Positions 1 to 64,000 of a stretch of 64,000 nt of DNA are shown here, one piece after another. Position 1 is the first letter of the stretch. The number at the start of each line of letters is the position of its first letter. The DNA is from Luteolibacter ambystomatis. Its GTDB lineage: Bacteria; Verrucomicrobiota; Verrucomicrobiia; Verrucomicrobiales; Akkermansiaceae. A program made the translations under genes and the position numbers. The stretch lies in contig NZ_CP073100.1 of NCBI RefSeq assembly GCF_018137965.1, forward strand, positions 1,922,001 to 1,986,000, in the 5' to 3' direction. The notes beneath the pieces were generated by a model that was given only the letters and a program-made list of their open reading frames with translations, was not told the origin of the DNA and made no database searches.

Positions 1-1
1 C

Positions 2-1174
2 AAGTCCGCGGCGTATCCTCCGCTGATCGAAATCGCCTCTCCTCTCGTTCCGCAGGGACCGAAGGTGAAGGTGATGGTCATGCAGGAGGCGGCCACGCCC
101 ACTCCGACGTTCGTGCTGACGCGCGGGCAGTATGACCAGCCGGACAAGAGCCACCCGGTGGTCAGGCGCCCGCCTCCGGTGCTCGGTGAATCTCTCCCCG
201 ATGCTCCCGCAAACCGGCTGGGACTGGCACGCTGGCTGGTGTCGCAGCGCAATCCCCTGCTCGCACGGGTGACTGTCAACCGCTTGTGGCAACAGTTCTT
301 CACCACCGGCATTGTGAAGTCGGCGGATGACTTCGGCATGCAGGGCGAATATCCCGTGCATCCGGAGTTGCTGGATTGGCTGGCAGTGGAGTTCCGGGAT
401 GGCAGTGCCTCCGCGAGGCCCTGGGATGTGCGGCACATGGTGAGGTTGATCGTGACCAGTGCCGCCTACCGCCGTTCATCCGTCATCCGTCCTGAAGTGA
501 CCGCCAAGGATCCCGATGGCAGGCTGCTCGCAAGTTTTCCACGGCGCCGGCTCACTGCGGAAGAACTGCGGGATCAGGCGCTCTCGGCCTCGGGTCTCTT
601 ATCGGAGGATATGGGTGGCGCTCCGGTCTTTCCCTATCAGCCATCGGGCTTGTGGGAAGAACGCTCGAATGAAGGCAGCAACACCAAGGCCTACAAACAG
701 AGCCTGGGCGGCGCCCTCCATCGTCGCAGCCTCTACACCTTCTGGAAACGGACCTCTCCGCCTCCCTTCATGATCCTCTTTGATGCCCCCGACCGCACCT
801 CCTGCTCGGTCCGTAGAATGCCGACCAATACGCCGCTGCAGGCCTTGGCCACGCTCAACGACGAACAGATTCTCGAATGCGCGAAGCAACTCGCGGAGCG
901 GATGCTCAAGACCTCCATCCCGACCCGCGGGCGGCTCGTTCTGCTCTTTCGCACCGTCACCGCAAGGTCTCCTTCCGATGCCGATATACGCACGCTGGCG
1001 GATGGCTTGGATGCACTCCAAGCACGCTACCGTGCCACCCCTGCCGATGCCGCCGCCTTGTTGCAGCAGGGTACCACGGCCGTCGATGCCAGCCTCAACC
1101 CATCGGAACTCGCGGCCTGGATGCTCATCGCCAGCACCGTTCTCAATCTCGATCAAACCCTCGTCCGCGACTGA
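2..1174 (+). CDS. DUF1553 (PSD1-type) protein, C-terminal part, cut by left window edge
   Basis: The reading frame is open from base 2, so the true start lies left of the window; the first in-frame ATG (65) is probably internal. The visible part carries the conserved DUF1553 features: [17 protein letters not shown] near its N-terminal side, HPELLDWLA, and the C-terminal block around [15 protein letters not shown]. Proteins of this type are large secreted proteins of Planctomycetes and Verrucomicrobia, often with an N-terminal DUF1549 or cytochrome-like part, and they are almost always followed by a DUF1501 gene, as here (1 bp gap). The biochemical role is unknown; links to polysaccharide use have been proposed for the family. 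Family assignment is firm; function is not. Confidence 0.9.
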
Positions 1175-1175
1175 A

Positions 1176-2630
1176 ATGCAATCGGCCCATGATCATTTGT
1201 TCAATCTGAACCGCCGCCAGTTGCTGAAAGGTGCCGCGGCCGGTGGACTCTCCTTTCTCGGCAGCACCGCACTGGGTCGTCTCCTGGCGGCGGAGCAACC
1301 CTCCGCACCAAGCCTGCCCATGTTCCCGAATTTCGCGCCGAAGGCGAAGCGCGTCATCTATCTCTATCAGGAAGGCGCGCCCTCCCAGCTCGACACCTTC
1401 GACTACAAGCCGGGATTGCACGAGTTCTTCGACAAGGACCTTCCCGCCTCCGTGCGTGGAGCCCAGCGTCTGACCGGCATGACCTCCGGCCAATCCCGGC
1501 TGCCCATCGCGCCTTCGATCTTCAAGTTCGAACAACACCCGAACCGCCAGGAGGGCCTGTGGGTTTCGGATCTGCTGCGCCACACCGGCGGCATGGCCGG
1601 TGAGCTGTGTGTCGTGAAGTCGATGATGACCGAGCAGATCAACCACGGGCCGGGCGTCACCTTCATGCAAACCGGCAATCAGAATCCCGGCCGCCCCTCC
1701 ATCGGTGCCTGGCTCTCCTACGGCCTCGGCAGCACGAATGAAAACCTGCCCGCCTTCGTGGTCATGATCAGCCAGGGCCGCGGCCAGATGCAGGCCCTGT
1801 TCTCCCATCTGTGGGGGGCCGGCTTTTTACCGGGGGAACATCAGGGCGTGCAGTTCCGGGCCTCCGCCGATCCGGTGCTCTACCTCAATGATCCGAAGGG
1901 CATGCTGCGCGGAGACCGGCGCAAGATGCTCGACATGCTCGGCGAGATCAACCGGCGTGAAGCCGAATCCAACGGCGACAGCCAGGTACTCGCCCGCATC
2001 GCCCAATATGAAATGGCCTATCGCATGCAGACCAGCGTGCCGGACCTGACCGACTTCAGCACCGAACGGGAAAGCACCCTCGCGCTGTACGGCCCCGATG
2101 TGAAAAAACCCGGCACATACGCCTACAACTGCCTGATGGCCCGTCGCATGGCCGAGCGGGGCGTGCGCTTCATCCAACTCTACCACCGCGGCTGGGACCA
2201 CCATGGCAGCGTCGTGCGGGATCTTCCCCTCCAATGCCAGGACGTCGACCAGGCACAAGCCGGATTGCTGCAGGATCTCAAGCAGCGCGGCCTGCTGGAA
2301 GACACCCTGGTGATCTGGGGCGGCGAATTCGGCCGCACCGTCTATTGCCAGGGGAATCTCACGCCCACACAATACGGGCGTGATCATCATCCCCGGTGCT
2401 TTTCCATGTGGCTGGCCGGCGGCGGAATCCAAGGCGGCATCTCCTACGGCCGGACGGACGACTTCTCGTACAACATCCTCGAGAACCCCGTCACGGTGCA
2501 TGACCTGCATGCCACGATGCTGCATTGCCTCGGAATCGACCACACCCGACTGACTTACAAAAGCCAGGGGCTCGACATGAAGCTTACCGGCGTGGAACCG
2601 GCGAAGGTCGTGAAGGAATGGTTCGTGTGA
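1176..2630 (+). CDS. DUF1501 domain-containing protein with Tat-type leader
   Basis: A 484-residue protein. The reading frame is open from 780, but the ATG at 1176, one base after the upstream stop, is preferred because it puts a twin-arginine leader ([13 protein letters not shown], residues 12-24) at the N-terminus. Conserved DUF1501 features follow: [12 protein letters not shown], and near the C-terminus [18 protein letters not shown] and a GGG-GG-YG-TDD block. DUF1501 proteins are related to the sulfatase/alkaline phosphatase fold and are exported, probably folded, through Tat. It is almost certainly co-transcribed with the DUF1553 gene. Its substrate is unknown. Confidence 0.92.
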
Positions 2631-2731
2631 TCGCTGTCTGAACCGCGGGGAGAAGCGGAATTCTTTGACGGCTTGTCCAATTCCAGTCGTGCTGTTCGTC
2701 AATAGGATGAACCCCATTGCAATAGAACGCC

Positions 2732-3073
2732 ATGAACCAGTATTGGATCACCATTCACCACCCCGATGACTACGACCCGTTTCTGCTGGAGGACGAGGCG
2801 ATGCACCGCGAGATCGATGTGCTCAATGAGGAGATGATCGCCGCCGGTGTCCGCGTTTTCGTCGGCGGTCTGCAACCCGCAGGCACCGCAAGATCACTGC
2901 GCGGGCAACCCGGTGGCGGAGTCGTCATCACGGACGGACCCTACCTGGAAACCAAGGAACACGTGGGAGGCTTCTGGGTGGTGGAAGCCGCCGGTCTGGA
3001 CGAAGCGCTGGAGTGGGGCCGCAAGGCGGCCATCGCCTGCCGGGCACCCGTCGAGGTGCGTCCGTTTTATTGA
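2732..3073 (+). CDS. YCII-related (DGPF) family protein
   Basis: A 113-residue protein with the YCII/DGPF signature VVITDGPYLETKEHVGGFWVVEA at residues 64-86. Family members are small dimeric alpha/beta-barrel proteins, in some species encoded beside ECF sigma factors; no sigma factor is adjacent here. It follows the DUF1501 gene by about 100 bp and may have its own promoter. Catalytic activity is not established for most members. Confidence 0.85.
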   Translation: MNQYWITIHHPDDYDPFLLEDEAMHREIDVLNEEMIAAGVRVFVGGLQPAGTARSLRGQPGGGVVITDGPYLETKEHVGGFWVVEAAGLDEALEWGRKAAIACRAPVEVRPFY

Positions 3074-3288
3074 CGGATCGTGCGGCCCGCCTATGAAGAT
3101 AGGAACACCACACCGGTATGCCCTATCTCCAACGTGCAGGACGAAGCGGAATCTTTCTCACGCAATTCCGCCACAATGCCCGGAAAATGTTTATGAAGAT
3201 GGGATACCGGAAAAAGTCCGCTGCATGAAGTGTATGGAAGGAGACCATTCCCGGACATCGCGAGTTTGTTGTCACCACAGATGCGTCC

Positions 3289-5502
3289 ATGAAACCCACA
3301 TCGAAATTTTTGCTTCGGTCCCTGATTATGACTTCCGTCGTGGCGCTCGCCTTCTGGGCCGGACGCGCCAGCACGCCGGAAAGTGACACCGGCAAAAAGG
3401 AACCGGAGAAGCGCCCCACCCGCTCCGCGGACCGTTCATCCTCCTCCCAGACCCGTACGCCGAAGCTCGTGCTGCCCGGGGCCGGTGGCGAGGCGATCAC
3501 CACCGCGCTCCAACTCCGCGATTTCTACAAGCGCAGTGGCGGCAACTACGAAAGCGGCACCGCCATGGCCAATGCCGCGCTTTCCAAGATGAACGCGGAC
3601 GAGCTCGCCGTGCTCGTCACGGATCTCGCCGAGGCCCAGGCCTCGACGCCCGGCTACGCCTACACGTTGGAGATCTCCACCGCCTGTGCGCGTTGGGCCG
3701 CCGTCGATCCCGATGCGGCGCTGCGTTTCGTGCTTTCCGCCAAACAAGCGTCCTTTCGTTCCGCCGCCATAGGCAACCTGCTCGCGGGCATCGCCGCGGA
3801 CAATCCGGAGCTCGCCCAAGCCAAGCTCGCCTCCATCCGTGATCCACAGTTGCGGGCCGCCGCGCGAACCGGGCTTTGCAATGCCTTGGCCACCTCGCAA
3901 CCTGATGCCTGGCTGGACATGATCAAGAACGATCCATCCCTGGCCCGGAACATCAGCGTCACGGGCATCGTCGGCGAATGGGCGGTGGACGATCCCGCCG
4001 CAGCCGCCAAACGGCTTGCCCTGCTTCCATCCTCCGTACGGGGTGATGGAATCTCCGCCCTCGCCAAGATCTGGGCGTCCAAGGACAGCACCGCCGCCCT
4101 CGCGTGGGCGAATTCCCTGGGCAATGACAGCCAGCGCAACAAGGCGCTCGGAGCGATCGCCGGTGGCATGGCCGCACGGGATCCGGATGGAGCACTCGCG
4201 ACCTTGGAAGGAATGCCCGCCGCCGCACGCCGTGCGGGCCTCTCCTCGATTTTCCAAACGCTCGCCGATCAGGACTTCGGCTCCGCCATCGAACGCGCCA
4301 CGTCCTTGTCCGACCCGACGGATCAGCGCAACGCCATCCTGATGCTCATCGGCAGGGATGCATCCGGAGATACCTACTACACCCGTGATGCGAGCCAGAT
4401 CGCCGCAGTGATCGGAAAGCTGCCCGCAGGCGCGCTGCGCGATCAAGCCCTCGACCAGCTCGGCAGCCGCCTCGCATCATCCTCCCGTGAGGAATCCGAA
4501 GCGATCCTCCAAGGCTACTCCGCGGCGGAACGCCAGAAGGTCGAGAAGAACATGGTCCAGTCCCTGTCCTATTACGATCCCGCCCGCGCCTTGGAAATCT
4601 ACGACTCGCTTCCCACCGGAAAGGCGGAGTCCTATACCTTCCAGAGCATCTTTTCATCCCTCGCGTCGAAGGACCCGGAAGCCGCCCTCAAGCTGGCCTT
4701 GTCCCGCAAGAATCCGGTCGAGCAAATCCGCGCGGTCTCTTCCGCACTCGGGCAGATGGCAAACAGCAATCCCGAAGCCGCCCAACGGCAATTCGCCGCC
4801 CTGCCCGCAGGCCCCGCGCGTGAGGCCGCACTCCAGACCATGGCATCGAGCTGGGGCAGTTCCGATGCCGAGGCCGCCATGCGGTGGGCGGCAAGCCTGC
4901 CGGCGGAAGAACGCACGAAAGCCACGCTCACGCTCATCCCGTCCATGGCTCGCAACAATCCTGAGGCCGCCGCCAACGCCATCGTCCCATTCCTCTCGGA
5001 TACCTCCAAAAATCCCAATATCTCCAACGCCGTCTCCCAGGTTTCCAGCTACTGGGCGGCTCAGGATCCCACAGCCGCCACGCAGTGGGCGGCAAGCCTT
5101 CCCGACGGCACGATCAAGGACAGCACCATCCAGAGCATCGCCTACTCCTGGTGCGGCAAGGACCCGGACGGCGCGGCCAAGTGGATCGACAGCATGCCGG
5201 ATGGCAAGACCCGCGACAACGCCGTCAATGCCATGATCAGCACGACCCAGCAAAACGATCCGGCGACCGCTTACCGCTGGGCGGAAAGCATCAACGACGA
5301 CCAACATCGCTATTCCGCCGTCAGCAACGTGATCTCGAACTGGGCGGGCAGCGATCCCGCCGCAGCCAGGGCGGCGGCACTCAAGGCGGATCTACCGCAG
5401 GAACAGCGCGCCAACCTGCTTCAAGGACTGGAAAGCCGCGGCAAATCCGTGACACCTTCCTCCGACGTCTACTACAGCGTCGATCCATTCCTCGGACAGT
5501 AA
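3289..5502 (+). CDS. Secreted or membrane-anchored alpha-solenoid-like repeat protein (DP-AA-W repeats)
   Basis: A 737-residue protein starting with a signal or anchor segment (residues 8-24, LLRSLIMTSVVALAFWAGR), then a Ser/Lys/Arg-rich linker. The rest is about 15 or more degenerate repeats of 35-40 residues built around a W-x-x-x-DP-x-AA-x-x-W core, for example around residues 565-700. Such helical-pair repeats suggest a TPR/HEAT-like superhelix, hence a scaffold or binding protein outside the cytoplasm. I do not recognise a named family. A much shorter lipoprotein at 19214-19939 has the same repeats. No catalytic motif is visible. Confidence 0.82.
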   Translation: MKPTSKFLLRSLIMTSVVALAFWAGRASTPESDTGKKEPEKRPTRSADRSSSSQTRTPKLVLPGAGGEAITTALQLRDFYKRSGGNYESGTAMANAALSKMNADELAVLVTDLAEAQASTPGYAYTLEISTACARWAAVDPDAALRFVLSAKQASFRSAAIGNLLAGIAADNPELAQAKLASIRDPQLRAAARTGLCNALATSQPDAWLDMIKNDPSLARNISVTGIVGEWAVDDPAAAAKRLALLPSSVRGDGISALAKIWASKDSTAALAWANSLGNDSQRNKALGAIAGGMAARDPDGALATLEGMPAAARRAGLSSIFQTLADQDFGSAIERATSLSDPTDQRNAILMLIGRDASGDTYYTRDASQIAAVIGKLPAGALRDQALDQLGSRLASSSREESEAILQGYSAAERQKVEKNMVQSLSYYDPARALEIYDSLPTGKAESYTFQSIFSSLASKDPEAALKLALSRKNPVEQIRAVSSALGQMANSNPEAAQRQFAALPAGPAREAALQTMASSWGSSDAEAAMRWAASLPAEERTKATLTLIPSMARNNPEAAANAIVPFLSDTSKNPNISNAVSQVSSYWAAQDPTAATQWAASLPDGTIKDSTIQSIAYSWCGKDPDGAAKWIDSMPDGKTRDNAVNAMISTTQQNDPATAYRWAESINDDQHRYSAVSNVISNWAGSDPAAARAAALKADLPQEQRANLLQGLESRGKSVTPSSDVYYSVDPFLGQ

Positions 5503-5600
5503 CCGGACTGGACGGAAAATCCCATCACACCACCCGCGATCTTCTCTCTTCCCTCCGGCTCCCTCTGATCCGTCACGGTCCCACATGTCCGCGCGGCGGG

Positions 5601-7004
5601 TCAGTGCAGATGCGATCCGCGCCGTGCCGCGATCGAATGCGCCTCCTGCGGCACGTAGTCGGTCCACGTGGCATCGCCCAGTTCGATCATCCGCTGGATG
5701 TCGCGCCCGGTGTATTGGAGCAATCCCGTGTCCTTGCACGGCACGCTGCGGACCATCCCGTTTTCGAGGAAGTGGCGGTAGAGATGCTTCTCACCCTCCG
5801 GCGGCACGAAGTTATCCGCCGTGACCAGCTCGCCATTGCGGCGGTTCTTCCATGGAAAGACATAGAGCGACAGACCGCTCTTGAAGAGGCGTCCGAAGGA
5901 TTCCATCAAGCCACCCGCGAGATTCTCCGACCACTTCGCTTTGAAGAGTTCGTTGAGGAGGCCGATGCTGAGCACGATGCCCAGCGGCTTGTTCGTGCAG
6001 CGGTTGAGGAAGGCGGCGAGGCGGTGGAACTCCGCGAACTTCGACACCAGCACGGTCTTCCCCAGCGCCTGCAGGGCATCGGCGCGGTCGATGAAATCCA
6101 CCGGGTCCAACTCGGCGCCGCGCAGCAGGTTCGACATTGATATCTCGCAGATCTCCATTTCATTGCCGCGGTCGGCGGGGTCGATCACCTGATGGAAGAC
6201 GCCGCGCGCCTGCTCCAGCATTTCCAGATGGAGCTTCATCACCGGATCGAAGCTGCCGCGGAGGAGCAGCACCGGACGCTTGTACAGCGTCTCCGCGGGC
6301 TGCACCACCTCGCCATCCGGCAGGAACAAGGTCGCCTCCGTCAAACCGCTCTCCACGAGCTGGAGCGCGCACAAGCGGTTGTCGAAGTAGCCGTAGCCAT
6401 GGCCGCTGAAGGACAGCAAATCCACCTCCACCCGGCCGGGCAGCAGATTATCCACCAGAGACTCCACGAAGTGGCGCAGGTGCCCGCGCTGGCGGAAGGT
6501 CGCGTATATCAAATTCACGCCCACGATGCCGAGCGCCTCGCGCTGCTCGTTGGCGGCGGCATCCAGCAGGCGGATGTGAAGGACGATGTCGGACGGTGGA
6601 TCGCCGGCTTTCCGCTGGAAGCGGATGCCGATCCAGCCGTGGCATTCGGCGGTGTCCTTCCAGCCGCGCGCGCGCACCGTGTTGCAGAACGAGAAGAAGG
6701 TCGTGTCCTCACCGCGCTTCGGGCCGAGGCGTTCCGTTAGAATCGCGAACTCATGGTCGAGCATGGCCGTCAACCTCTGGCGCGAGACATAGCGGTCGGT
6801 GCGTCCGTAGATCGCATCGCTCATCGTCATATCGTAGGCGGAGATCGACTTCGCCACCATGCCGGCGGCCCCGGAGGCGCTGAAGAAACGGTTCGCGGTT
6901 TCCTGTCCCGCACCGATCTCGGCGAAGGTGCCGTAGATCGTTGGATCGAGGTTCAGGTTCAGCACCTTGTCATAGGTGGACTGGATGGAAATGTTGTCGT
7001 TCAT
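5601..7004 (-). CDS. Conserved protein of unknown function, 467 aa
   Basis: The start is set at MNDNISIQ (7004), because this ATG overlaps the upstream stop by four bases (ATGA, 7001-7004), a typical translational coupling; the longer frame to 7109 lies inside the neighbour. The protein has no signal peptide or membrane segment. It contains conserved-looking stretches such as YGTFAEIGAGQETANRFF, YDMTMSDAIYG, CHGWIGIRFQ and RGSFDPVM, and looks like a soluble cytoplasmic enzyme or binding protein. I recall similar sequences in several phyla, sometimes with misleading automatic names, and cannot assign a function. It is the last gene of the pbp-zinc ribbon-unknown operon. Confidence 0.85.
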   Translation of the reverse strand: MNDNISIQSTYDKVLNLNLDPTIYGTFAEIGAGQETANRFFSASGAAGMVAKSISAYDMTMSDAIYGRTDRYVSRQRLTAMLDHEFAILTERLGPKRGEDTTFFSFCNTVRARGWKDTAECHGWIGIRFQRKAGDPPSDIVLHIRLLDAAANEQREALGIVGVNLIYATFRQRGHLRHFVESLVDNLLPGRVEVDLLSFSGHGYGYFDNRLCALQLVESGLTEATLFLPDGEVVQPAETLYKRPVLLLRGSFDPVMKLHLEMLEQARGVFHQVIDPADRGNEMEICEISMSNLLRGAELDPVDFIDRADALQALGKTVLVSKFAEFHRLAAFLNRCTNKPLGIVLSIGLLNELFKAKWSENLAGGLMESFGRLFKSGLSLYVFPWKNRRNGELVTADNFVPPEGEKHLYRHFLENGMVRSVPCKDTGLLQYTGRDIQRMIELGDATWTDYVPQEAHSIAARRGSHLH

Positions 7005-8149
7005 GGTTCCTGCTTGGATTGCGGTGCCACCCACCCTTGGGATACAATCCGGCTCACGATCACCTGGTCCGCGCGGCCGCCTTCGGGGAAGCGCAGTTCC
7101 ACCTGGCAATGGACGCCCTTCGGAGAATCTTCAAAGCGCAGGGATTTGTCCGTCTCGGATTCCCGCTCGATATAGCCGTCGAGATGACGCTGGCCGTCCA
7201 CGGATTCCAACCGCACGGAGCGCCACTTCTTCTCGTCCGTAAAACCAAAGTTATAGTAGTTGGCCTCGGTGGCGATCACCCGGAATGGCACCGGCTCGAT
7301 GGATCTCTTCGCGATGAAATCGTCCCAGCCCATGGCGGACCAGTCCACCCAGCTTTCCCAATCGATCCTCCAGCCCTGCGGGGTCTTCACGAAATACATC
7401 AGGCGGCTTTTGAAATCACCCGTCACCACCAGCGCCGCGGCGGTGTCGCCCGCCACGGTCACCTCGCCGGTCTCCGCAAACGATGAGAACCCCACGGGAG
7501 TGATCCGGCCATCCGGCCACTTCCGCATCAACCGCGGGCCACTGGTCTCCGGATGACCGATGACCGGCAGGACCTCGGATACCTTCCCGGCGGTGAGAAA
7601 TGTCTTCACCAGCGGTTCAAGACTTTCCACCAGCGCCTTCGGATCCACCACCGGTGCCGCGGGGACTGGAGTGGGCGCGGGCGTCACCACCGCGGGTGCC
7701 GGAGCTTCAGCCCGTGGCACCCCGGGCTGCGGCGGCGATCCCGGCTTGCTCTTCAGCAGCAGCAATGTTCCCGCCGTGAGAGCCAGCATGGCGACCGCCA
7801 CCCCACCGATCACCAGACGATCGGAATTGGAGGAACGCTTGCGGCCATCCTCTTCCCAGGAGGGCTGCTCACGGCGGCGGCGGCCTCGTTCCCGGGGATG
7901 CGCCATCGGTTCCGCGATATGCGGAGCCTCCTGCTCCGGGGCGATCAATGGCGGCAGGATTTCCCCCGGAGATGGCAATCTCAGCATCCGCCGGCAGGAC
8001 GGACACACGAGGCCGGTACCATCATGGTCGCGCGGCACACGGAACACGAACCGGCAGTCCGGACACACATATCCGCTCCAGCGCCGCGTGCTGCTTTCCG
8101 ATGTCTCCGCCACGCCGCGAACCATGGGCGGACCATCGCACGCGCGCAA
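7001..8149 (-). CDS. Zinc-ribbon protein with a single membrane segment
   Basis: A protein of up to 382 residues; MVRGVAET (8125) is an alternative start eight codons in. The N-terminus has two CxxC pairs (CPDCRF and CPSCRR) forming a zinc ribbon, followed by an acidic/basic linker, one membrane helix (VIGGVAVAMLALTAGTLLLL) and a Pro/Ala-rich spacer. The C-terminal 200 residues form a globular domain, probably outside the cytoplasm. A cytoplasmic ribbon on an anchored sensor-like protein is common in Verrucomicrobia. It lies 39 bp after the PBP gene and overlaps the next gene by four bases, so the three are probably one transcript. Function unknown. Confidence 0.85.
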   Translation of the reverse strand: MRACDGPPMVRGVAETSESSTRRWSGYVCPDCRFVFRVPRDHDGTGLVCPSCRRMLRLPSPGEILPPLIAPEQEAPHIAEPMAHPRERGRRRREQPSWEEDGRKRSSNSDRLVIGGVAVAMLALTAGTLLLLKSKPGSPPQPGVPRAEAPAPAVVTPAPTPVPAAPVVDPKALVESLEPLVKTFLTAGKVSEVLPVIGHPETSGPRLMRKWPDGRITPVGFSSFAETGEVTVAGDTAAALVVTGDFKSRLMYFVKTPQGWRIDWESWVDWSAMGWDDFIAKRSIEPVPFRVIATEANYYNFGFTDEKKWRSVRLESVDGQRHLDGYIERESETDKSLRFEDSPKGVHCQVELRFPEGGRADQVIVSRIVSQGWVAPQSKQEP

Positions 8150-8188
8150 GCCCGGGCACCTTCAAATGCGCGAGACTTCACCTCCCCA

Positions 8189-10621
8189 TCAATCGCCGTT
8201 GATCTGGAGCTTTTCTGGGCGGCGCATCTTCAACTGTTCCTCGGTGCCCTTGAGGTCGAGACTGTCCAGCACGTTGGTACGGCGGCGGACAAAGCCCCCG
8301 TCTCCGCTGATCGGCGTCGTGTCCGGCTGCTCGGCGTGATAGGGATCATCCCCCAGCAGTGACGGAGCCTTCGGGCGGATCGGAATCACATCCATCGACT
8401 GGACGTTGTTGACCGCCAGATGATTGCTCCCCGGCAGGCCGTCCGCACCGGAGTGCAGCGTGCAGAAGGGCATGTTCTCCGTGCCGCGGCGGAAATACTC
8501 CATCGTCGCGGCGCTGCGCGAGCGCACCTGCTTGGTCGCCGGATCCTCGGCCATCTCGTAACAGAACTCCGTCGCGCGCTGGCCGGACACCCGGCACACC
8601 GGCACCTCCACCACCGTCGCGGGCGGCTTGATTTCATCGCCACCAAAGGACGGGGCGGCGGCATTCATCACCGCCTGCCACACCGGCAGCGAGAGATCGC
8701 GGCTGAAGGCGCCCTCGTATATCGGACGGCCGTTGCTCTGCAGGAAGCCCGTCCAGACACCACAGGAGATGCGGTTGTTGTAGCCGAGGAACCAGGTGTC
8801 CTGGAAATCCGCCGTGCTGCCGCCCTTGCCGCCGCCGAGGAACGGGCGCTCGATCAGGCCGTTCAACGCGCCCTGCGAACTGCCCCGCAGCAGCGATCCC
8901 GCGAGCATCGAGTGAACCTGGAACGCCGTGGCCGCATCAATGGCCGGAGCACTTTCCTTGGTCACCGCCGAGCGCCGGTAAACGGTCTCGCCCTTCAGCG
9001 AATCCACGCTCTCCACGTAATGCAGCGAGGCCGGACCCGGCGAGCCGCCGCGACCGAAGGTGGCGATCGCCCGCACCGCTTCCTTCATCGAAAAACTGTC
9101 CCACCCCACGCACAGGCGCGGCAGCGGTTCAACCCCCTTCGCAGGCAGGCCCATCGCCGCCGCACCATCGATCACCCGCTGCAATCCCGTCTGCTGGCCG
9201 AAGCGCACCGTGGCCGCGATCTTCGATTGCTCCAGCGCCCGGCGCACCGGGATCTGGCCCTCATAGGTCGGAGAAGCAACCTCCATCCCCCATTCGCCGA
9301 GAATGCCTTCGCGCCCGCCAACCATCACGGAGCGGTTGTCCATCGGCTCGTCCGCCACCGTCGTGGCCGGGGTGAGCCCGTTCGACAGGCCCGCCGCATA
9401 GATGAACGGGAAATACGCCGTGCCCAGCGGGCGGCGGCCCATCTCGATGAAATCGAACGGCACCTGCGCGTAATCGCGTCCGCCCACGTGGGCCAGCACG
9501 CCGCCGGTGCGGTGATCCACCATCAGCACCGCCCCTTGCAGATACTCCGCCGCCTTGCCGGAGGATTTACGATAGTCGGCGTACTTCGGGTTCGCGTAGT
9601 CCTTGCGCGCCTCGGCGGCATTGAGGCTCTTGATGAGCGCGTCCTGCGCCGCGTTCTGCGCTTCCGCCAGAATGGTCGTGTGAATGCGGTAGCCACCGGC
9701 GGCCAGCGCGTCATCCCCGAGAACGTCGCGGATCTCATCGGCGATGCGTTCGTAGAGATGGGAGGTGCCGCGCTGCAGCGGCTTCGGATTGATCGTCACC
9801 GGCATGGCACGATAGCGCGCCAGCTCCGCCGTGGTGATGAAGCCCTCCTCCTGCATCCGGTCCAGCACGTGGTCGCGGGTCTTCTTGTTTCCCGCCAGGC
9901 TGTTGAGCGGCGAGAGTCCGGTCGGGTTCTTGATCAGGCCGACGATTGACGCGCATTCCTCGGTCGAGAGATCCTCCGGCTCCTTGCCGAAGTAACCGAG
10001 CGAAGCCGAGCGGATGCCGTGGAAGCCGCTGCCGAGGTAGATCCGGTTCAGGTAGAACTCGAGGATCTCGGTCTTCTTGTAGCGCTTCTCGATGCGGCGG
10101 GCCAGATAGGCTTCCACCAGCTTCCGCTCGTACTTGTCCTGGTTCTTCCGCAGCGCCTCGTTCTTCAGGTCGTAGGCATTGCGGGCGAGCTGCTGGGTCA
10201 CCGTGCTGGCTCCCTGGCTTTCGCGGCCCGTCCACTTGTTGAAAAACGCGGCGCGGCCGATGCCGATGTAGTCCACGCCATCGTGGGTCCAGAAACGCGA
10301 ATCCTCCCCGGCGATCAACGCGTTGATCAGACGTGGCGGCATCTTGCCATAGGGAATGATGCTGCGGTTCTGGACGAAAATGCGGCCGATCTCCTTCTCG
10401 TTGCGGTCGAGGATCAGGCTGGGGATTTCCAAGTCGTTGATCCGCTCCAGATCGTAGGTTTCCGCATGCTCGCGATACTTGCGCGTGCCTTCCCAGAAAA
10501 CCACGCAACCCAGCGCCGCCACCAGAAGGCCCGTGAGCAGGAGGCCGAACCAGAAGCGCTTCTTTTTGTAAAAGCGGCGCTTGCGGGTGGTTTTCCTCTG
10601 GGAGTTGTCTCGTATTGCCAT
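8189..10621 (-). CDS. Class A penicillin-binding protein; glycosyltransferase intact, transpeptidase motifs altered
   Basis: An 810-residue protein. The ATG at 10621 is preferred over 10699 because it directly precedes a basic stretch and a membrane anchor (KRFWFGLLLTGLLVAALGCVVFW). The GT51 peptidoglycan glycosyltransferase domain is complete: AGEDSRFWTHDG with the catalytic Glu, GASTVTQQLARN and the EILEFYLNRIYLG block. In the transpeptidase-like domain the three active-site motifs differ from consensus: the SxxK site reads GTAYFPF where GSxxKPF is expected, SxN reads SKI, and KTG reads KGG (GGGKGGSTADF). The surrounding sequence aligns well, so the frame is correct. It probably polymerises glycan but cannot cross-link by the usual mechanism. 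It is divergent from the methyltransferase gene, and the two possible starts overlap. Confidence 0.93.
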   Translation of the reverse strand: MAIRDNSQRKTTRKRRFYKKKRFWFGLLLTGLLVAALGCVVFWEGTRKYREHAETYDLERINDLEIPSLILDRNEKEIGRIFVQNRSIIPYGKMPPRLINALIAGEDSRFWTHDGVDYIGIGRAAFFNKWTGRESQGASTVTQQLARNAYDLKNEALRKNQDKYERKLVEAYLARRIEKRYKKTEILEFYLNRIYLGSGFHGIRSASLGYFGKEPEDLSTEECASIVGLIKNPTGLSPLNSLAGNKKTRDHVLDRMQEEGFITTAELARYRAMPVTINPKPLQRGTSHLYERIADEIRDVLGDDALAAGGYRIHTTILAEAQNAAQDALIKSLNAAEARKDYANPKYADYRKSSGKAAEYLQGAVLMVDHRTGGVLAHVGGRDYAQVPFDFIEMGRRPLGTAYFPFIYAAGLSNGLTPATTVADEPMDNRSVMVGGREGILGEWGMEVASPTYEGQIPVRRALEQSKIAATVRFGQQTGLQRVIDGAAAMGLPAKGVEPLPRLCVGWDSFSMKEAVRAIATFGRGGSPGPASLHYVESVDSLKGETVYRRSAVTKESAPAIDAATAFQVHSMLAGSLLRGSSQGALNGLIERPFLGGGKGGSTADFQDTWFLGYNNRISCGVWTGFLQSNGRPIYEGAFSRDLSLPVWQAVMNAAAPSFGGDEIKPPATVVEVPVCRVSGQRATEFCYEMAEDPATKQVRSRSAATMEYFRRGTENMPFCTLHSGADGLPGSNHLAVNNVQSMDVIPIRPKAPSLLGDDPYHAEQPDTTPISGDGGFVRRRTNVLDSLDLKGTEEQLKMRRPEKLQINGD

Positions 10622-11820
10622 GCCGGTTCCGGAGAGTGAGAACGTGCCTGTCGCCCGTGACAGTCCCACATCCATATCCCCACGCAGGAGGCTCGGCAAC
10701 CCCCACTTTGGCCAGCCTTCTGGCCGATCGCATCGCCCGCGAAGGCCCGGTTTCCTTCGCCGATTTCACGGCGGCCGCCCTCTACGATCCCATCCGCGGC
10801 TACTACGCCCGGGAAACCCGCCAAGTGGGGCGCGGAGGAGACTTTTTCACCAGCGTGAGCGTCGGCCCGGTCTTCGGCACCCTGCTCGCCCGGCGCTTCC
10901 TGAACTGGTGGCACCGGGCCGGACAACCGGACCGCTGGCGGATCACCGAACTCGGAGCCCACGACGGCACGCTGGCAGGCGACGTGCTCGATGCCCTGCT
11001 GGCGATGGATGCACGTGCCTTCGGGACGGTGGAATACGCCATCATCGAACCGCTGCCCACCCTCGCCGCCGCCCAATCCGCCGCACTGGCGAGATTCGCC
11101 GGGCACTACCGAACCGTCCGGGAGGTCACGGAGCTCGCTCCCTTGCCCGGCATGGTCTTCGGCAATGAACTGCTCGATGCCCTGCCCTTCCACGTCATTG
11201 AACGCCACGGCGGTTCATGGCACGAGAGCATGGTCACCATTTCAAACGATGGATTCCAATGGGATGCATCTTCCCAATGGGGAGGTCCGGTGCCTGAAAC
11301 CTCCGCCCCGCTGCCGGATGGCTATCGTACGGAAATCCGGACCAACTACCGGGAACTCCTGGAACCACTGGCCCGAACTCTCGACCACGGCCTGATGCTG
11401 TGGATCGACTATGGCTTTGCCCGCCCGGAATACTATCTCCCGGAAAGAACCCGCGGCACCTTGCGAACCTTTTCCCGGCATCGGGCGGGCGATGATCCGC
11501 TGGATTCCCCCGGGGAGCGGGACATCACCGCCCACGTCGATTTCACTGCGGTGGCGGAAACGGCTCTCGCGCTGGGCATGACTCCCTGTGAATTCCGCGA
11601 CCAAGGTGCCTGGCTCACCCGCCTCGCCGGGCCTTGGCTTCAGGAGCAGGAACAACAGCCCGATCCCGCCGCGATCCGCCAATTCCAAACGCTCATCCAT
11701 CCCGCCCACCTCGGCGCACGCTTCCATGCGTTGGAGCTGGCGGTCAGAGAGCCGGTCGAGGAATCCGCCCGGACCCAAGCCGTCGCGAGATTGGCACTGG
11801 CTCCTCTGCAACGTAGCTGA
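10615..11820 (+). CDS. MidA/NDUFAF7-family SAM-dependent methyltransferase
   Basis: A 401-residue frame. The family hallmark LYDPIRGYYAR, followed by GGDFFTSVSVGPVFGTLLARR, and the SAM-binding strand ITELGAHDGTLAGDVL are clear, as are VFGNELLDALPFHV and WIDYGFAR downstream. Relatives methylate an arginine of a respiratory complex I subunit in mitochondria; the bacterial substrate is generally unknown. The first 25-30 residues look non-conserved, and the ATG at 10615 overlaps the divergent PBP start, so a downstream GTG (10657) or TTG (10708, after an AGGAGG at 10686) may be the real start. Confidence 0.88.
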   Translation: MPCRFRRVRTCLSPVTVPHPYPHAGGSATPTLASLLADRIAREGPVSFADFTAAALYDPIRGYYARETRQVGRGGDFFTSVSVGPVFGTLLARRFLNWWHRAGQPDRWRITELGAHDGTLAGDVLDALLAMDARAFGTVEYAIIEPLPTLAAAQSAALARFAGHYRTVREVTELAPLPGMVFGNELLDALPFHVIERHGGSWHESMVTISNDGFQWDASSQWGGPVPETSAPLPDGYRTEIRTNYRELLEPLARTLDHGLMLWIDYGFARPEYYLPERTRGTLRTFSRHRAGDDPLDSPGERDITAHVDFTAVAETALALGMTPCEFRDQGAWLTRLAGPWLQEQEQQPDPAAIRQFQTLIHPAHLGARFHALELAVREPVEESARTQAVARLALAPLQRS

Positions 11821-12026
11821 AGTCGTAAGACTTCAGGCTGGGAGGACTCTCCCTATTCCCGAGAGGGAGTATCGAAACCTCCTTCGTCCCATTGGGACGA
11901 AGGAGCTTCACCCGGGGTTTCGGTACACCCTCTGAGACTCCAATTCGGAGCGGTCGAAGGAGGACTGGAAGTGTGGGGAACTGCCTATGTTCGCCCCGCC
12001 CGAGGTCTCACGACTCCGGCTACACG
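11812..12026. repeat. Dispersed inverted repeat, AGTCGTGAGACTTC family, copy 1
   Basis: Two inverted arms related to GTAGCNGGAGTCGTGAGAC flank a 150 bp spacer: GTAGCTGAAGTCGTAAGACTT at the left and the complementary form ending CACGACTCCGGCTAC near 12026. The same arms occur at 19064-19204, 30958-31172 and 32500-32524. It fills the gap between the methyltransferase gene and the RHH gene, which converge here. There is no coding potential. Confidence 0.75.
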
Positions 12027-12029
12027 TCT

Positions 12030-12377
12030 TCAAGACGCATTCAGCAGTTTCCGCAGCAACGAATCCGCGCCCTTCTCGATCGCCTCATTGTCGTCGCTGC
12101 CGAGCGTATCCTTCACCCACTGGCGGAACGACTGTGGCTTCGCCGGTTCCCCGGACTCCGCCAGCTCCCGGATCTCCTGGATCACCCGTTCGCGGTCCTT
12201 CGTCGGCAGCGCCAGAATCCGGGCGGTCAGCGGAAAATCCCCACCGCACAGCCCGTGATAGAGCGCCAGATGCCGGATCACCTCGGACCGTGAAATCCCC
12301 AATCGCGATGCCGTGGCGTCGAGAATGCGTTTTTCATCGTTCGAAATGTAAAGAGAGACCCGTGAGAACCCTGACAT
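12030..12377 (-). CDS. Ribbon-helix-helix-like small DNA-binding protein
   Basis: A 115-residue protein whose first 45 residues (SRVSLYISNDEKRILDATASRLGISRSEVIRHLAL) have the strand-helix-helix pattern of RHH/CopG-type regulators, with a GISRSEVIRH turn. The C-terminal half is charged and helical. RHH proteins bind DNA as dimers and are often autoregulators or antitoxins, but no toxin gene is adjacent. An inverted repeat GTTC-ATTA-GAAC lies at 12458-12469, about 80 bases upstream, and could be an operator. The RHH call comes from sequence pattern only. Confidence 0.72.
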   Translation of the reverse strand: MSGFSRVSLYISNDEKRILDATASRLGISRSEVIRHLALYHGLCGGDFPLTARILALPTKDRERVIQEIRELAESGEPAKPQSFRQWVKDTLGSDDNEAIEKGADSLLRKLLNAS

Positions 12378-12473
12378 GCACGTTGGATACTTTAGAACTG
12401 CGTAGTTTGTGAAGGAAGGAGTTACCGTTTTCCTTCATCTTTCGCAAGCACAATACTGTTCATTAGAACAAAT

Positions 12474-13187
12474 TCATGCTATCTGGGAACGCAGCCGCAC
12501 CTCCTCCGTCTCCTTCTTCCCCAACTCCAGAAGGCGGGCGGAAAGCGCGGGAACCCGATAGAAATAGTCCAACAGATCCTCCGCGATCTCCCGCACCAGC
12601 AGGCACGCCTCCTCGGTTGGTTCGCCATCGGAATCGAAGTGCGGTCCGAGCGTCCCCGCGAAGCGCAATGCATGGGCGAGATTCTTCAAAGGCTGCCGGA
12701 ATTCCTCCTGATCCGCGAGGTGCTCGATCTGCCCGGCCAGATGACGCACGGAGTCCGTGGCCTTCATCGGCTGCCGGCAGATCCCTTCCAGCAAGCGCCG
12801 CAGCGAAGCCGATCCCGGCGAATAAAGCGCATTGTTCAGGCACTCCACCGCATCCTGATAGGCCCGCTGGATGGAGGCAGGCGCGTTTTCATACTCCTTC
12901 GCATCATCCTTGGCGGACAGCTCCATCAGACAGTGGATCTCCCCCGCTCCCGCGAAGGAGGTTTCCTTGTCATGAGGATCGAGCACGAAAACTTTCGCCC
13001 GGTGCTCGCAGGAGTTGCACGTCATGACTCCCACCAGACAAGCGTGATCCCCCGCCTCCGCCCACGCTCCGCAATCGAACGATGTCCGCTCGGGACAATG
13101 GGCACAGCGCACGCGGATGATCTGCGGGACATGATAGTCCCCGAAAACCGTCCAACGGCGCACCGCCTCGATCGCGATCTTTTGCAT
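12474..13187 (-). CDS. DUF4145-like protein with N-terminal zinc ribbon
   Basis: A 237-residue protein; the ATG at 13187 (MQKIAIEAV) is chosen because it sits 11 bases after the upstream DUF2239 stop. Cys pairs CAHC and CNSC (residues about 27-30 and 57-60) form a zinc ribbon; the remainder is helical and resembles DUF4145 (AYQDAVECLNNALYSPGSASLRRLLEGICRQ). DUF4145 domains occur in restriction and defence-associated proteins and alone. No endonuclease motif is seen here. It is probably co-transcribed with the DUF2239 gene. Confidence 0.8.
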   Translation of the reverse strand: MQKIAIEAVRRWTVFGDYHVPQIIRVRCAHCPERTSFDCGAWAEAGDHACLVGVMTCNSCEHRAKVFVLDPHDKETSFAGAGEIHCLMELSAKDDAKEYENAPASIQRAYQDAVECLNNALYSPGSASLRRLLEGICRQPMKATDSVRHLAGQIEHLADQEEFRQPLKNLAHALRFAGTLGPHFDSDGEPTEEACLLVREIAEDLLDYFYRVPALSARLLELGKKETEEVRLRSQIA

Positions 13188-13198
13188 GATCCTGCATA

Positions 13199-13786
13199 TC
13201 AGGAAGACATGGGTGGAGTCGATGAGGAAAAGCCCGGCTCCCACGCGCCCGCCGCCAGCTTTTCCGTGTATTCGCGCAAGTCGACCGGCCAACCGGCAAG
13301 GTGGCTGCTGAAAGCGCCCCGGTTTCCGGCAAACAACGCACGCGTCGCTTCCTCGTATCCCGGCAGATCCCCCGCCGCCGCGAGCATGAATTGATAGGCT
13401 GCTTCCTTCGCCGCCCGCATGCCGTCCGCGCCCACATTCGCGCGGCGCGCCTCTTCCACCAGTTTGCGCAGAGCCACCGAGGCCCCACCCGGTTGGCTGG
13501 AGAGCCAGTCCCAGTGCCGCGGCAGCAGCGTGACCTCCCGGGCCACCACCCCGAGCTTCGGGCGACCGCGCCCGGCCCGCACCGACCCTCCCTCCACGCC
13601 CTCCGGCGACTCCCGCAGATCCAGGTCCACCTGCTTGCCCGAGACATCCTCGAACACCATCGGCATTCTCTCCGCCCCGCCGTCCGCGTTCATCCGCTCT
13701 TTCAAAGCAAGGACCACCGAACGCCGATCCCCGGCAGCAATCCGGATTCCACCGACGAAGGCGGTAAAGTTGTCTTCATTCATCAT
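13199..13786 (-). CDS. DUF2239 family protein
   Basis: A 195-residue protein. The pattern TAFVGGIRIAAGDRRSVVLALKE at the N-terminus, the central GRGRPKLGVVAREVTLLPRHWDWL and AYQFMLAAAGDLPGYEEATRALFAG are characteristic of DUF2239. The GRPKLG-x-x-x-REVTLLPRHW stretch resembles a small DNA- or nucleotide-binding segment, but no function is established. Two adjacent Met codons (13786, 13783) are possible starts. Direct repeats with the core ACCCGGAT lie immediately upstream (13794-13844). Confidence 0.88.
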   Translation of the reverse strand: MMNEDNFTAFVGGIRIAAGDRRSVVLALKERMNADGGAERMPMVFEDVSGKQVDLDLRESPEGVEGGSVRAGRGRPKLGVVAREVTLLPRHWDWLSSQPGGASVALRKLVEEARRANVGADGMRAAKEAAYQFMLAAAGDLPGYEEATRALFAGNRGAFSSHLAGWPVDLREYTEKLAAGAWEPGFSSSTPPMSS

Positions 13787-13793
13787 GAGAGAT

Positions 13794-13844
13794 TTTTTAC
13801 CCGGATATAATTACCCCGCAAGTATTTTTACCCGGATTTTAATT
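13794..13844 (-). promoter_or_regulatory. Pair of direct repeats upstream of the DUF2239 gene
   Basis: TTTTTACCCGGATATAATT (13794-13812) is followed by TTTTTACCCGGATTTTAATT (13825-13844). The two copies are offset by 31 bp, close to three helical turns, in a notably AT-rich patch between the divergent DUF2239 and M28-like genes. This arrangement fits a binding site for a regulator or a duplicated promoter element. The bound protein is unknown. Confidence 0.55.
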
Positions 13845-13897
13845 CACCATCTGTTTACCGCACTTGCCCCCCGGCCACGCGGAGGCGAGAAACCCGC

Positions 13898-14845
13898 ATG
13901 GAGGACGCGCTGGAGCCTGTGAAAAAGAGCCGTTGGGTGGTGGTGTTGCTGTGGTTGGTCCCGGCTTGGCTGCTGGTTTCTGCATCAGGCGCGATCTGGA
14001 TGTATTTCCAATCGAAGAAGGAGCAGGAGCGGAAGGAGAGCATCAAGTTCGCCCGCGCCGTGTCCGCCAAATCCATCGCGGATGACCTCCAGAAGCTCGC
14101 CAAGGTCATCGGCCCGCGCCATCCGGCCGCAAACGAAGGCATCGGCCTCACCCGTGCCGCCGCGTGGATCGAAGGCAATCTCGGTCCCTCCAACACCGGC
14201 TACGCGGTGAAGCAAATCCCCGGCCCCGCCCAATGGCCGGTCCTGCAAATCGACCTCCGCGGCACCGATGACGATGCACCGGCGCTATGGATCGTCTCCG
14301 CCTACGATACGCCGCAGGATGAAAAGGCCGGTGACGCGACACACGCGGCCGCAGTCGTGGCCCAGATCGCCGCCGCGCAGGCCCTGGCCGGAGAAACCTT
14401 CGCCCCCACGCTCCATTTCGTCTTCCTGCCCCACGGCAATGAAACCCGGTCCGGCCGTGATCCCTTCGCGCCTCCCCAGGGCGACGAAGCCTCCCGGAAG
14501 GCGGCGGACGACCGCCGGAACGCCTGCATCGCCAAGCTCAAGACCATGATCCACGATGCCGGACCCGCGCTTTCCATCCTCCTCCTCGAGGACATGAACG
14601 GCGGGCAGTTCGTGAATGTCTCCACGCCAGATACGGTGAATCCCGTACTTTCCATCGTGCCCTCCTCCTTCGGCACGCGTTCGCCGTGGGATTCCAATCA
14701 CATCAGCGTCAGGACGCTGTGCGACGCCCGCCTCCCCGCCGTGCGCGTTTCCGCCAGTGCCGCGGAAGAACCGGATGAAGACCCGCTCGCGCTGGTGTCC
14801 GGACAGCTCGTCGAACTGATCCGCCGTCTCGCGACGAAAAAGTAA
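13898..14845 (+). CDS. Membrane-anchored M28-peptidase-like protein, metal ligands not conserved
   Basis: A 315-residue protein with an N-terminal membrane helix (residues 12-34, WVVVLLWLVPAWLLVSASGAIWMYF). The periplasmic part follows the order of M28 aminopeptidases: an N-terminal IGPRHPAANEGIGLTRAAAWI, then LWIVSAYDTPQDEKAGDATHAAAVVAQIAAAQAL and LHFVFLPHGNE. Where active M28 enzymes have AHYD, GANDNASG and FxxxEE, this protein has SAYD, GDATHA and FLPHGNE, so zinc ligands appear lost. It may be a non-catalytic fold relative. The assignment is by pattern and is tentative. Confidence 0.72.
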   Translation: MEDALEPVKKSRWVVVLLWLVPAWLLVSASGAIWMYFQSKKEQERKESIKFARAVSAKSIADDLQKLAKVIGPRHPAANEGIGLTRAAAWIEGNLGPSNTGYAVKQIPGPAQWPVLQIDLRGTDDDAPALWIVSAYDTPQDEKAGDATHAAAVVAQIAAAQALAGETFAPTLHFVFLPHGNETRSGRDPFAPPQGDEASRKAADDRRNACIAKLKTMIHDAGPALSILLLEDMNGGQFVNVSTPDTVNPVLSIVPSSFGTRSPWDSNHISVRTLCDARLPAVRVSASAAEEPDEDPLALVSGQLVELIRRLATKK

Positions 14846-14909
14846 CTTTTCGCATAAAAACGTCTTGCGCGGCCGGGTCGGTGCCGCATACAACGCGCCC
14901 GCACCTCAC

Positions 14910-14985
14910 GGGGCATTAGCTCAGTTGGTAGAGCGCCTGCATGGCATGCAGGAGGTCAGCGGTTCGAACCCGCTATGCTCCACCA
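14910..14985 (+). tRNA. tRNA-Ala (anticodon GGC)
   Basis: A 76-base cloverleaf: acceptor GGGGCAT pairs with ATGCTCC, the D arm is GCTCAGTTGGTAGAGC, the anticodon stem CCTGC/GCAGG encloses ATGGCAT with anticodon GGC, and the T arm contains GGTTCGAACC. The 3' CCA is encoded. Confidence 0.97.
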
Positions 14986-15173
14986 TCCTTCTCTTCCGAT
15001 CGTTTCGGAAATCAGGATGGACCCCGTTGAATGAGGCACCCGATCGAATCCGGTCCGCTTTTCTTTCTCTTGCCGCACGCGTATTCGCGCGGCGGGACCA
15101 CGATCACCAGCATCGACCTTCCAACCCGATGCCTGACTTCTTTCTATGCCCCGGCAGGAGCAAAGACGCCCCC

Positions 15174-15371
15174 TCACGGATAGCGCGTCATGAAAAGCAA
15201 CAGGCCCAGCGGCCCGAGTGCCAACCCCCATGCCGCTCCCGACCACCCCATATCCCGGGGACGCCCCAGGAAATATCCTCCCACCGTCGAGACCGCGATG
15301 GTCACCAGCCAGCACTCCAAAAGGATGATCAACACGCGCCGCCGTATATCATCATCACGGATGACCCGCAA
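15174..15371 (-). CDS. Possible small membrane protein (65 aa)
   Basis: The 470 bp between tRNA-Ala and the next gene holds this frame, which would use a TTG start. The product has a charged N-terminus (RVIRDDDIRRR) and two hydrophobic segments (VLIILLECWLVTIAVSTVGGYFL and WGLALGPLGLLLFM), a believable small two-helix membrane protein. A purine-rich GGGAGGG lies about 12 bases upstream. There is no homologue I can name; it may be spurious. The rest of this interval (14986-15173) shows nothing. Confidence 0.4.
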   Translation of the reverse strand: MRVIRDDDIRRRVLIILLECWLVTIAVSTVGGYFLGRPRDMGWSGAAWGLALGPLGLLLFMTRYP

Positions 15372-15390
15372 GTCCCCTCAACCCTCCCCA

Positions 15391-15438
15391 AAACAAAAGC
15401 GGGCTTCCCCTTCCATTGTCCGGAAAAGAAAGCCCGCT
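15391..15438 (-). terminator. Rho-independent terminator of the 69-aa gene
   Basis: On the minus strand a stem AGCGGGCTT/AAGCCCGCT closes a roughly 23-base loop and is followed by TTTGTTTTGG. It begins 18 bases after the stop of the small gene at 15457-15666, a normal terminator position. Confidence 0.75.
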
Positions 15439-15456
15439 GGAAATTTCAGCGCGATC

Positions 15457-15666
15457 TCACTTGTCGCCGAACAAGCCCTTCAACCCGCCGACGATGCCGC
15501 CGAGCGCGCTGAGGTCCGGCATCTGGCCGGCCATGACCTGGTCGAGCATTCCCTGGTATTCGCCGGGGATCTTCGCCTTGATGAAATCCACCACGGCCTG
15601 GATGGCCTGCTGGGCTTGCTCCTGGCTGAGGCCGAGCCCGGTGAGTTTGTCTTCGAGTTCTTTCAT
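15457..15666 (-). CDS. Small conserved helical protein (69 aa)
   Basis: The reading frame is open further, but the ATG at 15666 (MKELEDKLTGLGLSQEQAQQAI) is taken as start because the rest is an amphipathic helical protein ending in a Gly-rich tail (ALGGIVGGLKGLFGDK). The sequence pattern recalls small proteins of environmental bacteria with a two-helix domain and a glycine-rich C-terminus. Function unknown. A good terminator follows. Confidence 0.7.
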   Translation of the reverse strand: MKELEDKLTGLGLSQEQAQQAIQAVVDFIKAKIPGEYQGMLDQVMAGQMPDLSALGGIVGGLKGLFGDK

Positions 15667-15866
15667 GACGATGTGGGTGCGGGTTGGTTCGAATGGGAAA
15701 TGAAATGATGACCGCGGAGATACCACTCTCCACGATCGGTCAGGATTGCTAGCGCAAGATGGTGCGGAATTCCAACAAAACCCTGTTCCCGCCATCACAA
15801 TCGCCGTTCCCCTTCCAGCCCGGTTGACCCGTGGCGGAAATCTGTCATAGCTTCCCCCCCACGAAG

Positions 15867-15951
15867 GCCGGGATGGCGGAATTGGTAGACGCGCCTGACT
15901 TAGGATCAGGAGCCGCAAGGCGTGCAGGTTCGAGCCCTGTTCCCGGTACCA
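15867..15951 (+). tRNA. tRNA-Leu (anticodon TAG)
   Basis: An 85-base class II tRNA: acceptor GCCGGGA pairs with TCCCGGT (one G-U), anticodon stem CCTGA/TCAGG encloses CTTAGGA with anticodon TAG, there is a short variable arm, the T-loop is GGTTCGAGCC, and CCA is encoded. Confidence 0.97.
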
Positions 15952-16021
15952 TCACCCGTCGAGAGACTGGACAATGCCCCGATATTCCGGAGGCCAACTC
16001 AGGCCCTGGGTATCTTCGCAC

Positions 16022-16178
16022 GTAGTTCCTCCTTCAGGAGGGCGTCTTGCACCTCATTTGTTCTCCACGGCTGCCAGATCCCGGGAGCTCCTGACAACGT
16101 CATGAAGGAAAGCTCCACTCATTTGGCTGCTGCAACGCCCGATCAACGTTGGAGACACCCTCCTGAAGGAGGAACTAC
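16022..16178. repeat. Dispersed inverted repeat, GGAGGAACTAC family, copy 1
   Basis: Left arm GTAGTTCCTCCTTCAGGAGG (16022-) and right arm CCTCCTGAAGGAGGAACTAC (ending 16178) are perfect inverses about 115 bp apart, between tRNA-Leu and the 3' end of pssA. Each arm also contains its own palindrome CCTCCTTCAGGAGG. Related copies are at 17972-18041, 39161-39181 and 40123-40191. Confidence 0.85.
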
Positions 16179-16205
16179 ATGCGAAGATGCGCTTCAGAAT
16201 CCCCT

Positions 16206-17099
16206 TTAGCTCGGACTCAGCGGAGTCGTATCCTCCGGCCCGTCATCGTCATCGATGTCCTCATCCACCGAGGACTCGATCTCGCGGCGCAGGCGCTTCG
16301 AGATGAGCGGACGCACGAGACCATAGATCAGATACATGCTGAACAGCACCACCGGCATCACGTAGCGGAACTTCACCGTCACCACGATCAACACCGCCGC
16401 CAGCACGATCGCCCACAGCGTGCTGCGCGTGCGCAGGTCCACCTTCTTGAAGCTCGGATAGCGCACGTCGCTGATCATCAGCACGGACAGGCACAGCATC
16501 GCGCCCGCCAGGCCGTATTTCCAGAAACCCAGCTCGCGGTCCGTGCGGTAGAGATCGATGATCAGGAACGTCAGCGAGGCGATGAAACCCGCCGCCATCG
16601 GGATTGGGATGCCGCGGAACTCCGCCTTGTCGCCCGGCTTTTTCGGCAGCAGCGCGAGGCAGTTGAAGCGCGCCAGGCGCATCGCCCCGCACAGCAGATA
16701 CACGAAAGCGAGGATCCAGCCCACATTGGCCGGCAGCGGAAACAGCACCGCCTTCGATACCAGCATCGCCGGTGCCATGCCGAAGGACACGATGTCCGCC
16801 AGCGAATCGAACTCCCGCCCGAACGGCGAATCCTGTCCGCCCAACCGCGCCAGACGACCGTCCAACAGGTCGAACAAACACGAGCCGAAGATCAGCAGGA
16901 TGGCATACTCATAGTACTGCCGGGACACCTCGTAGTACTCCTTCGCCATCAGCGCGCCATCGCCGGAGACCCGCTGGACCTCCAGCAAGCCCTTGAAAAT
17001 CATCAGCACCGCGAAGAATCCGCACGCCAGATTGCCCGCCGTCATCAGGTTCGGCAGGAAGTAGATCTTCGGTTCGTCCGGGTCTCTCTCGCGGGGCAT
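16206..17099 (-). CDS. pssA: CDP-diacylglycerol-serine O-phosphatidyltransferase
   Basis: A 297-residue integral membrane enzyme. The CDP-alcohol phosphatidyltransferase motif DGxxARx8GxxxDxxxD is complete (DGRLARLGGQDSPFGREFDSLAD, about residues 82-104). The N-terminal YFLPNLMTAGNLACGFFAV matches the PssA type II N-terminus, and several hydrophobic helices follow. It makes phosphatidylserine from CDP-diacylglycerol and serine, the precursor of phosphatidylethanolamine. No decarboxylase gene is adjacent. An ATG at 17099 gives a normal start. PssA is favoured over PgsA by the N-terminal sequence. Confidence 0.9.
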   Translation of the reverse strand: MPRERDPDEPKIYFLPNLMTAGNLACGFFAVLMIFKGLLEVQRVSGDGALMAKEYYEVSRQYYEYAILLIFGSCLFDLLDGRLARLGGQDSPFGREFDSLADIVSFGMAPAMLVSKAVLFPLPANVGWILAFVYLLCGAMRLARFNCLALLPKKPGDKAEFRGIPIPMAAGFIASLTFLIIDLYRTDRELGFWKYGLAGAMLCLSVLMISDVRYPSFKKVDLRTRSTLWAIVLAAVLIVVTVKFRYVMPVVLFSMYLIYGLVRPLISKRLRREIESSVDEDIDDDDGPEDTTPLSPS

Positions 17100-17221
17100 C
17101 TTGAGGGACTATTCCCATAGGACCGGACCAGGAGACAGTAAAAACCCAAATGCCGGACAGGAAATCCTCAACCTCCCCGGGCACTGGGTAGTATCATCCG
17201 GGAGAGACCAGGACGCTCCTC

Positions 17222-17320
17222 TTACGACCTCGAAGAGGTTGCGGACAATAGCCGGAGTGTCGCGAAGCGACCTCCGGACCATGCGGCCCTTTCCATATTT
17301 TCTTCGACCCTGAAGGGGTC
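17222..17320. repeat. Dispersed hairpin repeat, GTCGCGAAGCGAC family, copy 1
   Basis: The 315 bp between pssA and the rhodanese-like gene holds this element. It starts with ACCTCGAAGAGGT and carries a strong hairpin at 17252-17277 (CCGGAG-T-GTCGC-GAA-GCGAC-CTCCGG), followed by GACCCTGAAGGGGTC. A second copy is at 38784-38990. There is no open frame of interest. Confidence 0.78.
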
Positions 17321-17414
17321 GCCCCCCGGTGGATCGGTCGGGATCTCGTATTTTTCCAATCCCCTGTCCAATATTCGCGGTTCAAATCCGCCGGTAGGGT
17401 ATTAGCCTACGCTC

Positions 17415-17963
17415 ATGGCGCAGCCGCAGATCACAGCCGATACGAAGATGGGGGACATCATGGACGCCCTCCCCGGAGCGCGCCGTGCCCTCTTCGCCCG
17501 CTATCATCTCGGCGGCTGCTCGAGCTGCGCCTTCTCCAATGACGAGACGCTCGCGGAACTCTGCCTGCGCGCGGAAAACCTGCCCGTGGATGAGGTCATC
17601 GCCCATCTGCTGGACAGCCACCAGCACGACCTCGCCATGCTGGTCGAACCGGTGGACGCGAAGACCCGCCTCGACTCCTCCGCCCCGCCGCGCCTCATCG
17701 ATATCCGCACACGCGAGGAATTCGAGGCCGTCGCCGTGCCCGGTTCCGAGTTCTTCACCCAGGAACTCCAGCAACAGCTCTTCGCCGGAGATCCCGCCAC
17801 CGTTGTCTTCCTCATCGACCACACCGGCCGCAATGCCCTCGACATGGTCGCCTGGTTCCGTGGCCACGGGCTGAAGGAAACCTACGCCATCACCGGCGGC
17901 ATCGATGCCTGGAGCCGGGACGTGGACAAATCCTTGCCGCGTTACCGCGTCGAGATGGAGTGA
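17415..17963 (+). CDS. Redox-disulfide (DUF1858-like) plus rhodanese-like protein lacking the active Cys
   Basis: A 182-residue protein. The N-terminal 70 residues have the DUF1858 layout with a CxxC pair (C35, C38 in LGGCSSCAF). The C-terminal part is a rhodanese fold: LIDIRTREEFEAVAVPGSEFF and a final ITGGIDAWSRDVDKSLPRY. In the catalytic loop, expected as C-x-x-G-x-R, the sequence reads DHTGRNA, so the sulfur-carrying Cys is replaced by Asp. It is therefore unlikely to be a sulfurtransferase; the CxxC could still bind metal or cycle as a disulfide. Confidence 0.85.
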   Translation: MAQPQITADTKMGDIMDALPGARRALFARYHLGGCSSCAFSNDETLAELCLRAENLPVDEVIAHLLDSHQHDLAMLVEPVDAKTRLDSSAPPRLIDIRTREEFEAVAVPGSEFFTQELQQQLFAGDPATVVFLIDHTGRNALDMVAWFRGHGLKETYAITGGIDAWSRDVDKSLPRYRVEME

Positions 17964-17971
17964 TCTTCGTA

Positions 17972-18041
17972 CGTAGTTCCTCCTTCAGGAGGGCGTCTGA
18001 AGCATCGTTGCCCTACCCCGCCCTCCTGAAGGAGGAACTAC
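17972..18041. repeat. Dispersed inverted repeat, GGAGGAACTAC family, copy 2
   Basis: Arms GTAGTTCCTCCTTCAGGAGG and CCTCCTGAAGGAGGAACTAC are separated by about 30 bp and could form a very stable hairpin just 3' of the rhodanese-like gene. It may act in mRNA stability or termination. Confidence 0.85.
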
Positions 18042-18116
18042 AAACCCAGACAGGACCCTCCTTGCAAGGAGCCGCGCGATCATGCTGTATCGGCAGCGCA
18101 CGTTTGCCCTCAGTCC

Positions 18117-19055
18117 ATGAACCGTCGCCACTTCCTCGCCACCGGAGCGCTCGCCTCCCTTCCTCTCGCCGTCCGCGCTGAAGAAAAGTCCGCCGCGCCG
18201 GCTCCGCCCCCCACACCGAACACCCGCCCGAACCGCATCGGCATCTCCTCCTACTCCTTCTGGGGCTTCAACCGCGAGGACCTCCGCCCCATCGACATCT
18301 GCATCGAGCACGCCGCGCGCATGGGCTTCGATGGTTTCGAGATCCTGCAGAAGCAGCTCCTTTCCTGGGAACCCGCGGAGCTGATGAAGATCAAGCGCCG
18401 CGCCTTCCTGCTCGGCCTGGACCTCATGGGCTACTCCACCCACCAGGGTTTCCTCTCTCCGGACAAGGAAGCGCGGAAGAAAAACTACGACCACACGCTC
18501 GCCTGTCTCGAACAGGCCTACAACCTCGGCATCCCCACCATGCGCGTGAACTCCGGCCGCTGGGACACCATCAAGAACTTCGATGAACTCATGCGCCGCC
18601 GTGGCGAGGACGACCCCATCTCCGGCTACACCGAGGAAGACGCCTACCCGTGGGTCATCGAAGCCTACACCGGGCTCGCGGAGGAAGCGGGCAAACGTGG
18701 CATCATCATGGGCCTTGAGAATCACTGGGGCCTCGGCCGCACGCCGCAGGGCGTGAAGCGGGTGGTCGATGCCGTGAACTCGCCATGGCTCAAGGTCACG
18801 CTCGATACCGGCAACTTCCTCGAAAACCCCTATGACCGCCTCGCCCAGCTCGCGAAGGACACCGTCCTCATGCAGGCGAAGACCTACTACGGCGGCGGCG
18901 TCTGGTACACGCTGGAACTCGACTATCCCCGCATCGCGAAGATCATGAAGGACGCTGGCTACACCGGCTACATCTCTCTGGAGTTCGAGGGCAAGGAAGA
19001 CCCGCTCACCGCGATCCCGAAGAGCCTGGAACTGCTGCGGAAGGCCTTCGCGTAG
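18117..19055 (+). CDS. Exported sugar phosphate isomerase/epimerase-like TIM-barrel protein
   Basis: A 312-residue protein with a twin-arginine-type leader (MNRRHFLATGALASLPLAVRA). The mature part is a xylose-isomerase-like TIM barrel. Metal-site strands are recognisable: IIMGLENHWG, VTLDTGNFLENP, MQAKTYY and YISLEFEG. Secreted members of this family are abundant in Verrucomicrobia and Planctomycetes and are assumed to act on sugars or inositols; the substrate is unknown. It lies between two dispersed repeats and seems monocistronic. Confidence 0.88.
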   Translation: MNRRHFLATGALASLPLAVRAEEKSAAPAPPPTPNTRPNRIGISSYSFWGFNREDLRPIDICIEHAARMGFDGFEILQKQLLSWEPAELMKIKRRAFLLGLDLMGYSTHQGFLSPDKEARKKNYDHTLACLEQAYNLGIPTMRVNSGRWDTIKNFDELMRRRGEDDPISGYTEEDAYPWVIEAYTGLAEEAGKRGIIMGLENHWGLGRTPQGVKRVVDAVNSPWLKVTLDTGNFLENPYDRLAQLAKDTVLMQAKTYYGGGVWYTLELDYPRIAKIMKDAGYTGYISLEFEGKEDPLTAIPKSLELLRKAFA

Positions 19056-19063
19056 CTCTCTGC

Positions 19064-19204
19064 AACGTAGCTGGAGTCGTGAGACTTCAGGCTGGGCAGA
19101 CGCACGCCATCCTCCGCATTTCCGGTCCCATGTCGTCTCTTGAAACCGGCGCGTTGTGACCGGGGCGGATCAGCCCCACCCGAAGTCCCACGACTCCGGC
19201 TACT
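19064..19204. repeat. Dispersed inverted repeat, AGTCGTGAGACTTC family, copy 2
   Basis: The left arm GTAGCTGGAGTCGTGAGACT and the right arm CCCACGACTCCGGCTAC enclose about 90 bp between the isomerase and lipoprotein genes, which converge here. Confidence 0.78.
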
Positions 19205-19213
19205 ATACATACC

Positions 19214-19939
19214 CTACTTCGCCGCCGCCTGGAGCTCGCGCATGGCGTCATCCTTCAGCGCGCCGTCCGGGAAATCCTCCACCCATTTGCTGGCTCCCTC
19301 GTAGTCCTTCCGCGCCCAGCGTTGCAGCACGGAAACCACCGCACGATTCTGCACCGCGCCGGGACGGATCTCGTCCGCCGCCAGGGTGGCCGCGTCCGCC
19401 GGGGAGTTCTCACCCGTGGCCGTCACCCAGCCGGTGATCGCCTCATCGCGTTCCGCCGGATCATTGCGCTCCTTCGCCCATTGCAGCGCGGCGGCCGGAT
19501 CCTGCACGGACCACTCCGCCACCAGATGGGACATCACCTGCTGGCGCTTGTCACCGGCAGGCAATGCTTCCGCCGCATCGAGCGCCGTCGCCAGATCCGT
19601 GGTGACGCAGCTCCACGCCAGTTGCTCCAGCGTCGCATGGCGCTCCTTCTCGTCCTCGATCGCCTTCGCCCACGCCAGACCCGCCGCCGGGTCTTCCTGC
19701 GCGTAGCGCGCCACGGTGGTCGCCCGCTTCGCCGCGGCCTCATCGCCGCTGCTGGTGATCTCCTGCGTCACCACCGCGGGCCGAGCCTGCCGCTCCCGGT
19801 CCGGCCGGCCGCTGCCGGACGCGCTCGCGGAGGCGGCGTGCGACGGCTTCTGCGGATCGATCCCATCGTTCCCCTTCTTCCCATCGCAAGCGGCGAGGAC
19901 GAGAGGAGCCACGAACACGGCCAGACGGAGCGAACGCAT
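19214..19939 (-). CDS. Lipoprotein with DP-AA-W helical repeats
   Basis: A 241-residue protein. The ATG at 19939 is chosen because it gives a lipoprotein signal with lipobox LAAC (MRSLRLAVFVAPLVLAACDG). After a Ser/Arg-rich linker there are about five repeats of the type W-x-x-x-DPAA-x-x-W (QEDPAAGLAWAKAIEDE, VQDPAAALQWAKERND and others). It is a short paralogue of the 737-residue protein at 3289-5502. It lies 81 bp after the giant Calx-beta gene on the same strand and may be co-transcribed. Role unknown, possibly periplasmic binding or scaffolding. Confidence 0.82.
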   Translation of the reverse strand: MRSLRLAVFVAPLVLAACDGKKGNDGIDPQKPSHAASASASGSGRPDRERQARPAVVTQEITSSGDEAAAKRATTVARYAQEDPAAGLAWAKAIEDEKERHATLEQLAWSCVTTDLATALDAAEALPAGDKRQQVMSHLVAEWSVQDPAAALQWAKERNDPAERDEAITGWVTATGENSPADAATLAADEIRPGAVQNRAVVSVLQRWARKDYEGASKWVEDFPDGALKDDAMRELQAAAK

Positions 19940-20020
19940 TCCGACATCCAAGCGTGGATCGGAAGGTTCCGCCAGCATCGATTTGCCGAAACCCCGCCCA
20001 CGCCTGGATTCCTTCACCCG

Positions 20021-23000
20021 TCAGTTCCGCTGCGCCTTCAGGCGGAAGAAGTACTTCGGCGAGGCCGCCATGGAGTCCGGACAACCGACATCCACACCCA
20101 CCCGTCCGCCCGCAGGCGTGCCGACGGTCAACTTCGATGTCCCGCCAGCCAGCCAGCTCCACGGACCGGTGCCGGACTTCGCCGCCAGCGTCGTCCACGT
20201 GCCCCCGAGCAGGTTGATGCCCTCGACCGTATAGGTCACATCGGACGCGGCTGGATCAGGCATGTCGAGATGGAACAGCGCGGGGGAAACGCCCGGCTTG
20301 AGCTTCGGCATCGGGGTCTTGCCGTCCAGCGGATCGGTGCCCAGCGCATACTCCAGCAGGTTGGAGACGCCGTCATGATCCGGGTCCGCGAGATCACCCG
20401 CCACCGCCGGATCATTGGCGGAAGCTCCGAACTTCGTTTTCTTCCACGCATCCACCGGCAGGTCCGCGATGGTCACAGTGCCGTTCACCGTCGCGCCCAG
20501 CGTGTAGGCCGCGTCCGCGGTGAGCGTCAGCACCGCCGTCTCGTCCCCTTCCGCTACGGCATCCACCGTAGGAGTGATGGTCACATCGGCCGAGGCGCTG
20601 CCCGCGGGAATCGTCACGGTAGAGGCCACGCTGGTGTAGTCGGTGCCATTGGTGGCGGTGCCGGACATCGCCACGTTCACCGTCAGCGCGGCCAGCGTCG
20701 AACCACTGCGCGAGATCGTGAACTTCCCGGCCACCGGACCGGACTCGCTGGCGCTGGGCAGCGGTGTCGTCATGGAAACCACCGGCAGCGGCGAGGTCGC
20801 CGTGACCGTCATGTCATCGAAGGTCTTCACCTCGCCATCGTCGCCGATCAAACGCAGCACATACGTCCCGCCCTGGCTGAAGCTCGCGCTCGTCGCCGGT
20901 GTGGAGGCGTTTCCAAAGGTCACCGTGCCCGGCCCGGAAACCTTCGTCCACGTCGTGGTCAGCGCGCCGGGCGAGACCGGCTTGCCATCGTCGCTCGCCG
21001 TTCCTGCCAGCGTCGCGTTTGCGGGCAGCAGCACCGGCTGATCCACGCCCGCATTCACCGCAGGCCCCACGTTCCCGGAGTAGCCGAACCCGCTCACGTT
21101 GTCGAAGGTCGCCGTGCCGCTGTTCGCGCTGTCCGAGCTCCAGCAAAGCCCCGCCCGCACGTCTCCGGCCATCGTGATCGTGCCGCGGGAGGTCCACGTC
21201 GTGCCGTCATCGGAATGATAGCCGGTGATCGTGGTTCCCACCCGCACCAGACGGCACCATGTCGGCAATCCCATCGCCGCTTCCGTGTACTGGTCGCGGA
21301 CGTTCGCACCGCCCGCCGTGGTACGGGTGATCCAGTAGCCCCATTCGGTCGGAGTCGTATCCATCCCCACGAACGCGCTCACCCCGTTGGCCGCTCCGCC
21401 CGTGCCCAGGCGCACCACCAGACCCGCCCGCTCGGTGGTCGAGTTCGATATATTCGTTCCGCTGGCCACCCGCGTCTTCAGGTCGAAGTCTCCGCTGAAG
21501 GTCGATCCGAGCATGAAGAAACCGTCGGACGTGCCGCCGCTGTCGATGCCCGATGAAGCCCCGCTCAGGCTGTAGCTGGAGCTGCTGATCGTGGTGTAGC
21601 TGCCCGCCCCTCCGCTGCCGTAGGTATATCCCGCGAGAGTCCCGCCCGGGGTCACGCCCACGTTCACCGTCACGTCCGCGGTGGTGGTCACGCCGCCGTC
21701 ATACGCGGACAGGCGCAGCACGTAGGTGCCATTCGCGGAAAACAGCGCCGTCGTGTTCAGCGCGTGCGTGTCGCCGAAGGTCACGGTGCCCGGACCACTC
21801 ACCATGCTCCACGTCGTCACCAGCGCGGAAGGCTGGCCGTCATCCGTGGCGGTGGCTTCCAACAGCAGGCCCACGCCGGTGGGGATGCTGGTGCTGCCCA
21901 CCGTCGGCGAGGTGATCGCCACCACCGGAGTCACATCGTTGTCCGCGATCGTCACCGTGCCGGTGCCAGCACCATTGATGCCGTAGCTCGGGTCCGCCGT
22001 CACCGTGAGGATCACCGTTTCACCGCCGGTCTCCTGGAGGAAGTCATCGATCGGAGTCACCGTGATCGTCGCACTGGTCTGCCCCGCCGGAATCGTCACC
22101 GTGCCGGAAAGCGCCTGGTAGTCCGTGCCGTTCGTGGCCGTGCCGGAAAGCGTGTAGAGCACGTTCAACGCGGCGGCCGTGGAACCACCGCTGCGCGTCA
22201 CCGTGAAGCTGCCGGGATCGAGCCCCACCTCCGCGGCATTCGCATCCGGAGTCGCCAGCGCCACCGTCGTGATCGCCGTGTTCACCGTCACGTCATCGAA
22301 GGTCTTCACCCAGCCGTCGTTGGCCGTGAGACGGAGAACGTAGGTGCCGGACGAGGAGAACGAGGCCGTGGTGGCCGCCGCAGCCGCATTGCCGAAGGTG
22401 GTCGTGCCGGTGCCGGAAATCTGCGACCACTGGAGCACGGGCGCCGCCAGCGGCTGGCCGTCATCGGTCACGCTGCCGGACAGGCTCACGGAAGAAGTGG
22501 CCACCGTCTGATCCACTCCGGCATTCACCAGAGCGCCCTTGTTCACCAGCGGCGCCACCGTGAAGTTGTCGAAGGTCGCCGTGCAGGTGGAGCCGGTGTT
22601 GTTCGCGCACAAGCTCAGGCCCACATAGACATCCGTGCCCATCATGATCGTCGCCGTGGATTGCTGCGTCCACGTCACGCCATCCGCGGAATACGAGCCG
22701 GTCAGCGTGTTGCCCGCACGCGAGATCCGCACCCAGTACGGCGCGGTCGCTCCGGCGGTGTTGCTGTTGTCACTGCCACCGTCGGTGGAGTCGCGCCACT
22801 GCATCGCCGTGCCATTGCCGGGAGTCACGCTCATGAAGGCATGCTTCGATCCCGCCGCCAGCGATTCGCGGATCATCACGCCCGGCTTCGCCCAGGACGA
22901 AGTGTTCGTCACCGAGATCACCCGCGCCGTCACCGTCACATCGCCGTGCGCCCGCTCGAAGGCATAGCGGAACGAATCCGCGTTGTTCCACAGGTCGCCG

Positions 23001-26000
23001 CTGCGGCAGGCCAGCGTGTGTACGCCGGTGCCCTCGTTCAGCGAATAGCTGCCCGCGCTGACGCTGCTACCGATGTCCTTCGCGTAAAGCGTGTCGGTCC
23101 CGCCCACGTTCACGATCTGGTCGGCGGTGGAGGTCTGGTTGCCATCGTAGGCGGAGAAACGCACCACATACGTGCCGTTCGCGGAGAAGGTCGCCGTCGT
23201 GTTCAACGCCGCGGGCGTGCCGAAGGCCACCGTGCCCGGACCGCTCACCTTCGTCCAACTGTAGGTCATCGGCGCGGGCAGGCCGTCATCCGTGGCGGCG
23301 GCTTCCAGCAACAACCCCGCCCCCGCGGGCAACACGATGTTCGGATACAGCGGGCTGGTGATCTGCACATACGGCGCGAAGTCGTCGTCCTCGATGGTGA
23401 TCGAGTCGAAGTACGGCGCTCCTAGTGTGTAGTTTGCATTGGTGGAAAGTGCCACCAGCACGTACTCGTCGCCCTCGCTGGCGCTGTCGTTGATCGGTGT
23501 CAGCGTGATGGTCTTGCTCGCGGAACCCGACGGGATGCTCACCGAAGTGCCGATGGAGGTGTAGTCGCTGCCGCTCGTCGCACTGCCGGAAACCGTGAAG
23601 TTCACCGTCAGCGCGTTCGTCGTCGGCCCGGTGCGGCTCACCGTGAAGGTGCCCGTGGTCGCGCCCGTTTCCGTCGCGATGTTGTCCGTGGCCACGATGC
23701 TCACCACCGGCATGTCATCGTCCGTGATGGTCACGGTGGCGGCGGCGGGCGAACCCACCGTGTAAACCCCGGCGCTCGCGGCCAGCGTCACGATCACCGT
23801 CTCGGAAGTCTCCGCCGTGGCATTGTCCACCGGCGTGATCGTCACCGGCGCGCTGGAGGCACCCGCCGGGATCGTGACCGAGGTGCCGATCGCGGTGTAG
23901 TCCGTGCCGGAGGTCGCCGTGCCGGAAACCGTGAAGTTCACCGTCAACGCGTTCGTCGTCGGCCCGGTGCGACTCACCGTGAAGGTGCCCGTGTCCGTGG
24001 CCGAAGGGCTCTCGGCCGCGGTCGCATCCGTAGCCGTGATCGTCACCACCGGCGTGTCGTCATTGGCGATGGTGTAGGTGTGCGAGACATTCGCGCCCAG
24101 ATCCGCGCCGACCGGATTGGAAAGCCCCACGATGATCGTGCGGTCCGGCTCGATCACCGCGTCATCCACCACCGTCACCGGGATCAGCTTCACCGTCTCG
24201 CCCGCGTTGAAGGTGAGCGTGCCATTCGCCAGCGTGTAATCCGTGCCGGATACCGCCGTGCCGCCGGTCACCGCGTAGTCGACCGTCACCGCCGCAGCCG
24301 GCTTGAAGCTCAGCGCCACCGGCAGGTTCACCGTGGTGTTCGATTCCGGACCGGAGGAAGCGGCCGCCGCAAAGCCGACGGTCGGCTGCGCGGGCGGCAC
24401 ATCGTTGTCCGAGATCGCGAGGATGTGCTGGGTGATCGTGCCGAGGCCGGCCCCGCCCGCATTCACCAGCGAAACCACCACGTTCTCGGTGTTCTCCACG
24501 ATCTGGTCATCGGTGATCTGCACCGGGATGTTCAGCGTGGTCGTGCCCGCCGGGAAGGTCAGCGTGCCCGAGGCCAGCGTGAAGTCCACGCCGCTGCCCT
24601 CGGCATTCGTCACCGAGCCGGCACGCCACTGGAACGCCACACCGTTGCCGGGTGTCAGCGAGCTCATGCCGTGGCGGGCATCGTCGAAGAGACTCTCGCG
24701 GATCATCACCCCGGCCTTCGTCCACGCCACGCCACCGCTGATCGCGGTCACACGCGCGGTCACCGTGCAATCGCCCGTGACCGGCGTGGAAACGAAGTAA
24801 AACGAATCCACGCTGTCGTAGATGTCATTCGTCTGCGACTTGAGCGTGTAGGTGCCGGAGACGTTCGTCCAGCTTCCCGGCTTCGGCGTGTAGCCCACGT
24901 CCGTGCCGGTGAAGGTGCCGCCCGCAGGAGTGACCGTGACGTTGTCGAACGTCGCCGTCGCCTGCGAGGCCGCGCTGTTGTTCGAGCCGAGGCACAGCCC
25001 CACGAAGGCCGTGTTGCCCATGCCGATCGTCTGCGTGGTCCCCTGCTGCGTCCATGTCACGCCATCGGAGGAACGATACGCCGCCAGCGAGTTGCCGGTG
25101 CGCGTCATCCGCACCCAGTACGGCGCGTTCAGGCCGGTGGTGTTGCTGTTGTTCGAGGAGGTCGAACCACTACCCACCACGTAGTTCACCGTCACCGGAT
25201 TCACGGAGGCGGCGGAGAGGCTCACCGGGATATTCACGGTGCCCGCGCCCTCGGCGGTGGTGCTCGCGGCGCTGTTGAAGCCCACCGTCACCGCGGAGGT
25301 GTCGTTGTCCCCCAGATACAGGGTGGCCGGCAGCGGCGAGCGGGAATACGCGCCCGGAGCCAGCGTCAGGATGATCGTTTCCGTCCCCTCCCCAGCCGTG
25401 TCGTTCACGGGCGTCACCGTGATGTCCACGAAGGACTTGCCCGCGGGAATGGTGGCGGTGCCGCTGAGCGCGGTGTAGTCGCTGCCATTGGTGGCCGTGC
25501 CGCTCATCGTGTAGTTCACCACCAGATCGGCCGTGGTGGAACCGGTGCGCAGCAGCGTGAACTTGCTGTTGGTGGCAGGCTCCGCCGGGCTGGTGTTGGA
25601 CGCATCCACGAACACCGTCGGCTGCTCGTCATCGTAGAGCCACATCGTGGCATGATCGCTGGCAGGCCAGGTGACGTAGGACGCGGACGGAGTGATCGTG
25701 AGCGTGACATCCTCCAGGTCCTCCACCGCCACATCGTTGATGGGCGTGACCGTCACATCCACCGTGCGGTTGCCGCTGCCCGCCGGGATCGTCACCGTTC
25801 CGCTGAGCGCGTTGTAGTCGCCGCCCGGCGTGGCGCTGCCGCCGACGGTGTAGTTCACCGTGAACGACGAGGTCACCACTCCACTGACGGCGAACCGGAA
25901 GATGCCCGCCGTGCCGGACTCGCCGAACGAATCCTCCGCCGCGGCCACCGAGACGAACGGCTTGTTCGCCGGGTTGCTCTTGATCGTGAGCGTGCTCGTC

Positions 26001-29000
26001 GAATTACTGCCCAGCTTGTAGTTCGATCCCAGCGAGCCGAGCAGGATCGTCACCGTCTGGTCATCCTCCAGGATGCCATCGTCGATCGGCGCGATCGTCA
26101 CCGCCGCGCTGGTCTGCCCCGCCGGGATCGTCACCGATCCGGGCAGGATCACGTAATCGACTCCCTGCAACGCCGAGCCCGCGAGGCTGTAGTAGAGCGT
26201 GAGATCCTGCGAGGTGTCCCCGGTGCGGGTGACGAGGAAGGTGCCATTGTCCGCCGGGCTCGCGCCCTCCGTGGCGATGGCATCGGACGTCGTGACCGTG
26301 AGGATCTGCAGGTCGTCATCCACGATCGTGGCCGTGGCCGCGTTCAATGGTGAGGCCTCGATGAGGTAGGCGGCATTCGTGGACAGTGTGACCACCACCG
26401 TCTCGTTCGTCTCGGAGGCGCTGTCGTTGATCGATGTCACCGGGATGTCCGCGGAGGATGCTCCGGCAGGAATGGTCACGGAACCGGGCAGCGCGGTGTA
26501 GTCCCCGCCCGCGGTGGCCGTGCCGCCCACGGTGTAGTTCACCGTCAGCGCGGCGGTGGTGGGGCCGTTGCGGCTCACGCGCAGCAGCGCCGGAGTGGCG
26601 GAGTTTTCCACCGTGACCGGCACCGCGGCCACGATGCCCACCTTCACCCCGTTCGTATTGGGATCGTTGTCGATGATCGTCACGGTCGCCTCCTGCGAAC
26701 CACCGATCACATAGGACGAACTCTGCGCCAGCAGCAGCCGCACCGTCTCCGGGCCTTCCGTGCTGGCGTCCGTCTTCGGTGTGACCGTCACGTCCAGCGA
26801 GGCCGCGCCCGCGGGAATGGTCAGCGTGTTCGAGGAGATCGCCGGGGACAGCGTGTAGTCCGTGTTGTTGGTCGCCGTGCCCGCCACGCTTTGCATGGTG
26901 ATCGCCAGCGCGTTGGTCGTCGGACCCGTGCGGGTCAGCGTGAATTTTCCGGTCGATCCGGCCAGATCCTCGGTGCAGGTCGGCACCGTGGCCGTGATCG
27001 TCACCACCGCTCCGGCGGCGGCATCGAAGTTCGCGGTGTCCGTGTTCGGCCCCACTGTGATCGAGGAGCCCTGGCTGCCGGTGAAGCTGTAGCCATCCAG
27101 CCGCGGCGTCACCGAGTAGGTGCCCGCCGCGAGGCCCACCAGCGTGTAATAGCCGTCCGAGTCCGTGACCGTCTCCTTGTTCGTGGTGGAAACCGGGATG
27201 TTCGCCAGCGGCTGGACGCCGTTCGTCACCCGCCCGCCGATGCTGTAGGTGGTGTTCGTGCCGACGTTGACCACGATGCTGCGCACCGCGGTCTTCCCCT
27301 TCATGTCGGACACCGTGCAGGTCACCTGGTACTGGCCCGCGGAGCTGAAGGTGCGGTTGATGGACGCCGCGTTCGGCAGCGCCGTCTTGTCGCCATTACC
27401 ATAAGTCCAGTAGTAGGACAGCGCGTCGCCATCCGGATCGTTCGCCACCGCATTGAAGGTCACCGTCGCGCCCGTGGGCACGTTCGTCGCGGAGGCGTTC
27501 AGCGCGAGCGTGGGCGGCTGGTTCCCGGGGAACTGGCCGAGGTTCACCACCACGTCCACCGTCTTCGGGCTGGTCGCCTTGTTCACCGCCACGGGCGTGA
27601 GGTGGATGCCGGAGGCGGCGTCCGAGAACGTGCGGCCCACGATGATGTTGCCGTCCGCCTTGCCGTTGATCGAGCCCGGCGTGGTGTCGATGAGCTGGTT
27701 GTTGCTGCCGCCGCCGGACGGATACTTCCATTCCAGGCGGATGCCATTGGACTGCCACGGCTGGTTCGCGTCCGCATCGGAAAGCTGGCGCACCTCCGCG
27801 TAGTAGGTGCGCAGCGGGTCCTTCACGATCTTCAGGCCGTAGCTCAGCGCCGGATCGAGGATGTTCGAGTCGTGCGCCGCGATGCGGTAGGTGCCGCTGG
27901 AGGCCACGCTGGTGAGGTTGTCCGCCGTGAACCACTTGATCTGCTCCTTGGAGGCGATGTTGTACTGGCCGGTGGTGATGCTGCCGCCGCCCATGATGTC
28001 GAAGTCATCGCCGTATTCCTGGTTCGAACCGTAGCCGATGCCATTGACGCCGTTGCTGTCCCAGAAGTTCGCGTGCGCCAGGCCGAAGGTGTGGCCCATC
28101 TCGTGCGCCACCACCTCGCGCCAGGTGGAGCTGTAGATCCACACGCTGTTTCCGCCCACCGTGCCCCAGCCGCCCGCGCCGCGGGACACGCCGTAGGCGT
28201 AGGATTGCAGCACCACGATGCAGTCGTAGTTCGCCGGATCAAAGCCAGCCGCCTTCGCCGCCGCGCGCGCGTCCGTGTGGGTCAGGCCGAGGCAGTCGAT
28301 GTTGCCGCCGTTGTCCGCATCGTTCGCCTGATACCACTTGCCATTGTGCGGCATCATCAGGCAGGGCGTGACCGTGGTGGCGATGGTGAGCTTTCCGAAG
28401 GACGACTTGTTGTAGTAGTCGGCGATGTCCTTCATCGTGTTGTAGGCGTTCGCCTCCGTGGTCGGCGCCACGTTCTCGTCCGGGAAGGTCACCGGGATGT
28501 AGAGCACCTTCATCACGCCGAGCGCCTTCGTGGAAACGTAGGGCAGCGGCCCGTTGAAGCCCACTCCGCCGCCACCCGCGCCCTCACCGGCCACCAGCTG
28601 GTTTTCGAAGACCGTGGTGTGGCTGCCATTGCACAGGTAGAACACCTGGCCCTGCGCCTCCACCACCGGCTCGTCCGCCTTCACCGCCGCAGCGGCCTGC
28701 TCCGGCGGCAGCGCCGTGGAGTTTCCGGAAACCGGGCAGATCTCCACCTTTGGCAGCGCCGGGTCCGGGCGCTCGCCCACCTCCAGCGGCCGCACCGGGC
28801 GGGGATCGAGCGCGAGCTGCGCCATGCCGCCCTTCGGCCGGACCGCCACGCCGTTCACCGAGCGGTTCGCCTTGTAATCCATCAGATACTGCTCACGCCC
28901 GGACGTGTAAGCCTGGTAGGTCACGCCATCGTTCAGCTCCAGATAATGCACCGCGGCCACCGGCACACTGCCCGGCAGCGTGGTATTCGCATACGTCCGC

Positions 29001-29425
29001 AGCGCCCCCACGCCGCGCACGCGCTCCTCCAGATGAGCCGTCACCTTCGCAGGCAGATCCTGCCGCACCACCATCGGCACCGCCTCCGCCAGCGCGCGCG
29101 CCGGATCGGTCTTGATGAGCTTCAGGAATTCCGGGCGGCGCGCCTTCGCCAGCGCCACACCCTCGTCCGCCGCCGCCTTCCGCTCCTCCGCGGATGCCGC
29201 CATGTAGCCGCGCGACCAGTCCTTGAAGGCCTCCAGCTTCCCGAAGTCCACCGGACCGCCCTCCACCGGACGCGGCTCCTTCGCCACCTCCGCGCGGGCC
29301 GCCGCCTCATGGCGGAGCGCTCCACCGGGACGGAACGGGCTGGATGATTTCTGGTAAATGTAGGTGCCGAGCGCGAACGCGCCACAAGCGGCCAATGCTG
29401 CAACAAGCCGGGAACGACGGGACAT
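20021..29425 (-). CDS. Giant secreted metalloprotease with Calx-beta, PKD-like and lectin-like modules (3134 aa)
   Basis: The start MSRRSRLVAALAACGAFALG (29425) gives a clean signal peptide; 29455 is possible. An N-terminal domain of about 500 residues carries a zinc site HEMGHTFGLAH (about 28075-28107) and a Met-turn DIMGGG, as in M6-like metallopeptidases. Next come a PKD domain (PDGDALSYYWTYGNGD) and a carboxypeptidase-regulatory-like domain (DSDGYYTLVGLAAGTY). By eye I count about 11 Calx-beta domains, each with an NGTDYT-x-x-x-GTVTIPAG core and most ending DND or DDD. Four further PKD-like domains and three DUF1349/laminin-G-like modules follow. The C-terminus holds DPDHDGVSNLLEYALGTDPL, shared with the two GDSL hydrolases in this window. 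It is probably a cell-surface or secreted adhesive protease needing Ca2+. No transport genes are adjacent. Confidence 0.9.
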   Translation of the reverse strand: MSRRSRLVAALAACGAFALGTYIYQKSSSPFRPGGALRHEAAARAEVAKEPRPVEGGPVDFGKLEAFKDWSRGYMAASAEERKAAADEGVALAKARRPEFLKLIKTDPARALAEAVPMVVRQDLPAKVTAHLEERVRGVGALRTYANTTLPGSVPVAAVHYLELNDGVTYQAYTSGREQYLMDYKANRSVNGVAVRPKGGMAQLALDPRPVRPLEVGERPDPALPKVEICPVSGNSTALPPEQAAAAVKADEPVVEAQGQVFYLCNGSHTTVFENQLVAGEGAGGGGVGFNGPLPYVSTKALGVMKVLYIPVTFPDENVAPTTEANAYNTMKDIADYYNKSSFGKLTIATTVTPCLMMPHNGKWYQANDADNGGNIDCLGLTHTDARAAAKAAGFDPANYDCIVVLQSYAYGVSRGAGGWGTVGGNSVWIYSSTWREVVAHEMGHTFGLAHANFWDSNGVNGIGYGSNQEYGDDFDIMGGGSITTGQYNIASKEQIKWFTADNLTSVASSGTYRIAAHDSNILDPALSYGLKIVKDPLRTYYAEVRQLSDADANQPWQSNGIRLEWKYPSGGGSNNQLIDTTPGSINGKADGNIIVGRTFSDAASGIHLTPVAVNKATSPKTVDVVVNLGQFPGNQPPTLALNASATNVPTGATVTFNAVANDPDGDALSYYWTYGNGDKTALPNAASINRTFSSAGQYQVTCTVSDMKGKTAVRSIVVNVGTNTTYSIGGRVTNGVQPLANIPVSTTNKETVTDSDGYYTLVGLAAGTYSVTPRLDGYSFTGSQGSSITVGPNTDTANFDAAAGAVVTITATVPTCTEDLAGSTGKFTLTRTGPTTNALAITMQSVAGTATNNTDYTLSPAISSNTLTIPAGAASLDVTVTPKTDASTEGPETVRLLLAQSSSYVIGGSQEATVTIIDNDPNTNGVKVGIVAAVPVTVENSATPALLRVSRNGPTTAALTVNYTVGGTATAGGDYTALPGSVTIPAGASSADIPVTSINDSASETNETVVVTLSTNAAYLIEASPLNAATATIVDDDLQILTVTTSDAIATEGASPADNGTFLVTRTGDTSQDLTLYYSLAGSALQGVDYVILPGSVTIPAGQTSAAVTIAPIDDGILEDDQTVTILLGSLGSNYKLGSNSTSTLTIKSNPANKPFVSVAAAEDSFGESGTAGIFRFAVSGVVTSSFTVNYTVGGSATPGGDYNALSGTVTIPAGSGNRTVDVTVTPINDVAVEDLEDVTLTITPSASYVTWPASDHATMWLYDDEQPTVFVDASNTSPAEPATNSKFTLLRTGSTTADLVVNYTMSGTATNGSDYTALSGTATIPAGKSFVDITVTPVNDTAGEGTETIILTLAPGAYSRSPLPATLYLGDNDTSAVTVGFNSAASTTAEGAGTVNIPVSLSAASVNPVTVNYVVGSGSTSSNNSNTTGLNAPYWVRMTRTGNSLAAYRSSDGVTWTQQGTTQTIGMGNTAFVGLCLGSNNSAASQATATFDNVTVTPAGGTFTGTDVGYTPKPGSWTNVSGTYTLKSQTNDIYDSVDSFYFVSTPVTGDCTVTARVTAISGGVAWTKAGVMIRESLFDDARHGMSSLTPGNGVAFQWRAGSVTNAEGSGVDFTLASGTLTFPAGTTTLNIPVQITDDQIVENTENVVVSLVNAGGAGLGTITQHILAISDNDVPPAQPTVGFAAAASSGPESNTTVNLPVALSFKPAAAVTVDYAVTGGTAVSGTDYTLANGTLTFNAGETVKLIPVTVVDDAVIEPDRTIIVGLSNPVGADLGANVSHTYTIANDDTPVVTITATDATAAESPSATDTGTFTVSRTGPTTNALTVNFTVSGTATSGTDYTAIGTSVTIPAGASSAPVTITPVDNATAETSETVIVTLAASAGVYTVGSPAAATVTITDDDMPVVSIVATDNIATETGATTGTFTVSRTGPTTNALTVNFTVSGSATSGSDYTSIGTSVSIPSGSASKTITLTPINDSASEGDEYVLVALSTNANYTLGAPYFDSITIEDDDFAPYVQITSPLYPNIVLPAGAGLLLEAAATDDGLPAPMTYSWTKVSGPGTVAFGTPAALNTTATFSANGTYVVRFSAYDGNQTSTADQIVNVGGTDTLYAKDIGSSVSAGSYSLNEGTGVHTLACRSGDLWNNADSFRYAFERAHGDVTVTARVISVTNTSSWAKPGVMIRESLAAGSKHAFMSVTPGNGTAMQWRDSTDGGSDNSNTAGATAPYWVRISRAGNTLTGSYSADGVTWTQQSTATIMMGTDVYVGLSLCANNTGSTCTATFDNFTVAPLVNKGALVNAGVDQTVATSSVSLSGSVTDDGQPLAAPVLQWSQISGTGTTTFGNAAAAATTASFSSSGTYVLRLTANDGWVKTFDDVTVNTAITTVALATPDANAAEVGLDPGSFTVTRSGGSTAAALNVLYTLSGTATNGTDYQALSGTVTIPAGQTSATITVTPIDDFLQETGGETVILTVTADPSYGINGAGTGTVTIADNDVTPVVAITSPTVGSTSIPTGVGLLLEATATDDGQPSALVTTWSMVSGPGTVTFGDTHALNTTALFSANGTYVLRLSAYDGGVTTTADVTVNVGVTPGGTLAGYTYGSGGAGSYTTISSSSYSLSGASSGIDSGGTSDGFFMLGSTFSGDFDLKTRVASGTNISNSTTERAGLVVRLGTGGAANGVSAFVGMDTTPTEWGYWITRTTAGGANVRDQYTEAAMGLPTWCRLVRVGTTITGYHSDDGTTWTSRGTITMAGDVRAGLCWSSDSANSGTATFDNVSGFGYSGNVGPAVNAGVDQPVLLPANATLAGTASDDGKPVSPGALTTTWTKVSGPGTVTFGNASTPATSASFSQGGTYVLRLIGDDGEVKTFDDMTVTATSPLPVVSMTTPLPSASESGPVAGKFTISRSGSTLAALTVNVAMSGTATNGTDYTSVASTVTIPAGSASADVTITPTVDAVAEGDETAVLTLTADAAYTLGATVNGTVTIADLPVDAWKKTKFGASANDPAVAGDLADPDHDGVSNLLEYALGTDPLDGKTPMPKLKPGVSPALFHLDMPDPAASDVTYTVEGINLLGGTWTTLAAKSGTGPWSWLAGGTSKLTVGTPAGGRVGVDVGCPDSMAASPKYFFRLKAQRN

Positions 29426-29666
29426 GGGTTTTTTGGGATGCCTGAAGAGATGCAAAGAACGGGAACAACAAAGTCACATGGCCGGAAATGAGACCATCGC
29501 GTCGCGAAGACGGCCTTCCGGCGTGAAGAGCCCTGTCGGCTCGAAACGGGAATCGGACAAAAATGCGGATCAGGGACGGATGCCTGGGTGCCGGAAAAAG
29601 CGCCGGATGCCTCCGGCGGAAGTTTTGGGTTTTCTGGGTTTCTGATGCGAACGAATGAACGATCCG

Positions 29667-29746
29667 ACGGTTTTCAACCGTAGAACTATCGGCGCATTAG
29701 CCGTGCGCGGAGGGGTTAGAAAGCAATTTCCTGCGGACAGGTCCAA
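29667..29746. promoter_or_regulatory. Divergent intergenic region with small palindrome and shared 17-base motif
   Basis: The roughly 500 bp between the giant gene and the heme A synthase gene (29426-29931) is non-coding. It contains the palindrome ACGGTT-TTC-AACCGT (29667-29681) and the motif CCTGCGGACAGGTCCAA (29730-29746), which recurs exactly at 43810-43826 upstream of the TlpA-like gene. Both copies lie 150-190 bases before the start codon. This could be a regulator site or a small dispersed repeat. Confidence 0.45.
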
Positions 29747-29931
29747 ATAGGGAAAAAATGCGGGAATATCGGGGAATCGCCTGCCATTTCCTGCGTAAAA
29801 TCCCTCCCCCCGGCGCGCCAACGGGGAACGCAAGGGGCGTCCTCCCAGACCGGAGTCGCGGACCTTCGGGACACGGCCCGCCCGGCCACCTTCTCCTTGC
29901 CTCCCGCCGGGGTCTTCCCAACTCTCCGCGC

Positions 29932-30960
29932 ATGCCTCTGGCGCGATTTCAAAAGGTGGCCGTCGCGGCGCTGTGTTCCCTGCTGCTCCTGATCGTCGCC
30001 GGGGCGGTGGTGCGCGTGAGCGGCGCGGGCATGGGCTGCCCGGATTGGCCGACGTGCTGGGGCTGCCTGGTGCCGCCGACGAAGGTGGAGGACGTGGATT
30101 TCTCCAAGCTCAAGATCCAGAAATTCAAGGACAAGGCCGCCCGCGAAGGCCGCGATCCGGACACCATCACCTCGGAAACCCTGCGGGCGGAATTCAACCC
30201 GCGCCTCGCCTGGACGGAGTATCTCAACCGCCTCTGCACCACGCCCCTGTCCGTCTTCACGCTGGCCACGTTCATCCTGTCCTTCTGGCAGCGGCGGCAG
30301 CGCCCCTCCGTCTTCTGGGCGGCGTTCCTGAGCCTGCTCCTCATCGGCGTGAACGCGTGGATGGGCGCGCGCATCGTCTATAGCGGCCTGAAGCCCGGCA
30401 TCATCACCACCCACCTCGCGCTGGCCATGGCCATGTTCGGCCTGCTCGCCTGGTGCGCGTGGCGCGGCACGGACCGCCCGTGGCGCGCGGACATCGCACA
30501 GGCTGCCGCCGGGAAGCTGAAATGGGGCCTCGTCCTGCTGCTGGGCGTCGTCATCGCGGAGGGCATCCTGGGCGCGCAGATCCGCGAGATCACCGATGAA
30601 ATGGCGAAGGCCCACCACGCCGCGCCGAAGGAACAATGGATCGGCGAGCTGGAGCGCCAGTGGATCTACTTGATTCATCGTAGTTTCTCGTGGGTGGTGC
30701 TGGTGGTCACCCTGTGGCTCTATCTCATCGCGGCCCGGCACGGGAACCCCGGACGCGTGGGGAAGGCGGTGCTCGGCATCGTGCTCGCGCAGATGGTGCT
30801 GGGGGTGGTCATGTCCCAGGTCCACCTCTACGCGGGCGTGCAGGTCCTGCACGTGGTGCTCGCCGCGGTGCTGCTGGTGTTCAACTGGCTGTGGCTGTTC
30901 GGGGCGTGGGAGGTGGGGACGCACCGCGAGGGCTGGTGGGGGGAACGTCCGCTGGTGTAG
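29932..30960 (+). CDS. ctaA: Heme A synthase, CtaA/COX15 family
   Basis: A 342-residue integral membrane protein; the ATG at 29932 (MPLARFQKVAVAALCSLLLLIVAGAVVR) starts the first helix, and the upstream open frame is not conserved. The hallmark RVSGAGMGCPDWPTCWG with its Cys pair is present, and paired heme-ligand His residues are seen in ITTHLALAMAMF, LIHRSFSW and QVLHVVLA. It converts heme O to heme A for aa3-type oxidases. A charged insertion between the first helices (residues about 42-85) is typical of alphaproteobacterial/COX15-type sequences. No oxidase or ctaB gene is adjacent. Confidence 0.9.
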   Translation: MPLARFQKVAVAALCSLLLLIVAGAVVRVSGAGMGCPDWPTCWGCLVPPTKVEDVDFSKLKIQKFKDKAAREGRDPDTITSETLRAEFNPRLAWTEYLNRLCTTPLSVFTLATFILSFWQRRQRPSVFWAAFLSLLLIGVNAWMGARIVYSGLKPGIITTHLALAMAMFGLLAWCAWRGTDRPWRADIAQAAAGKLKWGLVLLLGVVIAEGILGAQIREITDEMAKAHHAAPKEQWIGELERQWIYLIHRSFSWVVLVVTLWLYLIAARHGNPGRVGKAVLGIVLAQMVLGVVMSQVHLYAGVQVLHVVLAAVLLVFNWLWLFGAWEVGTHREGWWGERPLV

Positions 30961-31172
30961 CCGGAGTCGTGAGACTTCGGGTTGGGTGGATTCGCGAAGG
31001 CGCGTGCAGGATCGGTGGGCCTTTGAGCGGCCAGTGGTTGGTGGCCGGTGATCAGTGAAGAGAGGAAAAGAACCAGAGGAGCGTTCTTCTTCTTTTCTGG
31101 CCACTCCACGGCCAACTGGACCCGCACAGCTTTTGGCGAGTCTTCCCCGCCCGAAGTCTTACGACTCCGGCT
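30958..31172. repeat. Dispersed inverted repeat, AGTCGTGAGACTTC family, copy 3
   Basis: The left arm GTAGCCGGAGTCGTGAGACT overlaps the ctaA stop codon (TAG), and the right arm CTTACGACTCCGGCTAC ends near 31172. The 160 bp spacer is non-coding. Placement directly at the 3' end of a gene resembles REP/BIME elements. Confidence 0.78.
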
Positions 31173-31251
31173 ACGCTGGAAAGAGTGCCAGATTTCTCTT
31201 CCCCCGCGCCGCCTGATGGGAATACTCCCCCGCGTCACCGCAAGGAGGCAT

Positions 31252-31326
<75 letters not shown>

Positions 31327-31345
31327 GTTTCCGAGGAGCCTCGCG

Positions 31346-32440
31346 CTACTTTTTCCACTCCGCGATGGCGTTCCGCAGCAGCAGCAGCTCGCCGATGTTT
31401 TCCGCGCTGAGCAGGCCGATCACGCCCTGCTCGCGGGTATCCCGCACCGGCAGCACCTCGGACGGCAGGGCGCGCAGGACCTCGAAGGCCTGCTTCAGCG
31501 GCGTGGCGGGAAAGACCGCCGGGATGTCGCGGAAGATCAGCCCCACCAGCGGATGCTCCGGACCGTAATGAGTGAGCCCCTCGATCAAGCGTCCGCGCGT
31601 GAGGATGCCTGCCAATGATCCATCCGCGGCGAGGATCGGGAAATCGTGCTGAGATCCGGCGATGAGGGCGTCCGCCGCGTCCTTGAGCAGGCCGCTTTCC
31701 GGCAGCGTGTGGAAGTCGGTGATCATCGCATCCGCCAGCGTGAGATGGCGCAGCGCCTCATTGGTCTGCACCGCTTCGTTCTCCCCGCGGGCGGCGAAGA
31801 AAATGAACAGCGCGATCAGGAAGAACATCGGGTGCAGCCACATCAGCGCCATGACCACGCCCGCTCCGGCGATGGCCTGGCCGATCATGGAGGCGATGGC
31901 GGTGGCCCGCGCATAGGGCAGGAACATCGCCAGCAGCGCGCGCAGCACGCGCCCGCCATCCATGGGGAACGCGGGAATCATGTTGAAGATCACCAGCGCG
32001 ATGTTGATCTCCATCAACCGCTGGCCGAGGCCGACCGGTGAGGAGAAATCCAGGCCGCGCGGCGTGTCCGCGGCGGGCAGGCCGAGCATGGCCATGAGCA
32101 CGCCCGCGATCACCACATTCACCATCGGTCCGGCGAGTGCGACGATGAGCTCCTGCACCGGCTTCTCCGGGATGCGCTCCAGCCGCGCCAGCCCGCCGAT
32201 GGGCAGCAGCGTGACATCCGGGGTGCGGATGCCGAAGGCGCGCGCGGCGAAGATGTGGCCGAACTCATGCAGCAGCACGCACAGGAACAACGCGCCGGTG
32301 AAGGCCAGCGCGCCCGCCGCCACGACCGCCCCGCCCTTGGCGAAGTACATCATGCCCACCGCCGCCAGCAGCAGCAGGAAAGTCACATGGATCTTCACCA
32401 CCGTTCCGGCGATGGTGGCGATGGGAATCGACCATTTCAC
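31346..32440 (-). CDS. Site-2 protease-type M50 metalloprotease with CBS domains
   Basis: A 364-residue membrane protein. The zinc motif HEFGH (LLHEFGHIFAARAFGI, about residues 58-62) and the second motif NMIPAFPMDGGRVLRALLA are both present, within about six hydrophobic segments. The C-terminal 130 residues form a CBS pair (LADAMITDFHTLPESGLLKDAADAL and FPILAADGSLAGILTRGRL). Members of this group cut membrane-embedded substrates; CBS domains usually sense adenine nucleotides. The substrate here is unknown. The stop lies about 20 bp from the tRNA-Thr gene, which is on the opposite strand. Confidence 0.92.
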   Translation of the reverse strand: MKWSIPIATIAGTVVKIHVTFLLLLAAVGMMYFAKGGAVVAAGALAFTGALFLCVLLHEFGHIFAARAFGIRTPDVTLLPIGGLARLERIPEKPVQELIVALAGPMVNVVIAGVLMAMLGLPAADTPRGLDFSSPVGLGQRLMEINIALVIFNMIPAFPMDGGRVLRALLAMFLPYARATAIASMIGQAIAGAGVVMALMWLHPMFFLIALFIFFAARGENEAVQTNEALRHLTLADAMITDFHTLPESGLLKDAADALIAGSQHDFPILAADGSLAGILTRGRLIEGLTHYGPEHPLVGLIFRDIPAVFPATPLKQAFEVLRALPSEVLPVRDTREQGVIGLLSAENIGELLLLRNAIAEWKK

Positions 32441-32499
32441 GCTTCATTCTAACACAGAGCCACGGGAAGGAAACGCGGGTTTTGAGGGGACTCTTCGTA

Positions 32500-32524
32500 G
32501 CCGGAGTCGTGAGACTTCGGCTAC
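32500..32524. repeat. Compact palindromic copy of the AGTCGTGAGACTTC repeat family
   Basis: GTAGCCGGAGTCGTGAGACT runs directly into CGGCTAC, so the element closes into a single hairpin (GTAGCCG/CGGCTAC). It sits between the 3' end of the epimerase gene and the start of the M50 protease gene. Confidence 0.75.
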
Positions 32525-32533
32525 GGGAAGAGA

Positions 32534-33532
32534 TCACACGCGCCCCGGCAGCCAGGCGCGTGATCCCATCGAGCGCGAGCCGACGGGGCGGAAGAATTCC
32601 TCCATGCCCTCGTGCGCGCGGAGGTCGGCGATGGCTTCGGCGATGTGGCCATGCTGCCAGCGGAAGCCCGCCTCGCGAAGGCGGCGCGGATCGGCCCAGC
32701 GGCTTTTCAGGATCAGCTCGGTTTCCGTGCGCAGCACCTTCGCGCCGATCTCCAGCATCCACCGCGCCGCAGGCAGGCCGATGGGCATGCCGGCCGCTTC
32801 GCGGAAATGGCGCATGAGTTCCGCATTGGTCGGGAACTCCGGCGCGGTGAGATTGACCGCGCCATCCATGAACGGTTCGTGCCGCAGGAAATCGACCGCG
32901 CGCAGGAAGTCGCCGATGTGGATCCACGAGACGCGCTGCGTCCCCTTCCCCATCGTGCCGCCGAGTCCGGCGCGGACGAGTCCACGCAGGACCTCGAACA
33001 CGGTCTCCGGTTCATTCGCCAGCACCATGCCGGTGCGCAGCGCGATCTTCCGCGTTTCACCGGGCACCATTTCATCGAAGAACGCCAGCTCCCAGCGCCG
33101 CGCGACATCGACCGAGAAGCCCTCGCCGGGTTCGCCGCGCCATTCGTCCTGCGGAGCATCCTCCGCATGGCGGTAGTAGGTGGCGGTGGACGAGTTCATC
33201 CACACCTTCGGCGGCACGCGGCAGCCGCGGATGGCCTGGCCGATCACGCGGGTGGAGGCGATGCGCGAATCGAGAATCTCGCGGCGGTTCTTCTCATCGT
33301 AGCGGCAGTTCACGCTGCGCCCGGCGAGATTGATCACGAGCTCCGCGCCTTCCAGCGCCAGCGCCCACGGGCCAAGCGTGCGGCCGTCCCATTCCAGGAA
33401 CACGCCATCGCCGCTCCAGCCGCGCTTGTGGCGGGCGATCGATGCGACCTCGTAGCCCTGCCGGGAATAATGGCGTGCCAGGTAACGGCCAAGGAAGCCA
33501 TTGGCACCGAAGATCACGACAGTAGGTTTCAT
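32534..33532 (-). CDS. TIGR01777-family NAD-dependent epimerase
   Basis: A 332-residue protein; the ATG at 33532 is used because it is followed by the Rossmann motif VVIFGANGFLGRYLARHY and overlaps the upstream stop by four bases (ATGA). Other TIGR01777 features are LINLAGRSVNCRYDEKNRREILDSR and WIHIGDFLRAVDFL. The family (YfcH/SDR39U1) is an atypical short-chain dehydrogenase of unknown substrate. It is translationally coupled to the DCC-family gene. Confidence 0.92.
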   Translation of the reverse strand: MKPTVVIFGANGFLGRYLARHYSRQGYEVASIARHKRGWSGDGVFLEWDGRTLGPWALALEGAELVINLAGRSVNCRYDEKNRREILDSRIASTRVIGQAIRGCRVPPKVWMNSSTATYYRHAEDAPQDEWRGEPGEGFSVDVARRWELAFFDEMVPGETRKIALRTGMVLANEPETVFEVLRGLVRAGLGGTMGKGTQRVSWIHIGDFLRAVDFLRHEPFMDGAVNLTAPEFPTNAELMRHFREAAGMPIGLPAARWMLEIGAKVLRTETELILKSRWADPRRLREAGFRWQHGHIAEAIADLRAHEGMEEFFRPVGSRSMGSRAWLPGRV

Positions 33533-34017
33533 CGCTGGGCGGGAGTGAGAGGTTCGGGAAGGGAAACGCGTGGCAGCGCGGGGGGCAAGCCGCATCCGCC
33601 ATCCGTGCACACGGGATCGGGCGTCTGGCGGAGATAGCCGGCCAATTCGTCATCGCCGCGGAGCCGGAGCAAGGTGGAGAGGCGCAGGCGGTTTTCGGAA
33701 ATCAGGTTGATCACCTTGATCACCCACGGTTGCAGCGCGGGAGCGGCGAGGCGGTAGGACCACGCGCTGTAGTCGCGGGTGGCCCACAGGCAGGTCAGCC
33801 AGGCCCCGGTGCCCTGCCACCAGCGGCCGTCATCGGCGAGGACCACCACGTCCTGATCCGCCCGCACCTCGCGGATGCGGGGAAACAGGCGCAGCGCCTC
33901 CTCCGAGTCATAGGGGATGAAGCGGATCGACACCCGCGCGGGCCGGGTCATGAGCCACCGGCGGAACCGGTTGCACAGCCCGCAACGGGCATCGAAGAAG
34001 ATCGTGAGCGATTTCAT
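33529..34017 (-). CDS. DCC-family (DUF393) thiol-disulfide oxidoreductase-like protein
   Basis: A 162-residue protein with the family N-terminus IFFDARCGLCNRFRRWL, where the CxxC (C12, C15) replaces the usual DGxCxxC start, followed by FIPYDSEEALRLFP. Its thioredoxin-like fold suggests redox function, but substrates are unknown. Coupling to a TIGR01777 epimerase gene is seen here by the ATGA overlap. An extra C-terminal tail contains CTDGGCG. Confidence 0.88.
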   Translation of the reverse strand: MKSLTIFFDARCGLCNRFRRWLMTRPARVSIRFIPYDSEEALRLFPRIREVRADQDVVVLADDGRWWQGTGAWLTCLWATRDYSAWSYRLAAPALQPWVIKVINLISENRLRLSTLLRLRGDDELAGYLRQTPDPVCTDGGCGLPPALPRVSLPEPLTPAQR

Positions 34018-34047
34018 GGGTGGGAAGTGTGATCGGATTCGTTCGAT

Positions 34048-34488
34048 TCAATTCAGTGCCATGGCTCGGGTGGCCAGATGCCGCAGATGGCACTCCTCCC
34101 GCCATCGCGCCGCGACGGCAGCGACAGCCCCGTATGCTCCGGCAATCAGGCTCGGACCGAATCTTCCCAAATAGACGATCTCGTATGCTGCCACAGGCAG
34201 CATTCCGAATACGAATCCGGTGAGACCCACCCCATACGCGGTCCAACCATGCCTCGGCCATGCCCAGTAGATGGGCAGAGCGATCACCAGCCACGCCGGG
34301 AAACAGACGATCGCCGTTGCCACCGCCCAGATCAGCCAGAGCTCAGGAGATTCTCCCAATGCACAGGCGACCAGGAGGACCAGCCCCACCAGCCACGCCA
34401 TCACCATCCCATAGAGGGAATGACGGACGCTCACTCCACTGCGCTCCTCGCGCAGCTTTGTGATGATGTCGTCGCGGTTCAATTTCAT
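34048..34488 (-). CDS. Hypothetical membrane protein, 146 aa
   Basis: The N-terminus is charged (MKLNRDDIITKLREERSG) and is followed by three or four hydrophobic helices (GMVMAWLVGLVLLVACAL, LWLIWAVATAIVCFPAWLVIALPIYWAW, AYGVGLTGFVFGMLPVAAYEIV and a last Ala-rich segment). I know no family. It may be cotranscribed with the DCC/epimerase pair 30 bp downstream. Confidence 0.72.
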   Translation of the reverse strand: MKLNRDDIITKLREERSGVSVRHSLYGMVMAWLVGLVLLVACALGESPELWLIWAVATAIVCFPAWLVIALPIYWAWPRHGWTAYGVGLTGFVFGMLPVAAYEIVYLGRFGPSLIAGAYGAVAAVAARWREECHLRHLATRAMALN

Positions 34489-34525
34489 GGCAGGAGGAGC
34501 TTGGCGTTTGAAACAAGGTGGAGGT

Positions 34526-34939
34526 TCAGCGTTGCGGCATCACCGGCGGCTGCGGGATCATACCAACCGGCGGTACCGGAGGCGGGGCTTGGTCCCAGGC
34601 GGCGCGGCGGCGCATGCGCGTGAAGACGAGCAGGTTGAAGAAGTGCATGCCGCCCAGAGCGAGCATCACGATGCCGATCTTCGAGCTGACGGTTTCGAAG
34701 ATGCCGCGGGTGTCGTTCACGTCCCCGGTGATGCGCAGGTAGAGCGAGACGAAGCCGAGGTTGATGAGGTAGAAGCCCACGACCAACAGGCGGTTCACGC
34801 TGTCCGCGAGATTCTCGTTGCCGTGGAAGCACTCCACGAGGAACACACGGCCGTTTTTGAAAAGCGTGCGTGCGACCCATATGGTGAGCGGCAGCGCGAG
34901 GATGAGATAGGTGGCGTAGGTGGTGACGGTCGGGTTCAT
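34526..34939 (-). CDS. Membrane protein paired with a GbsR/MarR-type regulator
   Basis: A 137-residue protein with three predicted helices (ATYLILALPLTIWVARTLF, LLVVGFYLINLGFVSLYL, IGIVMLALGGMHFFNLLVF) and a Pro-rich C-tail. No characterised homologue comes to mind. A 20-bp palindrome identical in pattern to one in front of the regulator gene lies 11 bp upstream of its start, so it is probably the regulator's target. Confidence 0.78.
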   Translation of the reverse strand: MNPTVTTYATYLILALPLTIWVARTLFKNGRVFLVECFHGNENLADSVNRLLVVGFYLINLGFVSLYLRITGDVNDTRGIFETVSSKIGIVMLALGGMHFFNLLVFTRMRRRAAWDQAPPPVPPVGMIPQPPVMPQR

Positions 34940-34950
34940 TTTATTCTGTT

Positions 34951-34970
34951 TTTTCAGTAATTAATGAAAA
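34951..34970. promoter_or_regulatory. Operator-like palindrome in front of the membrane protein gene
   Basis: TTTTCAGTAATTAATGAAAA is a near-perfect inverted repeat fitting TTTTCANTANTTANTGAAAA. The same pattern is found at 35521-35540. It sits between the regulator stop and the membrane protein start. Confidence 0.7.
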
Positions 34971-34994
34971 TAAGGGCGAAATAAAAAGGCGGGG

Positions 34995-35516
34995 TCAGCC
35001 CAGCAGTTTGGCGGCGAGTTGGATGGCGAAGCCGTGCTTCATGCGGGAAACCTTGTCGGAGACCTTGGAGGCGAAGCCGATGAATTCCTCGAGCTGGCGG
35101 ATCTGGTCGTGGAAGGCCTTGCCCTCGGCGGATTTCATGTTGGCGGTGCTTTCCGAGCATTTGCCGAGCAGGGCCATGGCGGGCTCGATCTCGCGGCGCT
35201 TCCGCTCGCGGGCGACGGTGGCGAAGATCTGCCAGACGTCCTTTTCTGCCTCGAAGTATTCCTTGCGTTCACCCTTCTTCGCCACGATGCGGACGAGGCC
35301 CCAGGCGACGAGTTCCTTGAGATTGGTGTGGGCGTTGCCACGGCTGACGTGGAGCTGCTCCATGACGTCATCCGTGGTCAGCGGATCGGTGGAGGTCATG
35401 AGCAGCGCGTGGATCTGCGCCATGGTGCGGTTGATCCCCCACTGCGTGCCGAGCGCGCCCCACTGCGTCACGAATTCCTCGCGTGCTGCTTTCAGGGTTT
35501 CGGCCTCGGCGCTCAT
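34995..35516 (-). CDS. GbsR/MarR-family transcriptional regulator
   Basis: A 173-residue winged-helix protein. GTQWGINRTMAQIHALLMTSTDPLTTDDVMEQLHVSRGNAHTNLKELVAWGLVRIV (residues about 23-78) is the GbsR-type helix-turn-helix and wing region, and C-terminal helices form the dimer part. Relatives control osmoprotectant or membrane-protein genes. Autoregulation is likely: a palindrome at 35521-35540 directly abuts its start, and the same palindrome precedes the next gene. Confidence 0.9.
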   Translation of the reverse strand: MSAEAETLKAAREEFVTQWGALGTQWGINRTMAQIHALLMTSTDPLTTDDVMEQLHVSRGNAHTNLKELVAWGLVRIVAKKGERKEYFEAEKDVWQIFATVARERKRREIEPAMALLGKCSESTANMKSAEGKAFHDQIRQLEEFIGFASKVSDKVSRMKHGFAIQLAAKLLG

Positions 35517-35520
35517 CTTG

Positions 35521-35540
35521 TTTTCACTATTTACTGAAAA
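35521..35540. promoter_or_regulatory. Operator-like palindrome in front of the GbsR/MarR gene
   Basis: TTTTCACTATTTACTGAAAA matches TTTTCANTANTTANTGAAAA, the same consensus as the site at 34951. It begins four bases upstream of the regulator start codon (35516), so bound protein would block transcription or translation start. Confidence 0.7.
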
Positions 35541-35587
35541 TTCAGACAGACAAGAAAAATGTTCCGCTTCGGTCGTGGCAGTAGGTT

Positions 35588-35843
35588 TTGACCACGGATT
35601 TCACGGATTGAACGGATTTGGGAAAGAAGAATGGGACCACAGATTTCGCAGATTACACAGATTGGAGAAAAAGGAATCATAGGGAGCTGCGATGAGGATG
35701 GGCGCTGAATCACCTTCTCTTCAATCAGCGTAATCTGTGTAATCTGTGGTTTCCTTTCCCGGACGCCATGAGTGCTTCGACAGGCATGTGGAACTGACCG
35801 CGCTCTTTCCAAAATCCGTTCAATCCGTGAAATCCGTGGTCAT
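35588..35843. repeat. Nested inverted repeat (CCACGGATTTCACGGATT / CCACAGATTTCGCAGATT)
   Basis: The 404 bp between the regulator and the GDSL gene holds two nested arm pairs. The outer arms are ACCACGGATTTCACGGATTG at about 35590 and its inverse CAATCCGTGAAATCCGTGGT ending about 35842. The inner arms are ACCACAGATTTCGCAGATTA at 35637 and an imperfect inverse TAATCTGTGTAATCTGTGGT ending at 35750. The whole could fold into one long cruciform. No gene is visible in this interval. Confidence 0.82.
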
Positions 35844-35944
35844 CCCAGCGTGTCAGGGAAACCGTGCTTCCTGCGCGATGAGAGCGTGCAAATCTCCCGC
35901 AGACTGGCGGTGGATTTCCGGTCGCTGGCGGGTAGGTTTCCTGC

Positions 35945-37267
35945 ATGTCCGGGAAATGGATGTCCGTGTTCTCCGCTTGTTTCATGACCGTCATCGGCAT
36001 GACAGAGGCAGCGCCGCTGCGCATCCTGGCGGTGGGCGACAGTCTCACGGAGGAATACGCCTACGAGCTGACCTTCAGCGCGCCGGACTCAGACAAGACG
36101 AACGCGAACGTGCGGAACTGGCCGGAGCTGCTGCGGATCTACCGGCCCACGGAGGCGAGCCTGGGCCCCTACGAACCGACCGCCTTTTCCTACAGCGACC
36201 TGCGCAATGCCGGGCACGAGTGGAACTTCGGCATTCCCGGGATGACGATCCGGAACTGGATCGTGCTGCTTGCCACAAACAATCCGCTCGATCCACCCTC
36301 CGGAGAGGCGCTCGGCTACGGCTACTATGCAACCCGTAGCGCGCTGATCAACCAGCTCCCATCCGCGGAGGTGATCGTGATCGTGCTCGGCTCGAACGAC
36401 CTCAAGCAGGACTACAACGACATTTTCAATAGCACCGAGCCCGCGAGCTTCTATACGCTCATCACCGCGCGCCTCGGCTCGATCCATGACTGGATCCGCC
36501 AGCGCCGGCCCACGACGCCGATCGTGATCGCCACCATTCCGGACGTCGGTGCCACGCCGGTGATCGCAGGTACATACAGTGATCCGGTGCGGCGGGCTTC
36601 GGCGCGGGCGAAGATCGCCACGCTGAACCAGAACATCGTGAACCTCGCGGCCTCGAAAGGCGCGACGGTGGCACGGCTCGACAAGCTCACGGACCGCGTG
36701 TTCGATGAAGTCCCCTTCCAGCTCAATGGCACGGTGTTCACGCTGGCGGGCGCTCCCGAGAACCCTCCGGACCGCGTGTTCTGCAAGGACAGCTTCCACG
36801 CGGCCACGGTGGCGCAGGCGCTGATCACCAACACGATCCTCACCGCCTGCACGACCGCCACCGGCCGGGCGGTGACGCAGTTCTCGAACCGGGACATCCT
36901 CACGCTGCTGGGATTCAATCCGGATGCTCCGTACAATACCTGGGCTGCGGCTTATCCGGAATTGGGCGCGCAGAATGCGGATGATGATCGTGATGGAGTG
37001 CAGAACCTGGTGGAGTATGCGCTGGGGACTTCGCCGAAGCAGTTCGGCACGCCGTTCACCTTCACCACGCCGACGACACTGCGTTTCGGCACGTCCGCTA
37101 CCGCGCTGCGCTATGCCTCGCTGACAGTGACGGAGTCCACGAATCTGAGCACGTGGAGCGCGGTGCCTGCGGGACGGATCACCATCGGTGGGGATGGGAC
37201 GTGGACGGTCGCGCCATCGGGAGCGGCGAAGACGTTCTACCGGCTGGCGGCATCGCCACGGCCGTGA
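35945..37267 (+). CDS. Secreted SGNH/GDSL hydrolase 1
   Basis: A 440-residue protein with a signal peptide (MSGKWMSVFSACFMTVIGMTEA). SGNH blocks are clear: GDSLTEEY with the nucleophile Ser, VLGSNDLKQDY (block III Asn) and the DSFHAATVAQ block with catalytic Asp and His. The C-terminal 110 residues start DDDRDGVQNLVEYALGTSP and form a module shared with the next gene and the giant protein. The family includes esterases and carbohydrate acetylesterases; the exact substrate is unknown. It is a tandem paralogue of 37453-38730. Confidence 0.9.
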   Translation: MSGKWMSVFSACFMTVIGMTEAAPLRILAVGDSLTEEYAYELTFSAPDSDKTNANVRNWPELLRIYRPTEASLGPYEPTAFSYSDLRNAGHEWNFGIPGMTIRNWIVLLATNNPLDPPSGEALGYGYYATRSALINQLPSAEVIVIVLGSNDLKQDYNDIFNSTEPASFYTLITARLGSIHDWIRQRRPTTPIVIATIPDVGATPVIAGTYSDPVRRASARAKIATLNQNIVNLAASKGATVARLDKLTDRVFDEVPFQLNGTVFTLAGAPENPPDRVFCKDSFHAATVAQALITNTILTACTTATGRAVTQFSNRDILTLLGFNPDAPYNTWAAAYPELGAQNADDDRDGVQNLVEYALGTSPKQFGTPFTFTTPTTLRFGTSATALRYASLTVTESTNLSTWSAVPAGRITIGGDGTWTVAPSGAAKTFYRLAASPRP

Positions 37268-37274
37268 GGATTTG

Positions 37275-37384
37275 GATGTAGTCGAAAGTTCTGCTTTCGA
37301 ATGGTATCCGCCAGCTCCAGTTGGCGGTGGACGGTCAGGCCAATCGATCCTTTTTCCCAAAGAGGGAAAGCTGGAGCTTCCCCC
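37275..37384. repeat. Dispersed 110 bp repeat, copy 1 (of two)
   Basis: The interval between the two GDSL genes holds an element starting GATGTAGTCGAAAG and containing CCAGCTCCAGTTGGCGG and GAGGGAAAGCTGGAGCTTCC. It recurs in inverted orientation at 43191-43299. The internal palindromes CGAAAG-N5-CTTTCG and AAGCTGGAGCTT are conserved. Confidence 0.8.
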
Positions 37385-37452
37385 CACATTCCGAACGATG
37401 GAACATGCCCTCCGCCCGTGACAGCGCGTCGTTTTTCGCTACCGTTCCGGTC

Positions 37453-38730
37453 ATGCGAATCGTGCGGCGGCTTCTTCCCCTGCTCCTGCTGGCGGTCCTG
37501 CCGGCGCAGACGCGGGCGGCGGTGAAGATCCTCGCCATCGGGGACAGCCTGACGGAGGAATACACGGACGAGGCATCGCTCGCGGGCATCGGTCCGAACA
37601 TCCACAACTGGACGGAGCTGATCCGCAGCTATCGTGCGACGGAGGCGAACCTCGGCACGTTCAAGGCGGGGAACTACTTCGATTGGCGTACCAAAGGCGC
37701 GTCCGCGAATTTCGCGTTCCCGGGTTTCACCACCTCGGACTGGATCGGCATCCTCAACACCACGTCCACCACCAACTACGACGGCAAGACGAAGGCCGCG
37801 ATCATCAGCGAGCTGCCGACCGCGAACGTGGCGGTGATCTTCCTCGGCGCGAACGATCTGAGCGATGTCTACGGCAGCGTGTTCAACAACACGGAATCGC
37901 CCACCGCGCTGAGCGACATCGTCAACCGGATCGCGACGATCCACGACTGGGTCCGAGCGCGCGACGCCACCATCCCCATCGTGATCTGCACCGTGGCGGA
38001 CATCGGCGCGACACCGAGCAAGGCCGCGACCTACAGCGATCCGGCGAAGCGAATCACCACGCGTGCGAAGGTGGCCGCGTTCAACCAGAGCATCATCACG
38101 ATGGCACAGGGCAAGGGTGCGACGGTGGCGCGCATCGACCGACTGACGGACCGCGCATATGACGAGAATCCCTTCAACCTGAATGGCACGGTATTCACGC
38201 TGGCGGGCGCTTCCAACAATCCGGCGGGCCGCGTGTTCAGCCAGGACAATTTCCACCCGGCGACAGTGGGGCAGTTTCTGATCCTCAATGAAGTGCTGGC
38301 CGCGTGCAAGACGGCCACCGCGCAGACGCTGACGGTGTTTCCGAACCGGGAGATTCTCACCAATCTCGGGTTCAATGCCGATGCGCCTTACAATACGTGG
38401 AGGGCGGGCTATGCGGGACTCGGTGTCCCAACGGCGGATGATGACAAGGACGGCCTCCCGAATCTGGTGGAGTACGCGCTGGGCACCTCACCGCAGACGC
38501 GGACATCACCGTGGACCTTCACCGTGCCGATGAATGGGACGGTGAAGTTTCCGACATCCGCGATCAACCTGCGTTACGCGAGCCTGACGGTGATGGAGTC
38601 CGTGAACCTCACGACATGGTCGGCCGTACCCGGAAACCGCATCACGGTAGCCGGTGATGGCACGTGGACAATCATCCCCGCAAGCAGTGGCAAGGGATTC
38701 TATCGTCTCAAGGCGGAGGTGAGGCCGTAG
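37453..38730 (+). CDS. Secreted SGNH/GDSL hydrolase 2
   Basis: A 425-residue protein; the ATG at 37453 starts a signal peptide (MRIVRRLLPLLLLAVLPAQTRA), whereas the longer frame runs through a repeat. The blocks GDSLTEEY, IFLGANDLSDVY and DNFHPATVGQ are intact. The C-terminal module begins DDDKDGLPNLVEYALGTSP. It is strongly similar along its whole length to the preceding gene, a clear tandem duplication. It likely acts outside the cytoplasm on an ester-linked substrate such as acetylated polysaccharide, but this is not shown. Confidence 0.9.
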   Translation: MRIVRRLLPLLLLAVLPAQTRAAVKILAIGDSLTEEYTDEASLAGIGPNIHNWTELIRSYRATEANLGTFKAGNYFDWRTKGASANFAFPGFTTSDWIGILNTTSTTNYDGKTKAAIISELPTANVAVIFLGANDLSDVYGSVFNNTESPTALSDIVNRIATIHDWVRARDATIPIVICTVADIGATPSKAATYSDPAKRITTRAKVAAFNQSIITMAQGKGATVARIDRLTDRAYDENPFNLNGTVFTLAGASNNPAGRVFSQDNFHPATVGQFLILNEVLAACKTATAQTLTVFPNREILTNLGFNADAPYNTWRAGYAGLGVPTADDDKDGLPNLVEYALGTSPQTRTSPWTFTVPMNGTVKFPTSAINLRYASLTVMESVNLTTWSAVPGNRITVAGDGTWTIIPASSGKGFYRLKAEVRP

Positions 38731-38783
38731 GTGATTCCACAGCCCCGGTGGCATTGATCATCATTCGCATTGGGGCGGTTCCG

Positions 38784-38990
38784 TCTTCCGACCTCGGAGA
38801 GGTCGCAGATCATAGCCGGAGTGTCGCGTAGCGACCTCCGGATCAGGATCTCTCTCTGAATTCCGACCCCGATAGTGGGTCGCAGAAGGGCGTAAAGACC
38901 GGGGAAAACGAATCACCGGAAACGCTTTACGAACCTTGCCGCCCTTCTGGCACCCCCTCCGGGGTGCTGATATTTTATCGGACATCTCTA
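38784..38990. repeat. Dispersed hairpin repeat, GTCGCGAAGCGAC family, copy 2
   Basis: The 460 bp after the second GDSL gene holds ACCTCGGAGAGGT, the hairpin at 38816-38841 (CCGGAG-T-GTCGC-GTA-GCGAC-CTCCGG), a GACCCCGATAGTGGGTC-type stem and CACCCCCTCCGGGGTG. The order of parts is the same as in the copy at 17222. The remainder up to the terminator shows nothing. Confidence 0.78.
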
Positions 38991-39077
38991 CCCCGAGTGG
39001 CACTCGCCAAGGCTCGTTGACCCGGGGCTATGATCTGTGATCCCTCCGGGATCCGACGACATCCCAATGGCCCGCTA

Positions 39078-39118
39078 TCAAAAAGGCCCGGTCCCCAACA
39101 GGTGGGAATCCGGGCCTT
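39078..39118 (-). terminator. Rho-independent terminator downstream of the ThuA gene
   Basis: On the minus strand, AAGGCCCGG and CCGGGCCTT form a 9-bp stem around a loop with a short internal pairing, and are followed by TTTTTGATAG. It lies about 75 bp past the stop of the minus-strand ThuA gene and fits termination of the 42.5-39.2 kb cluster. Confidence 0.85.
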
Positions 39119-39160
39119 CGTGAATCTGTCTGCCTGACGGGTGGGATGTGCTTCACCCCG

Positions 39161-39181
39161 CCCTCCTAAAGGAGGAACTAC
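39161..39181. repeat. Single arm of the GGAGGAACTAC repeat family
   Basis: CCTCCTAAAGGAGGAACTAC followed by GTACGAAGC, without a visible partner arm. It is located between the terminator and the ThuA stop codon. Confidence 0.75.
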
Positions 39182-39191
39182 GTACGAAGCA

Positions 39192-40100
39192 TCAATTCTT
39201 CACGTCCACCTTGTAATCGCCGAGCGCCCATTGGATGCCGGCGAGGTAATGCTTCAGGACGAGCGGATGGAAGTAGATGTCGTGGTTGTGGCCGAGGGAG
39301 CTGTAGAAGACGCGGCCCTTGCCGTAGTGCTTCGCCCAGGAAACGCCGAAGTCCTTGTCCGTGCGCTTGATGCCACCGAGGTTCATCGGCGACTTGTCCG
39401 GATCGAGGCGCAGCACCACGTCCTGCTTCTTCGAGTCATACGGCGGAGACTTCATCTGATAGATCTCCTCCTTGAACTCGATGTTCTTGCCCTCGAACAT
39501 CTCGACGAGAGGGTTCTTTTCCTGTCCCGGCTCCACCTTGATGCTGACCTGCGTGCCCGCGGTCCACGGGTGGCCGTCGAATTGTCCGCCGATCATCTCG
39601 CCGTATTCGGGCCACTTGTAGAAGGTGTCCGTGGCGGCGTGGATACCGACGAAGGCACGGCCGGACTTGATGAAATCGAGCAGGTTCTTCTTGAGGCGGT
39701 CGGATTTCTCCTCGGCCTTCTTCACGTCCTCCGGGCTCATGGTCTTGAGCTTGTCCGGATGCGGAAGGAAGACTTCCATGGTGGTGCTGAGGAAGCAGAC
39801 GCCGTCGAAGCCCTTCAGCTTGTCGACCTCGAAGTTGTCGAGGTCATCGCTGACCACGGCCTCGAAGGCACCGGTCTTCTTGCCGAGCTCGGTGAAGGCG
39901 ATGTGGCCGGTCTCGATGGAGTCGTGGTGGTAGCCGTTGGTGACGGAGAAGACGAGCAGCTTGCGCGCCTTGGCGGGCTTGGCATAGGCCTTGTCCGGCA
40001 GCGCGGCGGCGATTTTCTGCGCGGCATCCGCAGGCGGTGCGGCGTGGGCGGAGAGCGTGAGTCCCGCGACGAGGGCGAGAGCGGCGAGTGAGGTTTTCAT
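39192..40100 (-). CDS. Secreted ThuA domain-containing protein
   Basis: A 302-residue protein; the ATG at 40100 gives a signal peptide (MKTSLAALALVAGLTLSAHAA), while the longer frame enters a repeat. ThuA signatures are the N-terminal LLVFSVTNGYHHDSIETGH and GRAFVGIHAATDTFYKWPEYGEMIGGQFDGHPW. ThuA-like proteins have a glutamine amidotransferase-like fold and are linked to trehalose/glucoside use in rhizobia; in Verrucomicrobia they commonly occur beside oxidoreductases and sugar isomerases, as here. Exact reaction unknown. Confidence 0.9.
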   Translation of the reverse strand: MKTSLAALALVAGLTLSAHAAPPADAAQKIAAALPDKAYAKPAKARKLLVFSVTNGYHHDSIETGHIAFTELGKKTGAFEAVVSDDLDNFEVDKLKGFDGVCFLSTTMEVFLPHPDKLKTMSPEDVKKAEEKSDRLKKNLLDFIKSGRAFVGIHAATDTFYKWPEYGEMIGGQFDGHPWTAGTQVSIKVEPGQEKNPLVEMFEGKNIEFKEEIYQMKSPPYDSKKQDVVLRLDPDKSPMNLGGIKRTDKDFGVSWAKHYGKGRVFYSSLGHNHDIYFHPLVLKHYLAGIQWALGDYKVDVKN

Positions 40101-40122
40101 GGGAGAGAGGATTTCTGAGTTT

Positions 40123-40191
40123 GTAGTTCCTCCTTTAGGAGGGTGTGGAGAAGCAGCGATGTGCAAGAAGCCCTCCTGAAGGAGGAACTAC
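40123..40191. repeat. Dispersed inverted repeat, GGAGGAACTAC family, copy 3
   Basis: Arms GTAGTTCCTCCTTTAGGAGG and CCTCCTGAAGGAGGAACTAC lie about 30 bp apart in the gap between the oxidoreductase and ThuA genes. Its position inside a likely operon could lead to differential mRNA stability. Confidence 0.85.
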
Positions 40192-40204
40192 GTACGAAGA
40201 GGTC

Positions 40205-41368
40205 TCAACCTTCCAGCGGAGTCCACGCGGCGTTCGCCTTGGAGGACTGCACCACGGCGTCGATGAACGCCATGCCGCGCACGCCATCGGCGATGGTCGG
40301 GTAGTCGAGCACCGGATCGCCCTTCGCGACCTTGCGGCCGTTCAGCTTGGCGCGGATGTGGCCGGCGAAGTTGCGGTAGATGTTCGCGAAGGCTTCGAGG
40401 TAGCCTTCCGGATGGCCGGCGGGAATGCGGGCGGCGGCGGCGGCGTTCGCGCCGAGGTAGCCGAGGCCGGTGCGGTAGATTTCCGTCGGCTTGTCGAGCC
40501 ACTTCACGATCAGCGTGTTCGGCTCCATCTGGCGCCACTCGATGCCGCCGAGCTCGCCATAGACACGGATGTTGAGGTTGTTTTCCTCGCCCGCGGAGAT
40601 CTGCGAGGCGTGGAGGATACCCTTGGCACCGCCCTTGAAGCGGAGCAGCACGTTGCCATCGTCATCGAGCTTGCGGCCCTTCACGAAGGCGGTGATGTCC
40701 GCGGCGAGTTCCTTGATCTTCAGGCCGGTGATGTACTCGGCGAGGTTCTCGGCGTGGGTGCCGATGTCCCCGATGCATCCGGCGGCGCCGCTCTTCTTCG
40801 GATCGGTGCGCCATGCGGCCTGCTTCTGGCCGCCTTCCTCGATGCGGTTGGAGAGCCAGCCCTGGGGATACTCGACGACGACCTTGCGGATCTTGCCGAG
40901 CTTGCCTGCGGCGATGAGGTCGCGCGCTTCCTTCACCAGCGGATAGCCGGTGTAGTTGTGGGTGAGGCCGTAGAGCTGGCCGGACTTTTTCACGATCTCC
41001 TGCAGCGCCTTCGCCTCGGTGAGGTTGAAGGTGGCGGGCTTGTCGGAGAGGACGTGGAAGCCGTGCTCGAGCGCGTACTTCGCGGGCGGAAAGTGGACAT
41101 GGTTCGGCGTGACGATGGCCACGAAGTCCATGCGCTCGCCTTCCGGGAGCTTGGCCTCGGCTTCGATCATGGTCTTCCAGTCCGGATAACAACGGTCCGG
41201 CGGCAGGAAGAAGTCGGCACCGGAGTCCTTCGAGCGCTGCGGGTCGGAGGAGAAAGCGCCGCAGACCAGTTCGATCTGCCCGTCCAGATTGGCGGCCATG
41301 CGGTGTACGGCGCCGATGAAGGCACCCCGGCCACCACCGACCATGCCCATGCGGATTTTGCGGTTCAT
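40205..41368 (-). CDS. Gfo/Idh/MocA family oxidoreductase
   Basis: A 387-residue NAD(P)-dependent dehydrogenase. The N-terminal Rossmann fold IRMGMVGGGRGAFIGAVHRMAA, VAIVTPNHVHFPPAKYALEHGFHVLSDKPATFNLTEA with the conserved Lys of the KP motif, and CIGDIGTHAENLAEYITG with the active-site Asp/His region are all present. Members oxidise sugars, inositols or derived polyols. It has no signal peptide, so it acts in the cytoplasm, and it probably works with the isomerase encoded just upstream. Confidence 0.93.
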   Translation of the reverse strand: MNRKIRMGMVGGGRGAFIGAVHRMAANLDGQIELVCGAFSSDPQRSKDSGADFFLPPDRCYPDWKTMIEAEAKLPEGERMDFVAIVTPNHVHFPPAKYALEHGFHVLSDKPATFNLTEAKALQEIVKKSGQLYGLTHNYTGYPLVKEARDLIAAGKLGKIRKVVVEYPQGWLSNRIEEGGQKQAAWRTDPKKSGAAGCIGDIGTHAENLAEYITGLKIKELAADITAFVKGRKLDDDGNVLLRFKGGAKGILHASQISAGEENNLNIRVYGELGGIEWRQMEPNTLIVKWLDKPTEIYRTGLGYLGANAAAAARIPAGHPEGYLEAFANIYRNFAGHIRAKLNGRKVAKGDPVLDYPTIADGVRGMAFIDAVVQSSKANAAWTPLEG

Positions 41369-41465
41369 GTAGAGGAAAGTTATTGGTTGTTTGTTAGAGG
41401 TTATTGGTCAGAGGGACGCAGAGGAAGTTCTTCCCCAATAACATCCAACCTCTAACCTTTAACTG

Positions 41466-42509
41466 TTACTGCTTCGATTTATCGAACGCCGCATCGAACG
41501 CGACCCTGCTCGGCGCGAAGTCGATCGCGCGGACGAACTCGGCGGCCTCGGTGCCGCCGTGGACGCGGTCCATGCGGATGTCCTCCCACTCGACGGAGAG
41601 AGGGCCCTGGTAGCCCACGTCGTTGAGCGCGACGATGACGTCCTCGAACTGGACATCACCACGGCCCGGGGAACGGAAGTCCCAGTAGCGGCGGGCATCG
41701 CCGAAATCGGTGTGGCCGCCGAAGACCCCCACGGTGCCATCGCCATGCCCCCACCATGCGTCCTTCACGTGGCAGTGGAAGATGCGCTCGCCGAAGGTGC
41801 GGATGAACTTCACGTAGTCCACGCCCTGGTAGCCGAGGTGGGACGGATCGAAGTTGAAGCCGAAACGCTTGTGGCCGCCGACGGCCTCGATGGCGCGCTG
41901 GGCGGAGACGATGTCGAAGGCGATCTCGGTCGGGTGAACTTCGAGTGCGAAGTTCACGTCATTCTTCTCGAACGCATCGAGGATCGGCAGGAAGCGCTTC
42001 GCGAAATCCTTGAAGCCCTTTTCGTAGTAAGCCTGCGTGGTCGGCGGGAAGGCGTAGATGGAGTGCCAGATGGAGGAGCCGGTGAAACCGTTCACCACGG
42101 CCGGGAAGTCGTCCTTGCCCTTGCGGCCCGGCTTGGCGTTGAAGAACGCACGGGCGGCCTTGGCGGCGGTGGCCATGTTTTTGGCGGCGCGCTTGCGGAC
42201 GCCTTCCGGGGAGCCATCGCCCCAGATCTCATCGGAGAGGATCGCCTTGTGGCGCTCGTCGATGTTGTCGCAGATGGCCTGGCCGACGAGGTGGTTCGAG
42301 ATGGCGAAGCAGGTCAGGCCGTGGTCGGCGAGCAGCTCCCATTTCTCCTTCACATAGGACTTCGAGGAAGCGGCGGCGGTGACATCGAAGTGATCGCCCC
42401 AGCAGGCGAGCTCGAGGCCTTCGTAACCCATGTCGCTGGCGAGCGGCGCGAGTTTCTCAAGCGGCAGGTCGGCCCACTGGCCGGTGAAGAGTGTGACAGG
42501 TCTTGGCAT
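41466..42509 (-). CDS. Sugar phosphate isomerase/epimerase (cytoplasmic TIM barrel)
   Basis: A 347-residue protein. Xylose-isomerase-like metal-site strands are complete: [13 protein letters not shown] (Glu, His), [16 protein letters not shown] (Asp, His), [10 protein letters not shown] (His) and [12 protein letters not shown] (Glu). It lacks a signal peptide, unlike the family member at 18117. It is first in the isomerase-oxidoreductase-ThuA cluster, suggesting a pathway that epimerises or isomerises a sugar or inositol before or after oxidation. The substrate cannot be deduced. Confidence 0.92.
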
Positions 42510-42711
42510 ATCGCAATGGATGGGATGGGAGCCGACGCTAGGGAGTCTCCCCGCGCTGGCGGAAGCAAAAACGCCGCGGAGAAACCTCTTTGATCATGCA
42601 ATATCGGGAGGGTCTGGCGGCCGGAGAGGGAACAACGGGTCTCCCGGTGTGGAAATCCGGGGAAAATGGGGGCGATTTGCGCCCTTCCAGCCCTACGGCC
42701 ATCTAACTCCT

Positions 42712-42741
42712 TTGACAGGACAAGGCCATTCCCCCTAGTGT
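42712..42741 (+). promoter_or_regulatory. Sigma-70-like promoter, possibly giving a leaderless transcript
   Basis: TTGACA (42712-42717) and TAGTGT (42736-42741) are 18 bp apart. Transcription would start about at 42748, next to the ATG at 42749, and no Shine-Dalgarno sequence is visible. The -10 match is weak. Confidence 0.35.
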
Positions 42742-42748
42742 CCCGGCC

Positions 42749-43174
42749 ATGCAGCCCGTGCAGTTCGAGCAAGCAGTCATGACGATCGTCAGTCGCGACA
42801 AGCGTTACGAGCCCCACGGCTTCTTTTTCCTGAAGGACGCCCTCGATTTCACGCTGAAGCGCGTGGCCGATGGCAACGCGGGAAGCGCCCGCCACGTCAG
42901 CGGCCAGGAGCTCCTGGATGGCTTCCGGGATCTGGCGCTGGAGCAGTTCGGCCCCATGGGGTCCACGCTGATGGCGGAGTGGGGCATCCACGAGTGCAGC
43001 GACGTGGGCGAAATCGTCTTCCTGCTGATCGAGGAGGGCATGTTTGGCAAGCAGGAGTCCGACTCGAAGGAGGACTTCACCGGTGATTTCAATCTGCGCG
43101 AGGCGCTGACCCACCCTTTCATGCCGAAGCGGCTCGTCCCGGCCAAGCCGGCCAAGAAGGCGGTGAAAAAATAG
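42749..43174 (+). CDS. Minf_1886 family protein
   Basis: A 141-residue protein. The sequence VMTIVSRDKRYEPHGFFFLKDALDFTLKR near the N-terminus, HVSGQELLDGFRDLALEQFGPMGSTLMAEWGI and CSDVGEIVFLLIEEGMFGKQESDS match a small family named after Methylacidiphilum infernorum Minf_1886, widespread in the PVC group. Its function is unknown. The Lys/Pro/Ala-rich tail (PAKPAKKAVKK) may bind nucleic acid. Confidence 0.85.
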   Translation: MQPVQFEQAVMTIVSRDKRYEPHGFFFLKDALDFTLKRVADGNAGSARHVSGQELLDGFRDLALEQFGPMGSTLMAEWGIHECSDVGEIVFLLIEEGMFGKQESDSKEDFTGDFNLREALTHPFMPKRLVPAKPAKKAVKK

Positions 43175-43190
43175 TAGCGCAAGTATGTAA

Positions 43191-43299
43191 GGGGAAGCTC
43201 CAGCTTTCCCTCCGTGGGGTTGGAGATCGTTCGGCCTGACAGGCCCCCGCCAACTGGAGCTGGCCGACACATCCCGAAAGCGGATCTTTCGACTACATC
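43191..43299. repeat. Dispersed 110 bp repeat, copy 2, inverted
   Basis: Starting GGGGAAGCTCCAGCTTTCCC and ending CTTTCGACTACATC, this is the reverse complement of the element at 37275-37384, with the same internal palindromes. It lies between the convergent Minf_1886 gene and the small membrane protein gene. Confidence 0.8.
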
Positions 43300-43310
43300 G
43301 GGGTATCGCG

Positions 43311-43661
43311 CTACCTCCCCCGCTTTGCCATCGCGCGCTCGTATACCTCCTTTGGCGAGGTGGCGTCCTTGATGCCGCTGGCACCGGCCAGCACGGTTTC
43401 ATCCACCGGACCGTAGTCGAAGTTGTCCTTCGGCAGGTCCTGCTTCGGCATCACGGACGCCAAGTAATAGATGCGGCTCTTCAGATACTCGCGGAGTTGC
43501 GGGGTGAGGTCCTTACGCTGGAGGTTGTTCAGATGGATGCGGAACTCCGTTTTCCCCGGCGCGGACGCCGTCACTTCCTTCAGGCTGATACCCGTCCACA
43601 CCCCTACCGTGAAAAAAATCCCCACGAGCGCGATCACTCCCAGGATGGCCGCCAGTTTCAT
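43311..43661 (-). CDS. Small single-pass membrane protein, 116 aa
   Basis: The ATG at 43661 starts a membrane anchor (MKLAAILGVIALVGIFFTVGVWTGISL). The rest is a short periplasmic domain with IHLNNLQRKDLTPQLREYLKSRIYYLASV. No family is known to me. The frame extends upstream but without a plausible N-terminus. Confidence 0.72.
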   Translation of the reverse strand: MKLAAILGVIALVGIFFTVGVWTGISLKEVTASAPGKTEFRIHLNNLQRKDLTPQLREYLKSRIYYLASVMPKQDLPKDNFDYGPVDETVLAGASGIKDATSPKEVYERAMAKRGR

Positions 43662-43809
43662 GCCCGGATGTATCGATGCCACCCCGCGCAGGGTCAACCC
43701 CGGATGCCCGTGGAGGCAATCGGACGCATGATCTTTTTCTGACCATTTGCATACGGCTGATATGGATTGAAATACGTGAGTTCCATGGCGGTTCAGCGGC
43801 TTGACGCGG

Positions 43810-43826
43810 CCTGCGGACAGGTCCAA
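43810..43826 (+). promoter_or_regulatory. 17-base motif shared with the ctaA upstream region
   Basis: CCTGCGGACAGGTCCAA, containing the small hairpin CCTG-CGGA-CAGG, is identical to bases 29730-29746. It lies 154 bases before the TlpA-like start codon. The 319 bp upstream interval (43662-43980) is otherwise without a gene. Confidence 0.4.
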
Positions 43827-43980
43827 TTCTCAAAAAACGAAGAAAAGTCTGAAACGTCTAACGGTTTTCCGAGCCGGTGGCGTTTTAGTTGAAATCATCG
43901 CGCAACAAGCGCCTCCGGAATCCGAATGGAGATCGAGGGAACGCTTTCTGCTCCACCCACTCCAAACCCACCGTGATCCC

Positions 43981-44928
43981 ATGAAACCCTGGCTCATCAG
44001 CCTTCCCACGATTGCCGCGTGCATCTGGTTCGCACCCGCGGCGCACGCCGTTTTGAAAACCGGCGATCCGGCCCCGAAGATCCAGGTCAGCGCCTGGGCT
44101 CAGGGCGATGAGGTAAAGGAATTCGAAGGCGACAAGGTCTATATCGTCGAGTTCTGGGCCACCTGGTGCGGCCCGTGCGTCGCCTCGATCCCGCACATCA
44201 ACGACATCCAGAAGAAATACAAGGACAAGGGACTCGTGGTCATCGGCCAGAATCTCGGCGAGGACAAGAAGACCGTCACCGACTTCATCAAGCAGATGGG
44301 CGGGAAGATGGGCTACCGCGTGACCGTGGATGACAAGTCCGATGGAGGCTGGATGGGCAAGCACTGGCTCACCGCCGCCGGACAAAACGGCATCCCCTGC
44401 GCCTTCGTGGTGAACAAGAAGGGCAGCATCGCCTACATCGGCCATCCGATGTCGCTGAAGGAAGAGGTTCTTGAAAAGCTGCTGGGTGAACCTTCCACCA
44501 AATCCTCCGCCGAGCCGGCGGCTCCGGCGGAAGATGCCGCCCCGAGCGCGAAGGCCACCGAACTGGCCACCCGCGCCAAGGCCGAAATCGCCGCCGGGAA
44601 ACTGGCCGAGGCGGAAGCGACCATCGCCCAGTTGCAGGAGGCGCTCCCGGCCAAGTTCGGCTACATCGGCGGGCTGGCGCAGTTGGACCTGCTGATCGCG
44701 CAAAAGCAGCCAGGCGACGCGGTCGAGCTCTCGAAGCTGCTTTGCGAGGACTACGCCAAGCAACCCGCGGTTGTCGCGGAGGTCGCCGCCCATCTGGTGG
44801 CACAACAGGACCCGGCGGCATCCCTGAAAGCCGCCGCGGAAAAGATCGCCACTCCGCTGGCAGCCACCGCCGGTCCGGCGCAGGCCAACGCCTCCGCCAC
44901 CCTCGCGCGCATCGCTTCCTTGAAATAA
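43981..44928 (+). CDS. TlpA-like periplasmic thioredoxin with C-terminal helical extension
   Basis: A 315-residue protein; the ATG at 43981 (MKPWLISLPTIAACIWFAPAAHA) supplies a signal peptide. The thioredoxin fold contains EFWATWCGPCVASIPHINDIQKKY with redox pair C63/C66, IGQNLGEDKKTVTDF and GIPCAFVVNKKGSIAYIGHP with the cis-Pro region. After an Ala-rich linker the C-terminal 100 residues are helical, TPR-like (AKAEIAAGKLAEAEATIAQLQEAL). It probably reduces or oxidises thiols outside the cytoplasm. It lies 50 bp before moxR and may be in the same transcript. Confidence 0.9.
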   Translation: MKPWLISLPTIAACIWFAPAAHAVLKTGDPAPKIQVSAWAQGDEVKEFEGDKVYIVEFWATWCGPCVASIPHINDIQKKYKDKGLVVIGQNLGEDKKTVTDFIKQMGGKMGYRVTVDDKSDGGWMGKHWLTAAGQNGIPCAFVVNKKGSIAYIGHPMSLKEEVLEKLLGEPSTKSSAEPAAPAEDAAPSAKATELATRAKAEIAAGKLAEAEATIAQLQEALPAKFGYIGGLAQLDLLIAQKQPGDAVELSKLLCEDYAKQPAVVAEVAAHLVAQQDPAASLKAAAEKIATPLAATAGPAQANASATLARIASLK

Positions 44929-44978
44929 GCCCCTCCCCTGCCTTTTCCACCGCCCTTTCCCACCCTGCCTTTTCTTTC

Positions 44979-45950
44979 ATGACTGATACCCGAACCCATT
45001 TCGTCCAGGCCGTCCGCGACCGCGTCAGTGAAGTCGTCGTCGGCCAGGATGTCGTCGTCGAGCGCATGATGATCGCGCTGCTCACCGGCGGCCACCTGCT
45101 GCTGCTGGGCGTGCCCGGCACCGCGAAGACCCTGCTTGTGAACGCCGTCGCCCGCGCCATCGACCTCCAGTTCAGCCGCGTGCAGTTCACCATCGACATG
45201 CTGCCGTCCGACATCATCGGTTCGGAACTTCTTGACCAGGCCACCGGCCGCTTCCGCACCCACCAGGGTCCGGTCTTCACCAACCTGCTGCTGGCGGATG
45301 AAATCAACCGCGCCGCCCCGAAGGTTCAGAGCGCGCTGCTGGAGGCGATGCAGGAACGCAAGGTCACCATCGGCAACGCGACCTATCCGCTGCCGATGCC
45401 TTTCCTCGTCATCGCCACGCAGAACCCGGTGGAGCAGGCTGGCACCTTCGAACTGCCGGAAGCGCAGCTCGACCGCTTCATGCTCTGCCACCGGCTCGAC
45501 TATCCGTCCGCCGAACAGGAGGAGGAAGTACTACGCAGACAGTTGAAAATGGGCCTGAAGAAGGTCGAGGGCGGCGCGATGCCGAAGAGCGCCTTCGACA
45601 TGATCAATGCCGAGCCGGTCTGCCACCTTGATGACCTCATCGGTGCGATGACGGACGTTCAGGCGGTGCATGTGAGCGAGGTGTTCATGAAGCACTGCGT
45701 GGAACTCATCCGCCTGACCCGCACGCATCCCTCCATCGAGATGGGCTGCTCCACCCGTGCCAGCCTGGCCATCGTGCAGGCCGCCCGCGCCCGTGCCTTC
45801 GTGAACCAGCGCGACTATGTCGTACCGGAGGATCTCTTCGCGCTCGCCGAGGATGTGATCCTCCACCGCATCCGCCTCAGCTACGAGGCCCTCGCGGATG
45901 GACGGAAGCCCCGCCAGGTGCTTGAGGAGCTGCTTCACCAACTCGGCTGA
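44979..45950 (+). CDS. moxR: MoxR-family AAA+ ATPase
   Basis: A 323-residue protein. Walker A is GVPGTAKT (residues 44-51), Walker B LLLADEINRA, and sensor and arginine-finger regions follow (VIATQNPVEQAGTFELPEAQLDRFM). MoxR ATPases act as chaperones for VWA-domain proteins and DUF58 partners, which are encoded next. The longer open frame upstream runs through the TlpA gene and is rejected; the ATG at 44979 begins the conserved protein. Confidence 0.95.
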   Translation: MTDTRTHFVQAVRDRVSEVVVGQDVVVERMMIALLTGGHLLLLGVPGTAKTLLVNAVARAIDLQFSRVQFTIDMLPSDIIGSELLDQATGRFRTHQGPVFTNLLLADEINRAAPKVQSALLEAMQERKVTIGNATYPLPMPFLVIATQNPVEQAGTFELPEAQLDRFMLCHRLDYPSAEQEEEVLRRQLKMGLKKVEGGAMPKSAFDMINAEPVCHLDDLIGAMTDVQAVHVSEVFMKHCVELIRLTRTHPSIEMGCSTRASLAIVQAARARAFVNQRDYVVPEDLFALAEDVILHRIRLSYEALADGRKPRQVLEELLHQLG

Positions 45951-45961
45951 TCCCGCGCGCG

Positions 45962-46816
45962 ATGAATCCCTCCGGGACCCTGTCCTCCGATCATCTGGAC
46001 GCGCGCCAGTTCGAGATCGCCGTGAAGCGATTGGCGGATGCGCTCGCCTACGGCCAGGAAAGCTCGCCTTTCCTCGGCTCCGGCATCGAGTACGTGCAAT
46101 CGCGCCTCTATCAGAGCGGTGATCCCGTGAAGTTCATCGACTGGCGCACCACCGGCCGCACCGGACGTTTTCATGTGAAGGAGTACGAGGCCCCGAAGCA
46201 GATGCCCGTCTATCTGCTGGTGGACACCTCCGCCTCGATGTCCGTGAGCTCGTTGAAGCTGAGCAAGTACGCCTGGGCGGTGCAGATCGCCGGCGGCCTC
46301 GCGCTCGCGGCAGTGGAGCACATGAATCCGGTGGGCCTCATGGCCGTGGGTGAACGCACGCTGCATCACACGCCCGCGCTTTCACGCGGCATCATCCTCC
46401 AGTGGCTGCACCAGCTCCGCCACTATCATTTCAATGAAGGCACCACGCTGGGCAAGCGCGTGCGCGAACTCATCCCGCGTGTCGAACAACGCTGCCTGTT
46501 CGTGGTCATCAGCGACCTTCACGATCCGGACGCGCTTCCGGCGATCAAGCTGATGGCGCAGGATCACGATTGCGCCGTGCTGCATCTGGAAGATCCCGCC
46601 GAGCGCGGGAAGTTGCGCGCGGGCATCCTGCGCGGCGTGGAAGCGGAATCCGCGCAGGAATTCGTCGCACGCGGCGGCACCAAGTTCATCACCGATGAAG
46701 TGGGCGCTCCCTTGCGCCGCGCGGGCGTGGATTACCTGAAGCTGCCCACGGACGAGCCGATCCTCGCAAAGCTGCGCCATTTCCTGAAGAACCGCTCGAA
46801 CAGGAGGAACGCATGA
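45962..46816 (+). CDS. DUF58 domain protein of the MoxR-Bat operon
   Basis: A 284-residue protein with the DUF58 core YQSGDPVKFIDWRTTGRTGRFHVKEYEA and a following VWA-like strand LLVDTSASMSVSS. Such proteins are the invariant second partner of MoxR. The stop overlaps the next start by four bases (ATGA). Confidence 0.93.
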   Translation: MNPSGTLSSDHLDARQFEIAVKRLADALAYGQESSPFLGSGIEYVQSRLYQSGDPVKFIDWRTTGRTGRFHVKEYEAPKQMPVYLLVDTSASMSVSSLKLSKYAWAVQIAGGLALAAVEHMNPVGLMAVGERTLHHTPALSRGIILQWLHQLRHYHFNEGTTLGKRVRELIPRVEQRCLFVVISDLHDPDALPAIKLMAQDHDCAVLHLEDPAERGKLRAGILRGVEAESAQEFVARGGTKFITDEVGAPLRRAGVDYLKLPTDEPILAKLRHFLKNRSNRRNA

Positions 46817-47631
46817 GATCACGCGCGTCCGCCATCCTCCGTCTGGCCTGCTGTGCCGTGGCTGCCACGCAGCTCGCAAGCGCCGCGCCGAAGCCCGGCG
46901 ACATCGGCTTGGAAAAAGATTATCCCATCACGCTCGATCGCGGCGACTACCAGCCGCGCGCGCTGGATGACCGCACGCCGATCATCCTGCGTCTGGAAAA
47001 GATCCAGCCGGAGAAGGACGGCCGCTTCACCTACATCTTCCATCCCATCGGCTTCGAGCCCGGCTCCTACAAACTCGCGGACTACCTCGTGCATCCGGAT
47101 GGCACGCCCGCCACCGAGATCGGCGATGCGAGGATCGACATCGGCTCGCTTCTTCCTCCCGATCACATGGGGATACTCAACCGTTTCGAGCCACGGCCGT
47201 TTCCATTCTTCGGCGGTTACCGCATGATGCTCGGTGGTCTGGCCGTGCTGTGGTTGTGCGGACTTCCCGCATTGATCTGGTTGGGACGGAAAAAGAAGGT
47301 CGTGGATACCGGGGAAGTCGCTCCGCCCGCACCTTCCTATGCCGAGCGCATGCGTCCCTTGGTGGAAGCCGCCGCCGCGGGTACTCTGACCGCCACCGGA
47401 CAGGCAGAGCTGGAACGCCTGATGAGCGGCTACTGGCGCGAAAAGATCGCCACTCCCGACCAGCACATGACCGAGGCGCTCGCCGCGCTCAAGCGTCATC
47501 CCGAGGCCGGATCGCTGCTGCGTGCGATGGAGCGCTGGCTGCACCATCCCGGCGGCGCTTCGAAGCAGGAGATCGATGCCTTGCTTGAACCCTACCTTAC
47601 CATGGCGGTGGAAAGCGGGGTGGCCGCGTGA
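46813..47631 (+). CDS. Bat-operon membrane protein, single anchor with helical cytoplasmic tail
   Basis: A 272-residue protein: signal peptide (MRSRASAILRLACCAVAATQLASA), a beta-rich periplasmic domain of about 110 residues, a membrane helix (MLGGLAVLWLCGLPALIWLG, about residues 138-157) and a helical tail. Its position between DUF58 and the first VWA gene matches the small DUF4381-type or BatD-like subunit of comparable operons, but similarity is not obvious by eye. It overlaps both neighbours (ATGA at start, GTGA at end), so translation is coupled. Confidence 0.82.
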   Translation: MRSRASAILRLACCAVAATQLASAAPKPGDIGLEKDYPITLDRGDYQPRALDDRTPIILRLEKIQPEKDGRFTYIFHPIGFEPGSYKLADYLVHPDGTPATEIGDARIDIGSLLPPDHMGILNRFEPRPFPFFGGYRMMLGGLAVLWLCGLPALIWLGRKKKVVDTGEVAPPAPSYAERMRPLVEAAAAGTLTATGQAELERLMSGYWREKIATPDQHMTEALAALKRHPEAGSLLRAMERWLHHPGGASKQEIDALLEPYLTMAVESGVAA

Positions 47632-48545
47632 GCTTCCATCATCCCGAACTGCTCTGGCTCCTCGCGCTTCCCGTCTTCTGGGGCTTCTGGCAATGGGTGC
47701 GCCGCGGTCATCCGGTGGTGCTGCCCTTCGACCACGGCCAACAGCGCAGTGGCAAGGCGCTGCGCTTCTTCACCAATCTGGCGGGCACGCTGCCCGCTCT
47801 GCTGCTCGCCATCGCCGTGCTGATGCTGGCCGGTCCGCGCAAAACCGCTCCACCGCAGGACGAGCGGATCATGAACAACATCATCCTGTGCATCGATGTC
47901 TCCGGCTCGATGGGCGCGCGCTTCGGAAAAGGCACGCGCTTCGAAGCCGCCGTGGATGCCGCGCGCGAGTTCTGCAACTACCGCAAGGGCGATGCCTTCG
48001 GTCTCACCATCTTCGGCTCCGAGTTCATCCACTGGGTACCTCCCACGAAGGAAATGTCCGCCATTTCCAGCGCGATGAACTACGTCCGTCCGGACAACAT
48101 GCCGCCATGGATGGGTGGCACGCTCATCGCCAATGCGCTCCACGGCTGCCGTGAGGAACTGGAACGCACCGAGCAGGGCGACCGCGCCGTGGTTCTCATC
48201 ACCGACGGTGGCAGCGGCGACTTCGCCAATGGCGGCGACCGCCGCATTGCCGAGGAGCTGAGCGCCGCGAATGTCCGCGTATTCGGCATCCAGGTTGGCA
48301 ACGACGGAATCGGCGGCGGCGGCATGGAAACCATCGCCGGAACCACCGGTGGCAAGGTCTTCAATGTCGATGACCGCTCGGCGCTCGACAATGTGTTCCG
48401 CGAAATCGACCGCATGCAGAAGGCGCGCTTCAAGCAGGTGACCGCGGATTGGGTCGATGATTACACGCCTCTCGCCATCGCCGGACTCGTGACGGCGGCT
48501 CTCTACGTCCTTTCGCTGCTGGGACTCCGTTACACCCCCTGGTGA
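47628..48545 (+). CDS. VWA-domain membrane protein, BatA-like
   Basis: A 305-residue protein starting at GTG 47628, coupled to the previous stop. There are two N-terminal helices (LLWLLALPVFWGFWQWV and TLPALLLAIAVLMLAG), then a VWA domain with MIDAS motif DVSGS (ILCIDVSGSMGARFG) and VVLITDGGSGDF, and a C-terminal helix. This topology is that of BatA in the Bat (aerotolerance) operons of Bacteroides and Leptospira. The role is not settled; envelope stress is suggested. Confidence 0.92.
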   Translation: MSFHHPELLWLLALPVFWGFWQWVRRGHPVVLPFDHGQQRSGKALRFFTNLAGTLPALLLAIAVLMLAGPRKTAPPQDERIMNNIILCIDVSGSMGARFGKGTRFEAAVDAAREFCNYRKGDAFGLTIFGSEFIHWVPPTKEMSAISSAMNYVRPDNMPPWMGGTLIANALHGCREELERTEQGDRAVVLITDGGSGDFANGGDRRIAEELSAANVRVFGIQVGNDGIGGGGMETIAGTTGGKVFNVDDRSALDNVFREIDRMQKARFKQVTADWVDDYTPLAIAGLVTAALYVLSLLGLRYTPW

Positions 48546-49558
48546 TCCCCATGAATCCCGAAACCCTCCATCTCCAAGCCATCTGGGCCGCGCTGGCCGC
48601 CGCCGTGATCGCCGGCATCGGCGAGTGGCTCCACACCCGCCGTCTGAAGCGGGTGCAGGCGCTGGCCTTCGGACCGGCCGGACGCCCGCGGCGCTGGACC
48701 GTGATCGCGCCGGTGTGCCGCATCGTCGGAGTCACGGCACTCGCGTGGTCGCTGGTCACACTGCTTTCCTTCGACCGCCTCACGCGCCAGCGCGATGGCC
48801 GCAAGCCGCCGGATCGCAACCTGATGATCCTGCTCGATGTCTCCCCTTCCATGCTGCTGAAGGACGGCGGGGAAAATGGCACGCAGACCCGGAACGAACG
48901 CGCCGCCGCCGTACTGAAGTCCGTGCTCGACCGCATTCCGGGCGACCGCGTGCGCTTCACCGCCGCCGGATTCTATACCGAAACGCGCCTGCTGGTGAAG
49001 GAGTGCCAGGATCGGGAGCTGATCCTTCACCTCGTGGGCGGCACGCCCTTCCACATCACCTACGAACCTGGCAAGACCGACCTTCTCAAGTCGCTGAACC
49101 AGGCAGGCACGATCATGAAGGGCTGGGAACGCAAGTCCACCACCCTGCTCGTCATCTCCGATGGCGATAGCGTGCCCCCGACCGGCTTGAATCCGATGCC
49201 TTCCTCCGTCTCCGAAGTCATCTTCGCGGGTGTGGGTGATTCCAGCCGCGGCACCTTCATCGACGGCCACCTTTCCCGTCAGGACACGTCTAACCTGTCC
49301 CAACTCGCACGGCGGCTGCACGGCACGTTCTACGATTGCAACGTGAAGCACGTCCCCAGTGAGGCGCTGAAGAAACTGAATGCGGAGGACACGGGCACCG
49401 CGCGCTGGCGCACCGACCGCCGTTTCATCGCGCTGGCTTCGCTGGCGGTTTCCTCCGTGCTGCTGTGCCTGCTGCCGCTGCTTCTCGAATACCTCGGCAG
49501 CGCGTGGCGTCCGCGTCCCGCCCCGCTGCGTTCACTCCAGCCCAGCCCGGTCCCATGA
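48542..49558 (+). CDS. VWA-domain membrane protein, BatB-like
   Basis: Starts at GTG 48542 by overlap with the preceding stop (ATG 48551 is an alternative). It has an N-terminal helix, a MIDAS motif DVSPS (LMILLDVSPSMLLKD), LLVISDGDSVPPTG, and a final helix (FIALASLAVSSVLLCLLPLLLEYL). It is the second VWA partner of the operon and 338 residues long. Confidence 0.92.
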   Translation: MIPMNPETLHLQAIWAALAAAVIAGIGEWLHTRRLKRVQALAFGPAGRPRRWTVIAPVCRIVGVTALAWSLVTLLSFDRLTRQRDGRKPPDRNLMILLDVSPSMLLKDGGENGTQTRNERAAAVLKSVLDRIPGDRVRFTAAGFYTETRLLVKECQDRELILHLVGGTPFHITYEPGKTDLLKSLNQAGTIMKGWERKSTTLLVISDGDSVPPTGLNPMPSSVSEVIFAGVGDSSRGTFIDGHLSRQDTSNLSQLARRLHGTFYDCNVKHVPSEALKKLNAEDTGTARWRTDRRFIALASLAVSSVLLCLLPLLLEYLGSAWRPRPAPLRSLQPSPVP

Positions 49559-50292
49559 GAAAGTATCTCGTCCTCGCCTGGCTCCTTCTGCCGCTGCCGG
49601 TCGTGGTCATGCATTTCGGCCGCGGCCAGGAGTGGCTCGCCCGCGACAAGGCCCACTCGATCATCCAGCGTGCCGAGGCCGCGGAGAAGAAAGGCGAGTG
49701 GCAAAGCGCCTATGAACTCTATCGCGAAGCCGATCGCACCGCCGGATCGCAGGACCGCCAGCTCAAGCTGCGGCTCGATCTCGCCCGCGCGCGCACCGGC
49801 TTCCGGGTCGGCGAGGCAGTGGCTTCCATCGATGGCATGGACAAACTGCTCGATGATGCCGCCACGGCCACCATGCCCGCGGAGTTCCAGCAGGAGACGC
49901 ATGAACTCGCCGCCCGCCTCCACTACTACGCCGGCTGGGTGATGCGGCTGGAGGGTGCGAAGCGCGAGCTGTGGATGGAGGAGGCCGAACTCGCCCGCCA
50001 GAATTTCCGCCTGCTCTCCGAGCACTACTCCGATCCGAAGAACGAGGATCAGACTCACCGCCAGAAGGAGGATCTCGAATCCGCCGTGCAGCTCCAGCGG
50101 CTGAGTCTCACCGAACTGATGGCCCGTCCGCTGCCCGAGGAAGGCCGCGCGATGAGCGGCCAGGGCCTCAGCGAACAAATGGGCAAGCGCCGCGGCCAGC
50201 GCGGCAAGCAGCCCGGTCGCGGCCCGAATGACAAGGGCCCGCCCGCACCCGGCGGCGGCATGCGCCGATTCCAGCCGGGCTCCGGCTCCTAA
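49555..50292 (+). CDS. Bat-operon TPR-like protein with Gly/Arg/Pro-rich tail
   Basis: A 245-residue protein; ATG 49555 overlaps the previous stop (ATGA). An N-terminal anchor (YLVLAWLLLPLPVVVMHF) is followed by helical repeats (IIQRAEAAEKKGEWQSAYELYREADR) resembling TPRs, as in BatC or BatE. The tail (GKRRGQRGKQPGRGPNDKG) is basic and disordered. Confidence 0.85.
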   Translation: MRKYLVLAWLLLPLPVVVMHFGRGQEWLARDKAHSIIQRAEAAEKKGEWQSAYELYREADRTAGSQDRQLKLRLDLARARTGFRVGEAVASIDGMDKLLDDAATATMPAEFQQETHELAARLHYYAGWVMRLEGAKRELWMEEAELARQNFRLLSEHYSDPKNEDQTHRQKEDLESAVQLQRLSLTELMARPLPEEGRAMSGQGLSEQMGKRRGQRGKQPGRGPNDKGPPAPGGGMRRFQPGSGS

Positions 50293-50325
50293 CCGACTTC
50301 AAAAACCATCCATTCCCGTATTCCC

Positions 50326-53300
50326 ATGAAGCCTTCGTCACGCAACCCGCTCTTCCCTGGATCGGTGCCGCTCAGCCTGGTGCTCGCGGCCTCGGCGGCC
50401 TCCGCCCAGGTGGTCCAGATCGTGCCGCTCCAGCCAGCCGCGCAGGCCCAGCCCGCCCAACCGGTGAACCCGCAGCAGCCCGCGCAACCCGCCGGAGAAG
50501 CCGCCGCCGGACCGGCCAAGGAGGGCGAGAAAAAGGAAGCCGATCCCACCAAGGAGTTGGCCAAGGAGCTCAAGTCGATGCGGTTCGACCGCTCCGGTGA
50601 GGCGCTGCTGGCCGCCACCAAGTCCCAGAAGAAGGACACGCCGCCGACTCCCGCCGAAACCTTCGGCATGGCGGTGATGTTCGGCGATTGGACGGAGGTC
50701 GGCAAGACGCTGGCCACACTGCCACCGCAGGATGCATCCGCCATCTATGGGAAGCTGTTGGATTCGCTTGGCGATCAATCGATCTCCGTAGGCGCGGTGC
50801 TGAAGACACCGGAAAATTCATCGGATGAGGACGAGGACCCGCGCGAGCGCATGCAGCGCCAGATGAAGGAGCGGGAGGAACTGAAGAAGAAGCCCGCGCC
50901 GATCCTCAGCGAAGACTTCTACGCGATCGTCAACGCCAACCCCGCCGATCTCAAGGAGGAGAACATCCCGGCACTCACCAAGCTGGTGAAGACCGCGCTT
51001 GGCGAAGGCGGACGTGCCACGCTCGTCACCCGCATGGAAAAGGGCTGGAAAGGTCTCGGCGGCACCACGTCGGAAGGCAGGAAGCTGGCCACGCGCCTGC
51101 TTTCCTCGCTCGGCTGGATCCGCGATGCCGGACCATTCCTGCCACTGAAGAAGGAGGATTGGGACGACGCGGAAACCTCCCAGCTCATTTTCGCGATGGA
51201 GTACTTCACCCGCACCGGCGTGGAGGAAAAGGACGAGCGCCAGCTCCAGCAGGCCGCGGATCTCGCCGCGCGCGTGATGAAAACCGCACGCTTCGGCAAC
51301 TACACCCGGCCGCAGTTCCGCCCCGCCATGGAGCGGCTGGTGCAACTGCTGCCCGCACTCGATCCCGCCCAGGCGCAGAAGCTCATCCGCGAGCAACTCT
51401 TCAACCAGACCGCCACGCTTTCCGAACTCATCGGCATCATCGGCGAGCTCGGGCAGAACGCCTCCAAAGGCACCGACGTGCAGGCCCGTGCCTCCAGCCT
51501 CGGCACCCAGCACCTCATCCTCGAAGCCCTCGCGGGCAAGGAAGGCGCGTTGCCCTCGAACACCGCCGTGCTGGTGATGAACTGGCTCAATGAGGCCGAG
51601 GCCTGCTACCGCGCCGGTGGCGTGGTCACCACGGAAATGTCCCAGGCGGAGCGCATGATGCTGCGTCGCTACGGCTACGGCAACAATCAGGAGAAAGCCC
51701 CCACCCTCTCCACCGAGCAGGTCCTTTCGACCGCACCGCCCAAGGCGTTGATCGCACGGCTCAATCCCGGTCTCGCCCAGCGCGTGGAACTCACGTTGGT
51801 GAAGGTGGGCGTCCTCCTGCCGGACGAGGCGGACCTCTCGCTGCTGAAGGACTATGTGAAAAAGTATCCGGGCCTCGAGCGCGAAGTCTGCCAGGACGTG
51901 CTGGCCGGATGGGTCTCCAAGCGCACGAAGCCCGCGGAAAGCGAGCAGGTGAAACAGATGCGCGCCTACGGCTACTACATCCCGCCGCAGATGCAGCAGC
52001 AGGGTTCCGGCATCCCGCTCACCCGCCTGCGCCAGAACCAGAACATCCAGCACTTCAAGGCGCTGCTCGGCGACCTGCGCTCGATCTCGCCGGAACCGCT
52101 CGATCCGAAGCTCATCGTGCAGGCCTTCATGACGCTGCACAGCGGTGCGGAGGTCTATCGCATGGAAGACATCGAGGCGATCTTCGGCCCGCCTGAAAAG
52201 ATGGTGCAGAAGGAACTGCTCGACCTGCTCGGCGGCATGCGCGGCCGTCTCAACCAGGAATGGCGTGATCCGAAGACGCAGCAGCAGGCCGGCACCAACC
52301 GCACCGAGCAGGAAGCGAAGGACGAGGTTTCCCGCGGCTACCGCACCGCCCTCGAACTCGCGAAGCGCGGCATCCGCCCGGAGAGCGAGGATTGGTCCGC
52401 CTTCATCACCCGCGGCCAGTTGTTCTACGATGCCTCGCAGTATGAACTCCAGCGTCAGGTGAAGCTCACCGACTATGTGAACCTGCGCGACGAATCCTTC
52501 GCCAGCTTCCGCAAGGCCACCGAGCTCTATGCAGCGAAGATCCCCACCCTGCCCAGCGGCCAATGGACCATCGAGCCCTATCAGGCATGGTTCTTCGTGA
52601 TGCTCGGCGCGAGCGATCTCGCCCAGCTCACCACCAATACCGCACGGGTCGATCCGGGCCTCAAGTCCATCGGCGATGCCATGCGCGCTCTGCCGGGCGA
52701 TGCCGGTCCGCGTCACCTGGAGATCTTCGCCAAGATGCTCGGGGAGGTCTTCCCGCGCGTCCCCGCGAACATGCGCCAGCTCTTCCTCGGCTCCGGATTG
52801 GGCATCGTGGGCGCGGACAATCCCGCCGCTTCCGCCGCCACCAAGTCGCTCGACTACTACAAGGAACTGCTCGATGAAATCCAGCTCCGCATCAAGGTGG
52901 ACGGCCCGAGCCGCGTCGGCCACGGCCAGCCCTTCGGCGCCGTCGTCTCGCTGGAGACCACACGCCAGCTCCTGCGCGAAAGCGGTGGATTCAGCAAGTA
53001 TCTCCAGAACCAGTCCGACCAGCAGCGCTCGATGTTCGGCGGTGGTGAGGAAGGCGGATCGAAGAACCTGCGCGACGACTTCACCAAGAACATCCACGCC
53101 GCGCTGGACGAGACCTTCGAGGTGGTGTCCATCACCTTCCACGATGCCGCGGTGAAGACCATCGACCTGCCGCGCGAGGGCTGGGTGGAAACGCCGCTCG
53201 CCTACATGGTGCTGCGTTCGAAGACCGCCGCCGTGGATCGCATCCCATCGGTGCAGCTTGATGTGGATTTCGTCGATCAGCCCGGCCAGGTCGTGCTGCC

Positions 53301-54096
53301 GGTGATGTCCCAGGTCGAGCCGATCGATTCACACGATGCCGATGTGGAGAACCGCCCGTGCGGCGACCTCGCGCTCTCGCTCACCATGGACGAACGCGAA
53401 TGGAAGGACGGCAAGGTCGTGGTGGAAATCCAGGCTCGCGGCCAGGGAGTGATCCCGGATCTCGACAAGCTCTTCGACACCAGACGCGAGGGTTTCGATC
53501 TGGAGAGTGTCGATGGCAAGCTGTCCGTTTCCCAGTTCGTGAGCGATGGCAAGAAGCGTCTGCCACAGGCCGACCGCAACTGGCAGCTCACCTACCGCCG
53601 CAAGGCGGACCTGAAGGGTGACGTGACCTTCCCCTTCCCCGCGCTCAAGTCCGGCGTCAAACCGGCGTCCATCGACTACAAGCACTACCAGGATGCCGAC
53701 CTCGTCGAGATCGATGCCGCCAAGGCCACTGCGGGCGTGAAGCTCGCCGGACGGACCGGAAGCTGGCTCGGCACCTCCGTCATCGTGGTGCTGCTCGTAG
53801 CCGCCATCGCTGCATTGATCGCCTTCTTGAAAAAGAGAAAGCGCCAGACGGCGGAAGTGGCGAAGGAACTCTCCGCTCCCTCCAATCCCACGCCGTTCTC
53901 CACCGTCGCCTTCCTGCGCCGCATCGGCCTGACCCATGGCGATACCATGTCGGACGGCGAGAAGGTCGCCCTGTGCGAGCAGATCGCCGAGATCGAGTCC
54001 CGCTACTTCAGCGCCAAGGAGACATCGGCTGGCGATCTCTCCCCCGTCATCAGCAAGTGGCTGGAAGTCGCGCGGCGCTCCTCGGGCGTTGCCTGA
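50326..54096 (+). CDS. Large membrane-anchored protein at the end of the Bat-like operon (1256 aa)
   Basis: The protein has a signal peptide (residues 1-27), a Gln/Pro/Ala-rich linker, and a long helical region. Near the C-terminus comes a beta-rich part with FVDQPGQVVLPVMSQVEPID, then a membrane helix at about 1146-1165 (WLGTSVIVVLLVAAIAALIAFL) and a cytoplasmic tail of about 90 residues. It lies 33 bp after the TPR gene and is probably the last gene of the operon. It is not similar to any Bat protein I know. It could be the envelope target or scaffold on which the MoxR-VWA machine acts; this is inference. Confidence 0.8.
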   Translation: MKPSSRNPLFPGSVPLSLVLAASAASAQVVQIVPLQPAAQAQPAQPVNPQQPAQPAGEAAAGPAKEGEKKEADPTKELAKELKSMRFDRSGEALLAATKSQKKDTPPTPAETFGMAVMFGDWTEVGKTLATLPPQDASAIYGKLLDSLGDQSISVGAVLKTPENSSDEDEDPRERMQRQMKEREELKKKPAPILSEDFYAIVNANPADLKEENIPALTKLVKTALGEGGRATLVTRMEKGWKGLGGTTSEGRKLATRLLSSLGWIRDAGPFLPLKKEDWDDAETSQLIFAMEYFTRTGVEEKDERQLQQAADLAARVMKTARFGNYTRPQFRPAMERLVQLLPALDPAQAQKLIREQLFNQTATLSELIGIIGELGQNASKGTDVQARASSLGTQHLILEALAGKEGALPSNTAVLVMNWLNEAEACYRAGGVVTTEMSQAERMMLRRYGYGNNQEKAPTLSTEQVLSTAPPKALIARLNPGLAQRVELTLVKVGVLLPDEADLSLLKDYVKKYPGLEREVCQDVLAGWVSKRTKPAESEQVKQMRAYGYYIPPQMQQQGSGIPLTRLRQNQNIQHFKALLGDLRSISPEPLDPKLIVQAFMTLHSGAEVYRMEDIEAIFGPPEKMVQKELLDLLGGMRGRLNQEWRDPKTQQQAGTNRTEQEAKDEVSRGYRTALELAKRGIRPESEDWSAFITRGQLFYDASQYELQRQVKLTDYVNLRDESFASFRKATELYAAKIPTLPSGQWTIEPYQAWFFVMLGASDLAQLTTNTARVDPGLKSIGDAMRALPGDAGPRHLEIFAKMLGEVFPRVPANMRQLFLGSGLGIVGADNPAASAATKSLDYYKELLDEIQLRIKVDGPSRVGHGQPFGAVVSLETTRQLLRESGGFSKYLQNQSDQQRSMFGGGEEGGSKNLRDDFTKNIHAALDETFEVVSITFHDAAVKTIDLPREGWVETPLAYMVLRSKTAAVDRIPSVQLDVDFVDQPGQVVLPVMSQVEPIDSHDADVENRPCGDLALSLTMDEREWKDGKVVVEIQARGQGVIPDLDKLFDTRREGFDLESVDGKLSVSQFVSDGKKRLPQADRNWQLTYRRKADLKGDVTFPFPALKSGVKPASIDYKHYQDADLVEIDAAKATAGVKLAGRTGSWLGTSVIVVLLVAAIAALIAFLKKRKRQTAEVAKELSAPSNPTPFSTVAFLRRIGLTHGDTMSDGEKVALCEQIAEIESRYFSAKETSAGDLSPVISKWLEVARRSSGVA

Positions 54097-54109
54097 AGCC
54101 CCCGCAAAC

Positions 54110-54133
54110 GGGCAGCCACACCCGTGGCTGCCC
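54110..54133 (+). terminator. Strong hairpin after the Bat-like operon, no T tract
   Basis: GGGCAGCCAC-ACCC-GTGGCTGCCC is a perfect 10-bp stem 14 bases after the last stop codon. It lacks a run of T, so it may end transcription weakly or protect the 3' end. Confidence 0.5.
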
Positions 54134-54256
54134 TGTCATCGTATATTTGGCTTCCAAACGGGAGGAGCCGATCTCAACGGCTTCCCCCTACCCGCCTCGC
54201 GTAAATTTTTGCATCACATTCACATTCCAAATTCCCTTTCCAAATAGCCCTCCCCC

Positions 54257-54617
54257 CGACCCGGTTACGTCCATCGCGGGAAGGCGGGATTGAAGGCATG
54301 TTAGAATCGCGGAATCTGACAGGCTTCCAAGCCACATCATCGGACGAGTCGCGCTTCTCATCCGCTTCCCAAACCTGCATGGCTGAAAAACCCTCTGGAA
54401 TGCAGGCATGATTGCCGGAACATCGCCAGAGGCGGTTTAGACCAGCTATCAGGTTGCCCCGGACTGAATCAGACAGCTTCTGAGGTGGGTGGACCTCGGG
54501 TCGAAGCTTTGGGAATTGGTAAGATCGCAAACCATCACGAGGACATGTTTACGAGGAGCTCAGATCCGACTTCGCATCGAAACTGAGTGGCATATCTCAG
54601 ACTGTGGGCTGCTACTT
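54257..54617. repeat. RHS-locus repeat, copy A (diverged, about 360 bp)
   Basis: It begins ACCCGGTTACGTCCATCGCGG, contains ATCATCGGACGAGTCGCGCT and CTCTGGAATGCAGGC, and ends shortly after GAGTGGCAT. The same order of blocks occurs at 61487-61794 and 62518-62824; this copy has more differences and some 50 extra bases. It ends two bases from the stop codon of the candidate immunity gene. Frames inside it are shadows. The remainder of the 523 bp interval (54134-54256) shows nothing. Confidence 0.88.
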
Positions 54618-54619
54618 TT

Positions 54620-55138
54620 CTAGAAATCCGCCACGACATCGTTCCACAGATCAGCGGAAAATATCAATCTCCTTCTAATATCCGCCGGTTTATGAATATT
54701 TGAATCAAATTGCACTATATTCATGAAAGACATGAGAGCATCTCCCAAAATACGTCTCTGCAATTTATCACAGCTTTTCACTATCAGCCGGATTTTCTCT
54801 TCATTTTCTGAAACTTGTAAATAGTCGGAAATTAAATCCTCATTCAAAAATGAAAAATCAGAATCAATACAACACTCAATAAATTTATAGGTTATAGTCG
54901 CAAATAAATAAAATAACCATGCGTCAGAAACATACAAAAATGGATAATATTTATAGAATCCTGAAATATTTAATCCATCTACCGGAAAATCACTCCCTTC
55001 AATTTGACGTGCAAGATGCTTCATGTCGAAAACCAAACCAGATTCTCCAGTAGGGCGCTTCTGGAAACACTTGCGCATTTTTCTCAAGACCTCTTGAGCA
55101 TCAGAAATATCTTCTTTCATAAATTGGACTTCTATCAA
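54620..55138 (-). CDS. Candidate immunity protein of the RHS toxin (172 aa)
   Basis: An AT-rich gene 16 bp after the RHS stop on the same strand, which is where immunity genes of polymorphic toxins are found. The product has no signal peptide; it is acidic and largely helical (SDAQEVLRKMRKCFQKR at residues 12-28), with an aromatic central stretch (GFYKYYPFLYVSDAWLFYLFATITYKFIECC). MKEDISDAQ (55120) is an alternative start. I recognise no family. The immunity role rests on position, size and base composition only. Confidence 0.7.
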   Translation of the reverse strand: MIEVQFMKEDISDAQEVLRKMRKCFQKRPTGESGLVFDMKHLARQIEGSDFPVDGLNISGFYKYYPFLYVSDAWLFYLFATITYKFIECCIDSDFSFLNEDLISDYLQVSENEEKIRLIVKSCDKLQRRILGDALMSFMNIVQFDSNIHKPADIRRRLIFSADLWNDVVADF

Positions 55139-55154
55139 GTGATGGTATCAATCT

Positions 55155-58100
55155 TCATGCAATTGGGCGTGATCCGGGTTGCGCCAAGTGATACCAATCA
55201 AATTCGTCCATATCCCAACACCCTCTATCCTTCATTCTAGCCTTAAGATTTTTGAGTTCATTCCTTAGCGCCTCTGCATGTGCATCATGTTTTTTGGGAT
55301 TCTTACTCCATGGCACGTCATCGCATCCTTCTTTTATATAATCCATCCTCACCTTCCTCTCGTTGATAAGACCTTTTGATTTTTGGTACATATCCTCGCA
55401 AGTATTTTCCCCAGTAGGCCGCTTATCCTGGATATTCTTATACTTATCATGCAACCTGCAGCAATCATTCACTTTTTGCCGCCTATCTTGCTTTTCGTTA
55501 ACTCCATTAGGCTCTTGAGTCCAGCGATCCACCATATCCCAATCTATATGATCATGATCCTCGTCTGGTTCAGGTTGTGGAGAAGTAGGATTGGGATAAG
55601 GAGCCCACCTTGAAGACGGTTCTGTTATAGTTCCAGGAGGAAGAGGATCCAAAGGCATATAGCGAGGTGAGACAACTTCTGGCACCTGAACCACCGTCCG
55701 CGGGAACGTATAGGTAAGCGTTTCTGGAGTCACAACCGGAGTCGGTCGGAAATAAAAAACAAGTCCAGATAGACCGAATTGATCTATAGAGTTCACAGGA
55801 TTATTTCCAAGCATGCAATACATGTTTGATCCAGCAGCTTCCCCAAGAATATCACGCGAGCACCATCTCCCTAAACCGGTGTGATAAAAACGAAATCCAT
55901 AATTATACAACCCTGTCTCCAGATCCTTAAATTCCGCGTGGAACAAAAACGTCCATTCATAACTACTTTCATCTTTTTGCTCGAATGACGCGCTCAGGAT
56001 TTGTTCTGCCCCAAACGCATCATAATCATAGCGTTCAATGACAGAACCTGATCGATCAATCAAAGCCACTGGATCAAAATAGTCTTTCAACGGAAATACC
56101 AATTCATCGGACTCCACCCCTTCTGTCGATCTTACTCGTCGGATCAAATCCCAACGGTCGAAGGGATTCCATCCGTACTGCCGATCAACAATTGTGGGCG
56201 TCTCGGCGAGACGCTCTTCTATCACCCGCCACTGATTGTCGTATATGAAAATTTTTCCTATTCCGTCTACGACAGATTTCACGCGACGATTTCTTGAGTC
56301 ATAACTATAAACAGCCAAAACAGAACCCTCATCGTCTTTAACTCGAACTAGACGGTTCCACGCATCCCAAACGAGTTCATATCCCATAGTCGGATTTTTC
56401 GGCGTGGGGATAGAGATCATGTTTCCAGCCAAATCGTAAGCCGGTTGGATGACACCAGATGGGCCATCCAAACTGACGATTTGGTTAGATTGGTTGTTCA
56501 CTCGACTCTGAGAAAAGGAAGGCTCTTGTTTATAGGTGGAATTCCAATTTGCGGATTCATCAAAGACAAATATCTCTTGCTGAGAACGAGGCATATCTAT
56601 TGTATTCTCAATACCAGTGTAATATGGGCCGAATGATGGTATCAGATTACCACGATCGTGACGCCTCACTTGCTGAAGATCGTCGTACCAATAATAGCTA
56701 TCCTGTGTATTAACGGACATCGCGTGTGCCTTCTCGTCACGCCTCCATTCTATTCCACCGACTCTGTTTCGCCCATAACGGGAATGCACCTGTTTGCCAT
56801 CGGCGTTTTCCCATATAATTTCCACTCTGCGACCAAAACGATCAAGGCCGGTATATTTATCTCCAGCGTCCCCAGTCGCCCCATTTTTCATTGTCCATTT
56901 TGCGATTGGGATAGCAGGTAATCCATCCGAGAATATTTCCTCATCCACTAATGTAGCCACCCCCAAATATGTAGTTCTAAAATAGGACAGAGGAAACTCA
57001 TAATTAATTTGATCAGGTCGGCTCAAGGCGTCCGCTTTGACCGACCCATATTGAATAGCCACACCCTTAGAAGAAACGATACTGGATTTCGTCATTCGAA
57101 GTGTATTTGAACTGCCGTCTTCATATTCGTAGGACACCTCTACCGAAGGGAGTTCTGAGGAACCGTTGGGTTTCTGAGTTTCCGCTTTAAGTTGATTAAA
57201 GAAATTATAATCATAAATAACTTGATTAATACTACTCGTCCCATCCACGCTGAAACTAGTTTGAGACTCAACAAATCCGGAGTCACTATAAACTGTTGTA
57301 ACCCGACCTATTGTGGCATCAATTCCTTGACCGAACTCTTCTACTTGATCGACCAGTAGGCGGCCTAATTTATCAAGGCTATAGGCATGAATGGTGCCAT
57401 TAGGATCGGATACCCTCACAGTTTGAAGTTGACGGTTGTATAGACTGGTAACTCTATCGGAAGCTCCTGTACTGTTGGGATAAATCTTCTGGAAGACCAA
57501 GCGGTTGCTATTGATCGAGGACCCCTGAGCAATACTCACCCCGCGCACCCATTCTGTGATCTGTAGACCAGTGTCCGGGTTCTCGCACTTGAGTTTGGTC
57601 AGCCAACCGTCATCCGTATATTCATAGTGGGTAGCACGAAACCCAAAGGAAGCATCATTTTCTACAGTGGTAATCAGACGGCCAGCGTCGTCGTAAACAC
57701 GCGAGTTACTGATGCCAGCAGCATTGGTCAGGACCGTTGTATTGCCAGCGGCATCATACAAGGTCGAAGTCACTAAGACAGTGTCCGAACGCAGCGGCGT
57801 GGTCTGGCTGCGACTCCACGAGCCTCCCCCATTGGTACCGTAGTCGGAGGTTGCCATTAAGTGTCCGACAGCATCTGCATAGGAAGCAATATAGCTTACT
57901 CGAGCCTTTGGCGAAATTGAAGAATCCCCTAACTCACCAGTATCTACATCTGGAGTATCATCGAATCGCTGGCGGTGAATCTCACTAAGAAGGTTGCTTG
58001 CCTCGTCATAGTTCATCTCCTTTTGGTCCATCACAACTGCATGAACAATCGATGATGGATCGACTAATGGGTTGTCGCCTGTTGATGGCCAAGCCCGGAA

Positions 58101-61100
58101 TATTTTCTCAATACGTCCTACGCTATCGTATCTCCTGACGATAAAGAGCTTACTCCCGGAGGGAGCACTGCGCGCTAGCCGACCTGAGGCGTCATAATAG
58201 AATTGCGAGATCTGCGGGTTGCTCCAGTCTCCATTGTTCTGATAGACGCGTGTTCTGAAAGGGTTTTCAAGCGCATCATAATCTGTATCCGTGCGTGCAA
58301 TGACGTTGCTGGGAGAAGTGGTGTCGCTTTTGAACGTCTGTTGGGAAGTCAATAGATCTCGGTTGTCGTATGTGTAGCCGTTAATGAATGCGAACGGACT
58401 CTCGTCGAGATGACGGGCCGATGTTTCCAAGCGGTTGCGGAAATCGTAGGTGTTCGTCGTCACCCGGTCGTTCGCGGTGTTCGTGTCCACCGGCGCGGTG
58501 ACCTGGGTCACGTTGCCGTTGGCATCGAACTCGCGCACCGTCGTCACACTCAGGCCCGCCACCGTGCCGAGTTCCTCCTGCACCGGCCAGCCCATCGCGT
58601 TGAATGTCGTCTGGTCGATCGTCGCCCCGGCACACATCGTCCAATTCTGGCGGCCCACGCTGTCATACGCCAACAGCTTGCGACCGTAGTTCTCCGACTG
58701 ATGGCCGTAGCCGCCGAGCGGGATGTTGAAGTAGGTCCATTGCTCCTTATACTCAGACGCGCGGTCGCTGAGGCCGACGGTCCAGCGGGTCCACGTTTCC
58801 TGGCCGAAGACGGTGTCCGGCGCGGGGATGCCCTCGCCGTCATAGACCGCCTGGATCAGCGACGACTGGCGCCAACCGGCGTAGGCCGCCATGTCCGCGG
58901 GCGGCGGCAGGTTCGGACGGTTGATGCTCACCGGGCCGACGATCTGGTCGACCGCCGGGCCGACGGTGGTGCGGTAGCCATTGAAGGTCCACGTGCCCTC
59001 GATGTCGTCCTGGAAATAGGTCCAGCGGCAGGTGCGCAGCGCGGTGGGCGTACCGGCGAGATCGACCTCATGTTCCGGTCCCAGAGTCAGAATGGTGCGG
59101 CCGCGGCGGTCCAGTTCGTAGTCGGTGACCAGATTCAACCCCGTGGGGTCCTGCGTCATCTTCGTCATGCCGCCGGTGGCCGCATCGTATTCGTAGGTGG
59201 TCGCCACGCCGAGTTGGTCCACGATCTTGATCAAGGCACCGAGGGTATCGAAGTGCGACTCGGTCTGGTAGGACGCGCCGGTGCCGTTTTCACTCGTCGG
59301 GACCACCGGCAGATGGGTGGTCTTTTTCGAAATCTGGTTGGTGCCGCTGTGGTAGTCGTAGGAGTAGGTCGTGACGACCTCCTGCGTACCGGCATCATCC
59401 CGGTAGGTGGTGCGCTTGTTGACCACGTAGATCGTGCCGTTGGCCGTTTCCGGGCACGCCTGGTATTCCAGCTTCTCCTGCGGAATCAGGGTTCCGGAGG
59501 TGCCATTCTGGATCTTCGTATTCTGCAGATAGCCCGCGGCCGTATAGTCGTAGACAGTGATTTTCCCCACCGTGGCCGAGAGGTTCACCAAGGTCGGGGT
59601 GCCTTCATCAATGCCTTCGATCGCGGAGCCGGACGCCGACAGCAGGATGCGGCCGCTGCCTTCCTCGAACTGCTGGCACAGCGGATACCACGTCTGGTCA
59701 CCATCCTGGACCATCTTGAGCATCAGCTGGCCGCTGCGGTTGTAGTAGCAGCTCATCACCGAGCCGTCCGCGCGCACCACCTCCGTGCAGGAGGCCCAGC
59801 CGGTGAACGCCGAAGCGGGCGGCACCGGGTTGGTACGATAGCTGAAGGTCTGCTGATACCGCCGCCCGCTGGTGTAGAACAGCGTCACCCGGTTGTTCGC
59901 ATCGTACTCCGCGAACTCCGAAGCGGCGTATTCGTTGAGCTGGCTCTCCGTGGCCTCCTCCGGATCGATGCCGTTGTTCATCATCTGGCGGTGGATCTGC
60001 GGCGGGATCACATGCCGCATCCGGTTGCTGCCGGGATGATAGCTGTAGAAAGTGGTCGAGATCGGGGCATCACCCCAGTCCGCCGGTTCTCCCGCGGGGG
60101 CGCGGTTTTCCCACAGCTTGACAGTCGTCAGGTTGCCATCGGTGTAGCCGTAGGTGGTCTTGAGCACCGGATCATCGTCCACCTCGTACTTGAGCTCCGA
60201 AGTCATGCCCGCGGTGTTCGTCTCATAGCGGTAGCGGTTCGATCCGCCACCCAGGCTGGGGATGTTGATGTCCTTGAGGCGGTCGCCGTCGAAGGTGAAG
60301 TTGGCGGCGACGTTGCCCGCGCCGACCATGGTCTTGAGCTTGCCGTTGATGTCGAAGGTGAACTTCTTGCCCGTGCCCTGCAGCATCGTGTAGATGCCGC
60401 CGCCGCCGACCTCGCTCTTGAACGAGAACTGGTCCTTGACGAAGTAGAGCGTGTTGAAGGTGGTGGTGCCGCCCGGAGGCGGAGGAGGAGTGCCCGGAGG
60501 CAGGCCGCAGACGGCGCGGTCCTGCTGGGGTTTGCACACGATCGGGCCGCTCGCCGGGCCGCTGCTGTTGGTGCCGGAGAGGCCGGCGCAGCCGCAGGCG
60601 ATCCACTTCTGGCCGTGGTCCGCGCCATTGCTGCCGGGGCCGCCGGAACGGCTGCTGTAGGAAAGGCCGGTATCGATCACCACGTCGCCCTTGCCGCCGC
60701 CGCGGGGGGCGGGTGGATCGCCCTTGGGACGGTTGCCGCCCGCGCCGGGATCGCCCTGGGGTCGGCGGCTGTTCGGCCCCGGATCGCCCTTCGGCAGGCT
60801 GGAGGGATTGGCTCCGCCGGAGCGGTTGCCGCCATAGGCCGGCATCCCGGCGACCTGCGCATTGGCCGAACCGTCGGACAGGGAGACCGAGCCGCCGCCG
60901 GCGTCACCCGATTCCGCGTTTTCCGAAAGACCACCCTCGCAGGAATCCTCACACGAGCCGGAGGGACACGACGGCGAAGGCGGCAGGCTGGAGGTGAACT
61001 CCGAGGAGGACGAATCACCGGACGAACCACTGTCGGAGGACGACGAGCTGCTCTCCGAAGGGCCCGAACCGGAGGAGGAATCCGATGAGGAGGAACCACT

Positions 61101-61226
61101 GTCAGCTCCACCCGAACTCGAAGACTCGGATTCCGACGAGGAGGACCCGCTGTCCGGGAATTCCGAGGAGCTCGAAGATTCAGAAGATGGTGCGGACGAG
61201 GACGACGAAGATGAGGATGACGCCAT
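55155..61226 (-). CDS. RHS-repeat polymorphic toxin-like protein (2023 aa)
   Basis: Residues 1-75 are almost pure Ser/Glu/Gly/Asp, and Gly/Pro/Asn-rich linkers (SLPKGDPGPNSRRPQGDPG) run to about 180. YD/RHS repeats follow from about 240 to 1760 (YTYDNRDLLTSQQTF, YEYDAATGGMTKMTQD). The RHS core end GLYNYGFRFYHTGLGRWCSRDILGEAAGSNMYCMLGNNPVNSIDQFGLSG lies near 1770-1820. The last 200 residues are a variable tip with five Cys and the motif NDCCRLHDKY (about 1919-1928), reminiscent of a phospholipase A2 active site. There is no signal peptide. The gene is GC-rich from 61226 to about 58430 and AT-rich from there to the stop, so the 3' half has a different origin. A candidate immunity gene follows. 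Confidence 0.93.
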   Translation of the reverse strand: MASSSSSSSSSAPSSESSSSSEFPDSGSSSSESESSSSGGADSGSSSSDSSSGSGPSESSSSSSDSGSSGDSSSSEFTSSLPPSPSCPSGSCEDSCEGGLSENAESGDAGGGSVSLSDGSANAQVAGMPAYGGNRSGGANPSSLPKGDPGPNSRRPQGDPGAGGNRPKGDPPAPRGGGKGDVVIDTGLSYSSRSGGPGSNGADHGQKWIACGCAGLSGTNSSGPASGPIVCKPQQDRAVCGLPPGTPPPPPGGTTTFNTLYFVKDQFSFKSEVGGGGIYTMLQGTGKKFTFDINGKLKTMVGAGNVAANFTFDGDRLKDINIPSLGGGSNRYRYETNTAGMTSELKYEVDDDPVLKTTYGYTDGNLTTVKLWENRAPAGEPADWGDAPISTTFYSYHPGSNRMRHVIPPQIHRQMMNNGIDPEEATESQLNEYAASEFAEYDANNRVTLFYTSGRRYQQTFSYRTNPVPPASAFTGWASCTEVVRADGSVMSCYYNRSGQLMLKMVQDGDQTWYPLCQQFEEGSGRILLSASGSAIEGIDEGTPTLVNLSATVGKITVYDYTAAGYLQNTKIQNGTSGTLIPQEKLEYQACPETANGTIYVVNKRTTYRDDAGTQEVVTTYSYDYHSGTNQISKKTTHLPVVPTSENGTGASYQTESHFDTLGALIKIVDQLGVATTYEYDAATGGMTKMTQDPTGLNLVTDYELDRRGRTILTLGPEHEVDLAGTPTALRTCRWTYFQDDIEGTWTFNGYRTTVGPAVDQIVGPVSINRPNLPPPADMAAYAGWRQSSLIQAVYDGEGIPAPDTVFGQETWTRWTVGLSDRASEYKEQWTYFNIPLGGYGHQSENYGRKLLAYDSVGRQNWTMCAGATIDQTTFNAMGWPVQEELGTVAGLSVTTVREFDANGNVTQVTAPVDTNTANDRVTTNTYDFRNRLETSARHLDESPFAFINGYTYDNRDLLTSQQTFKSDTTSPSNVIARTDTDYDALENPFRTRVYQNNGDWSNPQISQFYYDASGRLARSAPSGSKLFIVRRYDSVGRIEKIFRAWPSTGDNPLVDPSSIVHAVVMDQKEMNYDEASNLLSEIHRQRFDDTPDVDTGELGDSSISPKARVSYIASYADAVGHLMATSDYGTNGGGSWSRSQTTPLRSDTVLVTSTLYDAAGNTTVLTNAAGISNSRVYDDAGRLITTVENDASFGFRATHYEYTDDGWLTKLKCENPDTGLQITEWVRGVSIAQGSSINSNRLVFQKIYPNSTGASDRVTSLYNRQLQTVRVSDPNGTIHAYSLDKLGRLLVDQVEEFGQGIDATIGRVTTVYSDSGFVESQTSFSVDGTSSINQVIYDYNFFNQLKAETQKPNGSSELPSVEVSYEYEDGSSNTLRMTKSSIVSSKGVAIQYGSVKADALSRPDQINYEFPLSYFRTTYLGVATLVDEEIFSDGLPAIPIAKWTMKNGATGDAGDKYTGLDRFGRRVEIIWENADGKQVHSRYGRNRVGGIEWRRDEKAHAMSVNTQDSYYWYDDLQQVRRHDRGNLIPSFGPYYTGIENTIDMPRSQQEIFVFDESANWNSTYKQEPSFSQSRVNNQSNQIVSLDGPSGVIQPAYDLAGNMISIPTPKNPTMGYELVWDAWNRLVRVKDDEGSVLAVYSYDSRNRRVKSVVDGIGKIFIYDNQWRVIEERLAETPTIVDRQYGWNPFDRWDLIRRVRSTEGVESDELVFPLKDYFDPVALIDRSGSVIERYDYDAFGAEQILSASFEQKDESSYEWTFLFHAEFKDLETGLYNYGFRFYHTGLGRWCSRDILGEAAGSNMYCMLGNNPVNSIDQFGLSGLVFYFRPTPVVTPETLTYTFPRTVVQVPEVVSPRYMPLDPLPPGTITEPSSRWAPYPNPTSPQPEPDEDHDHIDWDMVDRWTQEPNGVNEKQDRRQKVNDCCRLHDKYKNIQDKRPTGENTCEDMYQKSKGLINERKVRMDYIKEGCDDVPWSKNPKKHDAHAEALRNELKNLKARMKDRGCWDMDEFDWYHLAQPGSRPIA

Positions 61227-61413
61227 AAAAAGAGGCTGGTTCCAGCTTCCTCGCTGAAATCAGAATCCATGACTCCGGTCAATGGATTTCCCCGTCTTCA
61301 CGGTAATTTCACACATCCCGTCATCTTCACATAAAATCCATCGTCCGGCGCTCCAAATTCCTTGCCACCGACATCGGCCCAACTATGCGTGATATCGGTC
61401 GATCGACACCACC

Positions 61414-61485
61414 ATGCCAGCCATCAAGCGCTTGTTTGTCCACGGGTTCCCCGGCCTCTACGGCGGGGCGGGTACGGAACTCCAC
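61414..61485 (+). pseudogene. Remnant of a glycosyltransferase-like gene (first 24 codons)
   Basis: MPAIKRLFVHGFPGLYGGAG followed by TELH reads like the N-terminus of a group of GT4-type glycosyltransferases (VHGFPSLYGGAGTELHHQ in relatives I recall). The homology stops at ELH exactly where repeat copy B starts (61487). It is therefore a gene end cut off by insertion or recombination of the repeat. The rest of 61227-61413 shows no gene. Confidence 0.5.
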
Positions 61486-61486
61486 C

Positions 61487-61794
61487 CACCCGGTTGCGTC
61501 CATCGCGAGAAGGAGGGGCTGGAGACTTGTTAGGAGGACGGGATCTGACAGGCTTCAGGCGACATCATCGGACGAGTCGCGCTTCTCATCCGCTTCCGAA
61601 ACCCGCATGGTTGAAAGACGCTCTGGAATGCGGGCTTGGTTGGCGGAAACAGGACTTACAGTGTGGGTGGAGTTTGTCTTGAAGCGTTCGGAATGGTAAG
61701 ACCGCAAGCCGTCACGAAGCCTCTGCGCACGAGAAGCTCCGATCCGGCTTTGGCATGAAAACCGAATGGCACGCCTACTGCGGTTGGTTGCCAC
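61487..61794. repeat. RHS-locus repeat, copy B (308 bp)
   Basis: It begins CACCCGGTTGCGTCCATCGC and ends TGCGGTTGGTTGCCAC, and is almost identical to copy C at 62518-62824. The first 20 bases, read on the minus strand, encode RDGRNRVG, a stretch of the RHS core, so the repeat boundary sits inside RHS coding sequence. It has no conserved open frame of its own. Confidence 0.92.
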
Positions 61795-61849
61795 CATTTT
61801 TTATTCCGGGAGCCACGCACCATGCCCTTGGCGGCGCGTGCAGTTTACT

Positions 61850-62329
61850 TTACTCCGCAACCGAAATGACTACATAAACATTTTTAGGAGCTTTCTCGAG
61901 TTGTACAATTATAGGTGAAAAATTTGGTTTATCTGAGCGACCTAAGGAGTCATGACGAACAACCAGACTATCACCATATAGCTTCAGGCTATGCTTTCCT
62001 GTCTCGTTTGAAAAAAGACCGCGAACCAAGAAGGCCTTTTTACCATTATCTTGCCGATAGTAGTGCCCTGTGAGGTACTTCGCCTGCTCAGGAGTCAATT
62101 CCTTTGATGAATTTCCCCCCAACCAACCTACGGCGGTGTAAACATGTGTGAGGCCAACTACATAAAAATTGGTCTCGGCCACCTCTGTTGCGGGAGTTGA
62201 AAGTGTTTCTGGAGGGTTTTTCAGCCAATCTTTGGGCGATGGCGGATTTGGGTCAGCACCAAGAGAAAGAGTATTTCCCGCGATCGTCACCGCCAGAACC
62301 ATCATCGCGATTCCAACACATGTTTTCAT
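61850..62329 (-). CDS. Small secreted protein, orphan immunity-type gene (159 aa)
   Basis: An N-terminal signal peptide (MKTCVGIAMMVLAVTIAGNTLSLGA) is followed by a compact domain containing NFYVVGLTHVYTAVGWLGG and LTPEQAKYLTGHYYRQDNGKKAFLVRG. The gene is AT-rich relative to the genome and is flanked by repeat B and an RHS remnant, the same arrangement as the other two small genes in this locus. Function unknown; export would suit neutralising a toxin outside the cytoplasm. Confidence 0.72.
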   Translation of the reverse strand: MKTCVGIAMMVLAVTIAGNTLSLGADPNPPSPKDWLKNPPETLSTPATEVAETNFYVVGLTHVYTAVGWLGGNSSKELTPEQAKYLTGHYYRQDNGKKAFLVRGLFSNETGKHSLKLYGDSLVVRHDSLGRSDKPNFSPIIVQLEKAPKNVYVVISVAE

Positions 62330-62430
62330 TCAAATAAAATACCCATGTTGATTTTTCATCGCAATCACATTGTCGTAGCGCCATCCATACTATCGCCAAA
62401 GGTCTGTCTCATCGGCACTACGGAAGCCGA

Positions 62431-62538
62431 TCAACGAACTTCCCGGAAGTAGTCGTTGTCCTGGGTGTTCACGGACATCGCGTGCGCCTTGTCGTCGCGC
62501 CGACACTCTACCCCGCCCACCCGGTTGCGTCCATCGCG
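62431..62538 (-). pseudogene. RHS core remnant
   Basis: On the minus strand the sequence encodes RDGRNRVGGVECRRDDKAHA followed by MSVNTQDNDYFREVR and a stop. It corresponds to the RHS core segment GRNRVGGIEWRRDEKAHAMSVNTQDSYYWYDD of the intact gene, with the match lost after NTQDN. The 5' side merges into repeat C. It is a displaced 3' fragment without a tip of its own. Confidence 0.85.
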
Positions 62539-62824
62539 GGAAGGAGGGGCTGGAGACTTGTTAGGAGGACGGGATCTGACAGGCTTCAGGCGACATCATC
62601 GGACGAGTCGCGCTTCTCATCCGCTTTCCGAAACCCGCATGGCTGAAAGACGCTCTGGAATGCGGGCTTGGTTGGCGGAAACAGGACTTACAGTGGGTGG
62701 AGTTTGTCTTGAAGCGTTCGGAAGGGTAAGACCGCAAGCCGTCACGAAGCCTCTGCGCACGAGAAGCTCCTATCCGGCTTTGGCATGGAAACCGAGTGGC
62801 ACGCCTACTGCGGTTGGTTGCCAC
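62518..62824. repeat. RHS-locus repeat, copy C (307 bp)
   Basis: Nearly identical to copy B. One end (62518-62540) overlaps the RHS remnant coding sequence; the other end (TGCGGTTGGTTGCCAC) provides the last codons and the stop of the small gene at 62805-63362. Confidence 0.92.
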
Positions 62825-63362
62825 TTTTGTCGGCATCGGTCAGTTTAATGATGGCACTCCATTTCTCATATTCCTCAGGCTTTTTATTGGGCCCCATATT
62901 ATCTAATTTGAAGACGGTCGATCGGACCTCCAACTCGTCGTCCTTTCTGAATTTAACAATATCCGTAACCCACATTCCTTTATTATCGCCGCACACCAAA
63001 TACCCATCGCCCAACATTCTAGATTGAATTCTTCCATCTGTGGATTTCAAAACCAACAACCCAGAAAAATTATACCCCAACCCATGCCGTTTCCTGATCA
63101 ACAATACACATCTATTTTTCTCAGCGATGGCCCCCCAAACACTCCCATCTGCTTGGGAAAACAATACCATCCCGTTTTGATCTCTAATCTTCAGCAATCG
63201 CTGATCCTTTTGAATACTCAGCTTAAATACTTCACTTAGCGACAAATCACCCTTCAATTCGTCTTTGGGAATAGTTTCGAATGGAATCTTATCGACAAGA
63301 GAGGCGTCTCCCCCTCGAGCCCAACAAGAAAATAGAAACAATACTAAAATCGCCTTTCTCAT
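62805..63362 (-). CDS. Small secreted protein, second orphan immunity-type gene (185 aa)
   Basis: A signal peptide (MRKAILVLFLFSCWARGGDA; a Cys after LFS may be lipidated, although the box is non-standard) is followed by a beta-rich domain. The final residues SGNQPQ and the stop are encoded by repeat copy C. It lies 44 bp downstream of an RHS 3' end, is AT-rich, and is probably the immunity partner of that tip. No family recognised. Confidence 0.72.
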   Translation of the reverse strand: MRKAILVLFLFSCWARGGDASLVDKIPFETIPKDELKGDLSLSEVFKLSIQKDQRLLKIRDQNGMVLFSQADGSVWGAIAEKNRCVLLIRKRHGLGYNFSGLLVLKSTDGRIQSRMLGDGYLVCGDNKGMWVTDIVKFRKDDELEVRSTVFKLDNMGPNKKPEEYEKWSAIIKLTDADKSGNQPQ

Positions 63363-63406
63363 AAATCAATTAAAGCCTATAAGTATATGAATTACTACCC
63401 TCCCCG

Positions 63407-64000
63407 CTAGACCCAGGCCCTTCCCCCGGGAGTACCAGGAACGTCTACTCGCGGCCCGACTTGGGTTGCTCCGGGGCTATATGGAAGAGTAGTAAATGCC
63501 AATGTTCTTGTAAAACTCTTGGGGAATTCGTCATCGGTATTGGGGCACTCATCCACACATCGATCTACCTTTGTGCTCATACTCCGAATCGACTGCGGAG
63601 GATCACCTGATATTGATCTTTTCAGATCGCAGGTATACGTCAACAAAATCCAGTCGCCCGGTTTGGGGATCGTGGTCATGTTGCCCGCCAGATCGTAGGC
63701 GGGTTGCACCACGCTTGCCGGACCATCCAGACTGACGATCTGGTTGGCCTGGTTGTTCACGCGGCTTTGGTCGAGCGCCGGGCTTTCGCTGTAATTGGAG
63801 TTCCAGTTGCCGGTCTCATCGAAGTTGAACAGCTCCTGCTGCTGGCGGTTGTCGACCCCGGTGTAGGGCGGACCGAAGGAAGGCACCAGATTGCCGCGAT
63901 CGTGGCGGGTCACCTGCTGGAGACCGTCATACCAGTAGTAGTTGTCCTGGGTGTTCACGGACATCGCGTGCGCCTTGTCGTCGCGCCGACACTCTACCCC
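63407..64000 (-). CDS. 3' end of another RHS protein, cut by right window edge; core shortened
   Basis: The frame is open to base 64000 (GVECRRDDKAHAMSVNTQDN). Up to DLAGNMTTIPKPG it aligns with the intact RHS gene (DLAGNMISIPTPK), but it is GC-rich like the genome. After WILLTYTC the sequence changes to an unrelated tail (DLKRSISGDPPQSIRSM, then a Cys pair and a Pro/Gly-rich end), skipping about 150 residues of core including the usual RFYxxGLGRW motif. Either the gene was shortened by deletion or this is a displaced tip fused to a core piece. Confidence 0.85.
   Translation of the reverse strand, partial: GVECRRDDKAHAMSVNTQDNYYWYDGLQQVTRHDRGNLVPSFGPPYTGVDNRQQQELFNFDETGNWNSNYSESPALDQSRVNNQANQIVSLDGPASVVQPAYDLAGNMTTIPKPGDWILLTYTCDLKRSISGDPPQSIRSMSTKVDRCVDECPNTDDEFPKSFTRTLAFTTLPYSPGATQVGPRVDVPGTPGGRAWV

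Follow-up and report, generated by a model that had tools for sequence, protein, structure and literature searches.

Within the 64,000-nucleotide stretch of Luteolibacter ambystomatis DNA analyzed here (the window), a minus-strand open reading frame (ORF) at 20021..29455 encodes a giant protein of 3144 aa, comprising an HExxH metalloprotease-type region, a PKD domain, 11 Calx-beta domains (one of them split), and three lectin-like modules. The protein is probably secreted and is protease/adhesin-like. The protease region (27536..28558, minus strand; about aa 300-640) contains the motif HEMGH; its match to M12B reprolysin-like proteases was weak and that to M6-like ones sub-cut-off. The query for orthologues covered most of this region. 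On the whole ORF, Pfam recognized Calx-beta (11 stretches), PKD, a weak reprolysin-like protease region, and DUF1349, while the NCBIfam match, to an M6-type protease, fell below the cut-off. The window holds two more very large ORFs, at 55155-61226 (minus strand, 2023 aa) and at 50326-54096 (plus strand, 1256 aa).

Small HMMs were built for the Calx-beta domain and for the first and second halves of the lectin-like module (designated A and B, respectively). According to these models, five Calx-beta domains are followed by the N-terminal half of a sixth, then by B, A, the C-terminal half of the sixth, and three further Calx-beta domains; the C-terminal remainder reads A-B, Calx-beta, A-B, Calx-beta. 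All of these features are on the minus strand. The N-half of the sixth Calx-beta domain (25172..25294; aa 1388-1428; HMM positions 2-50 of 94) leads into half B, placed first (24932..25171; aa 1429-1508). A linker joining the original C and N termini (24902..24931; aa 1509-1518) lies between the B and A matches, and half A, placed second (24623..24901; aa 1519-1611), is followed by an exit linker of low model confidence (24602..24622; aa 1612-1618) into the C-half of the same Calx-beta domain (24404..24601; aa 1619-1684; HMM positions 38-92 of 94, E 9e-18). The seventh Calx-beta domain is uninterrupted (24104..24385) and is the closest within the protein to the rejoined sixth (48% identity, 85.9 bits). 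Two lectin-like modules have the canonical A-B order: the copy used for comparison (22550..23095; aa 2121-2302; Pfam DUF1349, 43.9 bits) and a diverged one recognized by profile matches (21086..21634; aa 2608-2790). The latter is a third A-B-type lectin copy in the ORF, beyond the two in the first-pass annotation. It is only 35% identical to its counterpart in the single-contig sister genome G050 (dN/dS 0.86), whereas the whole protein is 79% identical, which suggests module replacement.

The first-pass annotation had proposed that a lectin-like module at 24590-25165, with its halves in reverse order relative to a copy at 22570-23080, is nested in a Calx-beta domain. The motifs on which this was based all lie where it had placed them, within the one minus-strand ORF. 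In the permuted copy, the B motifs NSNTTG (25133-25150), YWVRMTRTG (25094-25120), and FDNVTV (24932-24949) precede the A motifs DSFYFVS (24788-24808), GVMIRES (24692-24712), and GNGVAFQWR (24623-24649), and the motif at which the Calx-beta domain resumes, GSGVDFTLASGTLTF, is at 24554-24598. The canonical-order copy runs from DSFRYAF (22958-22978) through FDNFTV (22556-22573). The E-values of our first HMMs flatter the match, since the window's canonical copy was their seed and the sets used for iteration contained the insert; the A and B profiles were therefore rebuilt from 104 normal domains of proteins without Calx-beta, leaving out the window's gene. These clean half-profiles place B (aa 1444-1508; 80.8 bits, E 2.9e-27) before A (aa 1519-1611; 88.5 bits, E 1e-29), far beyond chance, and score 97.8 bits (A) and 87.9 bits (B) on the canonical copy, bearing out the reversed order. 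The first HMMs gave an identical half order and identical boundaries, with Calx-beta positions 2-50 before the insert and 38-92 of 94 after it.

We tracked the permutation by rotating the insert against a full-length profile of the same 104 domains. In native order, the insert matched profile positions 98-172 first (82.7 bits) and then 1-95 (93.8 bits); on stepwise rotation the score peaked once, at 178.2 bits, near the B|A boundary, with a match covering profile positions 1-172. The canonical copy scored best unrotated (204.0 bits). The inserts of three further loci (L042, L043, and L044) behaved as in the window, two pieces becoming one on rotation. In an earlier run with 116 training domains, scores of 96.2 and 85.0 bits became 182.1 bits; six of these domains belonged to the window gene (L009), to nested genes cut by contig ends (L045 and L073), or to L034, and repeating the rotation without them left the outcome unchanged. 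Homologues thus occur in both orders with their halves complete, as in a natural circular permutation. The label DUF1349 given by the first-pass annotation holds as a distant resemblance but not as a formal assignment: against PF07081 (cut-off 32.4 bits), the insert scored 27.4 bits in native order, over the B half only, and 29.7 bits when rotated to A-B, continuous over profile positions 37-178, compared with 43.9 bits for the canonical copy. These sub-cut-off scores indicate that the module is a distant DUF1349 relative and that the insert is not formally a member of the Pfam family. In a PF07081 search of 387 genomes of the phylum, 9 reached E ≤ 1e-10; the window's own genome had no match, its modules being too distant for this cut, and such a negative is not read as absence. 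A permuted module is broken by profile searches into two matches of lower score, so that other cases of this kind may go unnoticed.

The domain that houses the insert is a member of the Calx-beta family: the rejoined halves scored 58.8 bits against PF03160 (cut-off 27), compared with 46.4 bits, with the best stretch in the C-half, when the insert was left in. The insertion point is the loop between a V-x-Y strand and a G-x-D-[YFW] motif. In paralogues from the same genome (L179, L180, and L182) and from G050 (L184), as well as in a homologue from another family (L186), each with at least seven Calx-beta domains downstream of the protease region, the sixth Calx-beta domain is uninterrupted; L181 and L185 gave no Calx-beta match and are hence uninformative on this point. 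Of the seven Calx-beta domains of L179, the sixth is closest to the rejoined window domain (67.0 bits; next, 53.1 bits). The paralogues thus display the empty site that marks a domain insertion. The insert, at ~190 or ~375 residues, is about two to four times larger than its Calx-beta host of ~95 residues.

In 11 orthologues (L047, L050, L051, L053, L055, L056, L058, L061, L062, L064, and L069), repeats with W-x-x-G-x-x-G-type motifs, about 254-278 residues in all, interrupt an earlier Calx-beta domain. The split domain is the fourth where the start of the protein is full, and the loop is about the same as that of the lectin insert. The repeats read like a beta-propeller; the only Pfam match of the L050 piece is a weak one to DUF6242.

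As such, the B-A order is common in the L. ambystomatis genome: counting the window's, there are 36 matches, a result of the tandem A-B-A-B arrays with which several proteins end. What is distinctive here is B-A without outer partners, inside a Calx-beta domain. Several giant proteins of the same genome (L002, L003, L004, L179, L180, and L182 among them) have such a tandem pair near the stop codon, which gives it the look of a common C-terminal module.

Structure prediction and a search for homologues had been proposed as checks in the first-pass annotation, and both bore out circular permutation combined with domain insertion, as did the profile rotation and the uninterrupted Calx-beta domains of the paralogues. 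AlphaFold modeled the window segment from 32 aligned sequences (pLDDT 86.8, pTM 0.74) and the corresponding doubled segment of Brevifollis gellanilyticus from 27 (pLDDT 89.6, pTM 0.78); in the window model, pLDDT drops below 50 at the exit linker (model residues 230-235, aa 1617-1622). The NCX1 CBD1 structure (3gin_B) matches the window model over residues 1..299 (Z 15.9, rmsd 1.7, 108 aligned), so that the predicted Calx-beta fold spans the insert, with both halves rejoined in one domain. On the lectin side, the circularly permuted glucanase 1ajo_A scores best (Z 11.6, rmsd 3.2), with 163 residues aligned over model 46..227. ConA-type lectins, among the best fold matches in Foldseek as well, align to model residues 44..205, where they stop, with Z about 8, at the edge of significance. 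The predicted jelly-roll sandwich thus matches solved members of the concanavalin A-like lectin/glucanase fold over most of the domain. By this prediction, A and B fold together as a single jelly-roll, with its new termini on the two strands of the A|B hairpin, now opened, and the insert would therefore leave and re-enter the Calx-beta hairpin at one place.

The arrangement extends well beyond the window. G050 has the same B-A order at 78% identity, and junctions in the same order occur at 32-78% identity in G050, in one named-strain record (Brevifollis gellanilyticus NBRC 108608), and in about 30 loci from metagenome-assembled genomes (MAGs). When 386 sampled genomes of the order were searched with a profile, 122 matched at 1e-20, many via ordinary tandem arrays alone. 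Fifty rows from 44 genomes were taken as covering the insert and compared with the 52 best protease-region matches. The insert lies within 6 kb in 45 of the 47 best protease matches (the window being one of the 47), and in the other two the contig breaks and the insert turns up at the end of a second contig from that genome. Among the five matches ranked next, one has the insert and four are without it. Seen from the insert side, 46 of the 50 rows lie within 6 kb of a protease row from the set of 52. Among 384 genomes of the class, 9 matched at 1e-60, including a further family (f45) with a doubled insert, B-A-B-A, and a family (f17) with a single one, B-A. Named records contributed 31 loci with both flanks (27 doubled and 4 single), under titles that include Prosthecobacter, Brevifollis, Chthoniobacter, and Opitutus. 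The arrangement is therefore present in several families, in orders other than the window's, and in at least three named groups of Verrucomicrobiota.

Within the window's own genus, only G050, among the genomes listed, matches across both Calx-beta flanks. When the three Calx-beta domains downstream of the insert are placed on a tree, G309, G386, and four Opitutus-type records join the window and G050 in one group (support 98), apart from the other families of the window's order. This grouping, together with the patchy distribution, makes transfer between lineages or widespread loss likely, and we do not claim simple vertical descent. We infer that the nested arrangement is old. Both halves are complete, stand in swapped order, and evolve under purifying selection, with window-to-G050 dN/dS values of 0.27 (B) and 0.26 (A); the whole protein gives 0.21. 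In each of two genomes, a single contig carries a pair of paralogous genes that both have the nested insert, ~14 kb from each other (G112:C78 and G210:C163). At another locus (L175; G069:C107:16500-21000, minus strand), in a genome of the same genus assembled in 410 contigs, B-A-B-A stands without recognized outer partners in a protein without other Pfam matches. This protein is a possible second host for a permuted insert; a search for the host in 99 relatives found none, a negative that carries no weight because G069 itself is outside that list.

Across 52 distinct rows, 41 inserts are doubled and 11 are single. The single unit occurs in the window, G050, G309, G386, G149, G185, and the Opitutus-type records, and the doubled one in Verrucomicrobiaceae- and Chthoniobacteraceae-titled records with both flanks; the label "single" is doubtful for L045, whose gene is cut by the contig end. 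On a quick tree of Calx-beta domains 7 to 9 from the 52 rows, the two states need three changes, without direction. When the doubled halves are numbered B1-A2-B2-A3, trees of the halves place B1, B2, and A3 each on one side of a branch (support 75/80, 88/95, and 89/97, respectively). The window halves are nearest their G050 counterparts, and the columns are too few for placing the origin.

Taking these observations together, we consider it highly probable that the sixth Calx-beta domain of a giant protease/adhesin-like protein received, in one of its loops, a lectin-like module of the ConA jelly-roll type in circularly permuted phase. The donor would be a tandem A-B-A-B array cut at equivalent A|B loops, yielding B1...A2 or B1-A2-B2-A3, and arrays of this type are abundant in the same genome. 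The piece could have reached the Calx-beta loop either as a circle after excision or in linear form; by either route, any piece with its ends in two A|B loops would be in phase, and only in-phase pieces would fold. Spread would have followed by descent with losses or by transfer between lineages. The product would be a putative doubly tethered binding domain, held out as a side branch from the Calx-beta stalk of a secreted or surface protein, and adhesion by this side branch is the likely, still putative, role of the insert.

The permutation might instead have arisen in place, by duplication within the Calx-beta loop to A-B-A-B and loss of the outer halves. This is a serious contender, toward which we lean only slightly less than evenly, since duplication is a textbook route to permutation (PMC3320104) and tandem arrays are common in this genome. 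Among the architectures seen, however, no insert in a split Calx-beta domain begins with A or ends with B, an absence that weighs little because the searches asked for B-A beside Calx-beta.

For the doubled form, the model suggests that an intact A2-B2 lectin is nested in a permuted lectin made of B1 and A3. The other possible pairing, B1 with A2 and B2 with A3, would give two permuted lectins in a row, and we regard it as less likely than not. It fits the Foldseek alignment of 1ajo, which extends over only 212 columns, as expected of a contiguous B-A, and one matched structure (1mvq) that covers model residues 55..238. Against it, 41 of the 42 lectin/glucanase rows listed start at residues 44-47, before B1, and end at or beyond 394; 28 of the 42 end at 394-396, and 1ajo_A ends at 417, which are the ends seen for the single form plus about 190 residues. 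Such a shift is expected if the permuted fold consists of B1 and A3 and encloses A2-B2 as a domain of its own, although the rows give the first and last aligned residues rather than the halves in between, and the offset of ~190 was computed by hand. Covariation leaves room for either pairing. A mean-field model was trained on 130 pairs from ORFs without the nested insert and 67 from ORFs with it; control pairings were correct in 30 of 31 cases for one split and in 48 to 53 of 84 for the other, the control of the "without" set being flattered by contig-cut pieces of nested genes that it includes. On the doubled inserts, support for nesting ranged from 16 to 27 of 43 depending on the training set (26-27 with one set, 16-20 with the other, and 22-24 with both). 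A disulfide argument for pairing the halves was dropped: a Cys is present in 27 of 27 A2 rows, without a consistent partner.

Much less plausible is a reading in which the insert was cut from a tandem array and its B and A, instead of folding together, are either remnants or parts of a domain swap between copies or chains. B-A is, to be sure, the exact middle of an ordinary A-B-A-B tandem. However, a profile scan found no orphan A or B half elsewhere in the protein, both halves are complete and under purifying selection, and the predicted model matches a whole permuted jelly-roll over B and A. An assembly or binning artefact hiding a normal order, the less favored option of the first-pass annotation, might be suspected in a repetitive gene with many related modules in its genome, but it is in practice refuted by the single 5.32-Mb contig and by the same junctions in the single-contig G050, the named strain, and ~30 MAG loci, which were assembled independently.

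Returning to insertion in permuted phase, we can combine it with the nested pairing into one scheme for most carriers: a Calx-beta domain would hold a permuted B1+A3 lectin, which in turn would hold an intact A2-B2 lectin where the original ends of B1+A3 meet. The same Calx-beta loop may be a repeated landing site, since a sibling Calx-beta domain holds the propeller-like insert in 11 orthologues. Permutation may have been favored because opening the A|B hairpin leaves the ends side by side, as any hairpin loop would require of an insert, an advantage at which the possible second, unrelated B-A-B-A host (L175) hints. As a whole, we find this scheme as easy to doubt as to believe.

Genetic circular permutation, domain insertion, and a probable donor type can here be traced in one gene family. 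With empty sites, single and doubled states, and normal copies in the same protein, the same genome, and near relatives, the debated routes to permutation become testable by phylogeny. Among the open-licence papers listed, we found no report of a permuted lectin nested in a Calx-beta domain. New is the combination with a bacterial Calx-beta/lectin pair, in which the host is smaller than the insert, and with a clean comparative series; the probable further nesting in the doubled form is new as well.

Among known systems, CPA16M-127 (1ajo), the best structural match on the lectin side, is a glucanase entitled "circularly permuted" in its entry and is a laboratory-made free-standing enzyme. The HABAS insertional domains of RNA polymerase differ in fold from the lectin-like insert, and the polymerase subunits are far larger than the domain inserted in them, whereas the Calx-beta host is the smaller partner. 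ConA and other Diocleae lectins have a jelly-roll lectin fold that is permuted relative to favin and peanut lectin, and they are among the best fold matches of the insert; ConA is free-standing, and the other Diocleae lectins have the same order. The ConA permutation is post-translational, by cleavage and ligation, and not genetic, according to the available part of PMC3320104. That inserted domains may be permuted is described for RNA polymerase in two papers (PMC13114784; PMC11515920). The first of these, in the portion available, also reports as a rule that inserts are smaller than their hosts (PMC13114784), against which the Calx-beta/lectin nest is a case. Calx-beta adhesins of the BapP type are large, Ca2+-dependent surface proteins that share the Calx-beta repeats, but the available text of PMC12153261 does not mention a domain in a Calx-beta loop. 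The closest precedent is the swaposin, or plant-specific insert, of plant aspartic proteases, a permuted saposin domain linked to tandem prosaposin (PMC3320104, in part). Although it is a four-helix fold of plants, and section 5 of that review does not mention a doubled or nested form, the swaposin, like the insert described here, is a permuted module with swapped halves and a link to a tandem array, housed in another kind of protein (PMC3320104, same section).
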